Positions 1 to 64,000 of a stretch of 64,000 nucleotides of DNA are shown one piece after another. This stretch comes from Punctularia strigosozonata HHB-11173 SS5 (taxonomy: Eukaryota; Basidiomycota; Agaricomycetes; Corticiales; Punctulariaceae). Every line of letters starts with the position of its first letter. Position 1 is the stretch's first letter. Where the stretch lies: NCBI RefSeq assembly GCF_000264995.1, contig NW_006767434.1:117799-181798 (forward strand), read 5' to 3'. The notes beneath the pieces are model-generated. The model searched no databases and was not told the origin of the DNA. It worked only from the letters and a program-made list of their open reading frames with translations. The translations under genes and the position numbers were made by a program.

Positions 1-381
1 TTTTTCCCGAAGGGGGGGAGGGTGTAACGGTAGTATAATATTACCGTTGATACGCTTTGTAAGCCGCCGCCGCGGCATGATGAATTCAGTAACCACCGCG
101 TCCCATTGGACGCGGTTAATCACTACAACTGAGAGGGCGCCGTATAACCATATGGCGCCCGTAGAACTATATTCCGAGCGAACGACATATAAACTACCTA
201 CGAGAGCTCATGTATCCGTCGTCCTTTTGCTCAATATCACTCGGTTCTGTTCAGTCGCGTCGTAGCATAGCTTTACATAAGCTACGCTACATATACACTT
301 ATTACACGATCCTATCCTCGGATTGCATAGAAGTAAGCCAACAAGCTGCAGTGACAAATGTACGCTAGATTCCTTCTCTGT

Positions 382-873
382 TTACTCGACGTTAACAAAT
401 ACTCGCTCGGATCCGCGTCTGTAGTAATCCTCCGGAACGTCCTCGACGCAATCGAACGGAAGGCGCATGAACGGGTCAGGAACCACCACCCACTTCCACT
501 CGATCCCATGTGTTCCCTCTAGGATGGCTTTTTGCTGGCGATCGGACTCCCTTTCCTCAACCCAAATACAGGAAGAAGCGGTCGCCTTTTTGTCGTAGCC
601 CGTGACGCGCACGATCATTACAATAGGGTTGGCCGTTCTGACGAGCTGGTGCCGCACTACTTGTCCGTTCTCGTCCAGAACCCGCTTGAACTTGGCCTTG
701 GGCCAATCCGTTGACATTACGTCGCCGGATGCATCTGGGCCAAGCTTTTCCCAGTTCTGCCGTATGCAGCGGCCAACAAGACCATCTTCTGCTAGATGCC
801 AGCCTTTCTTTTCTATCCAGACTTCCGCATCTGCGTAACTGAGCATATATCCGGCGTAGACGGGTGCACCCAT
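382..873 (-). CDS. Cluster family protein, copy 1 (unknown function, 163 aa)
   Basis: Intronless reading frame of 163 codons, ATG to TAA. I do not recognise the family. It aligns over its whole length with three other minus-strand genes here (2692-3144, 3754-4263, 7561-8013). Shared landmarks in order: AGY plus SYADAE near residues 7-16, KKGW near 22-25, the core STDWPKA near 53-59, PIVMIVR near 82-88, ATASSCIW near 96-103, EERESD near 105-110, and WVVVPD near 127-132 followed by LP. There is no signal peptide or membrane segment, so a soluble intracellular protein is likely. This is the most divergent copy, with a one-residue insertion near the KRVLDENGQ stretch and its own C-terminal tail. 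Coding status rests on conservation among the four copies; function is unknown. Confidence 0.75.
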   Translation of the reverse strand: MGAPVYAGYMLSYADAEVWIEKKGWHLAEDGLVGRCIRQNWEKLGPDASGDVMSTDWPKAKFKRVLDENGQVVRHQLVRTANPIVMIVRVTGYDKKATASSCIWVEERESDRQQKAILEGTHGIEWKWVVVPDPFMRLPFDCVEDVPEDYYRRGSERVFVNVE

Positions 874-2691
874 AGTACCTGTCCCATACAGTCATGTTAG
901 ATGCCATCGGTATGTAACCAGCGCTCGTACCGATTGGAGATAATCAAGTATGCGAAATGGTGAAGGGATTCGTGTAGGCTCCGGTATTAGGCTCAGTTGC
1001 ATGGATCGCATGTCTTTTAATATCGCAGCACGCGGCATATCCCGACCAGGGCCATTGCCCCCTTCGGTCTACGTACGCCACCTTCGCCTGTGGTTCGCCA
1101 CACCGTTTGTCTGTGGTTTCGTTCATGCTGCCGACATCAACGTCTCCGCGCCCTCCAAACCATTAATGGAAGAGGATGCTTCCGTCGCTGAGGACTCGGT
1201 GGCTCCACGTCAGTGGCTGCCAACGATTCGCGTATACTGCTCTCAAATATGATCTTTGGTGAGTTACGGCATCCCTTTTTGTTTCGCCCATTCGGCGCTT
1301 CCGGGCTCCTTGCCTACATCATTGTAGCTATAAACGTATCCCGTGAATCTTATACAAGCTTTATTGTGCCGATTGAGATTCAAATCGCACCCTGCCCCAC
1401 GCTCCTTCGCTGACATTGTGTCGCATCCTCCTACATAGTAAAGGGCGTCGCGTTTGTGGAATGCAAGACGACTCAGCAGCCCTCCTTGACCCTCCCGCTC
1501 GAGATACGATGCACACCTTCCTCAAATGTCATTTCTGCTCACCATGTTTGGCATTGTCAACGTGCAACCAAGGCCGGTCCGCGACATCTCCTACCCGCCA
1601 TACAGTCATCGTATAACTCACATCCGAGTCAACGACCATCTCCCCCAACCGCTGTACGAGCCTTACGTGGTACCGTACTGCGAGTCATCTCCCGAATATC
1701 CATTGGCGAGGAGCATCAGCCCTTCACCCTCTTACCGTTCCGCATCTCCAATACCATCAACGCATCGCTCGCCGTCTACAGCTTTCTCATCAACAGTCAG
1801 CTGACCCAGGGCCCCGCCTCCCTCAGTCGAGTCGCCCGGTCGACAGCGAGAACCAAGACGGAGATGCGGAGAGCTCCCACTCAGCGCGCTACTCTTGCCT
1901 CTCCTCTGTTCCTGCAGCGAGGGGAATCACTCCTAAGCCGCGCGTGGATGTTTCGTAGAGGCTATGCCCTAGCTGAAGCTATTGACTGAGACGAGGAAGC
2001 GTACAAGAAACTGCGCGTAAGTTGCGATTTAACTCTGGTCACGCACGATGCTGAGTCATGGCTACCCATGGATATTCCACAGAACACCGTTCCTCGTCTC
2101 GTACATCGACTCTTAGACGAGGAAAGCGTGTCGAACAGCAAGACGGACGCTGCATATGGAGGGTATTCGAGAAGGCGGGTTCCCTCGATCCTCAGAGATG
2201 ATTAAGCTAAATATATGTGCATGGCAGGCTGCCGAGGCCTTTCCATCGCTGGACCACTACAAGGCGGCATGGCCTGTGACGGACATGATCAAGCTGCGCC
2301 TGAAGAGCACGAATGCTATGTATCGCAGGGCACGACGCGTATCGACGAACATGTCATCAGGCGGCCATAGGCGTAGTGGGGGACTCGGACGCATTGATCT
2401 CGCATGCTGGTATGCTACACCACAATGCTGGATGCTCCCGAAAATCACGATAGGCGATGCTCGAGCAGCGGCAGGGCCCAAGCTGGCGTTGAACTCTTGT
2501 TATTGTTGTGATAATGTACTCGACGTGCACTGCGTTGTATGAACTCATTCACATCTGCATGTATGCTCATAACTGACGCTACTGCATGACGCTGTTCGCA
2601 AAGAGCCGGCGAAGCGCGAGCCGTGGCCAGTGAGTATAGGTACATAGCTATGCAGCCGGTACATGAGCAAATTTAGCAACCGGTCTTAGAA
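874..2691. other. Spacer between cluster copies 1 and 2; one weak coding-like stretch
   Basis: No confident gene. A plus-strand open stretch at 2156-2542 contains a segment reading AFPSLDHYKAAWPVTDMIK that looks protein-like, and 1526-2000 carries short open stretches in two frames. These could be exons of a decayed or unrecognised plus-strand gene. I could not join them into a model with convincing splice sites, so none is called. Confidence 0.3.
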
Positions 2692-3144
2692 TCATTCATA
2701 GCGGTAGGGGTGGGGGGAAACTTTATCCACGTCATCCCAGGGAATGAGCAGTCTCGCGTCAGGAACAACGACCCATTCCAACTTCGTGCCCGTCTCCTGT
2801 TCGAATTCGGACTTGAACTGGAGATCGGTTGGCCGTTCTGGAATCCAGATGCACGTTGACGACGTTGCCTTTGGGTCGCGCTGAGACCTACGGCCGAACA
2901 GGATGATCGGTTCGCCCGCCCTCGCGAGCTCAATACAGTCGTCAACTCGACGGATTAAGGCCCTGGGCCACTCGGTAGACATGATTCTCGCGGACCGGGC
3001 CAGCTTCTCTTTCGGCCAAGCGCGCTCCATCTCATCGTAGAGGTCGGCGGGGTCGTCAGTAGGCCAACCACGTTTCTTCGCCCAGATTTCAGCTTGGTCG
3101 TAGCTGAGTTTGTAGCCTGCGACGACTACAGCTCCTCGCGCCAT
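2692..3144 (-). CDS. Cluster family protein, copy 2 (unknown function, 150 aa)
   Basis: Intronless frame. The start was set at the ATG giving MARGAVVVAGY, which matches the start of copy 4 (MARGVLVVAGY); the frame stays open upstream without a conserved start. Shared family landmarks: AGYKLSYDQAEIWAKKRGWP at the N-terminus, then STEWPRALIRR, EPIILFGRR, DPKATSSTCIWIPE, and EWVVVPD followed by IPW. It ends in YRYE, as copy 4 does. Copies 2 and 4 are the closest pair and flank the nuclease-like gene at 5288-6169. Soluble, no signal peptide. Its biochemical role is not recognised. Confidence 0.78.
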   Translation of the reverse strand: MARGAVVVAGYKLSYDQAEIWAKKRGWPTDDPADLYDEMERAWPKEKLARSARIMSTEWPRALIRRVDDCIELARAGEPIILFGRRSQRDPKATSSTCIWIPERPTDLQFKSEFEQETGTKLEWVVVPDARLLIPWDDVDKVSPHPYRYE

Positions 3145-3405
3145 GTGTTTCTGGGCAGAGAAGAATTTCAGAACTCGTAATTGCCAGGGTAAAAAGACCT
3201 GACTGCAGCGCACGAGAAGAGATCGTTATCTTGCTCACCTCTTTGACCCTGCGCTGCTGGCGTTGGGCTTCAGTGAACCAATGTGTGGCACTCCGGTCCG
3301 AAGGTCGGGATATTTCCGCGTGACACGAGCTTCTAGGTCTCACGCAGACCTCTCCAGTCTCATCCCCGTGACTTGGTTTTTATGACCATTAAAGCAGAAT
3401 GAGCA

Positions 3406-3699
3406 TTACGAGCCAGCACCATAACGCTCAAGAAGCATCTCATTTGTATCTGCATCATGCAGAACACCCATCCCTCTGGCTGCGCCAGCCAGATACACGA
3501 ACCCGACGTCGTCGCGCCAGATCTGGCGCGCAAACGGGATGATGCGAATGCCCCGGGTTGTTCCAAATCTCTCCCCGATACCCGTGCAATCATCATCATT
3601 TGGCGATTGCGACACCATGCACAACATTACGACAAGTACCCAAACCACTTTGACATAGGCAATGACAAGTTGAAAACAACGCAGAACATTCATAAACAT
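3406..3699 (-). CDS. Possible small membrane-anchored protein (97 aa)
   Basis: Open frame of 97 codons between cluster copies 2 and 3, on the same strand. The first 30 residues form a hydrophobic segment (LVIAYVKVVWVLVVMLCMV) that could be a signal anchor, followed by an ordinary soluble composition. It does not resemble the neighbouring cluster family and I recognise no domain. The frame could be chance; the only support is the hydrophobic start followed by a balanced tail. Confidence 0.25.
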   Translation of the reverse strand: MFMNVLRCFQLVIAYVKVVWVLVVMLCMVSQSPNDDDCTGIGERFGTTRGIRIIPFARQIWRDDVGFVYLAGAARGMGVLHDADTNEMLLERYGAGS

Positions 3700-3753
3700 T
3701 CATGAGCATGGGGTACGAACAATGTGTAGAGTGCGAGTTGGCGACGGGGACTG

Positions 3754-4263
3754 TCAAGTCGTGGAGGCTGCGACAGGAGACCGAGCAGGGTTTGCTTCAG
3801 CGCGCATTTCCCGCTGGGCCGAAGAGAGTGCGGGCTTGGGCCGGACGTAGTCCGGCGGGAGGTGGAAGTATACGTCGGGGACGGTTACCCATTGCAGCTT
3901 GAGACCGTCCTTTTCGAGTATGGCCTTGAACTTGCGGTCGGATTCGCGCTCTTCCATCGGCTGGCAGATGGACGAGGTCGCGGTCGGATCGTACCGAGTC
4001 TGACGTGCCATGAGGATAATGGGTGTCCCCTCCCGAGCGAGCTCGTCTTCCCCGTTGGCGTTCCGCCTGAGCAGCGCCTTGGGCCAGTCGGTCGCAACGA
4101 CGGATGCTCGCCCAGTCAAGCCCAGCCGATCCCAGGCGCTCGCAATAGCCGACCCGGCGGGCGTGCGATTGTTCGTCAACCAGCCGTGTTTCCGGGCCCA
4201 GGCGTCAGCGTCGGGTACGCTGATCTTGTACCCAGCAAACACGTCGGCTCCTCGTTCCGGCAT
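3754..4263 (-). CDS. Cluster family protein, copy 3 (unknown function, 169 aa)
   Basis: Intronless frame of 169 codons belonging to the same four-copy family. Landmarks: FAGYKISVPDADAWARKHGW near the N-terminus, ATDWPKALLRR, TPIILMARQ, DPTATSSICQ, EERESDRKFKAILE, and LQWVTVPD followed by LPPDYV. Two deviations stand out: the CIW motif of the other copies reads CQP here, and the C-terminus carries about 30 extra low-complexity residues (Ser/Ala/Arg/Pro-rich) instead of ending near YRYE. The EERESD motif is shared with copy 1, so copies 1 and 3 may form one subgroup and 2 and 4 the other. Function unknown. Confidence 0.75.
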   Translation of the reverse strand: MPERGADVFAGYKISVPDADAWARKHGWLTNNRTPAGSAIASAWDRLGLTGRASVVATDWPKALLRRNANGEDELAREGTPIILMARQTRYDPTATSSICQPMEERESDRKFKAILEKDGLKLQWVTVPDVYFHLPPDYVRPKPALSSAQREMRAEANPARSPVAASTT

Positions 4264-5287
4264 GTTGAATCTGCATTCGAAGTATATTAAGCAGGATATT
4301 TGAAGACGAATTCACGTCTTCACCCACCAGGGAGCGTTGTCAGACGGCGTGCGTTCGATCGTGAGGCAACTGGTATAGAGTCTGAGGCAATGCGGGGTGT
4401 CCGATGTCGAGCTCTGGCTCTCGGCGCGTCCTCTATATGATCAACCAGCTCTGTCACGTGGGCTACCAGTCACTTTCTTTCGCACGTGGCAACACGGTTG
4501 GACCGAGCTTGATGCAAGGAGATAGTGAAATGCTATTGTCTGCAGTGGGTCCGCGATAGCGAGGCTGCCCTCCCGAAATTGGGTCATGGGCAGGCCATTG
4601 TTCTTATCACGATTGCTATGCAAACGTTAGCTCTCGCATCGGTTCCAGTCGAATCACCGTACAGTCGTTGGAAACAGCTGACTCCGAAATCAGATCTTCC
4701 TATAATAAGATTCACACAAGATTCTGCGTACTGCGTGGTATGATAGCGATGGTACTTATATCACAATGGATACATGACGTGACGAAGACGGAGAAGCAAG
4801 TGGGTGCGCCGGAGAACAATGAGGCAGCGAACACGATTCCTGTAATACTATTGTTTTCTATCCTTCTCGTGTGTCTTGCTCACTCTTAGGCGCATAGGAG
4901 TATGTGAAATTGAACGTGCTAAACACGATACAACAACGCACGGTACGCCCAGGCCAATTTTGGTCTTGCATCATCTCATTGTCCATCATATCGTATAAAA
5001 CCAAGAAGCCACATTCCCCTCCCAGCAGACTCATTTACGGCATCAGCTTGCGTTGACTACCAAACTCGCAACATATTATACCTCTCCCAGACGTAACATG
5101 TACGCTTGCTCGTCGAGTTTTTTCCCGTTATCTCACGCTCAATGTGTATCTTTGGCCATAGTCCCGAGCTCTCACTAAGTAGAAACGCACCTATCTACGT
5201 TCCACCCCTACGCGGTGTTGTAAAGGTTCGTGAGCATGTCTCATCTCGCTGTGTCTCTATACTCATGCCTCAAATTCTGCTCAATAG
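4264..5287. promoter_or_regulatory. Region between divergent copy 3 and the nuclease-like gene, with TATA box
   Basis: About 1 kb between two divergently oriented genes. A TATAAAA element sits at 4994-5000, upstream of the plus-strand gene whose ATG is at 5288; the spacing of nearly 290 bp implies a long 5' leader or an unrecognised 5' exon. The ATG is directly preceded by CTCAATAG, which could be a 3' splice site for an intron in that leader. No further gene was recognised. Confidence 0.4.
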
Positions 5288-6169
5288 ATGACCGAAACCA
5301 CAGTCCCTCCCTGGCTGCTTCAGCGTATGAACAATCTGATCCACAAGAAACCCTCACCGTACGAGTCCAGCTTCTACGGGCCCCTAGGCACTCTATTCTC
5401 GGAGTACTTTCGGCCGATCGATGGATTCATGGTCAAGTCTCAGCCAAGGATCCGCATGAATTATCACGGAGACGATGGCGATGAACAAAAGGGTAGAAGC
5501 GAGGATGCGGATGCGGATAGCGAGGACTATTGGTACATGGACGAAGTCGAGGCACTGCTGGCCGAAAGCAGCGGTGAGAGCAATGGCGAGGGCGACGATG
5601 AGTCAGATGCGGGGAACATCTCTCGCGACTCCTCCGAAGCTGTCCTCCATCTCCTTGCCGATAAAGCCACAGGGCTGGAGGACGAGAGAAACGGCGAGAC
5701 TGACGGTGATGCCAGCGAGTCAAATGAGAACAACGTCTTCCATGACGACTCGGAAATCGTTCTTAATCTTCTGGCCGATACCACCACAGATTCAATGGGC
5801 CAAACGGTCACCAAGAAGATGAAGAAACTCGATACCGGAACCCCTGATTTTATTATCTGCCAGGGATCATCAGATTTGCAGTCTGATGTCCCCGTTCTCT
5901 TGGCAGAGGTCAAGAGGAACACGGCCACCAGGTCATCCGCCATGACACAGATTCATAGATATGTCTCAATCCTCATGGGAAAACCGAATGCCACGCATGT
6001 TGTCGCGCTTCTCATCCTGGGAGCGGAGACATGGGAGTATACCTGGAATGCGGTCGAGAAGCAATGGACGCACGACGATGTTCGTGTCGTGACGGGAGAC
6101 GAAGATTTCCGCAAGATTCTACAACGGGAAGCAGATAAGAACAGACGCCTCCCGAGTCAGATATCTTGA
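5288..6169 (+). CDS. Putative PD-(D/E)XK-superfamily nuclease-like protein (293 aa)
   Basis: Single-exon frame of 293 codons. The C-terminal third carries GTPDFIICQ near residues 184-192, then PVLLAEVKRN near 203-212. That is a P-D followed after about 20 residues by E-x-K, flanked by hydrophobic strands, then an amphipathic helix (MTQIHRYVSILMG) and strand HVVALLILG. This order is the core of the PD-(D/E)XK phosphodiesterase fold found in many restriction-like nucleases. The middle (about residues 60-175) is highly acidic and probably disordered. It contains two copies of a DDSE/DSSE-x-VL-x-LLAD motif (near 114-124 and 153-163). The N-terminus (YGPLGTLFSEYF) resembles the lead-in of basidiomycete proteins of this fold. 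Catalysis is inferred from the motif alone. It lies inside the four-paralog cluster but on the opposite strand. Confidence 0.6.
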   Translation: MTETTVPPWLLQRMNNLIHKKPSPYESSFYGPLGTLFSEYFRPIDGFMVKSQPRIRMNYHGDDGDEQKGRSEDADADSEDYWYMDEVEALLAESSGESNGEGDDESDAGNISRDSSEAVLHLLADKATGLEDERNGETDGDASESNENNVFHDDSEIVLNLLADTTTDSMGQTVTKKMKKLDTGTPDFIICQGSSDLQSDVPVLLAEVKRNTATRSSAMTQIHRYVSILMGKPNATHVVALLILGAETWEYTWNAVEKQWTHDDVRVVTGDEDFRKILQREADKNRRLPSQIS

Positions 6170-7560
6170 TTCTAAGAGCGTCGACGTATGGCATCGAATT
6201 TTGTTTACTTGATAGTGGTAACACATACGATAGTGTCCTATATGCTGTCACTGCCAGAAACATTGGCTTGCGTGGAACACGGACCTCAAATCACGAATTA
6301 TATCCAGCAGCTTGTATATTGACGTACATGCACCGGAGGCGCATCGTCAGACGTTTCTATTCAGGGGCCTACTTTAGTGATTCAGCACCAACACTGCATG
6401 TGGTATACACAGCTAAGATTTGAGAGGAGCGTAGCTGAGAATATGGCAAGCGACGACGCACGCTTCTCTGACTTGAGGATTGTCAGTATGTAGTGTGCTC
6501 GTCGAGGCTCAGAACCTGGAAATCAGTTAGCGGTTAAGGGAAACTGAAGATTAAACTGCGACGTACGGCGGCGGCGAAGAGCGGATGGGGCTAGTGGAAA
6601 TTCCGTCGCTTTGAAGCTCAAAGCCTCAGACTTCGGATTTCGGACTCATTTCTTGACACGAGGTAAGCCTGCAGGCGATACAGAAAGCGCCCGACGTTCC
6701 GGACACGGGAACGTGCAGCACGCATTTCTCGGTTATCTGAGCACACACACAATCGCTAGCGGTGGCACTGAATCATGCGTACTGAGCGATTGCTTTTAGT
6801 GCAGCAACACCATCCTTCGACTCGAGCAGTCCCTCCATAATATACGCATCCACGTTCAATGTACGCGGGAGAGGATGCAGGTCTCGAAACTAACGTGAGC
6901 CGATTGCGTGCACTCGTCTCCAACTAATCAGACAACGTTCAGACCTCCAGTGCAAACGTAGCACGCATCCGCGGGACATCGTAACGCTTCGGTATTAGCT
7001 CTTGACCGATACAGCAGGCCGCGTTCCGAGTCAACAGCACGTTATGTGTTGGAGATAGACGGTTGATGAGCGTGCAAGCGGATGTCGTGTCGGCCGTTGC
7101 GCGCGCGGCGCGCGCGCCCTCGCGTGGTATGGACATATTCGGACACGAAAACTTATACTTCCGCCTTCAGATAATCGTCTCCTTTTCGCGAGCACACGCC
7201 TCACTTGCTCCCATATCCGAGCAGTGAGACGTGAGTTCCTTTATGCCTGTATGTCCTGTATCGGGAGCTCATGTACCGTAGTTACATATTTACTAGGTAC
7301 ATGAATACAGACTTGCTCCCATATCCGAGCAGTGAGACTTACATATTTACTAGGGCCCGACCGGCCGCTCGTTTCATTCGCACCCCGTCCCGCCTCTCGT
7401 ATACCTTCATGTACGTTTGATGTTGCACAGTGATCATTCCCTCTACCTTTCTCGTATTCTCGTCGCGAGACTGAACAAACTAGGCGCGCTCACGCTTTAG
7501 CGAAAGTCGTCCGTACAAACGCATGCAGCTGTAAGCGAAAAACAAAAAAAAAACAGCGCT
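6170..7560. other. Spacer with an interleaved direct-repeat block
   Basis: No gene recognised in 1.4 kb. It contains the duplicated block described at 7203-7354, a GCGCGCGCGGCGCGCGCGC stretch near 7106-7124 and an A-rich run near 7540-7554 just beyond the stop of cluster copy 4. Confidence 0.5.
7203..7354. repeat. Interleaved direct repeats (28 bp and 16 bp, two copies each)
   Basis: A 28-bp unit beginning ACTTGCTCCCATATCC occurs at 7203-7230 and again, identical, at 7311-7338. A second unit, TTACATATTTACTAGG, occurs at 7282-7297 and again at 7339-7354. In the second occurrence the two units abut, whereas in the first about 50 bp separate them. This fits a local duplication with loss of the intervening bases, or a deletion between repeated units. 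Confidence 0.85.
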
Positions 7561-8013
7561 TCACTCGTATCTGTACGTCTTAGGCGCATGGTCTATGTCC
7601 TCCCACGGCAGTTCCAAGTCGGGATCGGGGACGGTCACCCACTCCACCTTGATATTCTCCGCTTTCTCGAGCTCTTCCTTGAAAGCTCTGTCGCCAGGCT
7701 CCTCCGGGATCCAAACGCACGAGCCCGAGGTCGCGCGCGGATCACGCAGGAATCTGCGGACGAACAGGATGATGGGCTCTCCATACTGGGCGAGCTCGAT
7801 CCGGTCGTCCATCCGCCTGATCATGGCCCTGGGCCAGTCCGTCCCCATGACTTCGACTACGGACTTGCGGAGCTCGTCGTTCGCCCAGCCGCGCTGTATC
7901 TTGGGCAGAATGTCCGCGCTTTTGTTGATGGGCCAGCCACGGCGCATCGCCCATGTTTCGGCTTCATCATAGCTGAAGGCGTAGCCTGCGACGACTAAGA
8001 CTCCTCGAGCCAT
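7561..8013 (-). CDS. Cluster family protein, copy 4 (unknown function, 150 aa)
   Basis: Intronless frame of 150 codons, closest to copy 2. Landmarks: MARGVLVVAGYAFSYDEAE, RRGWP, GTDWPRAMIRRMDD, EPIILFVRR, DPRATSGSCVWIPEEPGD, then VEWVTVPDPDLELPW and a YRYE end. The start is fixed by agreement with copy 2. It has the same length as copy 2, so these two probably represent the basic form. It is the last member of the cluster and lies 1.4 kb beyond the nuclease-like gene. No localisation signal is visible. Function unknown. Confidence 0.78.
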   Translation of the reverse strand: MARGVLVVAGYAFSYDEAETWAMRRGWPINKSADILPKIQRGWANDELRKSVVEVMGTDWPRAMIRRMDDRIELAQYGEPIILFVRRFLRDPRATSGSCVWIPEEPGDRAFKEELEKAENIKVEWVTVPDPDLELPWEDIDHAPKTYRYE

Positions 8014-8448
8014 TTTAGTCTAAAGCAAGAGCGTCGGCAACTGAGAAGCAGAGGGAATGGTGCGACGGAGTATTACCGTATAACTTGATCAAGATGCTTG
8101 GCTGTCTCGGTAGTGGGGCTGGACAGGTCGACTCGGTTGGATGGGAGCACGGCGGACGCGTGCTCGTTTCTTAAAAGCCCCATCATACCGGGCATCACCA
8201 CGCATCGCAGGCGTGCCATCGAACTCCGCTCACGGTACGTGAGTACATGCCGTTTCGGTTGCATTTTTTCCGAGCAGGTCTGTCGAGCCAAAAAAGCACT
8301 TCCGGTCAAAAAATGTATACCACGTTGGCCAGTGCAGTCCCCCAATCAGCGAAGGCGCGATCGAAAAAGCCAACGTATGATTGAAAACGAATCGGCCAAA
8401 GCCACCGAACACGAACTTTTTGGCGAGCCTGAACGGCAAAAAGAAACG
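8014..8448. other. Short spacer
   Basis: 435 bp between the start of cluster copy 4 and the stop of the oxidoreductase-like gene. No gene or clear element recognised. Confidence 0.5.
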
Positions 8449-9533
8449 CTACTTGGCGTACTGCTCGATCGCCTCCTGCGCGGCGGCGCCGCCCTCCGGC
8501 TCGAGCAGCGTCTCCCTCAGATACGCCTCCATGCTCCTCGGCTCCCTCCCCAACAGCTCCACGACGAGCGGGTCGACGACGGCGGCCTCGCCGCGCTCCA
8601 GCCCTTCGTACGTCCTCGCCCACGCCCTCAAAAACCCGTCCGTCCGGCGCGCGTCCGCGGGATCCACGTTCCGCGCCACGTACTCGTCCGCGGACGCGAC
8701 GGAGAGACGGAGGCGCGGGCGGGAGAGGAGCGAGGCGAGGACGGGCGTGAGCTGCGCGAGGGTGAGCGCGCGTTGGCCGGTGAGGAGCACGGTTTCGTTC
8801 TCGTGCGAGCCCTGCGCGGCGCAGGAACGTGAACCGTGAGCGGAAGGAGGCGGTGATGGAGCGGTTTACCTCTGCGATGAGCTTCGCGGTCGCCGCGCCG
8901 AGGTCGTCCCGCGCGATCCAGGCGATCCCGCCGTCGCCGGGCACGACGATCTCGTCGGACGCGTTGCTCGGCTGCCAGAACCCTGCGGCGGAATCCCCGT
9001 CAGCTCTCTTCCCGCCCCCACGCGCATCTCCCATCGGTAAAAGCCGGAGAGGACGAGACAGAGACGTTACCGAGGTAGAGCGGCCAGGATTCGCAGTAGA
9101 GGCCCTCGCGGACGACGGTGTAGGTCAGCCCGCTCGCTTTGAGGTAGGCCTCGGTGTCGAGGTGGGCTTGCATCACCGCCGTCGCGCTCTCGGTCTTGTC
9201 CCTCCCGCCGGCGAAGGCGAGGCTGGTGTAGAAGACGTGCGCGACGCCGGCCCGCTTGGCGGCGTCGATCGCGGCCGTGTGGTGCGCGATGCCGGGGGAG
9301 GAGACGAGGAGGAGGCGGGCGGCGCCGGAGAAGGCGCGGTCGAGGGTGGAAGGCTGGGAGAAGTCGCCGTGCACGAGCGGGCAGCCGGACGGGTGGGTGG
9401 GGGAGGCGGGCGGGCGCGAGAGGGAGAGCGTGAGGGAGGAGGGGGGGACGAGGGGGAGGAGGTGGTGGAGGACGCGGGAGCCGAGGCCGCCGGTGGTGCC
9501 GGTGAGGACGATCTTGGGGGACTGTTGGGTCAT
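8449..9533 (-). CDS. NmrA-family NAD(P)-binding protein (312 aa)
   Basis: Three exons on the minus strand: 9533-9071, 8982-8870 and 8811-8449, with introns of 88 and 58 bp; phases agree throughout and give 312 residues. The N-terminus KIVLTGTTGGLGSRVLHHLL is a Rossmann-fold dinucleotide-binding strand-loop-helix (GxxGxxG type). It is followed by HGDFSQPSTLDRAFSGA, LLLVSSPGI and a VFYTSLAFAGG segment, typical of the NmrA / atypical short-chain dehydrogenase group (QorB-like). The later part reads FWQPSNASDEIVVPGDGGIAW and then IARDDLGAATAKLI, the usual 'within the domain of the allocation' segment of NmrA proteins. Such proteins act as NAD(P)H-dependent quinone reductases or as redox sensors; which applies here cannot be told from sequence. 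Confidence 0.85.
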
Positions 9534-10840
9534 GGAGGGCGGCGGCGGCGGCGGAGGTGGTGGTGGTACGGGAGGCGTGTGCGAGGCATTGTGGTTCCGT
9601 GGTCGTCGATGGGCGAGAGGATGAACGTATTATGCGAGCGGCGATGGCGTCACTGCACCCGTATGATTGTAGCGCTGGGCTGTGAAATCTCCCCTAAGTA
9701 TGGCTGGCCCATGGTCTAAACGTTCCCGGTTCAGCATATCGAGCGCGACGAGAGATGACGCAAGGACGGACGTATACTCGCGATCGTGTATTTAGCTCGA
9801 GCGTGGGACGCCTGGCGATTGATCGACTTGCCGTTCGCGACTTTCGTTGTGGTGGACGGACGAGAAGGTTTTGTTTCTACGGGGCTCGTCGACGCGACCC
9901 TGAGCACGCTTCCGAGGTGCGTACAACGTCAGCCCCGCCGATAAGTGAGGCACATTGCATCTGCATCTCCCAGGTTCTGAGCTCTCCAGGTCGATGACAT
10001 CGGCGCCGGCGAGCCGGCGACGACCCGCTTTGATGCATCTGGAATCAAAAAAGATATTGTCTGAATCCGGCCTAACTGCAAACGGGCGTCGAGGGGAATA
10101 TCCGGGCAAGCGCAATATCGACATATCCGGACCGATACGCTGACAGAGGGTGAGAAGGAAGAGGGGGAGGTGACAACACGTGCCGGCGCTGGCACTCTAT
10201 TCCTCCGACTTGTCTCGTCCGCCGTCAAATTCAAGAGACTGTACATACACAGCACCAGTGGGAGCGCTGCCGGAGGCTTAGCTCGTAAGATGCCGTGGCG
10301 AGGATGGCAGGCCTGGACGGGACAGAAGATCGGCAGGAACGGGCGGGAGAAACCTCAGTCTCTCTTGCTTTCCAGGTCTCGCTCTCCTCGTGCACGCTGC
10401 TATAACGTTAGAGAGCCTTGGATGCAGGCCCAGGAGGATCAGAAGGTCTGGCCGGCAACAAACTCTGAATGTCTATCGATCCCCGGGCCAGCCGAAGAGG
10501 TCGACTGCGATGCGGTCACCCCGTACAGGCCGCCGTCGCCCGATACAAGTAGTATACGGACGCAAGCAGGCGATGCCGATGGCTTCTCCCACGGTCATAG
10601 TCTGCAATCCCGGCCATCACCGGGTCGACTGCGAAAACGGACTAATTGGATACCTCGCGCTGTCATCACCGCGCCGTACCTTTGGTCGCTCTATCTCTCG
10701 GCGGGCGAGCCAACGGTGGTCCACCTCTCTTATTACGCGCGGATCGATGATATATTCGACCAGGCGGAGGACGCGGATGCCTTTCTCGTCTGTCTGATCC
10801 TGCCCTCCCTCCCTCCTCTTCCCTCCGCCTCCGTCCCGTG
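9534..10840. other. Spacer upstream of the membrane protein gene
   Basis: 1.3 kb between divergently transcribed genes. Several open stretches exist in overlapping frames (for example 10170-10841 plus), but none has a recognisable domain or intron structure. Close to 9534 there is a GGC/GGT-rich run that would lie in the 5' leader of the oxidoreductase-like gene. Confidence 0.4.
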
Positions 10841-13330
10841 ATGGAGTCCATGGTCTTCCCCTCCGTCGGCATGCGCGCGCTCAGCGCGACCATCCAGTTC
10901 GTCGGTGTGCATCCCCGCTCTTCCGTGTACCTCCACCCGCTCGTGGTTAACGCGCGTCGTGATCCCCGCCAGGCGTCACCCTCGTCACCCACTGCCTCTC
11001 GCGCCGCATCGCCGCCGAGTCGCTCTTCACCCGCGACGGCCTCCGCCAGCTCACCTTCGCGCGCGCGCTCATCCTGCTCATGCTCGTCGACTCCTGGCTC
11101 TTCGTCTTCACCAGTGCGTACCCCCCCCTCCCCATCCTCCTCCTATTTACTTCGTCCTCGCTCGATCTCATCGGCGCACCCACCAGGCAGCATGGTCATC
11201 TTCGGCGCCGGCCTCGAGCTCGACCACGGCGTCTGCTCCGCCGGCATCTACCTCTGCATCGCGTTCTACAGCACCTCCAAAGCGTTCGTCTACGCCTTCC
11301 TCGGTAAACCCCTCCTCTGTTTCTCCGCCCCTTTACCGCCCCCCCCTCATTCCACTCCTTTTACAGTCGAGAAAGTGCACATCGTTTGGGGCCCGGTCTA
11401 CGGCTCCTCGCGCCGTAGTTCGCCCGTGTACTACGTCTGCTGGGTCATCGTCGCCCTCTACGCCGTCGTCTGCATCACCCTCCTCTTCGGTGCGTCTCTC
11501 CTCCTCCTCCCCCCACCATCCCCCTCGTCCCATCTGCCGCCTCTCATCATTCCGCGCCCGCTTCAACTGAATCGTCGTCTACAGGTAAAAAGGCGTTTTT
11601 CCGCGCCCAAGACGGCGCGTGCGTCATCGGCCTGCGCAGCTTCGCCTCCATCCCGCTGCTCACGTACGACTTGTACGTAACCCCTCCTCCCTCCCCAGCC
11701 CCTCCACCTCTCCCAACTCTAAACTTCCCACAGGTTCGTCAACGTCGCGCTCACCACCCTCTTCCTCTGGCCCCTCTGGCAATCGCGCAAAGGCAACACG
11801 CTCATCAAACGCGTCGCCTCCCGCACGCTCGTGTGAGCAACCCCCCCCCCCTCCTCCTCTTNNNNNNNNNNNNNNNNNNNNNNNNNNNNNNNNNNNNNNN
11901 NNNNNNNNNNNNNNNNNNNNNNNNNNNNNNNNNNNNNNNNNNNNNNNNNNNNNNNNNNNNNNNNNNNNNNNNNNNNNNNNNNNNNNNNNNNNNNNNNNNN
12001 NNNNNNNNNNNNNNNNNNNNNNNNNNNNNNNNNNNNNNNNNNNNNNNNNNNNNNNNNNNNNNNNNNNNNNNNNNNNNNNNNNNNNNNNNNNNNNNNNNNN
12101 NNNNNNNNNNNNNNNNNNNNNNNNNNNNNNNNNNNNNNNNNNNNNNNNNNNNNNNNNNNNNNNNNNNNNNNNNNNNNNNNNNNNNNNNNNNNNNNNNNNN
12201 NNNNNNNNNNNNNNNNNNNNNNNNNNNNNNNNNNNNNNNNNNNNNNNNNNNNNNNNTCTTCCTCTGGCCCTCTGGCAATCGCGCAAAGGCAACACGCTCA
12301 TCAACGCGTCGCCTCCCGCACGCTCGTCGTCGACGCAACCCCCCCCCCCTCCTCCTCTTTCTCTCGCTGTGACTGACAACGCTGACGGAATGATGTACAC
12401 GTTAGCGCCGCCCTCGTCGCGCTCACCACCTCAACGATCAACATCCTCCTCCTCACCCTCCGCTCCGGCGCCGAGCTCGGCTGGGTCTGCCTCGGCGCCT
12501 GCTCCGCCGACGTCCTCGTCAACGCCCTCGCCGTCTTCTGGGTAACCTGGACCCCGTCCGCCTCCCGCCCCGACGAGAGCCGCCAGCAGGCCGTCCCGCC
12601 CTGGCGCACCGTCGCGTCCTGGAAGACCAGCGATTTCGATCTCGCCGACGCAGCAGCAGGAGGTGGAGAGGGAGGGGGAGGGGGAGGAGGGGGAGGAGGG
12701 GGAGGAGGGGGGTTCACGATCCGCTTCGCGACTTTGGACTCGTCGTCGCCCGCGCACACGCTGCACGACGCCGTCCCCGTGCGGCCCGTCCCGCTCGCGC
12801 GAACCCGCTCCTCGGCCGCGATACGGTACGCCGCGAGCGCCACGCCCTGGGAAACGCAATCCCCCACGTTAGAGCGACGAGACGAGGTAGTAGAGGAGGG
12901 TGGCCAGGGCCAGGGTCCGGGTCAGGGTCAGGGTCAGGGTAGGCGGTGGCCGCGGAGACCGTTCGCGCCCAGAGCAAACTCGCTCGGCTCGCTAAGGGGT
13001 ATCGCGAACGCGCTCGGACGACGAGGGACGGAGGCGCAGCCGGGTACGGATCTACAGGTCCAGGTACGTTAACGCATATACTGGGGGGTAAAAATTTCTG
13101 GGGACGGAGATCCTGACGAACGCTCGCGTTTTGCGTAGGTCACGAGGATAGATACGAACGACGCCGGCGTCGATACGGGCGGCGGCGGCGACGGCGGAGC
13201 TCGATATACTGTCGAACCCGAAACGTTACCGGACGTCGCCGACGACGGGCCGGCGCCGACGCGATATGCGCTCCACCTCGAGGGTGGGATACATGGACCG
13301 ACGGCACTTCCTCGGACGGGCGTTCCTTAG
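10841..13330 (+). CDS. Multi-pass membrane protein, Agaricomycete family (about 490 aa), interrupted by assembly gap
   Basis: Eight exons in consistent phase: the start MESMVFPSVGMRALS at 10841; then a segment beginning GVTLVTHCLSRR; SSMVIFGAGLELDHGVCSAG; VEKVHIVWGP; GKKAFFRAQDGACVIGL; FVNVALTTLFLWPLW; a long seventh exon starting AALVALTTSTINILLL; and a last exon starting VTRIDTNDAG and stopping at 13330. About six or seven hydrophobic segments lie in the first 270 residues, then a long hydrophilic tail with a poly-Gly run and Gly-Gln repeats. The pattern KVHIVW then GACVIGL then SIPLLTYDLFVN recurs in Agaricomycete membrane proteins of unknown function. The N run at 11862-12256 falls in the sixth intron, whose flanking exon is duplicated by the assembly (see gap entry). 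Role unknown. Confidence 0.7.
11760..12361. other. False assembly gap with duplicated flanks
   Basis: Ns run from 11862 to 12256 (395). The 102 bp left of the gap (11760-11861) reappear to its right (12257 to about 12361), with a few differences: one C missing in the CTGGCCC run, one A missing after CATCA, and a disturbed stretch before the poly-C. Both copies end in a run of Cs followed by TCCTCCTCTT. The simplest reading is two contigs that overlap by about 100 bp and were not merged because of the homopolymer, so the true gap is about zero and the exon is present once. Confidence 0.85.
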
Positions 13331-13769
13331 TCCATGTTACCGTATCGGACCTTTTGTATTCCCTGTTTACCCCACTTCACTGTGTGTACGACTATCGATG
13401 ACCGCGAAAAAGACCTGGGTGTCAAAGATTGTCTGCGCCATCCAATCGGCCATATGTCCACGTTAACCCCCACCCCCCGCGAGGCATTCGGTGTTGAATC
13501 CACGGTTGGAAGGCGTGCCTCGCTATTCTCGAAGGCGCGCGCGTCGGTGGGGTCACGCCATTACTCCACTCCTTGAAATCGAGCTCAACTCGAATTTACG
13601 CGATTCTATTTCCTCGAGGAACCGATAATAACGCATCGTCACCAACGGGACTCGAATTCCTTCGCGTTTCGGCCGCGAACGAGAACCAGCGGCATACGTG
13701 GTATCCCTTTTTTCTCCTCCAACGAGCGAGCGAGATCTCTCGTCTACGCGCCCGTACTCGCCCTCCGGC
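13331..13769. other. Spacer
   Basis: 439 bp between the end of the membrane protein gene and the ASCC1-like remnant. No feature recognised. Confidence 0.4.
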
Positions 13770-14434
13770 CCCCCCGGACTGCCTGTTCTCGCAGATCTAC
13801 CACCTGGTCCACCGTCCAGGTCCCGAGGTCGACGTCAACCGGGCCTTTCCATTTGGCACGTTTATGGTTGGGGGTTTCGACCGGCTGCCGGAGCTGGGTC
13901 GGCGGCGGCGGCGGTGGCGGCAAAAAAGGGGCCCCGGCGGCAGTGGCGGATGCGATTTGGCTGAAGGCGGGAGAAGCGAGGATCGGAGGTGTGTTAAGAG
14001 AGCGGCAGGCGTTGATCGCGTCGGAGGGCGCGCGGCTCCCGGTATAGACGGTGTTGATCAGCGTGCAGTGGAGCTACACAGCAGTCAGAAGTCGATCGAA
14101 TCCGTCCACGTCTCGGTCCGACCCATGAGCTGGTCGAACGTCTGGGGGGAGGGAAGGTAACCTGAGAGGTCGGTGTTCGTCGTAGACCGGTCCCGCGCGG
14201 CGCAAGTTGCCTGTTAATGAGAGCCGTGATAGTGGGCACGTTCAGCTCCAGATAGAGGATGGGCTCGAAAGTTGGCAACATGGGGAACAGCAATTCACGG
14301 CTCACGCGTTCGAGGCGCGCGTGCCTTCGGGAAGCCACGCAGGGCCGGCCCAAAGGACGTCCACTCATACGTCGATCGAGGTTAAGGGCATCTGGACCTC
14401 TCGTCCTTGGACAAGTCGTCGTGGACGGGCTCAA
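13770..14434 (-). pseudogene. Truncated, decayed copy of the ASCC1/AKAP7-like gene
   Basis: Minus-strand DNA that aligns with exons 4-6 of the intact gene at 21417-22873 but lacks its first three exons. Recognisable pieces: PLTSID (then an in-frame TGA), ARLERVSRELLF, LHADQHRL in a shifted frame where the intact gene reads LHCTLINT, and near the 3' end GPVDVDLGTWTVDQV followed by a shifted, truncated end. Intronic DNA is alignable as well, so this is a genomic duplication, not a processed copy. Several small indels and stops rule out a full product. It lies 7 kb from the intact gene with the plus-strand NACHT-WD40 gene between them. Confidence 0.75.
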
Positions 14435-15434
14435 CTTGTAATGGTCTTCACAGAAGGTCTTAGTAGCGTATTGGTCATGGATTCAATGACGACAGAGGAA
14501 GGGAAAATTCGGTGCGAGCATATTTGAAGCCAGTATGCCCGTCACGCAATTCTGCGAGCAGCAGACAGGGGTTAGGATACCAGAACACGACTGCGAACGA
14601 TATAACTCAACCCGATTATCATGGCACATCCGAGTCGCGTTACGTGTCTGCCCCTCCCTCGTTGCGCCGGATCCGGGCGTGCGCGCGCGCGGGTATGCCT
14701 ACCTTCGTATTTGGGTGGCCAGCTGATCACTTCGATGATTAATATTGGGCTTGGTTGGTTCGAAAGGTGCATAGGCAAGGACGGCAATGGCGCGGACGAA
14801 CGTAGAGGTGGCTAGCGTAACTCAGGAGACGCAGTTCAGATGGTATATGAGGTCGCGCATGGACAAAGCTTGATTGTTGTCGCCGAATCAGAGCAGCTTA
14901 AGCATTGCATCGCCTGGTGTGGAGAAAGCGAGCAGCATCGTCGTCGTCTATGACCATACATAGTACGTAGCCAAGGGCAGCTCGGCATTCACCGCGACCT
15001 ACTCCGAAGCCTACTCAACCCCCAAGGTTAACGTCTTGGACGACGGTTGGCCAACGTTCCGAACCCACACACGATTCCAAAACCTACCCTAATTGCTGCG
15101 ACACATTTGCGCAAGTGGTATACCCAATGATGCATAACCTCGCCGAGCCGCTCATCATGGGATGCGTCCCCTGACGAACCCAATCGCCAATCCCCGCCCC
15201 GGCGCCACCGAGTTGTGCACCCGGTGGAGCTACCCTTACACCCGCAATGCACCCGTCAGGCTCCTTATCGCCGCGCCGGAACCATGTCCATTTGGCGTTT
15301 GCGCTGTGAGCCAAAGCTATCCGCGTCAACGTTCGCTCTCTCTTTTCGCCCATCCCCTTGCTATCGCTACCACCCGTGCACTCCTGCTCCGCGAACTGCT
15401 CCTTGGTGTAGGAGCGCTCCCGTTGTGATCAAGG
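14435..15434. promoter_or_regulatory. Upstream region of the plus-strand NACHT-WD40 gene, part of it mirrored upstream of its partner
   Basis: About 1 kb without a gene. Roughly 15150-15260 read on the reverse strand is alignable with about 30870-31000, upstream of the minus-strand partner: both contain CCACCGGGTGCA and GATTGGGTTCGTCAGGG in the same order and similar spacing. The inverted duplication therefore includes promoter DNA. Confidence 0.5.
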
Positions 15435-18400
15435 ATGGCTGTGCGTAAGACATTTCGCAAGATCCGCAATCGCGTCGCGCATAGAGCTGGGCCCGGCAAC
15501 CCTATGAACGATCCTGCGTCCCCCGCCTCTTCGTCATCAGGCATCGGTGTATCATCCGCCACGGTGGGCCTCTCCATTCCGTGACTATCGATCGGCAACG
15601 CATCTGACTGCGGTACGGTACAGAATGCCCCTGTACAACACGAAGGGCCGGCCGTGGGCACTGACATAAACGAGCAGACGAAGGACAACATCATGTCACG
15701 AGGGGATCAAAAGGTAAAGGCATACTTATAAGGCGATCTTCGAGATCGGCTGACGTATGGCATGCGCAGGATAATCGATATAGCGTAGTCGCGGGGCCCG
15801 TCGGGAAACCATCCTCGGATATGGCCACGGCACAACAAGCTATAGAAGGGGCGAAGGAGGATTTTTCGGCCATGCGTTCCATCGGACTAGCTGAAGGAGG
15901 AGCTGCCTCAGCAAAGAACTGGGGGCCGCTGTTTAGCCGTGTCAAGCTGTTCACCGAGCTCGTCGACAGTATCGCCGAGGTAAGTGTTCACGGGTCCGTG
16001 CTGCGCGGTTGCGCTCTTATACCTAGCTGGGTATCAGGTCCATCCGTACGCAAAGATAGCTTGGAGCATACTGTCCACCGTGCAGAAGGTGAGCCACCTG
16101 CATCGGGCCCGTGCTACCTCCTTTAAAGGCTGGTCTTTCTAGACCGTCATCAGCCAAGTCGAGATCGATCAGTCCGTCCGTGATCTTTTGGACACTATCG
16201 AGGCCGTATACGAGTTCATGGATCAGGCTCAGCCCGTGAGCTGCGTCATACCGGCGGCGAAACTCCTCACGGCCCTGGCTCAGCAAACTACCGAGTGCGG
16301 CTACTTCATACGTGACTACGCGAAGAACAAGAATTTCGGTACGTTGAAGTTCCACCAGGCCCGCGTCTCGCTTTGACCTCCCGGCAGTAAGGAGGACCGC
16401 GTCAAACGCCTTGAAGTCACTCGTTCATCCTGCTGAAGCCGCGCCAAAGCTGGTTAGAGATTATCAGGACAAATTTGCGGAGCTGAAGGAGCAACTCCTC
16501 GATGGGTCGACGATCAGGACGGAGATCGCCGTCCAAGAAGTGAATCTTGTCCTCCGCAGGGTATTGAATACGGTCGAGGAGACTGGTAAGGACCGTTGGC
16601 TAGTCATCTGCCGCGCTGATCGTTGGCTGCCTCTAGCTGTGGACGTCCAGATGATGCGTTTGTACGACGCCTGCGCGAGGGGCTCTCGGTTCAACAGCGA
16701 GAAGAGATGCCTCCCAGGAACCCGTCAAACGATTCTACAGAACATAGTGGACTGGATCAATGATCCGCTCGATCCACGTCGCATGTTCTTGCTCTCCGGT
16801 CCGGCAGGATCAGGCAAGTCGGCAATCGCCCACACTATAGCGGCTTTGTTTCACGAGATCCGTTGCTTGGGATCCTCGTATTGCTTTGATAGGTCCAAGG
16901 CGGAGCTCACCCGTACTTCTCCCTTCTTCCCCACCATCGCCCGTGACCTCTCCGAGTGGGATCCTGAGATGAAGCTCACGCTATCGAACGCCATCGCTCA
17001 AGATTCCGCTCTCGTCACGTCCGACGATGTAGTAGGACAGTTCCGGCGCCTGATTGTAGGCCCCATGAAACAACTCGCGATGTCGGGTCCGATCGTCATC
17101 GTGATCGATGCCCTCGACGAATGCGATTCGTCTGCACGCAGCAGCCTTCTGTCGGTTTTACAGAGTCAGAAGGAAGAGGACGTGCTCCCGTCCAATGTTC
17201 GAGTCCTCATCACTTGTCGGCCGGAACAAGACATCACGGACGCGCTTCGGCACGCGCCCCATGTTCGCATTCACTCGATGAGTGATGTTCTTGACGCCCC
17301 CACCAACGAGGAGGACATCCGATTGTACGCTCGTGATAGATTGTCCACTGTCTTCTCCGCCCCGGAAGACCTCGGGATGATATCCGCCCAGGTGGTCCGC
17401 TCAGCGGAAGGACTCTTTCAGTGGGCAGCCACCGCTTGTCGCATTTTAGTCGCAAGGAAGCCGCCGAGGTCCATCCAGCAACGGATAGCAATAGTATTTC
17501 CCCCGGCTGGCCAGCGCCCGACGAAGGGGCACCTCGACGAACTGTACCTACAAGTATTAGCATTCACATTTCCTCCCACGGATGCGGATGTGATCGAGAA
17601 CTTCCGTCGGGTGATGAGCCCCCTCCTTACGGCCATCGAGCCGCTCTCGATCTCATCCTTGCAGGATATCTTATACGGACAAGATCCGGATATAATCAAC
17701 GAGGTACTCGCGGGCATGGGGTCGCTTTTATCGGGCACGGACGGTTCTGCCAGAGATGCTGTTGTCCGGCCATTACACACCTCGTTTCGGGACTTTATTC
17801 TAGATCCTCAACGTAGTCAGGAGTTTGCTATCGGGCCAGGGGTAGACGAGCACCGAGACTTTGCACGGGGGACTCTGGGCTTGCTCCTCAGCAGTCGGCT
17901 GCACTTCAACATGTGCAAGCTCGAAACATCCTATCGACTCAACGCGGACATCCCTGGCTTAGGCGAGCGCGTACGCGCGAACATCCCTCCGAGTCTGGTC
18001 TATTCCGCCCGCTACTGGGCTGATCATCTCGAGAAGACGGCGTATGACCCTGACCTCCAGGAAATGACGGAACAATTGCTGAAAGAGAAGTTCCTGTTCT
18101 GGGTTGAGGTCTTGAGTCTTATAGAGTCGATGGTCACCTGCGCATCGGCACTCGGGAAGCTCAAGGAGTGGATTCCAAAGGCATGTCACTTCTATGTATG
18201 TCTACGTCTCACAGCTCACATATTGTTCTACGCCTAGGACGTCGTGGCAGGACTGGAAATGGACTCCATTATCCAGGATTTCCTCAGATTCATCCGAGCA
18301 TTCGGGATGACGATCGGTGCTTCTGCTCCGCACCTTTACCTCTCAGCCGTACCATTCGCCCCTGCGAGGTCCAGGATATGTCAGCTTTATGAAGCAAGGT

Positions 18401-20674
18401 TCTCCCGACGAGCCGTTGTCGAGTGCGGCAGATCGGAAGAGTGGCCAGCGCTCGAATGCACCATGGAGGGTCATGACGACAGGGTCCTCTGTGCCGATTT
18501 TTTGACCAACAGAAAAGATGTTGTCTCCGTATCGTGGTGCAGCGGGGGGTGCACTATACACGTCTGGAATGCTGAGACTGGACAGCCGACTCGACGACCT
18601 GTGCATTGTGATGCAGGTGATAGTGAGGTAGTCTGTGCCGCGTTATCCTCAGGGAAAGACCTCGCAGTTGTGGGGCTCGAAGGCGGCACAATCCTTGTTT
18701 ATGAGGTCACCACAGGACAGACCATACGCACGTTCAAAGGGCATACAGACTACGTTTCATCGGTTGCTTTCTCTCCCGATGGCAAGCGTGTCGTATCGGG
18801 TTCAGACGACGAGACAGTGTGCATTTGGGATGTGCAGTCTGAGCAACTTGTCCATCCACCGCTTCAGGGACACACCAATCATGTCACCTCCGTGGCTTTC
18901 TCGCCTGACTCCCATTGGGTGGCCTCAGGTTCGTTGGACGGGACAATCTGCTTATGGAATACTACAACCGGGCAGCTTGTGTGCGAGCCATTGCGCGGCC
19001 ATTCAAATGCGGTGTTCTCTGTCATGTTCTCGCACGATGGCGAGTGCATCGTTTCCGGCTCGTATGACGAGACCGTTCGCTTGTGGGATACCACGTCAGG
19101 CCAGTCTCTTGGTTCCCCTTTTGAGGGACCTTCCCGCTGCGTCATATGTGTGGCAATATCTCCCGACAAGAGGTTCATTGCATCGGGTTCTTCGGTCGGG
19201 GTCATTCATCTCTGGGATGCGACAGAACGTACTCTGTGTGCAACTTTCCGTGGTCACGTCGAAAAGTTGACATCATTAGCCTTCTCAAAAGACGGCCAAC
19301 ACATCGTTTCTGGATCTGTGGACCGGACTGTAAGGGTGTGGGATGTGTCAGGTCGACGCACTGATATGGGTATCGCTGGAAGTCACCCTGAGTGGCTTGG
19401 CGAGATGGCTGTTTCACTAGATGGAAAGTCTATCGTCACCTGGTGTAACGAGGATATCACTGTGTGGGATGTTTCCACGGGGACTGCTGCTGTTCAAGGC
19501 CGGCGATGGCGGGGGCACGAAAGACAGATATTCTACATGGGGTTCTTCCCCGATGGATGTCGTGTCTTATCGTGCTCGTACGACGATACTGTTCGGATGT
19601 GGGAAGTCTCCACCGGACAACTGATCCACCAATTCCGAGTTCCAAACGAGGAAGACATGAGTGTTATTGGCTGGTGCTGCGCAGTCATATCTCCTGATGG
19701 GCGGTTCGTCGCAATGGCAAGATCAGAACAAATACGAATATGGGACATCTCCACCGGGACACTGGTGCATACTCTCCAAGGTCATACTGGCGAAACCTGC
19801 GCCCTAGCTTTCTCTCCAGACGGGCAGCACATGGCATCGGGCGCGGTTGACGGCACTTTACGTCTGTGGGACTTTGCAACAGGCCAACCCGCTGGTGCAC
19901 CACTGGAGGGACACGCCCGTTCAGTAAACATTGCCTTCGCGCCCGATGGCGCTTACCTCGTGTCCGGTGACTCCGACGGCGTCATTCGGATCTGGGACAC
20001 CGCCACGGGACAGACCATCTGCGATCCTTGGCGCGGCCATGACAGTTGGATACGCTCTGTCGTTTTCGCGCCCAATGGTCGATGCGTGGTCTCGGGCGGA
20101 TTCAATTGTGCAGTTCGCGTTTGGGACGCGTTCACTGGAAGGCCGTTCCGCGAGCCGTTTCTGGGACACACAGACTCCGTCAGTCATGTGGCCTTTTCGT
20201 CGGAGGGAAAATGCATCATATCATGCTCTCGCGACCATACCATCCGCTTCTGGGATGCCTCTACGAAGTGCCCTGAGTCTGACGAGGGACCGGAAGGTGC
20301 GTACTTTACATGGCACTTGATCTCACTAACGGTCCCATCTGGTAGATGATCACGCTGTCCTACGACGACCGCATCCTGTCTCATTCTCGCCAAACAGAAG
20401 TCACGCTCTCGCCGACATCCAGCTCATAGTACCTGACGCTGAGGAGATGTCATGGTTCCAGGTTGACGATTCATTCACGCTGCAGGGCGACGGCTGGCTT
20501 ATGGGATCTGATAAACGGCGCCTACTCTGGATTCCGATTCAGAACCGCAAGCTGCTGTGGAGGTCGCAGAACAGGCGGCTCGTGATATCTCCAGAGGAGG
20601 TCACCACGCTTAATCTGAGCAACTTTGCTCATGGCGAGAAGTGGGCCGAATGCTTCAAGCAGGAAGCAGCATGA
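15435..20674 (+). CDS. NACHT-WD40 STAND (NLR-like) protein A, 1606 aa
   Basis: Nine exons: 15435-15563, 15624-15713, 15770-15979, 16038-16088, 16143-16338, 16388-16585, 16637-18195, 18238-20296 and 20346-20674; all phases agree. Residues about 75-290 form a helical N-terminal region (WGPLFSRVKLFTELVDSIAE, VHPYAKIAWSILS) resembling the N-terminal domain of basidiomycete STAND proteins (Goodbye-like; assignment tentative). The NACHT NTPase has Walker A GPAGSGKS near 346-353 and Walker B IVIVIDALDEC near 444-454. A helical linker follows. Then come fourteen WD40 repeats (about 885-1495), enough for two seven-bladed propellers, and a conserved tail of about 110 residues (DDSFTLQGDGWLMGSDKRRL). 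Fungal proteins of this plan act in heterokaryon incompatibility (HET-E/HET-D) and non-self recognition; that role is inferred. Intron 6 (51 bp) has no stop and is divisible by three, so retention would keep the frame. Confidence 0.88.
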
Positions 20675-21416
20675 GCTTGCGCACGATTAGCTCAAAATGG
20701 CTCGGTGGGAGGGCAGTGTAACAGGAGTCACTGGTCTTGGCACGTTACGTTCTGGACCACGCCGCCTCTGAGGCTACCTTCAAGCCTACGTCCCCGTCAA
20801 TCCCAGTCAATCAACGAGAACGAGCCGAAGATCGTAGTTGTTGACATATCCACGAAGCAATCGGTGCGAGACTTGCAATCCGGACATTTTATCGCGGAAG
20901 ACTACGTTGCGCCCTCCATTCTGACGTCTTCCCTCGCATGTAAACAGCATATCTCGTGTGAGGCATAGTCACAAGACGCGTGGTCTGCCATCGTCTTTCC
21001 TTGGGCCGTGACGTGATTCCATGTTGTCGCGCCGAGTATACGTAGGGAATTTTTCAAGTCTTAGGATCGGTACATGTCATCAGTACAAATCTAGTACAAA
21101 AGAGAAGTTTGTTCACGCTGCAACGTCAGAAGCCACGAAAAGGCAAGCATCCTGTCGATATGCTCACTTTTTGTTATGTACACGGAATCGTATGTCCTGT
21201 CGGGTACATCATTCACCCTGTTGACCGCGTCGTAAGTTCCGAGCCACGTTCAGTTGCGATATTCATCCTTGACTCCCGAAGGCGCGCGTCGGTCGAGGTT
21301 ATTAAGCACGTTCGCACTCCAACCATACGGTGTCCAAAATTGATTTACATTCAGGCGCGATGTATATTCCTGACGAACCTTATCGTAACAGACACCCGGA
21401 GCAAATATATCCGGTG
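20675..21416 (+). pseudogene. Stranded tail fragment of the seven-helix membrane protein family (within a spacer)
   Basis: At 20749-20968 the plus strand reads LRLPSSLRPRQSQSINENEP and then KIVVVDISTKQSV, ending GHFIAEDYV. This matches the cytoplasmic tail of the gene at 23615-24995 (LKLPSGPEPRHSQFIDDNDL, KTVVIDISAARSV, SGSLTLEEYV). DNA just upstream is also alignable over a short distance. No membrane segments precede it, so only the last exon survives. The rest of 20675-21416 shows nothing recognisable. Confidence 0.6.
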
Positions 21417-22873
21417 TCAACACGGGAGCGAAATCCTGCCCACGCACACGTACTCGCCCTCCGGCCCCTGACTCCCCATCTCGCAGATCTGCACCTCGTC
21501 CACGGTCCAGGTGCCGAGGTCGACTTCGACCGGGCCCTTCTGTTTCGTCCGTTCCTGGTTTGAGGTTCGAACGACTGCCGGAGCTGTGTCAGTGGCGGCG
21601 GCGGAAACGGGTCCTGCGGCAGTGGCGGGGGCGATTTGGCCGAAGGCGGGAGAAGCGAGGACGGAAGGGTAGGAGAACGGCAGGCGCTGCCCGCGCGAAG
21701 GGCGCGGCTTGCGGTAGACCGTGTTGATCAGCGTGCAGTGGAGCTAGCGGTCAGAAATCAATTGAGTCGTCGGTCAAACGTCTCGGTCGAACCATGAGCC
21801 GCACGACTGCGGCCGGACGTCTGGATTCGGGGAAGGAGGGAAAGTCACCTTGAGAGGCCGGTGTTCGTCGACGACCAGTCCCGCGCGACGAAACTCGCTA
21901 TTGATGAGGCCTGTGATAGGTGGCACGATAAGCTTCAGGCAGAGGATGTAACCACGGGGAATGGCAGCTCACGGCTCACGCGTTCGAGGCGCGCGTACTC
22001 CTCGTCCAGCGTGCCTTCGGCAGGCCGCGCAGGTCCGGCCCAAAGGACGTGTGCTCGCTCGGGATTACCCCGCTCGGGTTTCATGATGTCCATCGAGGTT
22101 AAGGGCACCTGCACCAGAAATAGTATCGGTGACCTTGAGACGCAGGAGGAAGATAGGGCGAATACTGACGCGGAGAGGGCTTCCGTGGAGCTCGCGCAGG
22201 ATCTGGGGCCGAAGGACTCGCAGGAACGCGCAGGCGTCGTACAGCGTCTTTTGCGGGGGCGTGTCTGAGGACGTGCCGGTGCCGGTGCCGGTGCCGGCGA
22301 GGCTCATCACGCCCAGTGTGAGGTGCAGGCGGCGCGGGTTGACGAGCACCGACTCGTGTAGACCTGCGATAGGCGGGTCGGTCGCCATCAGCGCGGCGTG
22401 GAACGCGTTGATTCGCGTTCGAAGCGCGGGATGGTGTCCCTGCGGCGAGTCAAAACGCAGACGTGTCAATTCGGTGACGACACGTTCGCCAAAGCAGAAA
22501 AGAAACAGAGGAGTTCGAGAAACGGGGAAGGCGCAAGGAGACATCGCTGGGTGCATCTCAACGCACAATCGGGAGAGCGAGAACTGCACGGGGTCGTTGT
22601 GAGCCATCATCACTAGCAGATGGGATACTAGAGGCGCGGCTCACAGTGCGTCAAACGAGGCTTGGGTGCCGGCCTCATCTGGCTCGGTGTAGCGAGGATT
22701 GGTGCTCCTGCTTGATTCTGCGATACCGAGGATTCGTTTTCACCGCGTTGACCTCGACCGCGCCCTCGTCCACGGCCTCGGCCCCGTCCCCGTCCCCGTC
22801 CCCGTCCCCGTCCTCGACCACGAACGTCCGATACCACGAGTGAGTCCGGTTGCGTTGCCTGCGGAAGGCTCAT
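21417..22873 (-). CDS. ASCC1/AKAP7-like protein with 2'-5' RNA ligase-like (2H) domain, 346 aa
   Basis: Six exons in consistent phase: 22873-22645, 22567-22583 (17 nt), 22439-22170, 22108-21973, 21910-21849 and 21743-21417. The N-terminus has an RG-repeat tract from a (CCCCGT) hexamer run. The body reads THFLALPIGHH, then LHLTLGVMSL (first H-x-T/S motif of the two-histidine phosphoesterase fold), VPLTSMDIM, RPLKLHCTLINT (second HxT motif) and GTWTVDEVQICEMGSQGPEG. This is the AKAP7 2'5' RNA ligase-like domain also found in ASCC1, a subunit of the activating signal cointegrator complex; unlike human ASCC1, no KH domain is seen. A 2H enzyme of this group would hydrolyse or bind 2'-5' or cyclic phosphate RNA ends; the exact role is inferred. 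A (GTGCCG) hexamer run adds a Gly-Thr loop. Confidence 0.82.
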
Positions 22874-23614
22874 CGGCTGCACCGAAGAAGTTGGGCGTGC
22901 AGCAAGCCTAAAGGCCTAACCAGTTATCGACACTACGAGCTGGCTTGAAGGAGGCAACGGATGTTGCTGCGTATACGAACTCAGGATGACGTAGCGCGCA
23001 CGGTCGCGCTCGTCGGACATTGCCGAGCAATCGACACATTCTTGGGTCCTTACTCGACACGAACTCGTTACAAACAGTGCTATCGCAGCCCCACCGAAGG
23101 GAACGCTGGAGGACCTTACGAAAGAGATCGTGTCTCCTCCAGTCTCGTTGGGAATTACCGAGACCGTTTGCTGACGGACGACGCTTGTTAACTGTCCTCT
23201 GGATTGCTTCAGCCTACTTTCCGCAATAGCTTTGGGCGCGAACTAAGATTTCTCATCTCTGATACCCCCACTCCATATATAACCATCACTGTACTACACG
23301 CTTGCCTTCCATCTGATACGATCCACCCGGCGGTCTCGTAGTCGACAGGTTACGCTGCAGGAAGAGCGGGTATACTGAGGATAGACGAGGCGGAGATGCG
23401 CGCGGTATACTTACAGCTGATCAAGGCCGAGGATTCCAGGGAGAATACGAAGTGCTTGCGGCAAGCGGGAGCGATGTTACCATTTCTGGGCCAAGACCTG
23501 TGCTTGCTCGCTGCGACCGGCAGAGCCTCGAATGGTGTTGATGGAAACACGTAAAGGGGTCTTATAAAGGAGAAAACTCGATGAAAAGCATATGTCCTCC
23601 GCACCCCCTTTGCT
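22874..23614. promoter_or_regulatory. Divergent upstream region of the ASCC1-like and membrane protein genes, with TATA
   Basis: About 740 bp between divergent start codons. TATATAA at 23276-23282 lies about 330 bp before the ATG at 23615, too far for a short leader but possibly the TATA element of that gene. Nothing else recognised. Confidence 0.35.
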
Positions 23615-24995
23615 ATGGCTGGCTCCAAGTATTCGACGAGGTTACGGGCAGTGAGCATGTTCTGCGAGACCCTGCTACACGGTACATCTAGCGCGCTCAT
23701 CACTCATCGCTGGTATTGACTCGTCATCGTAGGTATTTATGTTGCATTGTTGGTCTTGACGGTCAACATTCTGTGCGCAACAAATTCTCTACCCGGAATT
23801 CTATGCTTACCTCGTCTTGAAGAATCAAGAGGAAGACGCGAGCAAGCAGAGTCATGATCATCATCGCCATTGTGATGTATGGATTCGCTGCAGGCCATCT
23901 CGCCATCACGCTCTTTCAACTCCTGGAGGCGATTACACTGGCTCAACGTGTCGAAGACCCCTGGCTACCTGCGAATACGGCTCAAACATTCATCGAAGGA
24001 GTCAATGCGAGTACCAATTATGCTTTGCTCGTTCTGCTGTTGACAGCCTGACACAGTATGTCCTCGGAGATTTCGTAGTCATCTGGCGAGTATGGGCGGT
24101 GTGGGGACGCGACTGGCGTGCGTGCGTTGCGCCGTCCGTGCTGCTCTTCGGCTCACTGGGTGAGACCGAGATCGTTTATACACGCGACGCTTGACCAATC
24201 TAGAAAACTTGGGATATTCAGTTGTCGTTTTAGGAGGCGCACATCAACAGTCGATAACGCCCGCTGGGGGGTTCACGGTGAATCCCGAGGTTGGGGAATG
24301 GGCAACGGCTTTCGCCGTGCTTACTCTCGCCACGAATACGTGTTGTACTATCCTAATCGGGATACGAGCATGGTACTCCGCTCGTACTGGTCATCAGCTC
24401 TGCATCTGATTTCCAACCAGGTCACTGTCGCGGATATCTGGAGCAGTGCCATTGAAGACACGCGCAATGAGCTCTCGGATTCTTCTTCTATTGGTGGAGA
24501 CTGGTGCTCTCTACAGCGCGACGTGGGTGAGAAGCCGACCTGGAACGTATTGTTACCTCCCTGCTCATCTCTTCTGGATTCACTAGATTGTAGTCCTCTC
24601 CCTATTTGGGTCCGGATCGCTGGCGTACGAAGTCCTGACCAGCTGCTTACCTCAACTGGCCGTGAGCACTTTTCCGCATTGCGCTCTACATATCACCAAC
24701 CAAAGCGACTCACCTACAGGCCATTTACCCTACTCTGCTCCTATTTGTGGTCCATCGCGTATACAGCGATCCCTGCTCCGGTCCAGTGGATTCAGCAACC
24801 CTCCTGCCGCCGTCCTTGAAGCTACCTTCCGGCCCCGAACCACGTCATTCGCAATTCATCGATGACAACGATCTGAAGACTGTAGTGATAGATATCTCTG
24901 CCGCACGATCTGTGGGCTTGGAATCAGGGAGCTTAACCCTAGAAGAATATGTTATGCCCTCCCTGCTATGCGACCCCTCTCGCGCTCTGGCATGA
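23615..24995 (+). CDS. Seven-helix membrane protein, Agaricomycete family of unknown function
   Basis: Exon 1 is 23615-23681, exon 2 23733-23772, exon 3 starts at 23823; later exons are assigned by motif. The spliced start reads FCETLLHGIYVALLVLTVNI, then IIIAIVMYGFAAGHLAITL, LGDFVVIWRVWAVWG, EWATAFAVLTLATNTCC, RILLLLVETGALYSATW, IVVLSLFGSGSLAY and AIYPTLLLFVVHR, followed by a hydrophilic tail ending at 24995. Seven hydrophobic segments in this order are typical of an abundant Agaricomycete membrane protein family with no assigned function. The junction after exon 3 (near 24000-24056) is the least certain. Remnants of its tail occur at 20749-20968 and 31701-31876, so it has been copied locally. 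It lies between the two NACHT-WD40 genes; a functional link is not implied. Confidence 0.75.
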
Positions 24996-25453
24996 CCACG
25001 ACACACTCGATGTACGGCCAATGACAAGGCCAGCGTCAGGAGTACACGTATGTGCGCCCATTCAGCGTTGATTGACAAGCACAGGGCTAAAGCGGCGTTT
25101 AAGAGCGGGCTTGCGATCAGACGGGCCGATGCAAGTGACTCGCATATATGCGAGCACTAGCGGAAGGACGAGGTGGGTACATTGGAAGACGCAAGAATGT
25201 CAACATGCCCATTGCCCGGTAGGTCACGTACGAACGTGATGTACAACAAGTATTCGACATAATCAGTGAGAACAAGCAACATCGATCCAGAGAACCTTGA
25301 TATATACCACACCGGTGTTCCCAAAAAGACCACCCCTGTCCATCGTGAACGTGTGTCAACCAAGGTTGTGAAGCACGGCAGCGGCACTAAACCTTGAACC
25401 TGATGATATGACTGCCCTCCCACTGAACAAGATTCGGTTCACCCTGCGCCTGC
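24996..25453. other. Spacer between convergent genes
   Basis: 458 bp between the stops of the membrane protein gene and NACHT-WD40 gene B. No feature recognised. Confidence 0.5.
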
Positions 25454-28400
25454 TCATGCTGCATCCTGCCTGAAGCATTCGGCCCACTTCTCGCCATGAG
25501 CAAAGTTGCTCAGATTAAGCGTGGTTACCTCCTCTGGAGATATCACGAGCCGCCTGTTCTGCGTCCTCCACAGCAGCTTGCGGTTCTGAATCGGAATCCA
25601 GAGTAGGCGCCGTTTATCAGATCCCATAAGCCAGCCGTCGCCCTGCAGCGTGAATGAATCGTCAAGTTGGAACCATGACATCTCCTCAGCGTCAGGTACT
25701 ATGAGCTGGATGTCGGCGAGAGCGTGACTTCTGTTTGGCGAGAACGAGACAGAATGAGGTTGAGGTAGGACAGCGCGATCATCTACCAGATGGGGCCGTC
25801 AGTGAGATCCAGTGGCATGGAAAGGTGACGCACCCTCTAGTCCCTCGTCAGACTCAGAGCACTCCGTAGAGGCGTCCCAGAACCGGATCGTGCAGTCCCA
25901 GCTGCATGATATGACATGTTTTCCGTCGCGTGAAAATGCAACACCGGTGACATAGTGTGTGTGACCCTGAAACGGCTCGCGGAACGGCCTTCCAGTGAAC
26001 GCGTCCCAAACGCGAACTGTACGATCGACCCCGCCCGAGACCACGCATCGACCATTGGGCGAGAAAACGACAGAGCGTATCCAACCATCATGGCCGCGCC
26101 AAGGATCGCAGATGGCCTGTCCTGTGGCAGTGTCCCAGATGCGGATTTCCCCCTCTCTGTCACAGGACACGAGAGAAGCGCCATCTCGCGAAAAGGCAAC
26201 GGAGAATACAAAACTGGTATGTCCCTCAAGTGATGCGCATGCCGGCCTGGGTTGGCCTGTTTCGAGGTCCCACAGACGTATAGTTTGGTCAAATTCGCTT
26301 GATGCGATGCACTTCCCGTCTGGAGAGAATTTTAGGGCCATGGCGCGAGTATGACCCTGGAGAGTATGCACACGTGTCTCAGTCGCGACGTCCATTATCC
26401 ATATCGGGCCGTCCATTGCCATTGCAATGAACCGCCCGTCCTGAGAGATGGCTGCGGGGTAACAGGTAAAGTCACCCTCGTCATCCCCAGTTGAAAATCG
26501 GAATGCGCGGATGAGTTGTCCGGTGGAGACTTCCCACATCCGAACAGTGCGGTCGTACGAGCACGATAAGACACGCCGTCCATCGGGGGAAAACTCCATG
26601 CAGAGCATCCCTTCGTGCCCTTGCAAGCGCTGGCTTTGAACGGCAGCAGTGCCCGTCGAGACATCCCACACACAAACGTCTGTACATGTGTCAATCCATG
26701 TGACGATAGACTTTCCGTCGGGTGACATAGCCATGTCGCCAAGCCTCTCGGAGTGTCTTCCAGCGATACTCATATCAGCGCGTCGACCTGACACATCCCA
26801 CACCCTTACAGTCCGATCCACTGATCCAGAAACGATGTGCTGGCCGTCTTTTGAGAAGGCTAACGATGTCAACTTTTGGACGTGACCACGGAAAGTTGCA
26901 CAAAGACAATGTTCTGTCGTGTTCCAGAGATGAATAAGCCCGAACGAAGAACCCGATGCAATGAATCTCTTGTCGGGAGAGATTGCCACACATATGACAC
27001 CGTCAGTATGGCCCTCCAAAGGGGAACCAAGAGGCTGCCCTGAGGTATCCCATAAGCGAACGGTCTTGTCATCCGAACCGGAAGCAATCCACTCGCTGTC
27101 GTGCGAGAACACGACAGAGTTCACCGTATTTGAATGGCCGCGCAACGGCTCGCACACAAGCTGTCCGGTTTCCGTATTCCATAGGCAAATCGTCCTGTCC
27201 TCCGAACCTGAAGCCACGCACTTGGAGTCAGGCGAGAAAGCCACAGAGGTGACCTTATCCGTGTGTCGCTGAAGCGGTAGATGGACAAGTTGCTCAGACG
27301 GCACATCCCAAATGCACACTTTCTGGTCATCCGAGCCCGACACGACACGTTTGCCGTCGGTAGAGAAAGCAACCGATCGAACCTGTTTCGTATGCCCTCT
27401 GAGCGTGTGAATGGTCTGTCCTTTGGTGGAAGAATAAACAAGGATCATGCCGTGGTTCATCCCCGCTGCTACCAAGTCTTTCTCCGAGGAGAACGCGGCA
27501 CAGGAGGCCCAACTACCACCTGCATCACAGTGTACAGGTCGGCGAGTCGGCTGTCCGGTCTCAGCATTCCAAACGCGTGTCGTGAACCCCTTGTAAGAGT
27601 ACGACACGGAGACATCTTTGCCATTCCTCGAGAACTCAGCACAGAGGACCCTGTCGTCATGACCCTCCATGGTGCATTCCAGAGCAGGCCACTCTTCTGA
27701 TCGGCCGCACTCGACGATGGCTCGTCGGGAGAACCTCGCCTCATAAAGCTGGCATATCTTGGAACTCGCGGGGGCGAATGCTAAGGCTGAGAGGTAAAGG
27801 TGCGGAGCAGAAGCTCCGATCGTCATCCCGAATGCTCGGATGAATCTGAGGAAATCCTTGATAATAGAGCCCATTTCCAGTTCTGCCACGACGTCCTATG
27901 CGTAGAACAATATGTGAGCTGTGAGACGTCGACATACATAGAAGTGACATGCCTTTGGAATCCACTCCTTGAGTATCCCGAGTGCCGATGCGCAGGTGAC
28001 CATCGACTCTATAAGACTCAAGACCTCAACCCAGAACAGGAACTTATTTTTCAGAAATTGTTCCGTCATTTCCTGTAGGTCAGGGTCATACGCGATCTTC
28101 TCGAGATGATCAGCCCAGTAGCGGGCGGAATAGACCAGACTCGGAGGGATGTTCGCGCGTACGCGCTCGCCTAAGCCAGGGATGTCCGCGTTGAGTCGAT
28201 AGGATGTTTTGAGCTTGCACATGTTGAAGTGCAGCCGTTTGCCAAGAAGAATGCGCAAAGTCCCGCGTGCAAATGCTTCATGCTCTTCCTTTCCCGGCTC
28301 AACGCAAAACTTCCCGCTGCGTTTACGATCTAGAACGAAATCCAGAAACGACGAGTGGTAGGGGCGGACGACTTCCTCAGTGTTGTTGCTGCCAGAAAGG

Positions 28401-30718
28401 AGTGATGCCATGCATTCGACCACCCTCTTGACTATTTCACGATGATCCGAGTCGTCTTGCCTGTATAAGATGTCCTGCAAATCAGAGACCGACAGTGGCT
28501 CCCTCGGCACCAGGATCAGGCGCATCACCGTCTGGTAGTTCTTCAGATTGGTGTCGTTGCCTTGCTCAGATAGGATTCCGAACCGCAGGACTTGCATGTA
28601 AAGGCGGTCTAATTGACCTTCCCCTTCACGAGAGGGTTTTATTGTCTCCATGCGTTGTTTGATCGACTGTGTCCCAGTGCTCGAGGCTATGAAACGGAAA
28701 GCAGTCGCCGCCCACTGGAATATTCCTTCAGCCCATTGGACAATCCTATCACATATCGACTCGAAGTCTTGCAGTTCTGCGTGGGACTGGGATAGCTTGT
28801 CATGAACGTATAATCGTAAGTCCTTCGCATTGTCGGGGTTCTTCAAGATACGAGTCATGGATTCATGACGGACATTGGATCCGAGGGTGGCCATAATGCT
28901 CGGCTGGAACCTGCAAGTCACCAGGATGCGGAAATTGGCAGGAAGGCCCCCCTCTTCCTCTTTGGTCGACAATATAGATAAAAGAAGGCGATGCGCGGAC
29001 TGTTCAAACTTTTCCACAGACTCTTTGCATTCATCCAGGGCATCAACGACAATCACTATCGGGCCGGGAATGGTGAGCTTCTTCGCGGGCTCTGCGATGA
29101 GACACCGAAATTGTTCGGCCAAGTCATCAGAAGTGAGGAGGGCGGAATTGCGGGCGACAACATCGGCGAGGACGGTTTTCATTAGGGGGAAACGCTGGGA
29201 CAAGTCACGGGCGATGGTAGGGAATAAGAACTGTGCGTTTGTGAGCATGTCCTTGTTCCGGTCAAAGAAATAGCAGGACCCTAAATGCTGGTTTTTGTCG
29301 AAAATAGATGCTATGGTGTGAGCGATGGCGGACTTGCCCACCCCTGCGGGTCCAGAGAGTACTAGCGCGCGGCGACTATCGTCCTGATCGTGAATCCAAT
29401 CGAGTATGATCCGCAGAATCGTTTCGCGGGTTCTGGGGAGGCATTTCTTCTCGCTGTTGTACCAGTATCCCTTGGCACAGGCCTCTTCCAACAGCCCCAT
29501 CCGGACGTTATCCGCTGAAGTCAATCAAAGGTCAGAGTACTGGACGACATACTAACGCACTCCATACCGATATCTTTGACGGCATTCCAGATCCTGTTGA
29601 CGGTGATCTCCGTCCTAATTGTCGCATGATCCAAGAGCTTCGACCTTAGCTTCTTCAAATTGCATCGGTAATCTTTAACCAACTCAGGCACCGCCTCGTC
29701 AGATTTGAAGACCTTCTTGTAGACGTTTGACGCCATTCGCGTTGCTGTCGGTAGGAGGTTAGAAGGATGATAACGCCCAATGGTTACTGAACACACCGAA
29801 ATCCTTGTCCTTCGCGTAGTCTCGTATGAAGTAGCCGCATTCCGTCGTCTGCTGGGCCAACGCCACGAGAACATCCCTCGCAGATAGGACGTCGTTCAAT
29901 GGACCCGCCTCTTCCACGAATTCATACACGTCCTGAATAGTGTCCAAGAGATCATAGATGGATCGGTCAAGCTCCACCTGGCCGATGACAGTCTACAATA
30001 CCAATATTTGAAGGGATTAAAGAGGGCCGATGTGGATCACTCACCTTCTGCACGATGGACAGAATGCTCCAAGCCATCTCTGCGTAGGGATGAACCTAAT
30101 GCCACAGTCAGGACAAGAGCGAAACTCAAAGAAAGAAGTCGTGAATGCTCGCCTCGACGAGTTTGTCGACGAGCTCGGTAAACTTCTTGACGCGGCTTAA
30201 CATCGGCCCCCATGATTTTGCCGTCGAGACCAGTCCCTGGGCAAGGTCTTTCTTTTGGTCGACTACAGCAACGCCTCTTTCCGCCAGTGAGCTGGGATTC
30301 ATGGCCGAGATCCCCTCCTTCGCAGCTTTCAAGGCGGTGGCCATCTCCGAGGATGCTGGTACCATGTCTTTATTATCCTGTGCATGCTATACGTCAGCCA
30401 AGTCAATGAGCATCGTAGAAACGTGTCTTTACCTTCTGTGCCCTTTGCGACGTGCTGTCGTCCTTGGTCTGTTCATTTCTGCCGGTGGCCACAGCCGGTT
30501 TTTCGGGTTGCGCAGAGGTGGGCTACATTGAAACTATCGTCAGATGCGACGCCAAGCAATGGCCACGGCTTGAGAGGGCTCACCGTGGAAAATGATGCCT
30601 CGATGCCCGATGACGAAGAGGCGCGAGGCGCAGAATCGATTGGAGGGTTGCGGCGGCGAGCTTTGCGTGTGATGCGATCGCGTATCTTGCGAAGTTTCTT
30701 GCACAAACGCAAACGCAT
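25454..30718 (-). CDS. NACHT-WD40 STAND (NLR-like) protein B, 1613 aa
   Basis: Nine exons on the minus strand: 30718-30584, 30522-30433, 30377-30153, 30095-30045, 29992-29797, 29744-29568, 29514-27938, 27895-25834 and 25782-25454, all in phase and with every intron at the same place as in gene A. Intron 3 has a GC donor (GAG|GCGAGC), supported by VEVHPYAEMAW aligning with AEVHPYAKIAW in A. Architecture: basic N-terminus, helical N-terminal region (SWGPMLSRVKKFTELVDKL), NACHT with Walker A GPAGVGKS and Walker B IVIVVDALDEC, helical linker, fourteen WD40 repeats and the same C-terminal tail. Against A the NACHT core is 68 of 113 residues identical, while the linker is 94 of 99. An intracellular ligand-sensing switch is inferred from the STAND plan. 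Confidence 0.88.
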
Positions 30719-30760
30719 CGTTGATCACCGCGGGAGTCCTGTTAGATCAGAGCAGTTGAC

Positions 30761-30803
30761 GGAGAGCGCGCGCGCGAGAGAGAGAGAGGGAGAGAGAGAG
30801 AGA
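30761..30803. repeat. GC/GA microsatellite upstream of NACHT-WD40 gene B
   Basis: A (CG)n run passes into (GA)n with interruptions, ending about 45 bp upstream of the start codon of gene B at 30718. It lies in the 5' leader or core promoter. No comparable run is present upstream of gene A. Confidence 0.8.
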
Positions 30804-31000
30804 GCAGACGTTGACGCGAATAGCTTCGGCTCGCGAGAATCGAATGGACATCACATGGTTTGGGCGTGGCGATAAGGACCCTGACGGTTGCAGGGCGGGT
30901 GCAAGGATAGCCCCACCGGGTGCATAAATCCGTGGCGCCAGTGCGGAGATTGGATGCGATTGGGTTCGTCAGGGTTCAGGACGAAGTTCGCGCAAAGAAA

Positions 31001-32219
31001 TACACGGCAGGAACATGGGACATCCAGGGCATCCGCAGTGATCAGCTTTGCATGTTGATTACGGTCTCTCCCAGCAGCGCGGCCTGGTTTGGTCGAAGGC
31101 GGTCAATCGACGGTTCGCAGTGTCGTTTCAGCAGGGACACACGATCATATCGCACTCGGAAGGCGTGGCACATTGGCTGACGATAGCATTGACGCTCGTG
31201 CGCATGAGTAGGCATCGGCACGCGTACGCGCAGACAGAAGGCGAATAGGCCGAGACGGATCCCGAGCACATTTCAAGAGTATGCCGCGGAGTTCAAGATA
31301 CAGGTCGTTTTAGACGTGAATCGACAATGATATTAGACGCTGAGACGGTCGAGGCGATAGAGTACCAGTGGGCGTGGATTGCCACAGCCGCACGCAGATT
31401 GACGCTCGTCGGCGCAATTCGGCCTACGACCTTCTCAGAGGACGGCAACGTTGGTGGTGGAGCGACGTGTGCGCATCCTTCTGCTTCGCGCTGTGTTCTC
31501 AAACGCAATCCATGCGCCATGCGCATCCAGGGCTGTCAAGTGCCGTGATAGAAGATCGGTAAATTGCCGCACCCGATGGACGAAGCCATATCACCGACAT
31601 GCCATCGAAGGTAGTCATGGACGACTGGCATTCTACCTGTGCCCGAGCCTCAACTCCCTTTGGACCACACCCGTGCCTGCAGGTGATACATCTACGTACG
31701 CCATGTCTTCTATACACAGAACCCAATCCCAGTCCTACCCTCCCCCGCCGTCTCGGAAATTGCCTTCACGAGCCCGACCCTGCCCATTGCAGTCGCCCAA
31801 TCAACGTATTCTGGATGCCGTCGTGATAGACATCACGGCGGTGCTGGAAGCCGGAACGTCCAGTGCGAAAGAGTAGGCTGAGGTTTCCCTGGGTAACGAC
31901 TTACCACAACACATCCGTACTGAAGCTCAGTTCCGTGGCCGCCTTGAGAAGATGTCTCGTCTTTTCTCGGACGGCCCTTCGCTGTATGCATGTACCACGA
32001 TCTAGTAGGTGGGGCAATGTCAAAGCGGTGACCGCCACCAGTCATCACGATCGTTCCTCAGTCCATGAGTAGTCGAGTGATCCTTGATGAATTTCGTGAA
32101 GCACTACGGAATGCAGGTGCCGCTATTATTGTATGATAGCCAACATAGCAGAGGGACCATCGAGAATATGGTAGAGATCCAAGCAAGCATGTAGCTGAGT
32201 GCTGATGACCGCCCGGTCC
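31001..32219 (+). pseudogene. Spacer with a second stranded membrane-protein tail fragment
   Basis: At 31701-31876 the plus strand reads HRTQSQSYPPPPSRKLPS and then DAVVIDITAVLEAG before a stop, resembling the tail of the gene at 23615-24995 (RHSQF..., TVVIDISAARSV). No membrane segments precede it. The assignment is weaker than for 20749-20968. The remainder of 31001-32219 has no recognisable gene. Confidence 0.4.
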
Positions 32220-33916
32220 CTACACGGTCTTCACGGCTCTACGTCCGAGGGTCCCATCGTCGCGCAGCATGCTCTGCGAGATCGCTATCAACATCATCCG
32301 CCATCAATACGGGCGCACCATGTCCAAGCACGTACCTCGTCCACATAGTACCCATCGGACTTCTGCGGGCGCTCATAGTCGGACACGACCTGCGTCTCCA
32401 CGCCTGTCCAGCAGAAATCGAGTTCAGCGCGGGAGACGGTGGAGGGGAAAAGACGCACGGATCTGGCCGAGGTCGATCGCGGCGTTGCCGGGGGTAAAGC
32501 TCGGACCGCCGCTGGCGCCGCTCGTACCGCTCCGGCTCGTCGCCGCGCGGCGGATCGAGGCGCGCGTGTTGAGGTTGTAGAGCATCGTCAGGGCGTAGAC
32601 GCGACCGAAGCACGAGTTGAGGCCGACGGCGACTGTGCGCGAGTTTCTCAGATATTAGATAACGGGAGAGTGGGTGGGTGTGGGGAGGTCGGGCACGCAC
32701 TGCTTCCCTGAGGGTTTTGGAGGAAGAAGGCGAGGATGAGCAGTGCGAAGACGCTCGTGACGCAGCCGGTGCGGATGGCCATGCTGGTGAGACGGGAGAG
32801 CATGCTGCGGACGGATATAGAGATGAGCGAAGTTTTGGAGCACGGTTGATGGGCGAGAAGACGGACGTTTGCGTCGTCTTGAACGAGGTCCGGACTCGTC
32901 GGAATTGCCAGACGAGGCTAAGGGTGATAGAGACGTCGCAGGCCGTGGACGATACTGAGACGAATGTTCGATGAATATGATGTATGTCGTCTTGTGAGAC
33001 GTGGTTCGCGCACCGAACCATATACTGTAATAGGCGGATGGGTCAGGGCGAATGGGTATGTTAAATGGAAGCTGCACGTACGTTACGGGAGTAACAAGCT
33101 GGGCACGTTGACTGAGATGCGGGGCCTTGACTAGGATCGCGGAGGTATAGATGCCTCCAACCCACTGATAAGTATGGACGTTGTCAGGGGGAGATCCGGA
33201 GCTGGACGACGAGGAAGGCCTCACCGCGGTTACGCTCATGGCAGCAAGGACGAGGGTGATGACATTGTTCCGCGAGCTGAAGATGCGCCATGTTAGCTCA
33301 CGCGGAAGAGAGGAGGAGTCGCGTGAAGGACGCCGTGTACTTGGACGCACAGGTTCCGGAAGCGGTGCAGAAGGAATAATTGGACGATCAAGGCCGAGCA
33401 CGCGGTCGCGGTGCAGTACGTCGGGAAGGTCCAGTATTGCCTCGAGATGGCTTCCAGATTTCCTGCTCGCGCGAAGAAGTTGAGGGCCCGGTGAAACCGG
33501 AGAAATGCGGAACGTACCCCAATACGTGATTAAATACTGTGATCATGAAGGAGTCAGCGCGACTTGCTGATGGAATCGGAGATGAAACTCCATACCAGGT
33601 ACGCCGTGCCGTTCCCCGCGGCAGCACCGACGGTGTCCACGAGAAAAAGCAGCCACAGCGTCGCCTTCAGGAAGGAGTGGTCGTTTGGGAAGCGCTTGAA
33701 GCAGATGTACATCTAAAGGTAAGACGAACATGAGAGAATCGGACGGGTATGGACGGGGTCGAGTACCTGTGTGATCTCCCACATGTATAACATGCAGTCG
33801 ACCCAGGTTCCGATGAGGATCGCTCTGCACGACAATTGATGAGATGACGATGGAGAGAGCAAGCTAGACATTCGCGGATGCGACACGTACCCGAGGGACG
33901 CGTCGAACTGGCCCAT
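32220..33916 (-). CDS. DUF6534-type seven-helix membrane protein (321 aa)
   Basis: Thirteen exons in consistent phase, among them very short ones: 33916-33891, 33824-33767, 33712-33596, 33536-33518 (19 nt), 33462-33351, 33276-33225, 33164-33082, 33024-33014 (11 nt), 32954-32867, 32804-32701, 32632-32459, 32403-32336 and 32273-32220. The protein starts MGQFDASLGAILIGTWVDCM, the typical DUF6534 opening, then reads CFKRFPNDHSFLKATLWLLF, YLYLITYWGNLEAI, SALIVQLFLLHRF, NNVITLVLAAMS, CDVSITLSLVWQFRRVRTSF and TGCVTSVFALLILAFFLQ, ending with a short cytoplasmic tail after LYNLNTRASIRR. Seven helices and a length near 320 residues match the family. The biochemical role of DUF6534 proteins is not known. 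Confidence 0.85.
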
Positions 33917-35677
33917 GACGAGGACTCTATATCCAGGTAACAAGAAACAGATGAAAGAGGGAAAGAGAGGAACGCCAAAAACGGAGTGGGTCGGGACCGC
34001 TGCATATGTACCTGCGAGGCAGGGGCAGCACCGAAACGAAGCAACCAAAAGAAGCCGGACGGAGAACTCCAGATCAGTCGGGCGCCCGTTCGCGAACCCT
34101 CCGCGTCCAGGCGCATATCGAGAGTAGTGATGGCCGCTTTATGTACGCCGTCGTATGGTCGCGGCGGCTAGGCTGATCAGAACTTTTTGTGGGCCATCGA
34201 CGCTGGTGGGCTCGACATCGGGGTGAATCCTGATCGCAGCTCCAGCTACGCGAAAAAGATGACCCTGGTTGCCAGTTGAAGAGCGGTTCAAGATCCCATG
34301 GCCGGTGTCGACGCCCGCCCTAGCGCCGCTGGCGGCGTTTCTGCCCCGCGAGACGGCGCGCTTAACCTCTCCTCGCATTGGTGCGCTCGTCGATGCCTGA
34401 CGATCACTCCGTACCCCGTTGAAGTTATAAATAGCGATAAACGTTCGGTGGTCGTCTGGGCCATGTCTTGGCGCTCCCAGGAGATATCATCGTCGAGGGC
34501 AAGTTGAGGAGTCAGCTCCTGTCGTCTTTGCTAGCCATATGTGCTACGAAGTTCTCGTTCATGTCCATAGATGCTCTCGAGGGCAGTACCTGCCATGAGG
34601 TCATGAATCGTATCGTGTTGAGCTTGACTGCAGATGGAGCAAAGTGAACGTGTGTGGTGCTACTCAGAGTTTGCCGGCATCCTCGTCAGGTCTAGCAGCA
34701 GGGGTATCAGAGAGATTGTGAGACGCAATGAACCTTCTTGCGGTTCAGTTTGCCCCAACCGTACCACGTTCAGCATTCGGTCTAGTGGTCGTAAGTACGG
34801 TGTACCGGATGATGGTCGACAGGAAGGGAATTTAGGGGGATCTAATCTACGGACAACGTTATCTCATACGGACGCGATAGCGCGTCGCATTCCTCCGCTC
34901 CTCCTTTTCTCACGGGCCAAGGCCATCTCTGGCGATCAGTTCATCCGCCCTCGGACGGCATTTGACCGACGACTCCTTTGCTTTTACATACGACGCTTTC
35001 CATCCCGATCTCTGCATCCTACCTCTCATCACTGGTGTAGTTACCTCTTCGCTTGGCTGAAGACGGGCACTGTAACGCACAACATCACGACGACAATATA
35101 GAAGAGGTCGAAGCTAGAAAACCATCGCCCTAACCGACTCTCCCTGCGGAGCTGTCTCCACCTCACAACGAGACCACAGCAGCACTAGCGCAAACTCAAT
35201 ATCTGCACTAACTCACGCGGAAGCAAAAAAAAGAAGTCATCGCCATCTCGGACAGACGCGGACTTGTGCGGAGAGAGGACCCACTGAGGAGTCGAATAGG
35301 TACGCACGTTCGTCCCTCCTCCCTGCGCCTCGTCGTCATCTCGCCCTAGCTGCCCCGCCCCGGCCTCTTCTTTCTTCACACGCCGTGCTGTGTCCGGCGT
35401 TACGCTGCGATGCTTCGCTAGCTCTGACTTTGGCGGGGGTGGTGCATATGCATATATACGTACTTGCTCGCGCGCCCATGGAGCGAGTGCATATTCTTCG
35501 CTCTCTTTGCCCTTCTTATTTCTCTGCGTCAGCAAGTCACTGCAGGCACATACAGTCGTCCCTCAGCTCTTTCCAACCCCACGCGAACGAGAGGGACAAC
35601 AAACTAACTCGTTTTTCACAACGACCCATAGATCCGTCGCCTCCCTGCGACCTTCAATAACATCAATCTACACCAAA
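33917..35677. other. Spacer and upstream region of the phosphate transporter gene
   Basis: 1.76 kb without a recognised gene; short open stretches at 34634-35101 (plus) and 35185-35535 (minus) lack recognisable features. The last 100 bp before the ATG at 35678 are rich in CAACA/ACC and pyrimidines, as fungal leaders often are. A CACGTT hexamer near 35307 resembles a weak Pho4-type site, but one copy is poor evidence of phosphate control. Confidence 0.35.
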
Positions 35678-37816
35678 ATGGTTTCCACCAAACCGATAGA
35701 GTCGCACGAAATGACCCCCACGCAATCTGAAGGTTCGTCCTCCCTCTCTCCATTCCTCCCTCCAAGCTTCGAAAGTAACCTTGTGTTGCCTGGACTCGTC
35801 AGAATCCGCGCCCACCGCCGTGCCGCACTCGCGCTTGGAAGAGTACGAGCGCGACTCGAACAGCCGGCCGCCCTACATCCTCACCCGCACCGAGCTCAAG
35901 CTTCTCGGGATTGCCGGCGTAAGTCACTCTTCTATCCCCTCCTTCCCCTCTCCTTCCCCCCCTCTCCCACGTCCTTCTCGCAGGATGCTGACAAAGGCAA
36001 TTCGGATCTATAGGTCGGCTTTTTCCTGGACGCCTACGACCTCTTCATCATCAACCCGGTCTCGACCATGCTCCAGTTTCGGCTCTACGGAGGCGAAGCG
36101 ATCCCCGCCGGCCTCCAAGGTGTGCTCAAAGCCTCGGCCAACATCGGCTCCGTCATCGGCCAATTCGCGTTCGGCTACCTCGCCGACGCGCTCGGACGCA
36201 AAGCCATCTGTCCGTATCACATACATGCTCGACGGGAACAAAAATCTGACGAATTCGGGGTGTTATCACAGACGGCAAAGAGCTGATGCTGATCATCTTC
36301 GCGACGATCATGTCGCTCACCGTGCCCACGGGCCAGATCTCGGCGAACGCCAGCATCGTCTATCTCACCATCTTCCGTATCATACTCGGCATCGGCGTAG
36401 GAGGGGACTACCCCATGTCCGCCTCCGTCACGTCCGACCGCGCCAACCTTCGCAAGGTACGCGCCCGTACCCGTCCCGTTCCCCTCGGACGTCGAATGAG
36501 CGCTGACGGATTCTCTGATATAGAGGGGCACGATGCTCGCGTACATCTTCGCGAACCAGGGCTGGGGCTCGCTCGTCGGCTCGATCGTGACGATGGTCGT
36601 GCTCGCGTGCTACAAGCACGCCATGGACGGCGAGGGCGAGACGTCCAAGGTCGACGGCGTGTGGCGCATCATCGTCGGCGTCTCGCTCATCCCCGCGTTC
36701 GGCACGCTCTATCAGCGCCTGACGCTGCCGGAGTCGACGCGGTATCAGCGCGCGCAGCGGGACGCGGAGGCGAGCGACGACGATATCGCGGAGCTGAAGA
36801 AGAAGAACGCGGAGGACGTGAGCGTCCGGGAGAAGCCCGCGCCCCCATCGCCGTCGTCAAACGCACCGGAGCACAAGGAGCCCGCGAAGCCGAAGAAGGC
36901 GCATCTCATGGAGTTCATCGAGTACATGAGCGAGTGGCGGCACGCGAAGGTGCTCATCGGGACGTGCACCTGTTGGTTCCTGCTCGACATTGCGTGCGTG
37001 CCCCCCCTTTCATCGCGTTTCTTGCCTTTGTTCCTCGAGGAGGCCCTCTGACGCGTCGCGCGTGCGTGTAACAGGTTTTACGGCATCAACCTGAACCAGA
37101 ACGTGGTGCTGCAGCAGATCGGGTTCGCGGGCAAGACGGGCACGCCCTGGCACAAGCTGTTCAAGATCGCGACGGGGAACCTGATCGTGACCGCGCTCGG
37201 GTTCGTGCCCGGGTACTACTTTACGGTGTTCTTCGTCGAGAAGCTGGGGAGGAAGAAGATCCAGTTGGGCGGGTTCTTGCTCGAGGCGTTCTTCCTCGCC
37301 ATCCTCGCCGGCAAGTTCCACACGCTCGGCACGGCGAGCTTCGTGGTGCTCTTCGCGTTTTTGCAGTTCTTTTTCAACTTTGGGGCGAACGCGTGAGTGG
37401 TTCTCTCCGTCTCTACTCCGTTTTTTTCTCTCGTGTTCCTGCGCAGACGGGTGCTGAACTCGTTTCGTGGGGGGAACAGGACGACGTATATGTACCCGGC
37501 GGAGGTGTTCCCGACCAAGTTCCGCGCGTTCGCGCACGGGATGTCGGCCGCGAGCGGCAAGGCGGGCGCGATCATCTCCGCGCTCGCGTTCAACGCGCTC
37601 TCGGAGTCGGTCGGTACCCCCGTCGTGCTATGGAGTGAGTCGCGCCCCGCCCCCTCTTTCACTCCCGAAGTGCTGACGAGTGGGACAGTCTTCTTCGGGT
37701 GCTGCCTCGCGGGCGCGTGTTTCACGCTGTTGTTGCCGGAGGTGATGGGGCGCGATCCGGACGTGGTGTATGAGGAGGAGATGAGGGAGAAGCGGCGGGC
37801 GCACAGGCAGCAGTGA
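35678..37816 (+). CDS. PHO84: High-affinity phosphate:H+ symporter, Pho84-like (540 aa)
   Basis: Eight exons: 35678-35732, 35803-35918, 36014-36209, 36272-36456, 36524-36993, 37075-37392, 37480-37634 and 37689-37816, phases consistent. Major facilitator family with twelve predicted helices. Landmarks: VGFFLDAYDLFIINPVSTML in helix 1, the loop GYLADALGRKAIYGKELM (D-x3-GRK motif), RIILGIGVGGDYPMSASVTSD (the GGDYPLS signature of Pho84-type carriers), a long central loop of acidic and lysine-rich composition, FYGINLNQNVVL in helix 7, and TYMYPAEVFPTKFRAFAHGM in the C-terminal half. This is the phosphate:H+ symporter family (TC 2.A.1.9), which brings inorganic phosphate in across the plasma membrane. 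Length fits the family (about 520-590). Orthology to yeast PHO84 is likely but not proven. Confidence 0.93.
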
Positions 37817-38207
37817 GTTCCCCGACGCGGTGTGGGTGGTCTCACGGTAGGATGGTATGAGGAGGAAGGAAGTCAAAAGAGTAACGGCATGCATCGTGCA
37901 AGTGCTGGCGATAAACAACTCAATCTCACCGTGTATCAGTATTCTTACAAGTCAAAAGCAAATCGGACAGTGCTTTCGTAGATAGATAATACCATGTTCT
38001 GCTTTATTATTTGTATGTTGGACGTGCACAATATCGTGGAAAGACGCGCGGGGATGAACGTGCGCCTCTTGTTGTTGCGCCGGCCACGACCGTGTCTGTG
38101 CATCTCCGTCTCGCGAGATCAATCAATACACCAGGACCAGCTTGTTCTTGACCAACCTCTATACTTCCCTCGCGTACTGCGACGCGATAACTCTAGTCCT
38201 TACACCT
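37817..38207. other. Spacer
   Basis: 391 bp between two genes transcribed in the same direction. No feature recognised. Confidence 0.5.
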
Positions 38208-39823
38208 ATGGATCCCCAGCACACCCTTGTATACTCCGGCGCGGGACCCTCGTCCTTCACGTCCAGCTCCGGATCCGGATCGCGCTACTCTTACGAAGTC
38301 ATACCCGGTTTCTTCGTCCACGACGCGCCGCTCCCGGAGGATACCGCGGTCCCGGTCGCGAACGCGGTCTACCTGCCGAGGCCGGTCGCGGTCGACGCGG
38401 TGCGCTTCCCTTCTCTATTCTCCCCCCTCTCACCGCTTTTTCGAACCGTTTGGATTATGATTACTGAATCCTTGTGCGCGTGGTGTAGCTGCCGCCGCGG
38501 TTCGGGCTGGTGGACGAATCCCCGGAGCGGTGGACGACGTTCGTGGGCCGGATCGGCGAGCTGCAGGCTCAGGCGGAAGGCGAGGGCGCGGGCGTGAAGG
38601 TGTTCTGGCTCGGACGGCACGGAGAAGGATACCGTACGTTTGCATGCGCGCCTGGACGAATGTGACAAGCTGATACCTTGCGCTGGATATCGTGGCAGAT
38701 AATGTCGGGGAGGCCAAGTACGGGACGAAGGTACGGTGCACCTCGTGCGGGTCGGCTACACACATACCTGTTGATCCTGATCGTATTATTTTTGACTTTC
38801 TTCTCATGTAGGCTTGGGACGAGTAAGTTCTCGACGCGAGCGGGACGATCACAAAAATACTTGGACGTTGAACCAAGTCTCTTCCCCTCCTCCTCTTTTT
38901 GCTCAGTTACTACTCCAAGCTCAACGGCGATGGCGAGATCACCTGGGGCCGTATGTGCTTATGTCGCCAAGCACAAAGGGCATGACGCTGACGCCCTTGA
39001 TCCGTCGCAGCCGACCCGGAACTCACGCCTCTGGGCGAGTCGCAAGCGCGCGCGGCGCACGATTTATGGCAGACCGAGGTTACCCCACTGCCTCGTTTCG
39101 TCCACAGTCACGACGGCTGACGGCGCTAGGGCAGGTGACGGCGGGGATGCCGCTCCCGGACAGTCTATACTGCAGCCCGCTCACGCGCGCGCTGCGGACG
39201 AATCAGATCACGTTCGACGGCGTCGTCGATCGTTCAGAACGGCGGACGACGGTGGTCGAGGTACGGTCCCTCTCCCCTTTCCTCTCCCCCTCCCCCCCGC
39301 CCCCCTCACCGCTAACGCGCATCTGTGTGTCTCGCGTGCGGTGGCGGGCGTAGTACTGCCGCGAAGAGAACGGGGAACACACGTGCGACCGGCGCCGGAC
39401 GCGGTCATACATCCGCGCGACCTTTCCCTCGTTCGAGATCGAGGACGGGATGACGGAGGAGGACGAGCTGTGGGACCCCGTCGTGCGCGAGACGAAGGCG
39501 CAGGTGGACGCAAGGGCGAGGGCCGTGATCGGGAGGGTGTTTGGGAAGGATGGGGCGGAGACTTGTACGTATTACGTTCCTTCCGTCTCCTCTGCGTTGG
39601 CGCGCAGGGCTCATGGGAAGGTCAGATGTATCGATCACTGCGCACGGGGGGTGGATTAACGCGTTTTTGCGCGTGGTGGGCCATGCGCCGGTGAGGCTGC
39701 CTACGGGAGGTGCGTGCATGCTACTTCGATGTAGCTACATATGCTGATTCGCTCATTTGGTATCGTTCATCTTTTGCAGGCGTGATTCCTGTTGTCGTCA
39801 AAGCTACGAGAGAGTCAACGTAG
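38208..39823 (+). CDS. Histidine phosphatase (phosphoglycerate mutase-like) family protein, about 320 aa
   Basis: About nine exons with short introns, starting MDPQHTLVYSGAGPSS at 38208 and ending VIPVVVKATREST at 39823. The catalytic core is assembled from several exons. VFWLGRHGEGYHNVGEAKYG carries the phosphorylated histidine in the R-H-G motif, LYCSPLTRALRTNQITF has the conserved arginine, and VSITAHGGWINAFLRVVGH has the second catalytic histidine. The order and spacing match branch 1 of the histidine phosphatase superfamily, close to fungal PMU1-like phosphatases. No signal peptide is seen, so it is probably intracellular. The substrate cannot be told from sequence. It shares orientation with the phosphate transporter 390 bp upstream; co-regulation is only a possibility. 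Confidence 0.85.
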
Positions 39824-41160
39824 ATAGATAGTTGTAGCGAGGTGCTCGTTCTTGAAAGCCTCAGGCAAAAGTCTGAATAATGTCCTGCTCGGCGCCAGAA
39901 ACGAAAGATGGTTGCCATGCGCCTTGCATCCGGCCCCGAGTCCCGAGTACTCCGGCGGCCCACGTGAGCGCCCATCGTTCCCACCGGCCGCGGTCGTGAC
40001 GTTCGCTCCTCCACCACCTTCGTCTTCTCGTTCCCCCCTTGCGCGTGGTCGGGACCTAATCTTGCTCTTGATCGACGGCTGACCTTCGCAGAACCTCATC
40101 CGGTGACCGCGTTCGCGTTCTTGACTTTGCAAGCAGGCTACAAAGTACCGAGATCACCGACGATTTCTCGTGAGGATGTGGCGAGCGTGTAAAAACTATA
40201 CCGTCTTGCGACTGGCTGGTTCTGTCTCAAAAAGAATGAAAAATGTGTCATTTTCACGTGTCTATTCCTAGTCGACTCCGGACGTTGCTTCATTTTTCGC
40301 TTTGTCCACCTTATCGCGCTGAGATCCTCGTTATCTCGCTTCTCCCGGTAGGGAGGGGATCGTTGGTGAGCGCATTTTCTGTTCGCCCTGGCGCAGTCTG
40401 ACTGAAACTGCCAAAGACGAGCGTTTGGGCGTGCCCACGAGACCACCTCGTCATCGTGACGCAGGCTGAAACCCCGAAGCCACAGTCCGGCGGTCCTTGG
40501 TGCAATGGAACGACTTCTTTTCCAGGTTCCGGTTCACTATCGATGGCCTCGCTGGAAACGGAGTGAGCTACGCTGGGAATCGTGGATGTTGCCGGATCAG
40601 ATCGCCGCGTGACCGCGGACGCATCCCAGCGCATCCTCTCCTCCAATGCCATATCCCGATCCCGATCCCTCTGTGCGGGGCCGAATTGCGTGCGACCAAA
40701 TGCGAATTCGCTCGTGTCACCGCGGCCGGCCTATGGTAGACGGTCGCATGCCCACGTCTAATTTGTTCCGCCGTCGAGATCACACCCCGAAGGACCGGAG
40801 GCGTGACGCAGCGAGAGACATCAGAACCTCGAGCGCGTATTCCAAAGGAACAACGGACGCGCCAAAGCGGACGGGCGCGCCCAAGTCGGGAGAGGGCGCG
40901 TCGAAAATCGCGCACCTCCGTCCGTTTATGGGATGCGCGATCGGGCGGTCAGCTGCTCCCCGTCCTGCGAGAACTGCGAGAACTCGAAGAACGGCTCGGC
41001 AGTGGATGGGGATGGTGTCATGGCTCACACCCTCACGAGGTTCCCAGGACGAGCTCACTCCAAGTATAAAATATGCTAGATCTTAGACGGGTGGATGGTC
41101 AGGAGTATCTTGCTCCCTCCTACCCTTTCTACCCCGTCGTTGGTTCGATCTATACCGGTC
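39824..41160. promoter_or_regulatory. Upstream region of the alpha-amylase gene, with TATA box
   Basis: 1.3 kb without a recognisable gene. TATAAAA at 41065-41071 lies 90 bp before the ATG at 41161, a good position for a core promoter. Other open stretches here are compositional and lack features. Confidence 0.55.
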
Positions 41161-44017
41161 ATGGTGATGCTCCGACGCACTGTGCTCACCGCCGCGTGGC
41201 TCGTTCCCGCGGCATTAGCCCGTCCGTACGCCCTCGACACGAACGGGACGCTTGAGGCTCGCGGTCCTGGCGGGACGAAGACGGTTATCGCTCAGATGTT
41301 TGAGTGGACTTGGGACAGGTCGGTTCTTTGTATCCGTTGCCTCCTCTTCCTCCGTTCATCGCATTTCTCGCCTTAGTATTGCTGCTGAGTGCACCAACTA
41401 CCTTGGTCCAACAGGATACGGTTTCGTTCAGGTTTCGCCTCCACAGGAACACGTCACCGGTAGCCAGTGGTGGACCGATTACCAGCCCGTGAGCCGTCCA
41501 CCTTCGCATTGTCCGTGCATCTAGTTGACATGAACGTTTCTTTGGGTTCTGATAGGTCTCGTACATTCTCACCTCTAAGCGTGGTAACCGTTCACAGTTC
41601 GCGAACATGGTCTCCACCTGCAACGCCGCAGGCGTCGAAGTCATCGCGGACACGATCTGGAACCACATGACTGGGTCCGACTCCGGCTCGGGCACGGCCG
41701 GCTCATCCTACACGCACTATTCATACCCCGCAGTGCCGTACACCGACAGCGGGGATTTCCACCATTGCGGGCTCGAGCCGAACGACGATATAGTCAACTA
41801 CGACAACGCAGTCCGTTTGCCACTTTCCATCGTCTCTCCGCTGTCAGTTAAAATATGTTTCTCTCCTTAGCAAGAGGTGCAGACGTGCGAGCTCGATAAT
41901 CTGGCGGATTTGGCGACGGAGACGACGCACGTCCGCCAGACGCTGGCCGCGTATGGGAACGATCTGCTCTCGCTCGGTGTGTCGGGCCTGCGCCTGGATG
42001 CCGCGAAACACATCAGCGAGTCCATATTCTCGTATCGCGAGAGAATACGTTCTCAACGTTTATGAAGACGTCAACGACATCGCCGCGATCCTCGCGATGC
42101 TCGACTCCAAACCGTACATCACCCAAGAGGCGAGTCCTCTGACGAGCTCCTTGTGAACTTGTCTTCTGACTCTGAACGCACATCCAGGTGATCTTCGGAT
42201 CGGGGGAGCCGATCACGCCCAACCAGTACACCGGCAACGGCGACGTCCAGGAGTTCCGCTACACGACCGCGTGAGCACACGTTCTACCCTGTCGTTCTTG
42301 ACTGTGTCTCAGTCGACCGGATCGTCAGTATTCAGCAGGCATTCAGCTCGGGCGGCATTTCGAGTCTACAGGATCTGGACAATAGAGGTGAGGGATCGAC
42401 GTCGCTACGTTCACCGTTTATTTGTGCGATGACTGAAGTTATGTGCGCGCAGGATAGGTTCCCGGAACGGGCGCTAATGGTGCGAGTCGAACGTCGACAG
42501 GAATGTAACCGAGATGCTGACCATACCAGTCTTCGTCACCAACCACGACACCGAGCGCGTACGTGTTGCTCTCTTCTCCCCCCCCCACCAAAAACCGGAT
42601 CATCTGACGATAACGGGGTGATGACGATGCAGAACGGCAACTCGCTCAACTACAACTCGCCAAACAATATCTACTGGCAGGCGCTCGTGTTTTCCCTCAC
42701 GCACCCTTACGGGACCCCGACCATCCTCTCGAGTTATCAGTACAGCACGACTGATGACGGCGCGCCGAACGGAGGTCAGTGCATCTGCTCTTCGCCCGTA
42801 TTTGGGGATCGGGTTCTGAGAGTGCTTCGTTCATAGGCACCGGCACTTGCTCAGGAACCGGCGGCGTGAACGGCTGGTTGTGCCAGGTAAGCAGAGAGGA
42901 AATGTAACGCAAAGTCATGTTTTGCTGACGATACATATCTGAACAGCACCGATGGGTATGATCCGGAAAGCCTCAGGTTCCTTAGCCCGGAGTACTGACA
43001 AACTCCTGTTCAGGTCGGCGGTATGATCGGCTTCCACAACAACGTTGGCTCGTCCGCGATCACCAACTGGGTCTCGCCCTCCTCGCAGCAGATCGCTTTC
43101 GGCCGTGGTAAGGCGGATTTTACACCCTCCTCTCCGTCCGATTACTCAGATTTGGTGGTACAGACTCGCTCGGTTTTGTTGCGATCAACAACCAAGATTC
43201 CGCCTGGACAGCGACGTTCACGACTTCCCGTGCGTTTTCCTCTTCAAGTAAGTAAACGTGCGCTGATCGTTCGCATCCCGCAGTTCCCGCAGGTAGCTAC
43301 TGCGACGTGATCGCGGGCCCCAACTCCACCGCGGGTCATTGCGCCAGCACTGTGTACACCGTCTCGAGCAGTGGTACCTTCACGGCCACCGTCGGCGCAC
43401 GGAACGCCATCGCCATCCACACCGGCGTCACCTCCACCGGCACCTCCACCACGACCTCGGCGGGCACCAGCACGACCACGAAGGCGACCAGTACCACGTC
43501 TTCCTCAAGCTCATCCACCACCGCGAGCGTCACCGTGAACTTCAAGGTCGTCGCCACGACCACCTTCGGCGAAAACATCTTCGTCGCGGGATCTATCGGT
43601 CAGCTCGGCAGCTGGGCCCCGGCTTCTGCGGTAAGTACCCCTTTTTTACCTTCTATGCCATGCACGAGTGCCGAACGTTCATATGTTGAAGGTGTCGATG
43701 AACGCGAACGCGTACCCGACTTGGGCTGCGAGCGTCGTCTTGCCCCCCAACACCGCCTTCCAGTACAAGTATATCCGGAAGGAGACCGATGGAACGGTTC
43801 GTGCTTTTCCCCTGTGTAACGCCATCCGTCGTACTCACGTTGGCTTGTTCTTGCTACTCCGTCACAGGTGAACTGGGAAGACGGTCAGTACTTTTCCGTG
43901 CGGATGTTGATGCCGATTCGACGCTGACGGGTGGTGTCCTACCCGACCACAGATCCCAATCGCTCCGACACGACCCCGGCTTCCGGGTCGCAGACTCTAA
44001 GCGACACCTGGAAATAA
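41161..44017 (+). CDS. Secreted alpha-amylase (GH13) with C-terminal CBM20; one in-frame stop in a skippable mini-exon
   Basis: Many short exons. A signal peptide ([14 protein letters not shown]) starts the protein. GH13 landmarks: [30 protein letters not shown] (region I), [13 protein letters not shown] (nucleophile Asp), PYITQEVIFGSG (acid/base Glu) and [12 protein letters not shown] (third catalytic Asp). A Ser/Thr-rich linker leads to a CBM20 starch-binding domain ([47 protein letters not shown]). The enzyme hydrolyses internal alpha-1,4 bonds of starch outside the cell. Oddities: two introns with GC donors (42016-42067 and after ITQE), a 9-nt exon at 42947-42955, and a 27-nt exon at 42453-42479 whose second codon is TAG where relatives have Trp. 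Skipping that exon keeps the frame but removes about nine residues before the catalytic Asp. It may be an error, a polymorphism or early decay. Confidence 0.85.
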
Positions 44018-44296
44018 AAGTAAAACCTCTAAAAAGGGAGGCTTATACCAAGAACCTGATATAGCGAGTTTCTACTGTACTCGACGATAGAATATTGAAC
44101 GGCTGCCTGTGTACTGTATCGAAGTGAACACGAAGTTCAGAGGGTCATTCCATATTGGTGGTGTCCGTTCCCTTGCCGAAAGTTCGATACTCCTGATGCA
44201 ACCATTCTTCGTCTGTATCATAATCCTGATGCCGATACATGGTCATACCGAACAGGTGCAAGAATGCCACTGGGGGCATGAACTGCAAAAGCTATT

Positions 44297-44389
44297 GCAT
44301 TAAGGGGGAATCGAACCCCCGGCGGGTCGAACTCGTCCATCGAACGGATTCGCTGGCAACGACCCAGGTTACCACTACCCCATTAATGC
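44297..44389 (-). tRNA. tRNA-Gly(GCC) with a 23-nt intron
   Basis: Reading the minus strand, a 7-bp acceptor stem GCATTAA/TTAATGC, D-stem GGGT/ACCT with loop AGTGGTA, anticodon stem GGTCG/CGACC, loop TTGCCA with anticodon GCC and A37, and T-arm GGGGG-TTCGATT-CCCCC. A 23-nt intron follows A37, the canonical position. Mature length would be 70 nt plus CCA. TTTT lies a few bases beyond the 3' end (reverse of AAAA at about 44287-44290), a Pol III terminator. The D-loop and anticodon loop match fungal tRNA-Gly(GCC). Confidence 0.9.
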
Positions 44390-44576
44390 TTCGTTAGGAA
44401 GCTGTAGTAATACCATTCATGACGCTCATTCAACGCTCACAGTAACTCTCACATCACTCAAGCGAGGATCCTGCTTTCCCTGTTCGTTGTTCTTACGTCC
44501 ACGGCGCCCGCTGGCGATCCCGACTCTGGCATGTTTCGCTGTCTTGCTGCTCGTCTCGAACGCCCACCCCCGCGCA

Positions 44577-45809
44577 ATGCAGCCCGTCTCATATCTTGAT
44601 AGGACGCCGCAGGAAATCTGGGACCACATCATCTCGTTCAACGACGACGCGACCACGTTGAAAGCTAGCTCGTTGACGTGCCGAGGATGGCTCAATGCCA
44701 GCCAGGCCTAGCTCTTTTCAGAGCCTGTACCCAACGATCCGAATCATTCATTTGATCGATCTCCACCCACCATGGTCCGCGTCTTGAACACCCTCCGCAT
44801 CTCCCCTCATCTGCGCCCCTAGGTCACCGCACTGTCCTTCAACAGGACGGTAAGCATGCCTTTCCTGGCCAAATGGCGGAGCTGGGACTCCCAAACGTGC
44901 AATTTGTTTGCATACGATGCGTACAGGGCGGGCTTAACGCGGATGCTAAATTCACTCGCAACGCCGCGAGTTTGATCGCAATCCTAGCAGCCTTCCCCGT
45001 CTTCTCACCCTCCATATCCACGACTTCCCCTTCACATCTTTGGAACTCACCAGGCTGATCAGAGCCGTTCCTCGAATCACTCGCCTCGGCTTGCATTCTA
45101 TCAAATGGATTGCCCATACCCACCGCGTAGGAGGCTCTGCAACGACCTCAGATGCCGGTACCCCCGCAAGGCTTCGTCTCCAGGAGCCGTATATCCGGAA
45201 CTTCAAAACGGTTCCCTTCTTAGACTATCTCACGGGCCTTTTCACCAGCCGAGATATCCTCGCTATCGAAAACTTATCGTTGCCTGCCAGCACTTCAGGT
45301 CCTCTCAGATGGACAAGTGCGATGAACACGCTTCTACGTCACGGCAATACGCTTACTTGCTTGCGAATCAGTAAATTCTCGGCAAGGCCAGGTGAGTAAG
45401 GAATCACGCACATGAAGAACGCCACTCACTGTCATAATAGATCCTCTTCTACTCTCCCCACTTTGCTCTCTCGTGGCGATCACGATAGAGATGTGGCTCG
45501 GATCCGACAAGGCTCCGAAACAAATGGTAGAGCATGTCGGCAAGTCTCTTGCCACGATTCGGTCTCTCGTCCTCAGATCTGTTGTGTCGAGAATGGACCT
45601 CACGTTCAAGCAAGGCGGTGCGCTGCCCCATTTCCTGCAGGAAGTGGGTTCGGCGTTGAGCGGCGGGCTTCGAGCGGCCCACCAACATGAAGGCCACCTT
45701 CTGGGCGCATCCCCTTGAGGCAATCAGTGATGACGTGGAGTGTTTACTCGAGGAAAACTTTGGAGTGTTACGCAGGCGCGGCAATGCTGTGGAATTAGGC
45801 AGTGCCTAG
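44577..45809 (+). CDS. F-box/LRR-like protein
   Basis: The N-terminal segment reads SYLDRTPQEIWDHIISFND and then ASSLTCRGWL, an F-box-like motif that would bind Skp1 and link a substrate to SCF ubiquitin ligase. After a poorly resolved stretch, a coherent leucine-rich region follows: ELTRLIRAVPRITRLGLHSI, VPFLDYLTGLFTSRDILAIE, NTLLRHGNTLTCLRI, then MEMWLGSD-like and RSLVLRSVV segments, ending GVLRRRGNAVELGSA at 45809. Exon boundaries between about 44705 and 45000 and near 45690 are not settled, so the gene may be intact or lightly damaged. Agaricomycetes carry many such F-box genes that diversify quickly. Confidence 0.5.
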
Positions 45810-45959
45810 AGGGTGTGATTCTGCGTTGTCATCTTCATATCTGCAGTTAGTTATCCTTAGTGACATGAGTCCGGAACCGGTCTCGATGGAAATATAGAGG
45901 TCGATCATTCTTCTCCATACACGGTATTTCGTCCTCCTGTTCGAGGCCGCAATCCACGT

Positions 45960-46500
45960 CTTTGCGCTAAGAATGACGTCCTCGCTATCGAGAAACTATC
46001 GCTGGTCACCTGCAGTTCCCATGGACAAGGGCATCCAATGGTCTTTTCCGTCATAGCAACGCCATTACCTCGTTACAGATTGACCATTGTGAGAACGTGG
46101 CTGCAGGCGCACAGGTGAGAGTGGAAATGTGCGCACAACTACATATTCCCTCATGATTTTCTTGATCTATCGACGCTGTGCTCTCTCGAGGAGAACAGAA
46201 TCAAATCGCGGCTCTATTCATACGAGCCCCTGGATTGGTCAGAGGGCTTTCACCACAATCAGATCTAGTGCCCTCAGATCGGTCGTGTTTGCACTACGGA
46301 CTGAGACGCTGCCAGATCGTCTGAAGGCCATCGGGTTGGCGCTGGACAATCATGGTTTCGGGTGGATAACGAAGCTGAAATTTCACTTCGGACCGCGTCA
46401 CAGCACTCCAGCCAACATGGAAGAATTGGTTGAGCAGCGCTTCTGCATGTTCAGTCAGCGCGGTATTGTCGTCCAAATGATTCGTGAAAGCCGGCGATAG
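45960..46500 (+). pseudogene. Partial tandem copy of the F-box gene 3' half
   Basis: DNA at 45960-46100 reads NDVLAIEKLSLVTCSS, matching RDILAIENLSLPASTS in the preceding gene. It continues with segments parallel to that gene's 3' end: SALRSVVFALR beside SLVLRSVVSRMD, and MEELVEQRFCMFSQRGIVVQ beside VECLLEENFGVLRRRGNAVE, before stopping at 46500. There is no F-box, and frame changes interrupt the first part. It looks like a tandem duplication of the C-terminal half followed by decay. Confidence 0.55.
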
Positions 46501-46731
46501 ACACAATTCTATGTATGAGACTGCATGCCGCTTCTTTCTTTTTTATTCGTTGTCGGTGCGAACAATCAATCTCATTGGCGTTGGCAGACGCGTATCTCAA
46601 CTTTGTCACACTGTCGACACAATGAAAGTTGCGCAATCGCTGCACGCGTCTTAATTTGGTTTTCAATTGTTGGAAGATCCTGCGAGCCGATTGCAAATTG
46701 ATCAGGTCATCAAAACCAAGGCTGTTGCATA

Positions 46732-48563
46732 TCAGGCGAAATGCGGCCAATAATTTGACCAGGATGGCAGTTCATAGGCGGCAGGTTCTAGGAAAAAGAG
46801 CTGGCGCAAGCTCTCGATAAGGAGATAGCCGGACATCGTGATGTATGGCATAGCGGCACAAGCCACCAGCCGCGTCTCCCCTCGACGTTCCCCTGTATAT
46901 ATCCCCAAAGTCATCCGAACGACAACGATGGTCGCGACGATGAGAGCCATTCCCATTCCCCAGGATGATATGACCACCGTCGCGATGCGCCACAGCAACC
47001 GCTCCATCGCGGTGGGAAACCGAGCGTTCCACGCGAGGAAATGAGGTACGCCGTACGTCAGTGCCAACGCCGCTGCGGACAGATTGGATCGCATTATCCC
47101 AGAGAGCCCTTGACCCTTGAAGTCCGTGGACGACTGCAGAGAGGAGTACGGTAAGACGTACGGCTTGTCGAGGATTGGGGGACTGATGAGACCGTAGTTC
47201 CGCATTGCGGCCGATGCGAGCGTCCATCGCTGTATGTCCTCCGATTCGAGGGTGATGGCTTCGTGCTCCTTCCTGTCTCGAATGTGCCAGGGGACGGGCC
47301 GAGATCCGTAAAGCATCTTGCTCTTGAGGTCAAAGAAGCCCGGTCTCTTCATCACTAGGCTCTTCGGAGCGAGGTTGGTATTCCCCAGGTAAGACGTTTC
47401 CGGAAGAAGTGATAAGGGCAGCATCTTCGGACACAATTGCTTCTCAGACAGGTTGACCTTCACTCGCTGCGGAAAGACGAGCCTTGAAGGAGGGGAGGAT
47501 GAAGAGAATGATCCGTCGGGTTGCCCCATCAAATTATTTGACGCATCCTGCTCCAGACACTTGACAAACTGCATTTCTGCCGGGAATCTGATGCAGGCAA
47601 CCCCGTACAACATGTGATACTCTTCCACACTGCACATCACCATGAGTGCACACGCCTCTCTCGCCCTAGAACCTCTTATTAAGGTCGGCTCGACGACGTT
47701 TAGAGGTTTTGACCACCAGAGGAGGTATGTGACAAGAGTGCAAAGCCCATGAGCGACAGTCGAAACCTCGAGAAGACTGAGTGGAAGGTGCTCAGTGATG
47801 CGGGAAAGACAGTTGGCGCAGAACCATGCCACCTGCGCAAGAAGAAGTGCCTTGCTTAGGGCACTAGCTTGAGTGCGGTCGGTGATAGAAGTTTCCGGTA
47901 TGTCGGGAATGAGGTCTGGATCGTGCTTCATCAGGAAGCATACGCCTTGCGCGGTGAGAGTCATCCGAGTTCGCCCGGCCGGAAGGATCAGACTCGGATG
48001 TCCATCGTTTGCGTCTTCGTCGTCTTCGTCCCCGCTGACATCGAAGACGTAGCCTCCTATGGATGCGTAGAAACCATGCACTAAGGTGAATAAGTTTCGT
48101 CGACGCCTGCGGGTTTCGTCTGAAGAATGCGATTGGGGGACAAAGTCGAGCTCCTAGAAATTCAATGACTCTGGTTATGTCAAGTACTTGACTCTGGGTA
48201 AAACAAACTCACCTGCTGCACGCTCTCTATGTCCTTGATGGAGCTTTTATGAGGACTCGTTGCTTCGTCCCGAACAGGCATCATTTTGTTTGCGTGGCTA
48301 AGGACGGAGCGCGCGTTCGACCTCTGGTTGAAGGCGATAAACATAAGCAGCTCTGGGCAGAACAAAGCAGCAGCCATCCATAAAAAGCTCGTCGCGAAAG
48401 ATCGATAGATCGAGGGTCGGTATGTGGGTATATCCATGTGAACGGCACTCCAGACGCTGATCAGGAGCGTGCTGAAGCACAAAGAGAAGATGCCGAAGGT
48501 GCCACGGAAGTTGGGCTCGGAGACCCAGAGAATCGGCTCTTCTCGCTCCTGGAGGGATAGCAT
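46732..48563 (-). CDS. Agaricomycete integral membrane protein of unknown function
   Basis: Two clear exons: one ending at 48213 (upstream limit uncertain; an ATG at 48563 gives MLSLQEREEPILW) and 48153-46732, separated by a 59-bp intron. Exon 1 has EPNFRGTFGIFSLCFSTLLI and WSAVHMDIP, then FLWMAAALFCPELLMFIAFN. Exon 2 begins ELDFVPQSHSSDETRRRRR, then LVHGFYASIGGYVFDV, and later LSAAALALTYGVPHFLAWNA and RIATVVISSWGMGMALIVAT, ending YWPHFA. The combination 'PNFRGT...CFSTL...WSAVHMDIP' plus 'HGFYA..GG' is common in Agaricomycete membrane proteins that have no assigned role. A signal peptide exon may lie upstream of 48563. About five or six membrane segments. Confidence 0.65.
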
Positions 48564-49805
48564 GCCAATGTTGCGTATCTGCAGGCAACCAGTAACGAGA
48601 CGCACCAAGTGATGAGTGCCTCAAGGAGCAGGTAGATGCTCCTCGCTACAGATCAGGATCCAGCATGGCTGCTATATACCGTCGACAACAGTGCTTCCAG
48701 CGGAATAAACCGAGTTGCGACATATCGGAGGCGTAACTGAGACCTTATGAGGCCGATGTTGGGGATATTGATTGCTAGATGCGGATCATTTGAAACTTGT
48801 GTCAAAGCCAAAAGATGAGGAATGAAGTGTCGATGATAGTTCGATAAGAACACATGGCGCCGGATACTGTGGAGACGACATTAGGTCACAGCATTCGCTC
48901 CGATTCAATGCCCAAGTGGCACGCAGCCAACTCCGGAATGGCCCTCTAGATGTTCAATCTGTATCAGTTTGGGATCGGTCAGGCCTTGCACAGTTGTGGG
49001 GACATTAAGACTTTAATCACTGCAGAGCGAATGGCTGGTTTACGATGTAGCGTACCTGAGATATGCTATCACAAACGATTGCAACCTTTGGAAGCCACGG
49101 TAGCTCCCGTACAAGATTTGTATGCGTTTGCGTGTCATCGTCTACATCGGGTATGACCTAGCACTGCAGCGGCGAGAGAAAACGCAGCAGTCCTATCTCG
49201 CAACATCTTTTCCCGGTGTCCGGTGAAACACATGGGTGTGAACGAGGTAAACAGGCCAGAGACTCAAGAACAATGAGCGAAGCTGTCGTATCGGACATTG
49301 CAAACCGGTGAGGCTCGAGCGTCGGTGGACAAATCGGAGGACTCGGCGAGAGGCTGTGGGCGGGAAGAGCCAGCACCGGATCGAAGGGCCATCTATTTTC
49401 GCACGCGTCCGCGACGAGCGCAGCGTGTCAGCGCTGGCTTCTGCTACATGAACAACGCCGGTATTACCACCTTCATATACCATAACCATTTCACGTATTG
49501 AGTCTTTCATGCATGTCAAAGCTGCACCCGGCCCTACAGCTACATTTCCCAACTAGGGGTGGATTTACATTTGCGGTGGTTATGGAGCGTTCACGTAAAC
49601 CTCCTTCACCATGCAACTGCGACCTGAACGCGGTATAAGGAGCGCAGGACGGTTCGTGAGAGGTACCCGAAACAAAAATGTACTCATTTCTGCTTTCTGG
49701 GAGGAAAACGGGAGAGACGTTCCTTTGACTGTCCTCAGTCCTGTATAGGAAGGGCGGTGAATGCAGCGCAAAATATCCAGTTGGCGCTGACCTGAACCAA
49801 CCTGT
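48564..49805. other. Spacer
   Basis: 1.2 kb with no recognised gene. The first 100 bp may include a 5' exon of the membrane protein gene. Open stretches at 49193-49552 (minus) and 49298-49501 (plus) overlap each other and show no recognisable domain. Confidence 0.4.
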
Positions 49806-50632
49806 TTAGAGCTTGCTTGTTATTTCCGCGTGCAAGGCCGCGAGCTCATCCTTCGAGGGCTGCTTAGCAGGCCAACCGATGACAAGCCCTGCAGAATACG
49901 AGGGTGCGTGAGCAGTCCGGAAGGATGGCGGTACGAGTAATGGAAGACTATGTGGGATTGTGGTTGGCGGAAGAGAGTCATACCTTCGGAATCATTTCCC
50001 TCACCGGCCTCGTTCACGGGTTTTGGGATTAAGTGGAAATGGACGTGGGGGACCACCTGGTGAGCGGCCTTTCCGTTGTTCTAGATGCGGGGTTCGTTAG
50101 GACATCGGTTCAGACAAGAAGCGCAAGGTTCAGGAGTATGACTGATCAAGAAATCTCGCAGTAGAAGAAGACTGAGGTGTGTAATTGGGAGAACTCACCT
50201 GTAGGATATTGTAGTTCTCGAGACCTTGCGCGACTGCCAACTTCTTCGCGATCTTCATCTGGTCGATGAGATGTTCGTCGGGGATGTCATGTAGCTTCTC
50301 CCCGTGGTCTGTGAACAGAGCACAAGTCAGTATGGCAATGTAATCTTGAGGGGTCCGAGGATGATGCATACGTATAGGATGATGATGGCGGGGATGGTGT
50401 CTGGTCAGTGCTCACATTTCGGGATGATCACGGTATGACCCCGTGCGATAGGCCCAATATCCAAGAAGGAGTACGAGAGATCCGTCTCGATGAGCTTGAA
50501 CGACGGAATTTCACCCTTGATGATCTTGCAGAAGATGCATGATGCGAGCGACCTTAGGGCGCGGCCTTTCAGTATGGAGGAAGACCCTATGGAACAATGT
50601 CCAAAACTGACTTGGTGGCCATGACAAGCTGG
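49806..50632 (-). CDS. HNT1: HIT-family protein, HINT1/Hnt1-like (145 aa)
   Basis: About five exons. Exon 1 is only 11 nt (50632-50622) and exon 2 starts at 50552, giving MATKSLASCIFCKIIKGEIP. Then come LDIGPIARGHTVIIPK, HGEKLHDIPDEHLIDQMKIA, LENYNILQNNGKAAHQ, the histidine triad VVPHVHFHLIPKP (H-x-H-x-H) and a C-terminal LVIGWPAKQPSKDEL. The C-x-x-C near the N-terminus and the GRA/NG-H spacing match the HINT branch. These proteins hydrolyse adenosine 5'-monophosphoramidates and AMP-lysine conjugates in cytoplasm and nucleus. Length fits the family (about 125-160). The 11-nt first exon is supported by the phase and by the conserved SCIFCKI that follows. Confidence 0.92.
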
Positions 50633-51644
50633 AGCGGCGAGTTATTCGTGTGCGTGGCGGAGAGAAGATGAAACGACGAAACCCCCTCTCCGAATCAGCG
50701 CTGCCGATAAGGGCCGATGACCTCACCGGATAAGGCCGAACTATTTGTGCTTGCTTTGCTGAAACCTGCGGACCACACAAGCACAAATAAACTCTGCGTT
50801 CCTCTCGCACCAAACCACGTGCGTATTCGCTGATTGGGGTTCCTGTCTCCGTTGTTCCCGCTTTTTGCGACACTCGACGTCTCATTACTATGACCGGTCC
50901 GCAAAGAGGCGCAGATCCGGATTGACAGCGACGTTCAGGACCGTAAGGCGGTGCCGTTGCCCCTGTGCATCGCGAACCTTCCGATGAGATTTACGAAGCC
51001 TCATCTGTTGGCATTCCGTGTATACGAGATATCTCACGACTGACAGCTTCAAGGAATGTATATCATGCGGCAAGAAGTGCGGGCTCAGGGCGCTTACGCG
51101 GCGTGAAAACTCGTGAACCTGCCTCTAAAGATAATCGTTATAGAGGGTGAAACTTGAGGTTGAAGTCTGTTTTCGGATCGATACTACCTCCAACTTGTAA
51201 GTCATTCTCATAATAGTGTCGGGGCTCGATACCAAAAACTGAATACAATCCTTACGTTGCCGGATTACTCCTGTTAGGTTCGCCTGACAAGAGCCGTCGT
51301 TCCATGTGCGACCCATCATGGGGAAGCGTATCTGTCTATTGACCTTTCCCATGCCTCATTCACGGAGACGGGCATGCCTCTCGGATGGGGTAATAATGAG
51401 GAAGGTTGTGGAATGCCGCGACGGCTGTCCTCAATTGCAACTACGGCAAGGCTTCATATGGTTCGCCGATCATGTCATCACAGGCGCTAGAATGCACCAT
51501 ATGAATGCTGTGCCACTGGCCAAAGGGAGGTAGTGGAGGATGCCCTTCGTGCTCGGGAGTGCGACAAGCCTTTATAACCCCACGTCCTGGATGATCGCTG
51601 AGTCACCTCGTGCAGCCATCGTCTGGACATCTCGGCGGTGCGGA
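50633..51644. other. Spacer between divergent genes
   Basis: 1 kb between the HIT gene and a DUF6534 gene. No gene recognised. In-frame DNA upstream of 51645 is open to about 51541 (a start at MPFVLGS is possible), so the DUF6534 gene could begin slightly earlier. Confidence 0.4.
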
Positions 51645-53634
51645 ATGGCTCTTATCGCCCTGGATGGCCTACTTGGCGCCTCTCTCATTGGGGTGCTTGT
51701 TTCGGCCGTGTAACTATTCTTACGTTCGTCTCCTTGACTACATGCTTAACATGTGTTCGGATGCAGAGTGTTCGGCATTACGTGCCTCCAGATATACTTA
51801 TACTTCACGGAACATTCCCAGAACGATTCGACCCTCTTGAAGGCATTCGTGAGTCGTTGTCAATCGCGAGATTTAAGCTCACTGACAAATTGCAAGGTTC
51901 TCATCCTATTGTGAGTGGGAGTGCTGTTACTTACAGAGGGAATCCTAGTTATTGAGTGACTGCTATTGCCTAGCTTCTTGGATACATTGCACCTCGCGCT
52001 TCTCAGTCATTCTATCTACTTCTATACTGTATCATGCTTCGGAGACTATTTCGCTCTCACGGTTGCTACCTGGTGCGTGTCATCTCCATTGAAACCAGAG
52101 ACTACTCACTGACGACATGACAAGGTCCCTCTTGGTACGTCTCATCCGCTACGCGCACGGTGATAGGCATATAACATCCGTGACATAGGTGCAAATACCA
52201 ATCAGCGTGAGTGACCCCTCATATCACATAGTGTCGCGCTGAAACGGAGATTACACAGAGCATCGTGACTTTATCTGTGCAATTGTAAGGATTATACACG
52301 TTTCGCTCCGGAACAGAATATTGATTCTTTCATCCAGGTTTTTTGCGTATCGTATCCACAAACGTGAGCTGCGCTTTCCCCGTCCCTGGATCGTGATTTA
52401 TTTTCGAAACTGCAGTTAGTGATGGCCATAACTGGTGGATGCCGCTGGCGATCGTAAGTCTTCCTGATCCATACAACTTCAGTACCTCATCGGAAGCGTC
52501 GTAGTGCGTACTGGCTGCAGGAGAGATGGGTAATTTTTTCGCAAACGGCATTGTTAATTAGCTCAATCCGTTATATCGTCCAACAGCGGCGGGCATAGGT
52601 GAGGCAGCACGCGCCTTGTCTCCAGGAAAAGATTCTGACTCGTACACCTCTGGTCTTGAACGTAGGCATGACTACGGTTGGGTGAGCCCATGATCGTAAC
52701 GATAGATTTGCGCTCTCACACAGATTTCGATCTTAGATTCATCATCAGGAAATTCGCCTTCGAAGATAGAATCGTCGTACGTAGCACCGCGATGCGGACG
52801 GTACGAGACGTGACACTACATGATGTAGAGCTGGGCTGCGAGCGGTTTGACAGCGGGATTTGTGTGCGATACAATGATCACCACGGGAATGGTACACTAC
52901 CTGAATCGAAACCAATCACAGTTCCCGAGGTTCGTTCGGTTTTCATACCGTGTAGGATATCTCAGACCGGACTTTCAGAACACAGAAAGCTGTCAGCATG
53001 CTCACCAATTATGCGTTGAATACGGGTGTGTGTCGCATAACACTGCTATAACTTTCAACTAAAGGCATGTTCTGATAGGGCTGATAACCACGTGCGTATC
53101 TTTGTGGGTCGTCTGTGAGATCTTCCAGCCAACCATTTACATTTGCAGCATCCTTGCGCTGATTACTCTGATCGTGGTACGTCTACCAGTCATGATATTG
53201 GGACATGAATTCCGATACCCAGCAATACAGCTTCTCACTCACCACGAAGAACTAATCTACGCGCCGTTTTACTTCATGCTCGCTCGCGGTAAACTCAGGC
53301 ATTGTTGACGATGAGCTACCGTACTGAGGCTATTCCTGTCACAGTGTATGCTTGTTCCTTCATGTCCGCGTAGGTTGACTCCGTTGTTCCAGCACCACGC
53401 CGTGCTAACTTCTCCCCGGATAGATTGAACACCAGATCCAGCATTCGAGCTGTCATGGACGACCTCGCTGGTCCTGTGATGCTTTCACACATGCGTACTC
53501 CCTCCTTCGCGGACGTAGCTTCTATTCGTGTGAAACACGGGCGTGAAGGATCGGATATTCGGTCGCTCCCGATACGAGGGCGATTGAATGATGGCTGGAC
53601 ACAGGGTTCCCTTGATCGCCCACGCATTAAGTAG
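51645..53634 (+). CDS. DUF6534-type seven-helix membrane protein, second copy
   Basis: Many small exons. The start MALIALDGLLGASLIGVLVS is followed after a short intron by VFGITCLQIYLYFTEHSQND and STLLKAF, then LLDTLHLALLSHSIYFYTVS, FGDYFALTVATW, RFFAYRIHKR, AASGLTAGFVCDTMITTGMV with HYLNRN, TIYICSILALITLIV and LIYAPFYFMLARG. The hydrophilic tail begins LNTRSSIRAVMDD and stops at 53634. These blocks are in the order of DUF6534 proteins (compare the gene at 32220-33916). Not all exon joints were resolved (52140-52330, 52440-52820 and 53000-53160 need transcript evidence), so damage cannot be excluded. Function unknown. Confidence 0.65.
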
Positions 53635-54764
53635 GCTTGACGAAGAGGCGCATGATTTGCAAGGCTCAAGGACAAGGAAATGTCGTAGCTCAAAGGCCGT
53701 ATATACTCATACTATCCCCAAACAACGCGACAGTCAATATAATTATGATATCTCGGTTACTCATTCACCAAGCACAGGTCCCGAGCCGCTACATACCGTC
53801 CGCTGTGTCCACTGGCAGGAGGTGACCTCAAGGCTGATAAGCACGGTTAGGAATCTGGCCTTTGCCTACATTATGTTTTCAAGACTATCGCACTTGGACT
53901 ACTGCAAATGTGCGAGATAGCGAGATAGTGATCGTACAGCAACTGTTTTATGTCTTGCGACTGTACATTGCCCATAATCAACTGTAATACACGCCGTTGC
54001 AATTGCGAGATAGTCTTTCCAAGCCATTACTTAGGAGGGTGATTCAGACTTCTTCTCCATATCATGGCGAAGATCATCGCGAACGTTCAACATCGCCACT
54101 ATGAATTAGATCATCGTTCGCCACTGTATACCATGGGGGTAGGAAGTGCTACGCACGCATTGAGTCCGTGTATAGTCCTGATAGCAACAAGTGAAAGAAT
54201 AACCACTCCATTCCTGCAGGAATGATGCAGCGAATGCTGCCTGGCAACACGTCACCAATATTCCACGAGCGAAGAAGTATCGGAGAAGTCGACTTAGTAC
54301 CGTGTCAGTTCTAGAACGAGTGGTCAGAGACTTTACCATCCTAGTAGCAAATACTTACGCTCTGAATCCGGTACGGGAGCTCCAGAATATGTAACACATG
54401 CTTGCGGTGGCCAAGAAGTCTGCGACGGTATTGGAGACGGAAGGCACGCGTACGGTCTAAGGTCCGCTATGTCTTATCTCCGTGAGGAAGGGCCGGGCCA
54501 AGGCGATACCGCATGATGAGTCTGTTTCCAAATCCGCGATTCGAAGATGCAAACGTAAGACGTACCAGCGTCGCCGACGCATCGAGTATGACTCATATTG
54601 GGTGGTTATCTGTAAGACCTCGTTTTTATCCCACTGGATATCGATGAAATAAGAATTCGTGGAAGAAATAAATATAAACGACACCAGAAGTACAGATTAT
54701 GCGCGAGACTGCTACTTAGACGTCCATGTTAAGGATACAATTGTATAACAGAAACGTTCGGGGT
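53635..54764. other. Spacer
   Basis: 1.1 kb with no recognised gene, AT-richer than its surroundings. The next gene ends at 54765 on the minus strand. Confidence 0.45.
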
Positions 54765-56367
54765 TCAGCGTCTTCGTCTCCTCGCTTGCTCCAACGCGTA
54801 CCGTTGGTACTTGCGTTTGATCATATCGGGTCGGGCCACAATATTCCCGTCCCCATCTCTGACGCCCACTCGGGCATGAGGACCAAGGACGTGGCGGACC
54901 ATCGTCTTACTGTCCCCTACGCAGTCCGGGTCCCATGGGCATACGTACAGACCTTGCTCGTTGCGGGTGAAGTGGACGGCGATCATGTGATCGTGCATCT
55001 CCCACCAGTTGTATGGTCCTTTCTTTTGGCATCCCGTCACCTCGCACTCGGCCTCTAGACGATGGCCGCTGGCACGACCCGGGGCGACTTTGCAATAAAA
55101 CGGCGGGTCCAGCTTCTTCTTCTGCTTTGGCTTCGGCTTTGGCTCGCCTCGCGTTTTGGTGTACGGCATGGCGTTCTGACGCGCCTGAAAGCGCGTGGTG
55201 CGCGAGGGTCCGGCGGTAGGGGCAAGAGCGTCCGCGTGCCCACACAGCGGCGTCTCCCTGGTAGCGTTCTGACGCGTCCGCGCCCGCGTATTGCGAGAAG
55301 GGCCGGCCGGGGGAGCGTTCTCGCCGAACGACGGATCGAGCATGTTCTGCCGAGGCAAAGCCTGCCCGTTATGGGCGGAGAAGGGCACCCGAGGAGGCGC
55401 GACGTGCGGGTGGGGATGCGAGTGCGGCACGCCGTGAGGGTGAGGGTGATGATGGGTGTGCGAGAAGTGGGATACCTCGGCGGTCGGGTGCATGGCGGGC
55501 ATCATATGAGGCGGCAGCGGTTGGTGGGGCCTGTCGTACGGCGTGGCGGCGGCGCGCTGATGGCTGCGAAGGACGCGCTCGGAACCAGTGTCGGGGCGGG
55601 TCGAGTAAGGAATCGGAGGGGGGGCCTGGCTTCGCTGGGATACGGCCTCGGGAGGTGCCCCAAGATAGTAGTATGCGGTGTCGGGAACGGGGGCAGTGGG
55701 AACGGGGGCGCGATCGGGCTGAGCGTATTGTGTAGCATACACCTCGGTAGACGGTCCCGTGTAATAACCCGAACCGGAAGCGGCTTGGGCATACTGCAGA
55801 GGGTCCCAGTGCTGCTGACTCGGATGCTGCTGCTGCTGCTGGTTTACCGCGCCGAAGCCTTCATTCGAATACGAAGAATCGAGGATGCCTTGGGAGTACA
55901 GCTGCTGACCCTCCGGCTGGTAAGGTTGTTCCACGAACGAACCGGCGCCGAGAAGGGCAGGGTCGAGCATGGCTTGCCACGGCATCTGCGGTTGGGCTTG
56001 AGACAAGGACGGCGGTGCGTAGTAGTTCTGCTGCGCGTCCGTAACATGACTAGGGGCAGGTCAGACGGGATATACGAGCACGAAGGAAGGGGAGCGTCGT
56101 ACCTGACACTGGCGGCGGGGCCGAGCACGAAGTCCTGAGGTTGACCGTCCCAGAGGTTGACTTGGGGCGCGTTGACGTTCGCGTCGTACGACGGGGGTGA
56201 TTGAAAGGCAGGTCCACTGCCGTTGGATCCGGAGGAGACGTACATCTGGGAACTGCTAGATGGTGTTTGGATGAGCGGGGTGGCTCTCGGAAGGTGCATG
56301 AACGGTGCGGTACGTACGGGTGGCTGTCTGTCGGGCCGTCAGGGAAGAACCACTCGGTCTGGGACAT
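54765..56367 (-). CDS. Zinc-finger protein with low-complexity N-terminus (494 aa), possible transcription factor
   Basis: Three exons in phase: 56367-56318, 56252-56103 and 56049-54765. Residues 1 to about 330 are disordered-looking and rich in Gln, Pro, Tyr and His, including poly-Gln in SNEGFGAVNQQQQQHPSQQ and a His/Pro tract near FSHTHHHPHPHGVPHSHPHP. A basic stretch KPKPKQKKK follows and could be a nuclear localisation signal. Two zinc-finger-like units lie near the C-terminus: CEVTGC...HDHMIAVH (Cys-x4-Cys then His-x4-His) and CPWDPDC...HVLGPH (Cys-x5-Cys then His-x4-His). The end is strongly basic. This fits a C2H2-type DNA-binding regulator with atypical spacing; targets are unknown. 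The next gene downstream on this strand is the F-box/DUF6534 region, with no obvious link. Confidence 0.72.
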
Positions 56368-57623
56368 GATAACGAGGACGAGTGGCTTGTGTGAGAGAGG
56401 TAAGAGTAGTGCGGAAGCAAAAAAGGCTTATGGCCAGTTAGTGGACTGGTGGACGGGGTAGTTCGTCGAGGATGGAGAGAGCAGACGGGGCCGTCCATGG
56501 TTTTTAAGCTGCTGGAGCGTTACAACGCCCCGTGCAAGTGCACAAAGAAACACGCGCTCGTGGGCGGCTAATTTTTTTCCTTTGCGGAGTCGTTGCGTTG
56601 TACAGAGATGAAAGGAACGAAGCTGCGGTGGTGTCGTGGTGGCACCCTCTCGCTGGATCGGGGTCACGCCCAGATTTGGAACGAGATGTGAGACGCCGCG
56701 CGTGGGTGCAGCCAAAAGCCACAGAGGGTCGACACAGCTTCTGTAGCTTCTGCGGACGGCGAGGGTAGCCATGGGCCGTTTTTTGGGGGACGCGAGGTGG
56801 ATCTCCGAAGTTTGCTGGACTTGGGTACCGTGGCCAAAGCCGTCGCGGACATCCAAACGACACAGCGAGATAAGCCAAGATAAATTAAAGAGATGACCAC
56901 CGAGCTGCAAAACGCATTGTACGAGGCCAGGGCCTTGTATTGACAGAATATTCAGCCGGCCAAGCGCAGTCCCTGGATTGCATACTCTTGCCAGTCATTA
57001 GAGGACCGCGTTGCCTTGCGATCGACCGTGGGCGCGAATGCATATGTGGCCTCCCTGTCGCCGCAAATTTGAAGGTCGAGCTCTTCTCCAGAACGAAAGG
57101 TGGGTTCGGAGTACGCCCCAAAACGGCGGTCCGAAGACGAGAGGGCACCCACGCGAGGTTTGGCTACGTTCTCCCATAATGATCCTCCGAGAGCAGCGGT
57201 CCGGTTCGCTCTCTCGAGAAAAAAAAGCGAACAATGCGGCCCACCGATCTCGAGCGAGTATTGCGATCGACGCTGGCGCCTTGCCCTGAGCAATGCCCCC
57301 CTTCAGCTGACTAAGCAAGGCTACGAAGCCTAGGCTCGTTTTGGAAAAACGAATAGGGGCGTTAGCCGAGGGCCTTGCCATCGCTCGTCCACCAGATTTC
57401 AGATCTGCAGGTCCAGACACGAAAACAACGCCAATGGATATCGTCCGAGGTCCTTCCGAAAAAAAAAAACAGAAGGGCTCGTCTCGTCCGCCTAGATCCA
57501 AACCGTCACACGCGAAGCCATATCAGCGTACACGCCTTTCCTAATCGCACAAGAGCGGGTTTTACGATACACACTCGGCGTTCTATATCGGTTCTTCTTT
57601 GTTTTTCTCCGGTGCCCCGCGCC
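56368..57623. other. Upstream region of the zinc-finger gene
   Basis: 1.26 kb without a recognised gene. Several open stretches in all frames (for example 56428-56910 and 56998-57501, both minus) have no recognisable domain. The 3' end of the glutathione synthetase gene is at 57624. Confidence 0.4.
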
Positions 57624-59420
57624 TCAGTCGACGAGCACCACCGAGTCCAGCACCGAAAACCCCGCGGCGACGCCTCCCTCGTCGCTCTCCCTCCCCTTCG
57701 TCCGCAACAGCCACCCGGCCGTCGCCTCCTTCACCCCGCCCGCCTCCTCCTCCTCCCCCACACCCGCGCCGAACAGCGCCCACCCGAACACGCCCAGCTC
57801 GCTCACCACGTCCGCCTTCACCGCGCCGCCTCCCCCGTCCCCGTCCCCGTTCCCGTTCCCGTTCCCGTTCCCGCCGGCGCGGACGAGGTAGTTGCCCGCG
57901 CCGTCGGGCGGGCGGATGAGCTCCATCGCGATCCACGCTTTGTGTTCTTCCCGGGGCAAGGCGTCCAGGAATCCGGGTATGGAGGAGCGGTAGACGTTGT
58001 TGCCCCCGCCCTCGCGCTGGGGTTTGAGCACGAGCCCGTCCGCCTCCTTCCGCGCGCGATCCACGCCGCCGTCGTCGTCGAGCGCCCACATGCCCATCCA
58101 GCCCGCGCGGAGGTCGGCGAGCTCGTCGTCGCGGTACGTTTTGCCGGGGTGGGGCGGTTGGAGGAAGCGCTCGAGGACGCCGGGGAGGGTGAGGACCTGT
58201 TGCACCTTTTTGGCGCCGGCGAGCTGGAGCGGGAGCGAGGGGCATTTGATCGCGCGGGAGCGCTCGAGGAGGAGGCGGGCGGTGTAGGTCGCGGGGTGGG
58301 GGAAGTCGGAGGGGGTGTAGCCGGCGCGGAAGTAGACGACGGAGATCTCGGTGGGTGGGGACGGGGGGTGGGAGGGGTGGAGGAGGAGGGCGTGGGTGGT
58401 GGGGGAGAGGGAGGCGGAGGCGGAGAGGTCGGAGAGGGTTTGGCGGAGGACGCGGATGTGGTGTCTGAGGTTGGGGGTGGGGAGGAGGGAGGTTAGCGGT
58501 GAGGGGAGGAGAGATTGGGGGGGTTTGGGGTGCTATACCTTTCGAGGAGCTCGTATTCGAGCCAGCGTTGGTCGAACACGTTGCGCTCGCCGGGTTGGAC
58601 GACGAAGAGGATGGACGCGCTGTCGTAATGTGATCGTGACCGTTAGTGTCCTCCGTGGCGAGCGAGGCTTGTGCGATAATGGGTGAGACGTACTCTGGGT
58701 TGCCGTACGCCGCGTGCGCGGTGGCGAGACCTTCGGCCAACCCGCGCGTCGTCTCGTTCGGAGGGAAGTTGTCGGGCTTGAGCACGCCCGGGGAGGCGCC
58801 GAAGTAGGACGACGTCGCGGCGAGGAGGTAGCGGTGCAGCGCCGCGGCACGTTCCGAGAGCGCGCCGAAGGAGGACGAGATCGTGTTGAACTCGACTTGT
58901 TTGAGAGAGGGCGGGGCGCCGCCGTCGCCGTCCGAGGTGTGCAGGAGGTAGTCGGAGCGGAAGAGGCCGAGGTGGAGAGGCTACATGTATATATGAACGT
59001 GTAAAAGGTCGGGACGGGTGAGGAAGGGGGGGAGGGGGGGCGGAGGATGGGACGTACTTGGGGGTAGTCGTCCCGGATCGATTTCCAGCCGCGCCAGAGC
59101 TCGCCGACGAAGGCGTCGACTTGGCCCGCGCCGCGCTCGGCGCCCATCACGTCGTCGAGGAAGGCCCAGTCCATCGCGATGCGGGCGTACAGGACATTGT
59201 AGATGCTCGCGATCTTGTGCGCGTGGTCGAACAGGGCGCGCGGGAAGGGGCTGGGGAGGAGAGAGAGCGGGGCGTGGATGGCGGAGGTGGGCGCGGGGGG
59301 CTGCGGGGCGCCCGGGGGGAGGTAGAGCAGGCCGTGCGAGAGGGCGTAGGTCGTGGCGAGGGTCGTTAGCGCGGAGATCTGCTCGGGGGTGAGCGTGGGC
59401 GGCCAGGACGGGGACGACAT
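57624..59420 (-). CDS. GSH2: Glutathione synthetase (523 aa)
   Basis: Four exons: 59420-59058, 58980-58694, 58619-58539 and 58464-57624, phases consistent. Landmarks of the eukaryotic enzyme: WPPTLTPEQISALTTLA and GLLYLP at the start, then FRSDYLLH, LKQVEFNTISSSFGALSERA, VVYFRAGYTPSDFP, SRAIKCPSLPLQLAGAKKVQ, the ATP-grasp glycine-rich loop LVLKPQREGGGNNVY, IAMELIRPP and VVSELGVFGWALF. It joins gamma-glutamylcysteine and glycine with ATP to make glutathione (EC 6.3.2.3) in the cytosol. A Gly-Asn/Gly-Asp run between NYLVRAGG and VKADVVSELG comes from a (CCCGTT/CCCGTC) hexamer repeat and would lengthen a surface loop. Divergent from the trehalase gene. Confidence 0.95.
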
Positions 59421-60499
59421 GGAGGGCGGAGGAGGAGGGCCGCAGAGGTGATCATGATCACGGAAAGCTGGTGGACGATGGACGATGGCGTCTTGGATGA
59501 GTAATGCGCGTGCAAGATGCGGGCTCTCGCGACGATGGACACGATCGTATGCATACGGATTGTGTTCTGGTGGTCGTCTGGTATGCGACGTGCCTCGTAT
59601 ATTGGGAATAAAAACAAGTCGATACTACAGATATGCGGTCTGGCAAATTGCAAAGGATGCAGATGACGACCTTTCTACCCTTGTCTCCCTGTTCATCTGA
59701 GATGCAGCTTCGATAAGATCTTGCATTCGCAGAAGCGAAGGTGATCGTTCAACGTTCAACGTTCAACCGGACTCCGATACGATCTTCATACCTACTTATA
59801 CATACTTACACAAGTTTGTGTATGTTCCATTCCACCGTCCGGCGACGGTATGCCCCCGCGGTACCTTGTTTGCCCAACTGCTCATTTGATCGCCCAGATG
59901 GACGAGTTGCGAAGTGCCCTGCAGGGTAGGCGCAACCCAGCCCGGTCGACGTGAAGATGCCGTCGGTGTATGAGAATCATATGCCCGGCGCTGCGGTGCG
60001 GATTTCAGGCGATTTACCTTTTCGTGATGTCGAGCGTTCTCGTGATGATGGTGCCTCCGTGCAAGTTGTGCTATTGTTGATGCCGACCGCGGTCGGTTCG
60101 CCGTGGATATACTTAGGGGCGCTTGGCGTAACCGTAACGGGCGCTGCGCTATGCTCCTCTCCATAGAGTCCTTCGTTCCGTGGCGGGCACGCTAGCGGCT
60201 ACGCTGTGCAAGTCCTGGGAGGTGTGTGAGCTCCATGCCGTCCGCCTTGCATCAAACCACTTCATATAAGTATCGCTTTTGCTGTTCGTCGCGGTCATCG
60301 GCGTGCACCATCGCCACACGGCGACGCGGTCAGGTGGACGCGCTACGCCCGCGATTACGTCATTTCTGATGGGCCCGACGCTATCGGCCTGCCCCCGACT
60401 TCCACCGCCGTCCGACCCCGGATTCACGCCAATAAAAACCGACACCATGCGCGCTTCGACCCCGACGGCCCCTCCTCCACCCGCTCGACGACACACACG
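59421..60499. promoter_or_regulatory. Shared upstream region of divergent GSH2 and trehalase genes
   Basis: 1,079 bp between two divergent start codons. It holds three perfect tandem copies of CGTTCAA (59746-59766), a 14-bp perfect palindrome CCGACCGCGGTCGG (60083-60096) whose CGG/CCG ends resemble Zn2Cys6 binding sites, and one AGGGG pentamer (60115-60119), the core of a stress response element. No gene is recognised inside. Joint stress control of glutathione and trehalose metabolism is an inference from position and these motifs. Confidence 0.5.
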
Positions 60500-63400
60500 A
60501 TGAGAACGACCACATCGGCGCTGGCGAGCGCGGCCCTGCTCTCCCTGGCCGCGACGGCGCGCGCCGCGACGACCCTCACCGCGTCTATCACCAGCGCGTC
60601 CTCGGGCGTGCCCTCCATAACGATCAGCACGGCCATCGCGAGCGCGACCGCCCCGCTCTCGAGCGCGATCCCCTCTCAGGCCGCGCTCCCGCCCACCCAG
60701 GCGTGGTGCCCCAGCTCCATCTTCTGCGCCGGAGAGGTATCTCGACCTTCGTTTCGGCGCATACATGTCACCCTTACTCACAAACCTTTCACCAGCTCCT
60801 CCAAGCGCTCAACCTCGCCGGCCTCTTCTCCGACCCCAAAACGATCGTCGACAAGCCGACCTCCAAACCGCCGCAATCCGTCCTCTCCGACTTCTCCTCC
60901 CTCACCGGCTCCTCCTCCTCCCCGCCCTCCAACCTCACCGAAGGCTCCGTCCTCTCCTTCGTCGACTCCGACTTCTCCGGCGAGGGGCTCGAGCTCCAGG
61001 CCGTCTCCCTCCCGCAGTTCACCGCCTCCCCCAAGTTCCTGGACAACGTGACGGACCCGCTCGCGAAGGCGTTCGCGCAGACGGTGCACGGCTTCTGGAC
61101 GCAGCTCGCGCGCGACACGAACGCGACCGCGGTATGCGACGGCGTCAAATGCGCGAGCTCGCTCATCCCGCTCAACCACACCTTCGTCGTCCCCGGCGGG
61201 CGCTTCCGCGAGCAATGTCAGCGATCCTCCTCTCTTCTCATTCCCCCCTTCCCCTTCCTCGGCCTTCCATCTTTCCGGCTCACGACTTACTGACGTCCCC
61301 TGCGTGCACAGATTACTGGGACAGCTACTGGATCGTCCAAGGCCTGCTCCAGAGCGAGCTCTTCCAGACCGCCAACGCGACGCTGCAGAACTTTATGGAC
61401 GAGCTCGAGCGCTTCGGCTTCATCCCGAACGGCGGGCGCATATACTACCTCAACCGATCTCAACCGCCCCTCTTCATCAACGTGCGCATATACTCCCCGT
61501 TCCCCCCCTTCTTCTCCCCGTATGCGCTGCACGCTGACGATCCGCGCGATCGGTACGCAGATGGTCGCGAACTACGTCGCAGCGACGAACGACACCTCGA
61601 TCCTGGACCGTGCGCTTCCGCTGGCCGAGGTGCGCACGCTCCGTCGCCGATCCGATCTGCGGACGCGCCAGAGACGAATGTAACCACCTTCTATTAGACC
61701 GAGCTCGCGTGGTGGGCCACGAACCGCACGACGAACATCACCTCGCCCTTCACGAACAAGACGTACGCCATGGCGCGCTACAGCGTGAACAACACCGCGC
61801 CCCGGCCCGAGTCCTACCTCCAAGGTATCGTTTAACCTCCATCCCCCCCCCGCCCCCAGCTACCTCTCCTTTCCCAGCCGAACTCACTGATCTCCGCCGA
61901 CGCCGCAGACTACCAGACGGTGCACGACCCGACGCAGCCTCCGCTTTCGTCGGACGAGCAAGCCGCGCTCTACGCCGAGCTCGCGTCCGGCGCCGAGACG
62001 GGCTGGGATTACTCGACCCGCTGGATGAAGGACCCGAGCGTCGGCTTGCGCTCGCTCAACGTCCGCAGCATCGTCCCCGTCGACCTGAACTCCATCCTGT
62101 GTACGTCCCCTCCCTCTCAACCCCCCACCCGCCCCTCCACCCGCAACGCGCTCATCCGCCCTTTCCTCCCTCCCCTCCCTCCCTCCCCCAGACGCCGCGC
62201 GCACGAACCTCGCCGCGCTCTACGCCAAAGCCGGCAAACCCTCCTCCTCGGGCGCGAAGCAGCACCTCGCCGCCGCCGCGCAGATCCGGGCGGGCGTGCT
62301 CGACCTCTTCTGGGACCGAACCAAGGCGGCGTTCTACGACTTCAACGCGACCGCCGGCGCGCGGAACGACCGCTGGACGGCGGCGACGTTCTACCCGCTC
62401 TGGGCCGGGATCGTGCCGGACGAGGTGCTGAACGGGACGCGGAGCGCGTTCGAGCTGTTCGCGGCCGTGCACCTCGTTATGACGCGGTATAACGGGACCG
62501 TGCCCGTGACGTTCACCGTCAGCGGGCAGCAGTGGTGCGTTAACAACCCCCTTCTCCTCCCCCCCCCNNNNNNNNNNNNNNNNNNNNNNNNNNNNNNNNN
62601 NNNNNNNNNNNNNNNNNNNNNNNNNNNNNNNNNNNNNNNNNNNNNNNNNNNNNNNNNNNNNNNNNNNNNNNNNNNNNNNNNNNNNNNNNNNNNNNNNNNN
62701 NNNNNNNNNNNNNNNNNNNNNNNNNNNNNNNNNNNNNNNNNNNNNNNNNNNNNNNNNNNNNNNNNNNNNNNNNNNNNNNNNNNNNNNNNNNNNNNNNNNN
62801 NNNNNNNNNNNNNNNNNNNNNNNNNNNNNNNNNNNNNNNNNNNNNNNNNNNNNNNNNNNNNNNNNNNNNNNNNNNNNNNNNNNNNNNNNNNNNNNNNNNN
62901 NNNNNNNNNNNNNNNNNNNNNNNNNNNNNNNNNNNNNNNNNNNNNNNNNNNNNNNNNNNNNNNNNNNNNNNNNNNNNNNNNNNNNNNNNNNNNNNNNNNN
63001 NNNNNNNNNNNNNNNNNNNNNNNNNNNNNNNNNNNNNNNNNNNNNNNNNNNNNNNNNNNNNNNNNNNNNNNNNNNNNNNNNNNNNNNNNNNNNNNNNNNN
63101 NNNNNNNNNNNNNNNNNNNNNNNNNNNNNNNNNNNNNNNNNNNNNNNNNNNNCCCCCTCCCTCCTCCCTCCTCCTCCTCTCTCTCTCTCTCTCTCTCGTA
63201 CTTAACGTTGGCCCATCGTCTATGGCACAGGGACGCGCCGAACGCCTGGCCGCCGCACCAGTACATCGCGCTCGAAGCGCTCAACGCGCTCCCGGCGAAC
63301 CTCACCTCGGGCGCGATCCCGACGCCGTCCCAGGGCGCGTCGACGTACGCGCTCGTGCCCGCCGGCCAGATCGACGTGCCCGAGGCGAGCCTGCCGCCGC

Positions 63401-64000
63401 AGACGATCGCGGGCCAGGCGAGGAACGCGAGCACGACGGGCGCGCAGGCGGACGTGAACCTGAGGAACGGGACCGTGCTCAACGGCGGGAACGCGACCGC
63501 GGGCGAGGGCTGGCGCGACCGGCTCGGGAGGGAGCTCGCGAACAGGTATTTCGCGAGCGTGCTGTGTAGCTGGTGAGCGTTTTTTTTTGTCTTTTTTTTT
63601 CGCAAGTCCGAGGTGCTTCGACGTGATGGAAGCTGACGAAGAATGGGACGGGTGGTAGGCATGCGACGGGAGGCCAGATCCCGAACTTGTTGCCGAGGCT
63701 GTCTGACAAAGAGCTGAACGTCACCCAGAGCCAGAATAACACGGGCAACGTGAGTTTTTCCTCTTCTAACCACCCCCCCCCCCCCACATTCGGACGGAAA
63801 CGAAACGCTGACGGACGGACTTCTGCGCGGTCTCTCTTCCAGATGTTCGAGAAGTTCTCGAATACCGATATAGACTCTGCGGGTCGTGGGGGTGAATACA
63901 CGGTGCAGGCCGGCTTCGGGTACGTTTTGCTCCCCGGAAAACCGGGTTTTTTCTCTCTGCTATAACGATGACTGCTGATTGCTGCGTTTTTTGTCTTTTT
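60500..64000 (+). CDS. Secreted trehalase, GH37 (incomplete at window end; gap lies in an intron)
   Basis: Starts MRTTTSALASAALLSLAATA (signal peptide). Exons then give LLQALNLAGLFSDPKTIVDK, the first trehalase signature PGGRFREQYYWDSYWIVQGL (near 61195-61335), NGGRIYYLNRSQPPLF, ARYSVNNTAPRPESYLQ, GAETGWDYSTRWM, FYDFNATAGARNDRW and the second signature QQW|DAPNAWPPHQYIALEAL, whose Trp codon is split by the intron containing the Ns (62568-63152). The coding sequence therefore continues cleanly across the gap. Later exons read ANRYFASVLCSWHATGG, LSDKELNVTQSQNNTGN, MFEKFSNTDIDSAGRGGEY and TVQAGFG at 63919; the last exon is beyond the window. Many N-glycosylation sites suit a secreted enzyme that splits alpha,alpha-trehalose into glucose (EC 3.2.1.28). 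Confidence 0.93.
62568..63152. other. Assembly gap (585 Ns) inside a trehalase intron
   Basis: Left flank ends TCCTCCCCCCCC and right flank begins CCCCCTCCCTCCTCC and passes into a (CT)n run at about 63177-63197. Donor GTGCGT lies at 62540 and acceptor TGGCACAG ends at 63230, so the gap falls inside one intron. Given the other introns (about 60-90 bp), the true missing length is probably far less than 585. Confidence 0.85.

What the first reader, a model, noticed from the sequence alone, without database searches (positions are those of the whole stretch)
15435..30718. Inverted pair of intact NACHT-WD40 (NLR-like) genes
Two genes of 1606 and 1613 codons, each with nine exons at identical positions, face each other tail to tail around a 4.8 kb spacer. 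Both keep Walker A, Walker B, fourteen WD40 repeats and a conserved 110-residue tail. Known fungal NACHT-WD40 proteins of the HET-E/HET-D kind act in allorecognition, so this locus is a candidate for non-self recognition or immunity. Seen: structure and motifs. Known: family roles. Inferred: the role here.
Basis: partly seen in the sequence, partly recalled or inferred. Interest (0 to 1): 0.75.

Follow-up and report, generated by a model that had tools for sequence, protein, structure and literature searches.

The report
Paired fungal immune-receptor genes, sensors diversifying
Two neighbouring fungal genes are intact immune-receptor-like genes that share a recently exchanged sensor half, and that sensor changes fastest at the same contact points as known fungal self/non-self receptors, which makes a recognition role likely but not proven.

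Summary
Genes A (15435-20674, +) and B (30718-25454, -) are intact, 1606 and 1613 codons, nine exons each: N-terminal region, NACHT/NPHP3_N ATPase, 14 WD40 repeats, ~109-residue tail.

They are mosaics, not a plain inverted duplicate. Before codon ~712 (window 17896) silent sites are saturated or nearly so and introns 1-6 near random; after it, introns 7-8 included (95%, 86%), DNA is 74-97% alike: a recently exchanged or converted sensor half. The best changepoint lies at codons 712-731 in 8 of 17 close pairs, in all three paralogue groups compared.

In the WD40 repeats, change concentrates at positions 7, 9, 25, 27, the sites reported under diversifying selection in Podospora HET-D/HET-E. Amino-acid change there is 2.1-3.6 times the repeat-wide silent rate in three groups, 0.35-0.44 elsewhere. 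Yet repeats are only ~37-46% alike.

I read them as NLR-type non-self receptors. N-terminal region and tail match no family above cut-off. No expression or strain data; structure prediction did not complete.

The parts
15435..20674 (+). Gene A, nine exons, 1606 codons: N-terminal region, NACHT/NPHP3_N, linker, 14 WD40 repeats, tail
25454..30718 (-). Gene B, nine exons, 1613 codons, same architecture; intron 3 GC-AG
15911..16690 (+). Gene A, conserved N-terminal region (aa ~121-310, exons 3-7; helical by my reading, not predicted); weak sub-threshold match to DUF7708
16717..17220 (+). Gene A, NACHT/NPHP3_N P-loop domain (aa 319-486); Walker A 16798-16821, Walker B 17092-17124
   Evidence: sequence
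29027..29353 (-). Gene B, Walker A (29353-29330) to Walker B (29059-29027) of the NACHT/NPHP3_N domain
   Evidence: sequence
17896..20717 (+). Gene A arm of the shared sensor half (linker, WD40, tail, introns 7 and 8, to just past the stop); changepoint of A-B divergence at 17896 (codon ~712)
25411..28237 (-). Gene B arm of the shared sensor half, opposite A 17896-20717 (coordinates from the repeat arms)
18466..20259 (+). Gene A, 14 WD40 repeats (enough for two seven-bladed propellers); positions 7, 9, 25, 27 (and 6) hypervariable between paralogues
20346..20674 (+). Gene A, exon 9: conserved C-terminal tail, no Pfam, NCBIfam or PDB match above chance
25454..25782 (-). Gene B, exon 9: conserved C-terminal tail

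Best explanation
A and B are two intracellular STAND/NLR-type receptors of a fungus. Shown here: an NTP-binding NACHT/NPHP3_N domain with intact Walker motifs, a 14-repeat WD40 array long enough for two propellers, a conserved N-terminal region and a conserved tail. Inferred: the propellers form a clamp whose top-surface loops touch a partner molecule that differs between self and non-self; contact lets the ATPase switch oligomerise; the N-terminal region then signals, most simply by local cell death as in other fungal NLRs. Shown: the loop positions that would touch the partner change fastest, and faster than silent sites, so selection favours new specificities. Shown: the sensor half (linker, WD40, tail) of A and B has a much more recent common origin than their signalling halves. 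Inferred: ectopic gene conversion or recombination between paralogues moves or homogenises the two halves separately, with a recurrent junction at the conserved motif around A codons 713-727 (L-F-N-M/I-C-x-L-x-T/S-S-Y).
For: Architecture and intact frames. Family: 23 NACHT matches, 18 over the cut-off, and 23 tail matches in the genome. Diversifying sites: positions 7, 9, 25, 27 are the four most variable of 30 among five C2-cluster genes and four of the top five in A-B, the other being position 6. With an HMM register, dN there over repeat-wide dS is 2.08 (A-B, 12 repeats), 3.03 (C2 cluster, 11) and 3.63 (C12 cluster, 11), the other positions 0.35, 0.44, 0.35. Manual register, 9 of 14 repeats: 2.24 (bootstrap 1.29-3.52) and 3.07 (2.36-3.68). 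The excess holds against other loop/turn positions in 11 of 11 pairs (p 7.7e-15 to 1.8e-4; pairs in a cluster are not independent). The same four positions are reported under diversifying selection in Podospora (PMC1805685, PMC2873952, passages). Shared sensor half: changepoint at 17896, 0 of 1000 block permutations as strong; fourfold-site difference A-B 0.43-0.67 before, 0.06-0.26 after; introns 1-6 at 65-71% against shuffled maxima of 63-70%, introns 7 and 8 at 95% and 86%; C-half tree joins A and B at 100/100 and rejects A with the C2 cluster (AU p 7e-5). Junction: 8 of 17 close pairs at codons 712-731, in all three groups.
Against: No expression, strain or phenotype data. The N-terminal region matches no effector family above cut-off, so the output step is inferred. 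Against silent changes at the four sites themselves the ratio is lower: A-B dN 0.61 to dS 0.42, C2 0.60 to 0.21. The old C7 pair gives 0.41 with dS 1.3. N-half trees do not reject A and B as sisters (AU p 0.15-0.20), one mixture-model tree joins them weakly (62/50), and residues 1-120 are more alike between A and B (0.52) than between A and other paralogues (0.22-0.37); so the mosaic rests on silent sites, introns and the changepoint. In residues 121-310 A-B silent divergence is lower than elsewhere in the N-half (dS 0.73). 9 of 17 close pairs have their best changepoint elsewhere (codons 220, 380, 380, 381, 546, 546, 783, 784, 889), and where the N-half is slow and the C-half fast the changepoint may reflect rate, not exchange. 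No codon-model likelihood test was run.
Confidence: 0.74

Rival explanations
1. A simple recent inverted duplication, in which the N-halves then evolved unusually fast.
For: N-half trees do not reject A and B as sisters; residues 1-120 are more alike in A-B than in A-others; 400 nt of 5' flank are 72% alike against 61% shuffled.
Against: Silent sites (dS 0.7-2.3) and introns 1-6 of the N-half are saturated or near random while the C-half and introns 7-8 are not; protein-level acceleration does not cause that. Changepoint stronger than 1000 of 1000 permutations.
Confidence: 0.08
2. Exchange happened, but the other way round: A and B arose by recent duplication and one then received a different N-half (signalling half) from an older paralogue.
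For: Gives the same mosaic; over residues 121-700 A is closer to the C2-cluster genes (51-78%) than to B (44-59%) in raw identity. N-terminal swaps are reported for fungal NLRs (PMC4986451, PMC9815663, passages).
Against: Residues 1-120 point the other way (A-B 0.52, A-others 0.22-0.37), and the 5' flanks of A and B are homologous at about N-half divergence, so the swap would have to spare or replace those too.
Confidence: 0.22
3. The hypervariable positions are merely unconstrained loop residues drifting neutrally.
For: Loop residues of WD40 proteins vary more than strand residues in general (recalled).
Against: Amino-acid change at these sites is 2.1-3.6 times the repeat-wide silent rate in three groups, and exceeds other loop/turn positions in 11 of 11 pairs.
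Confidence: 0.12
4. A sensor-helper NLR pair acting together, like paired plant NLRs.
For: Two adjacent NLRs with diverged signalling halves.
Against: They are tail to tail, whereas paired plant NLRs are described as often head to head (PMC12258605, passages); both keep Walker A and B and a full WD40 array.
Confidence: 0.07

Closest known systems
HET-D / HET-E / HET-R (HNWD) of Podospora anserina
   Same: NACHT plus C-terminal WD40 sensor in a multigene family; the same four repeat positions (7, 9, 25, 27) diversify; HET-E is modelled as two seven-bladed propellers (PMC12222747, section 17 read), and 14 repeats are counted here.
   Different: No HET domain found; repeats 37-41% alike instead of over 80%; a conserved tail that is not mentioned in the HET-D/E passages I read; exchange seen as a whole sensor half rather than single repeats.
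Fungal NLRs at large, incl. Agaricomycete NACHT-WD repertoires (PMC4986451, PMC9815663; passages and one section)
   Same: Tripartite architecture, expanded clustered family, modular evolution; WD repeat counts reported to drop sharply above 14.
   Different: N-terminal region outside the HeLo, Goodbye, SesA and NACHT_N models; diversifying sites shown here in repeats of low internal identity.
BaMLKL (basidiomycete MLKL-like) NLR N-termini (PMC9815663, passages)
   Same: A conserved region upstream of NACHT; one of 12 members has a weak RPW8 match (E 0.16).
   Different: No profile match above cut-off; fold not tested; that the genome is a basidiomycete is inferred.

Membership tests
Fungal NLR (STAND NTPase with C-terminal repeats) | NACHT or NB-ARC type nucleotide-binding domain with Walker A and B | tested here: met
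   NACHT 36.0 and 33.7 bits, cut-off 26.7; NPHP3_N 93.1 and 85.9 bits; motifs intact in the translations
Fungal NLR (STAND NTPase with C-terminal repeats) | C-terminal WD, ANK or TPR repeats | tested here: met
   PF00400 in 11 and 10 stretches; 14 repeats counted by eye
Fungal NLR (STAND NTPase with C-terminal repeats) | Recognised N-terminal effector domain | tested here: inconclusive
   DUF7708 below its cut-off (best 22.2 bits against 25; 8 of 12 members at E up to 1); 14 other families matched by one or two members each, best CorA E 0.0047; best PDB match E 0.15
HET-D/HET-E (HNWD) | N-terminal HET domain (PF06985) | tested here: not met
   not among matches of A residues 1-506 or B 1-511 at E up to 10 (HMMER filters drop most above 0.1)
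HET-D/HET-E (HNWD) | High internal repeat conservation (about 85%) | tested here: not met
   mean 0.37-0.41, max 0.55 in seven genes, 9 of 14 repeats each; HMM register, 10-12 repeats: mean 0.37-0.46, max 0.63
HET-D/HET-E (HNWD) | Diversifying selection at WD40 positions 7, 9, 25, 27 | tested here: met
   between paralogues, by counting; the saturated C7 pair does not show it
HET-D/HET-E (HNWD) | Repeat-number polymorphism and incompatibility with het-c alleles | not testable with these tools
   one genome, no strains, no phenotype
Goodbye / HeLo / SesA / NACHT_N N-termini | Match to PF17109, PF14479, PF17111 (PigL_N in this copy), PF17107 or PF17100 | tested here: not met
   none listed for A or B or for the 12 N-terminal regions (15 families listed); Goodbye over cut-off at two other places in the genome; PF17111 nowhere in it at E 0.1
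BaMLKL | Four-helix bundle with an extra N-terminal helix | not tested

The most novel reading that the evidence does not exclude
These NLRs are built from two separately inherited cassettes, a signalling half and a complete sensor half (linker, two propellers, tail), joined at a conserved junction (A codons ~712-731). Ectopic exchange there keeps recombining old signalling cores with young sensors, while point changes at four or five loop sites per blade tune specificity. This would be a second route to fungal receptor diversity that needs neither high repeat identity nor repeat shuffling, and the conserved tail would be an undescribed closing or coupling domain of the sensor.
Probability: 0.4. 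Interest if true: 0.72.

Novelty: new variant of a known kind. Interest (0 to 1): 0.6.

Why it matters
The passages I read tie diversification of fungal WD40 receptors to near-identical, shuffling repeats. Here the same contact sites diversify in repeats that are only about 40% alike and keep their register across close paralogues. Since 21.6% of WD repeats in fungal NLRs are reported to show high internal conservation (PMC4986451, section 13), many of the rest may be diversifying recognition receptors too. It gives a concrete site list (4-5 residues per blade) for testing what fungal receptors recognise, and a junction for testing whether sensor halves are exchangeable.

Tried and rejected
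Rejected: a plain recent inverted duplication (introns and silent sites disagree between halves). Rejected: HET-D/E membership (no HET domain, low internal identity). Rejected: Goodbye N-terminus (found elsewhere).

Led nowhere: PDB profile searches with the N-terminal region (best E 0.15) and the tail (best E 0.6); Pfam with 12 tails (two families, one member each, E 0.093 and 0.097) and NCBIfam (none); the search for related loci with the tail profile stopped because no stretch was conserved enough and was not repeated, so relatives outside this genome were not examined. DUF7708 searched over the genome as single exons gave one match, elsewhere, below cut-off. A literature search for DUF7708 found 0 papers. 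Structure prediction did not complete. N-half tree topology stays unresolved. Of 20 flanking ORFs scanned, 15 gave no Pfam match at E 0.001.
Full report
What was checked. The window lies in contig C2 (117799-181798) of an unnamed 33.6 Mb genome in 32 contigs, fungal by gene content and introns (inferred). Intron 3 of B uses a GC-AG donor. Pfam finds NPHP3_N and NACHT in both and many overlapping WD40/propeller models. I count 14 repeats by eye; PF00400 passes in 11 (A) and 10 (B) stretches. The last exon gives a tail of about 109 residues, 93% identical between A and B.

Family. 23 places in the genome match NACHT, 18 of them over the cut-off, and 23 match the tail; the tool calls such counts lower bounds. 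Near relatives form a cluster on the same contig at 374-527 kb (three on +, five on -); others lie on C12, C7, C19, C15, C8 and C6. I modelled spliced paralogues with a protein-to-DNA aligner of my own. Given protein B and gene A's DNA it returned five of nine exons right (one of them lacking only the stop) and four with shifted ends, so paralogue models are approximate. Several stretches read N, and some relatives are partial.

A and B are mosaics. Overall protein identity is 65% (1065 of 1640 columns), unevenly spread: 44-59% in segments up to residue 700 and 55-93% from 722 on. A two-rate changepoint on the genomic alignment falls at window 17896, log-likelihood gain 150.8, reached by 0 of 1000 block permutations; the longest identical run, 114 nt just after it, was reached by 0 of 1000 permutations of the C-half. 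On the codon alignment it falls at codon 712 (698-715). Fourfold-site differences between A and B are 0.43-0.67 before and 0.06-0.26 after; A or B against C2-cluster genes gives 0.48-0.65 before and 0.21-0.50 after. Residues 121-310 are the least diverged part of the N-half between A and B (dS 0.73, fourfold 0.43). Introns 1-6 are 65-71% alike, about the maxima of shuffled sequence (63-70%), introns 7 and 8 are 95% and 86%. Constraint on protein does not explain introns, so the halves have different histories. The C-half tree puts A with B (100/100) and rejects A with the C2 cluster (AU p 7e-5). The N-half trees do not reject A with B (p 0.15-0.20), and one mixture-model tree joins them weakly (62/50). 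In raw identity A is nearer the C2-cluster genes (51-78%) than B (44-59%) over residues 121-700, but residues 1-120 go the other way (A-B 0.52, A-others 0.22-0.37). A and B may thus be old sisters whose sensor halves were later converted; direction is not known. On this recheck I lowered the rival of a swapped N-half from 0.30 to 0.22.

Recurrent junction. In the C12 cluster, C12_951 shows the same mosaic: fourfold differences over codons 121-711 are 0.53-0.83 against C12_916 and 939 and 0.25-0.89 against 904, but 0.00-0.21 after codon 801; best changepoint codon 727 in all three comparisons, 0 of 500 permutations each. C12_916-939 changes at 731 in the opposite sense (N-half near identical, C-half diverging). 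In the C2 cluster three of ten pairs change at 722-723, one of them with a wide interval (606-730). In all, 8 of 17 close pairs (A-B, ten C2, six C12) have the best changepoint at codons 712-731, in all three groups; the other nine have it at 220, 380, 380, 381, 546, 546, 783, 784 and 889. The four pairs with the distant C12_961 gave small gains (9-15) at codons 79-132 and are not counted. The stretch 713-737 is seventh of the most conserved non-overlapping 25-residue windows in ten representative genes.

Diversifying contact sites. Repeats were numbered with the conserved W at 32; then V is 8 and D is 26, as in the Podospora numbering, where codons 8 and 26 are conserved and 7, 9, 25, 27 are under positive selection (PMC1805685, passages). 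The mapping is mine and fits that spacing. In nine of 14 repeats with standard spacing (five dropped) these sites differ in 24 of 36 codons between A and B against 58 of 321 elsewhere (Fisher p 3e-9) and 36 of 160 at other loop/turn positions (p 7e-7). Among five C2-cluster genes they are the top four of 30 positions; random sets of four reach their mean at 0.0001 (A-B 0.0002). With an HMM register of 11-12 repeats, dN at the sites over repeat-wide dS is 2.08, 3.03 and 3.63 for A-B, C2 and C12, and 0.35-0.44 elsewhere. A first look at C12 with only four repeats gave 3.35. Against silent changes at the same few codons the ratios are lower (A-B 0.61/0.42, C2 0.60/0.21, C12 0.40/0.33). The old C7 pair (10 repeats, dS 1.3) gives 0.41, uninformative or contrary. 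Position 6, next in rank, would be position 11 in the later Podospora numbering if that is offset by 5 (my inference), one of seven high dN/dS sites (PMC12222747, passages). Among C2-cluster genes omega is 0.22-0.24 in the N-half domains and 0.61-0.71 in the propellers.

N-terminal region and tail. The region before NACHT is conserved across 12 paralogues. Only DUF7708 recurs (8 of 12 at E up to 1, best 1.4e-4, 22.2 bits against a cut-off of 25); the best PDB match is E 0.15. The tail has twelve invariant residues in 12 sequences and no convincing match in Pfam, NCBIfam or the PDB.

Surroundings. A 0.63-kb stretch of the spacer (21418-22050) has a 73% identical copy just upstream of gene A (13720-14360). 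It adjoins an ORF (22068-22640, -) with a sub-threshold AKAP7/2'-5' RNA ligase-like match (20.8 bits, cut-off 24.4); that both belong to one gene is inferred. A fragment just downstream of A resembles the end of another spacer ORF. Local duplications have thus reworked the locus.

Mechanism. Shown: intact switch motifs, long WD40 array, selection for change at its contact loops, mosaic history. Inferred from the family (HET-E recognises HET-C variants through its WD40 domain and its activation leads to cell death; PMC9815663, passages): ligand contact at the propellers, ATPase switching, oligomerisation and N-terminal output, most likely cell death. Whether the ligand is conspecific or from another organism is open.

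Literature. Eight searches of the held library gave no listing whose title or abstract start reports diversifying selection at these sites in WD40 NLRs of low internal identity, or whole-sensor exchange at a fixed junction. I read passages of six papers (PMC4986451, PMC9815663, PMC1805685, PMC12222747, PMC2873952, PMC12258605) and two whole sections. Most subscription papers and all preprints are not held, so absence there is weak evidence.

Noticed in passing
window 13720-14360 and 21418-22050: A stretch of the spacer has a 73% identical copy in the same orientation just upstream of gene A; it adjoins an ORF (22068-22640, -) with a sub-threshold AKAP7/2'-5' RNA ligase-like match.
   Followed up: partly
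window 20795-20965 and 24858-25019: A fragment just downstream of gene A resembles (44-50% aa) a stretch just after a spacer ORF (24079-24816, +, no Pfam match) beside gene B.
   Followed up: partly
G000 contig C2 373495-526900: A larger cluster of the same family on the same contig, three genes on + then five on -, with N runs; N-halves mostly near identical among the five well-covered genes, WD40 halves diverging.
   Followed up: yes
G000 contig C12 900654-969013: Second cluster with the same mosaic pattern and nearly the same junction; C12_951 carries an old N-half on a young sensor half.
   Followed up: yes
window 11862-12256 and 62568-63152: Two N runs, outside the locus.
   Followed up: no
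window 43256-61694: Ordinary gene pieces: CBM20 (43.3 kb, +), glutathione synthase (57.6-59.6 kb, -), trehalase (60.6-61.7 kb, +).
   Followed up: no
window 3043-3144 and 7912-8013: A 102-nt direct repeat, 73% identical.
   Followed up: no
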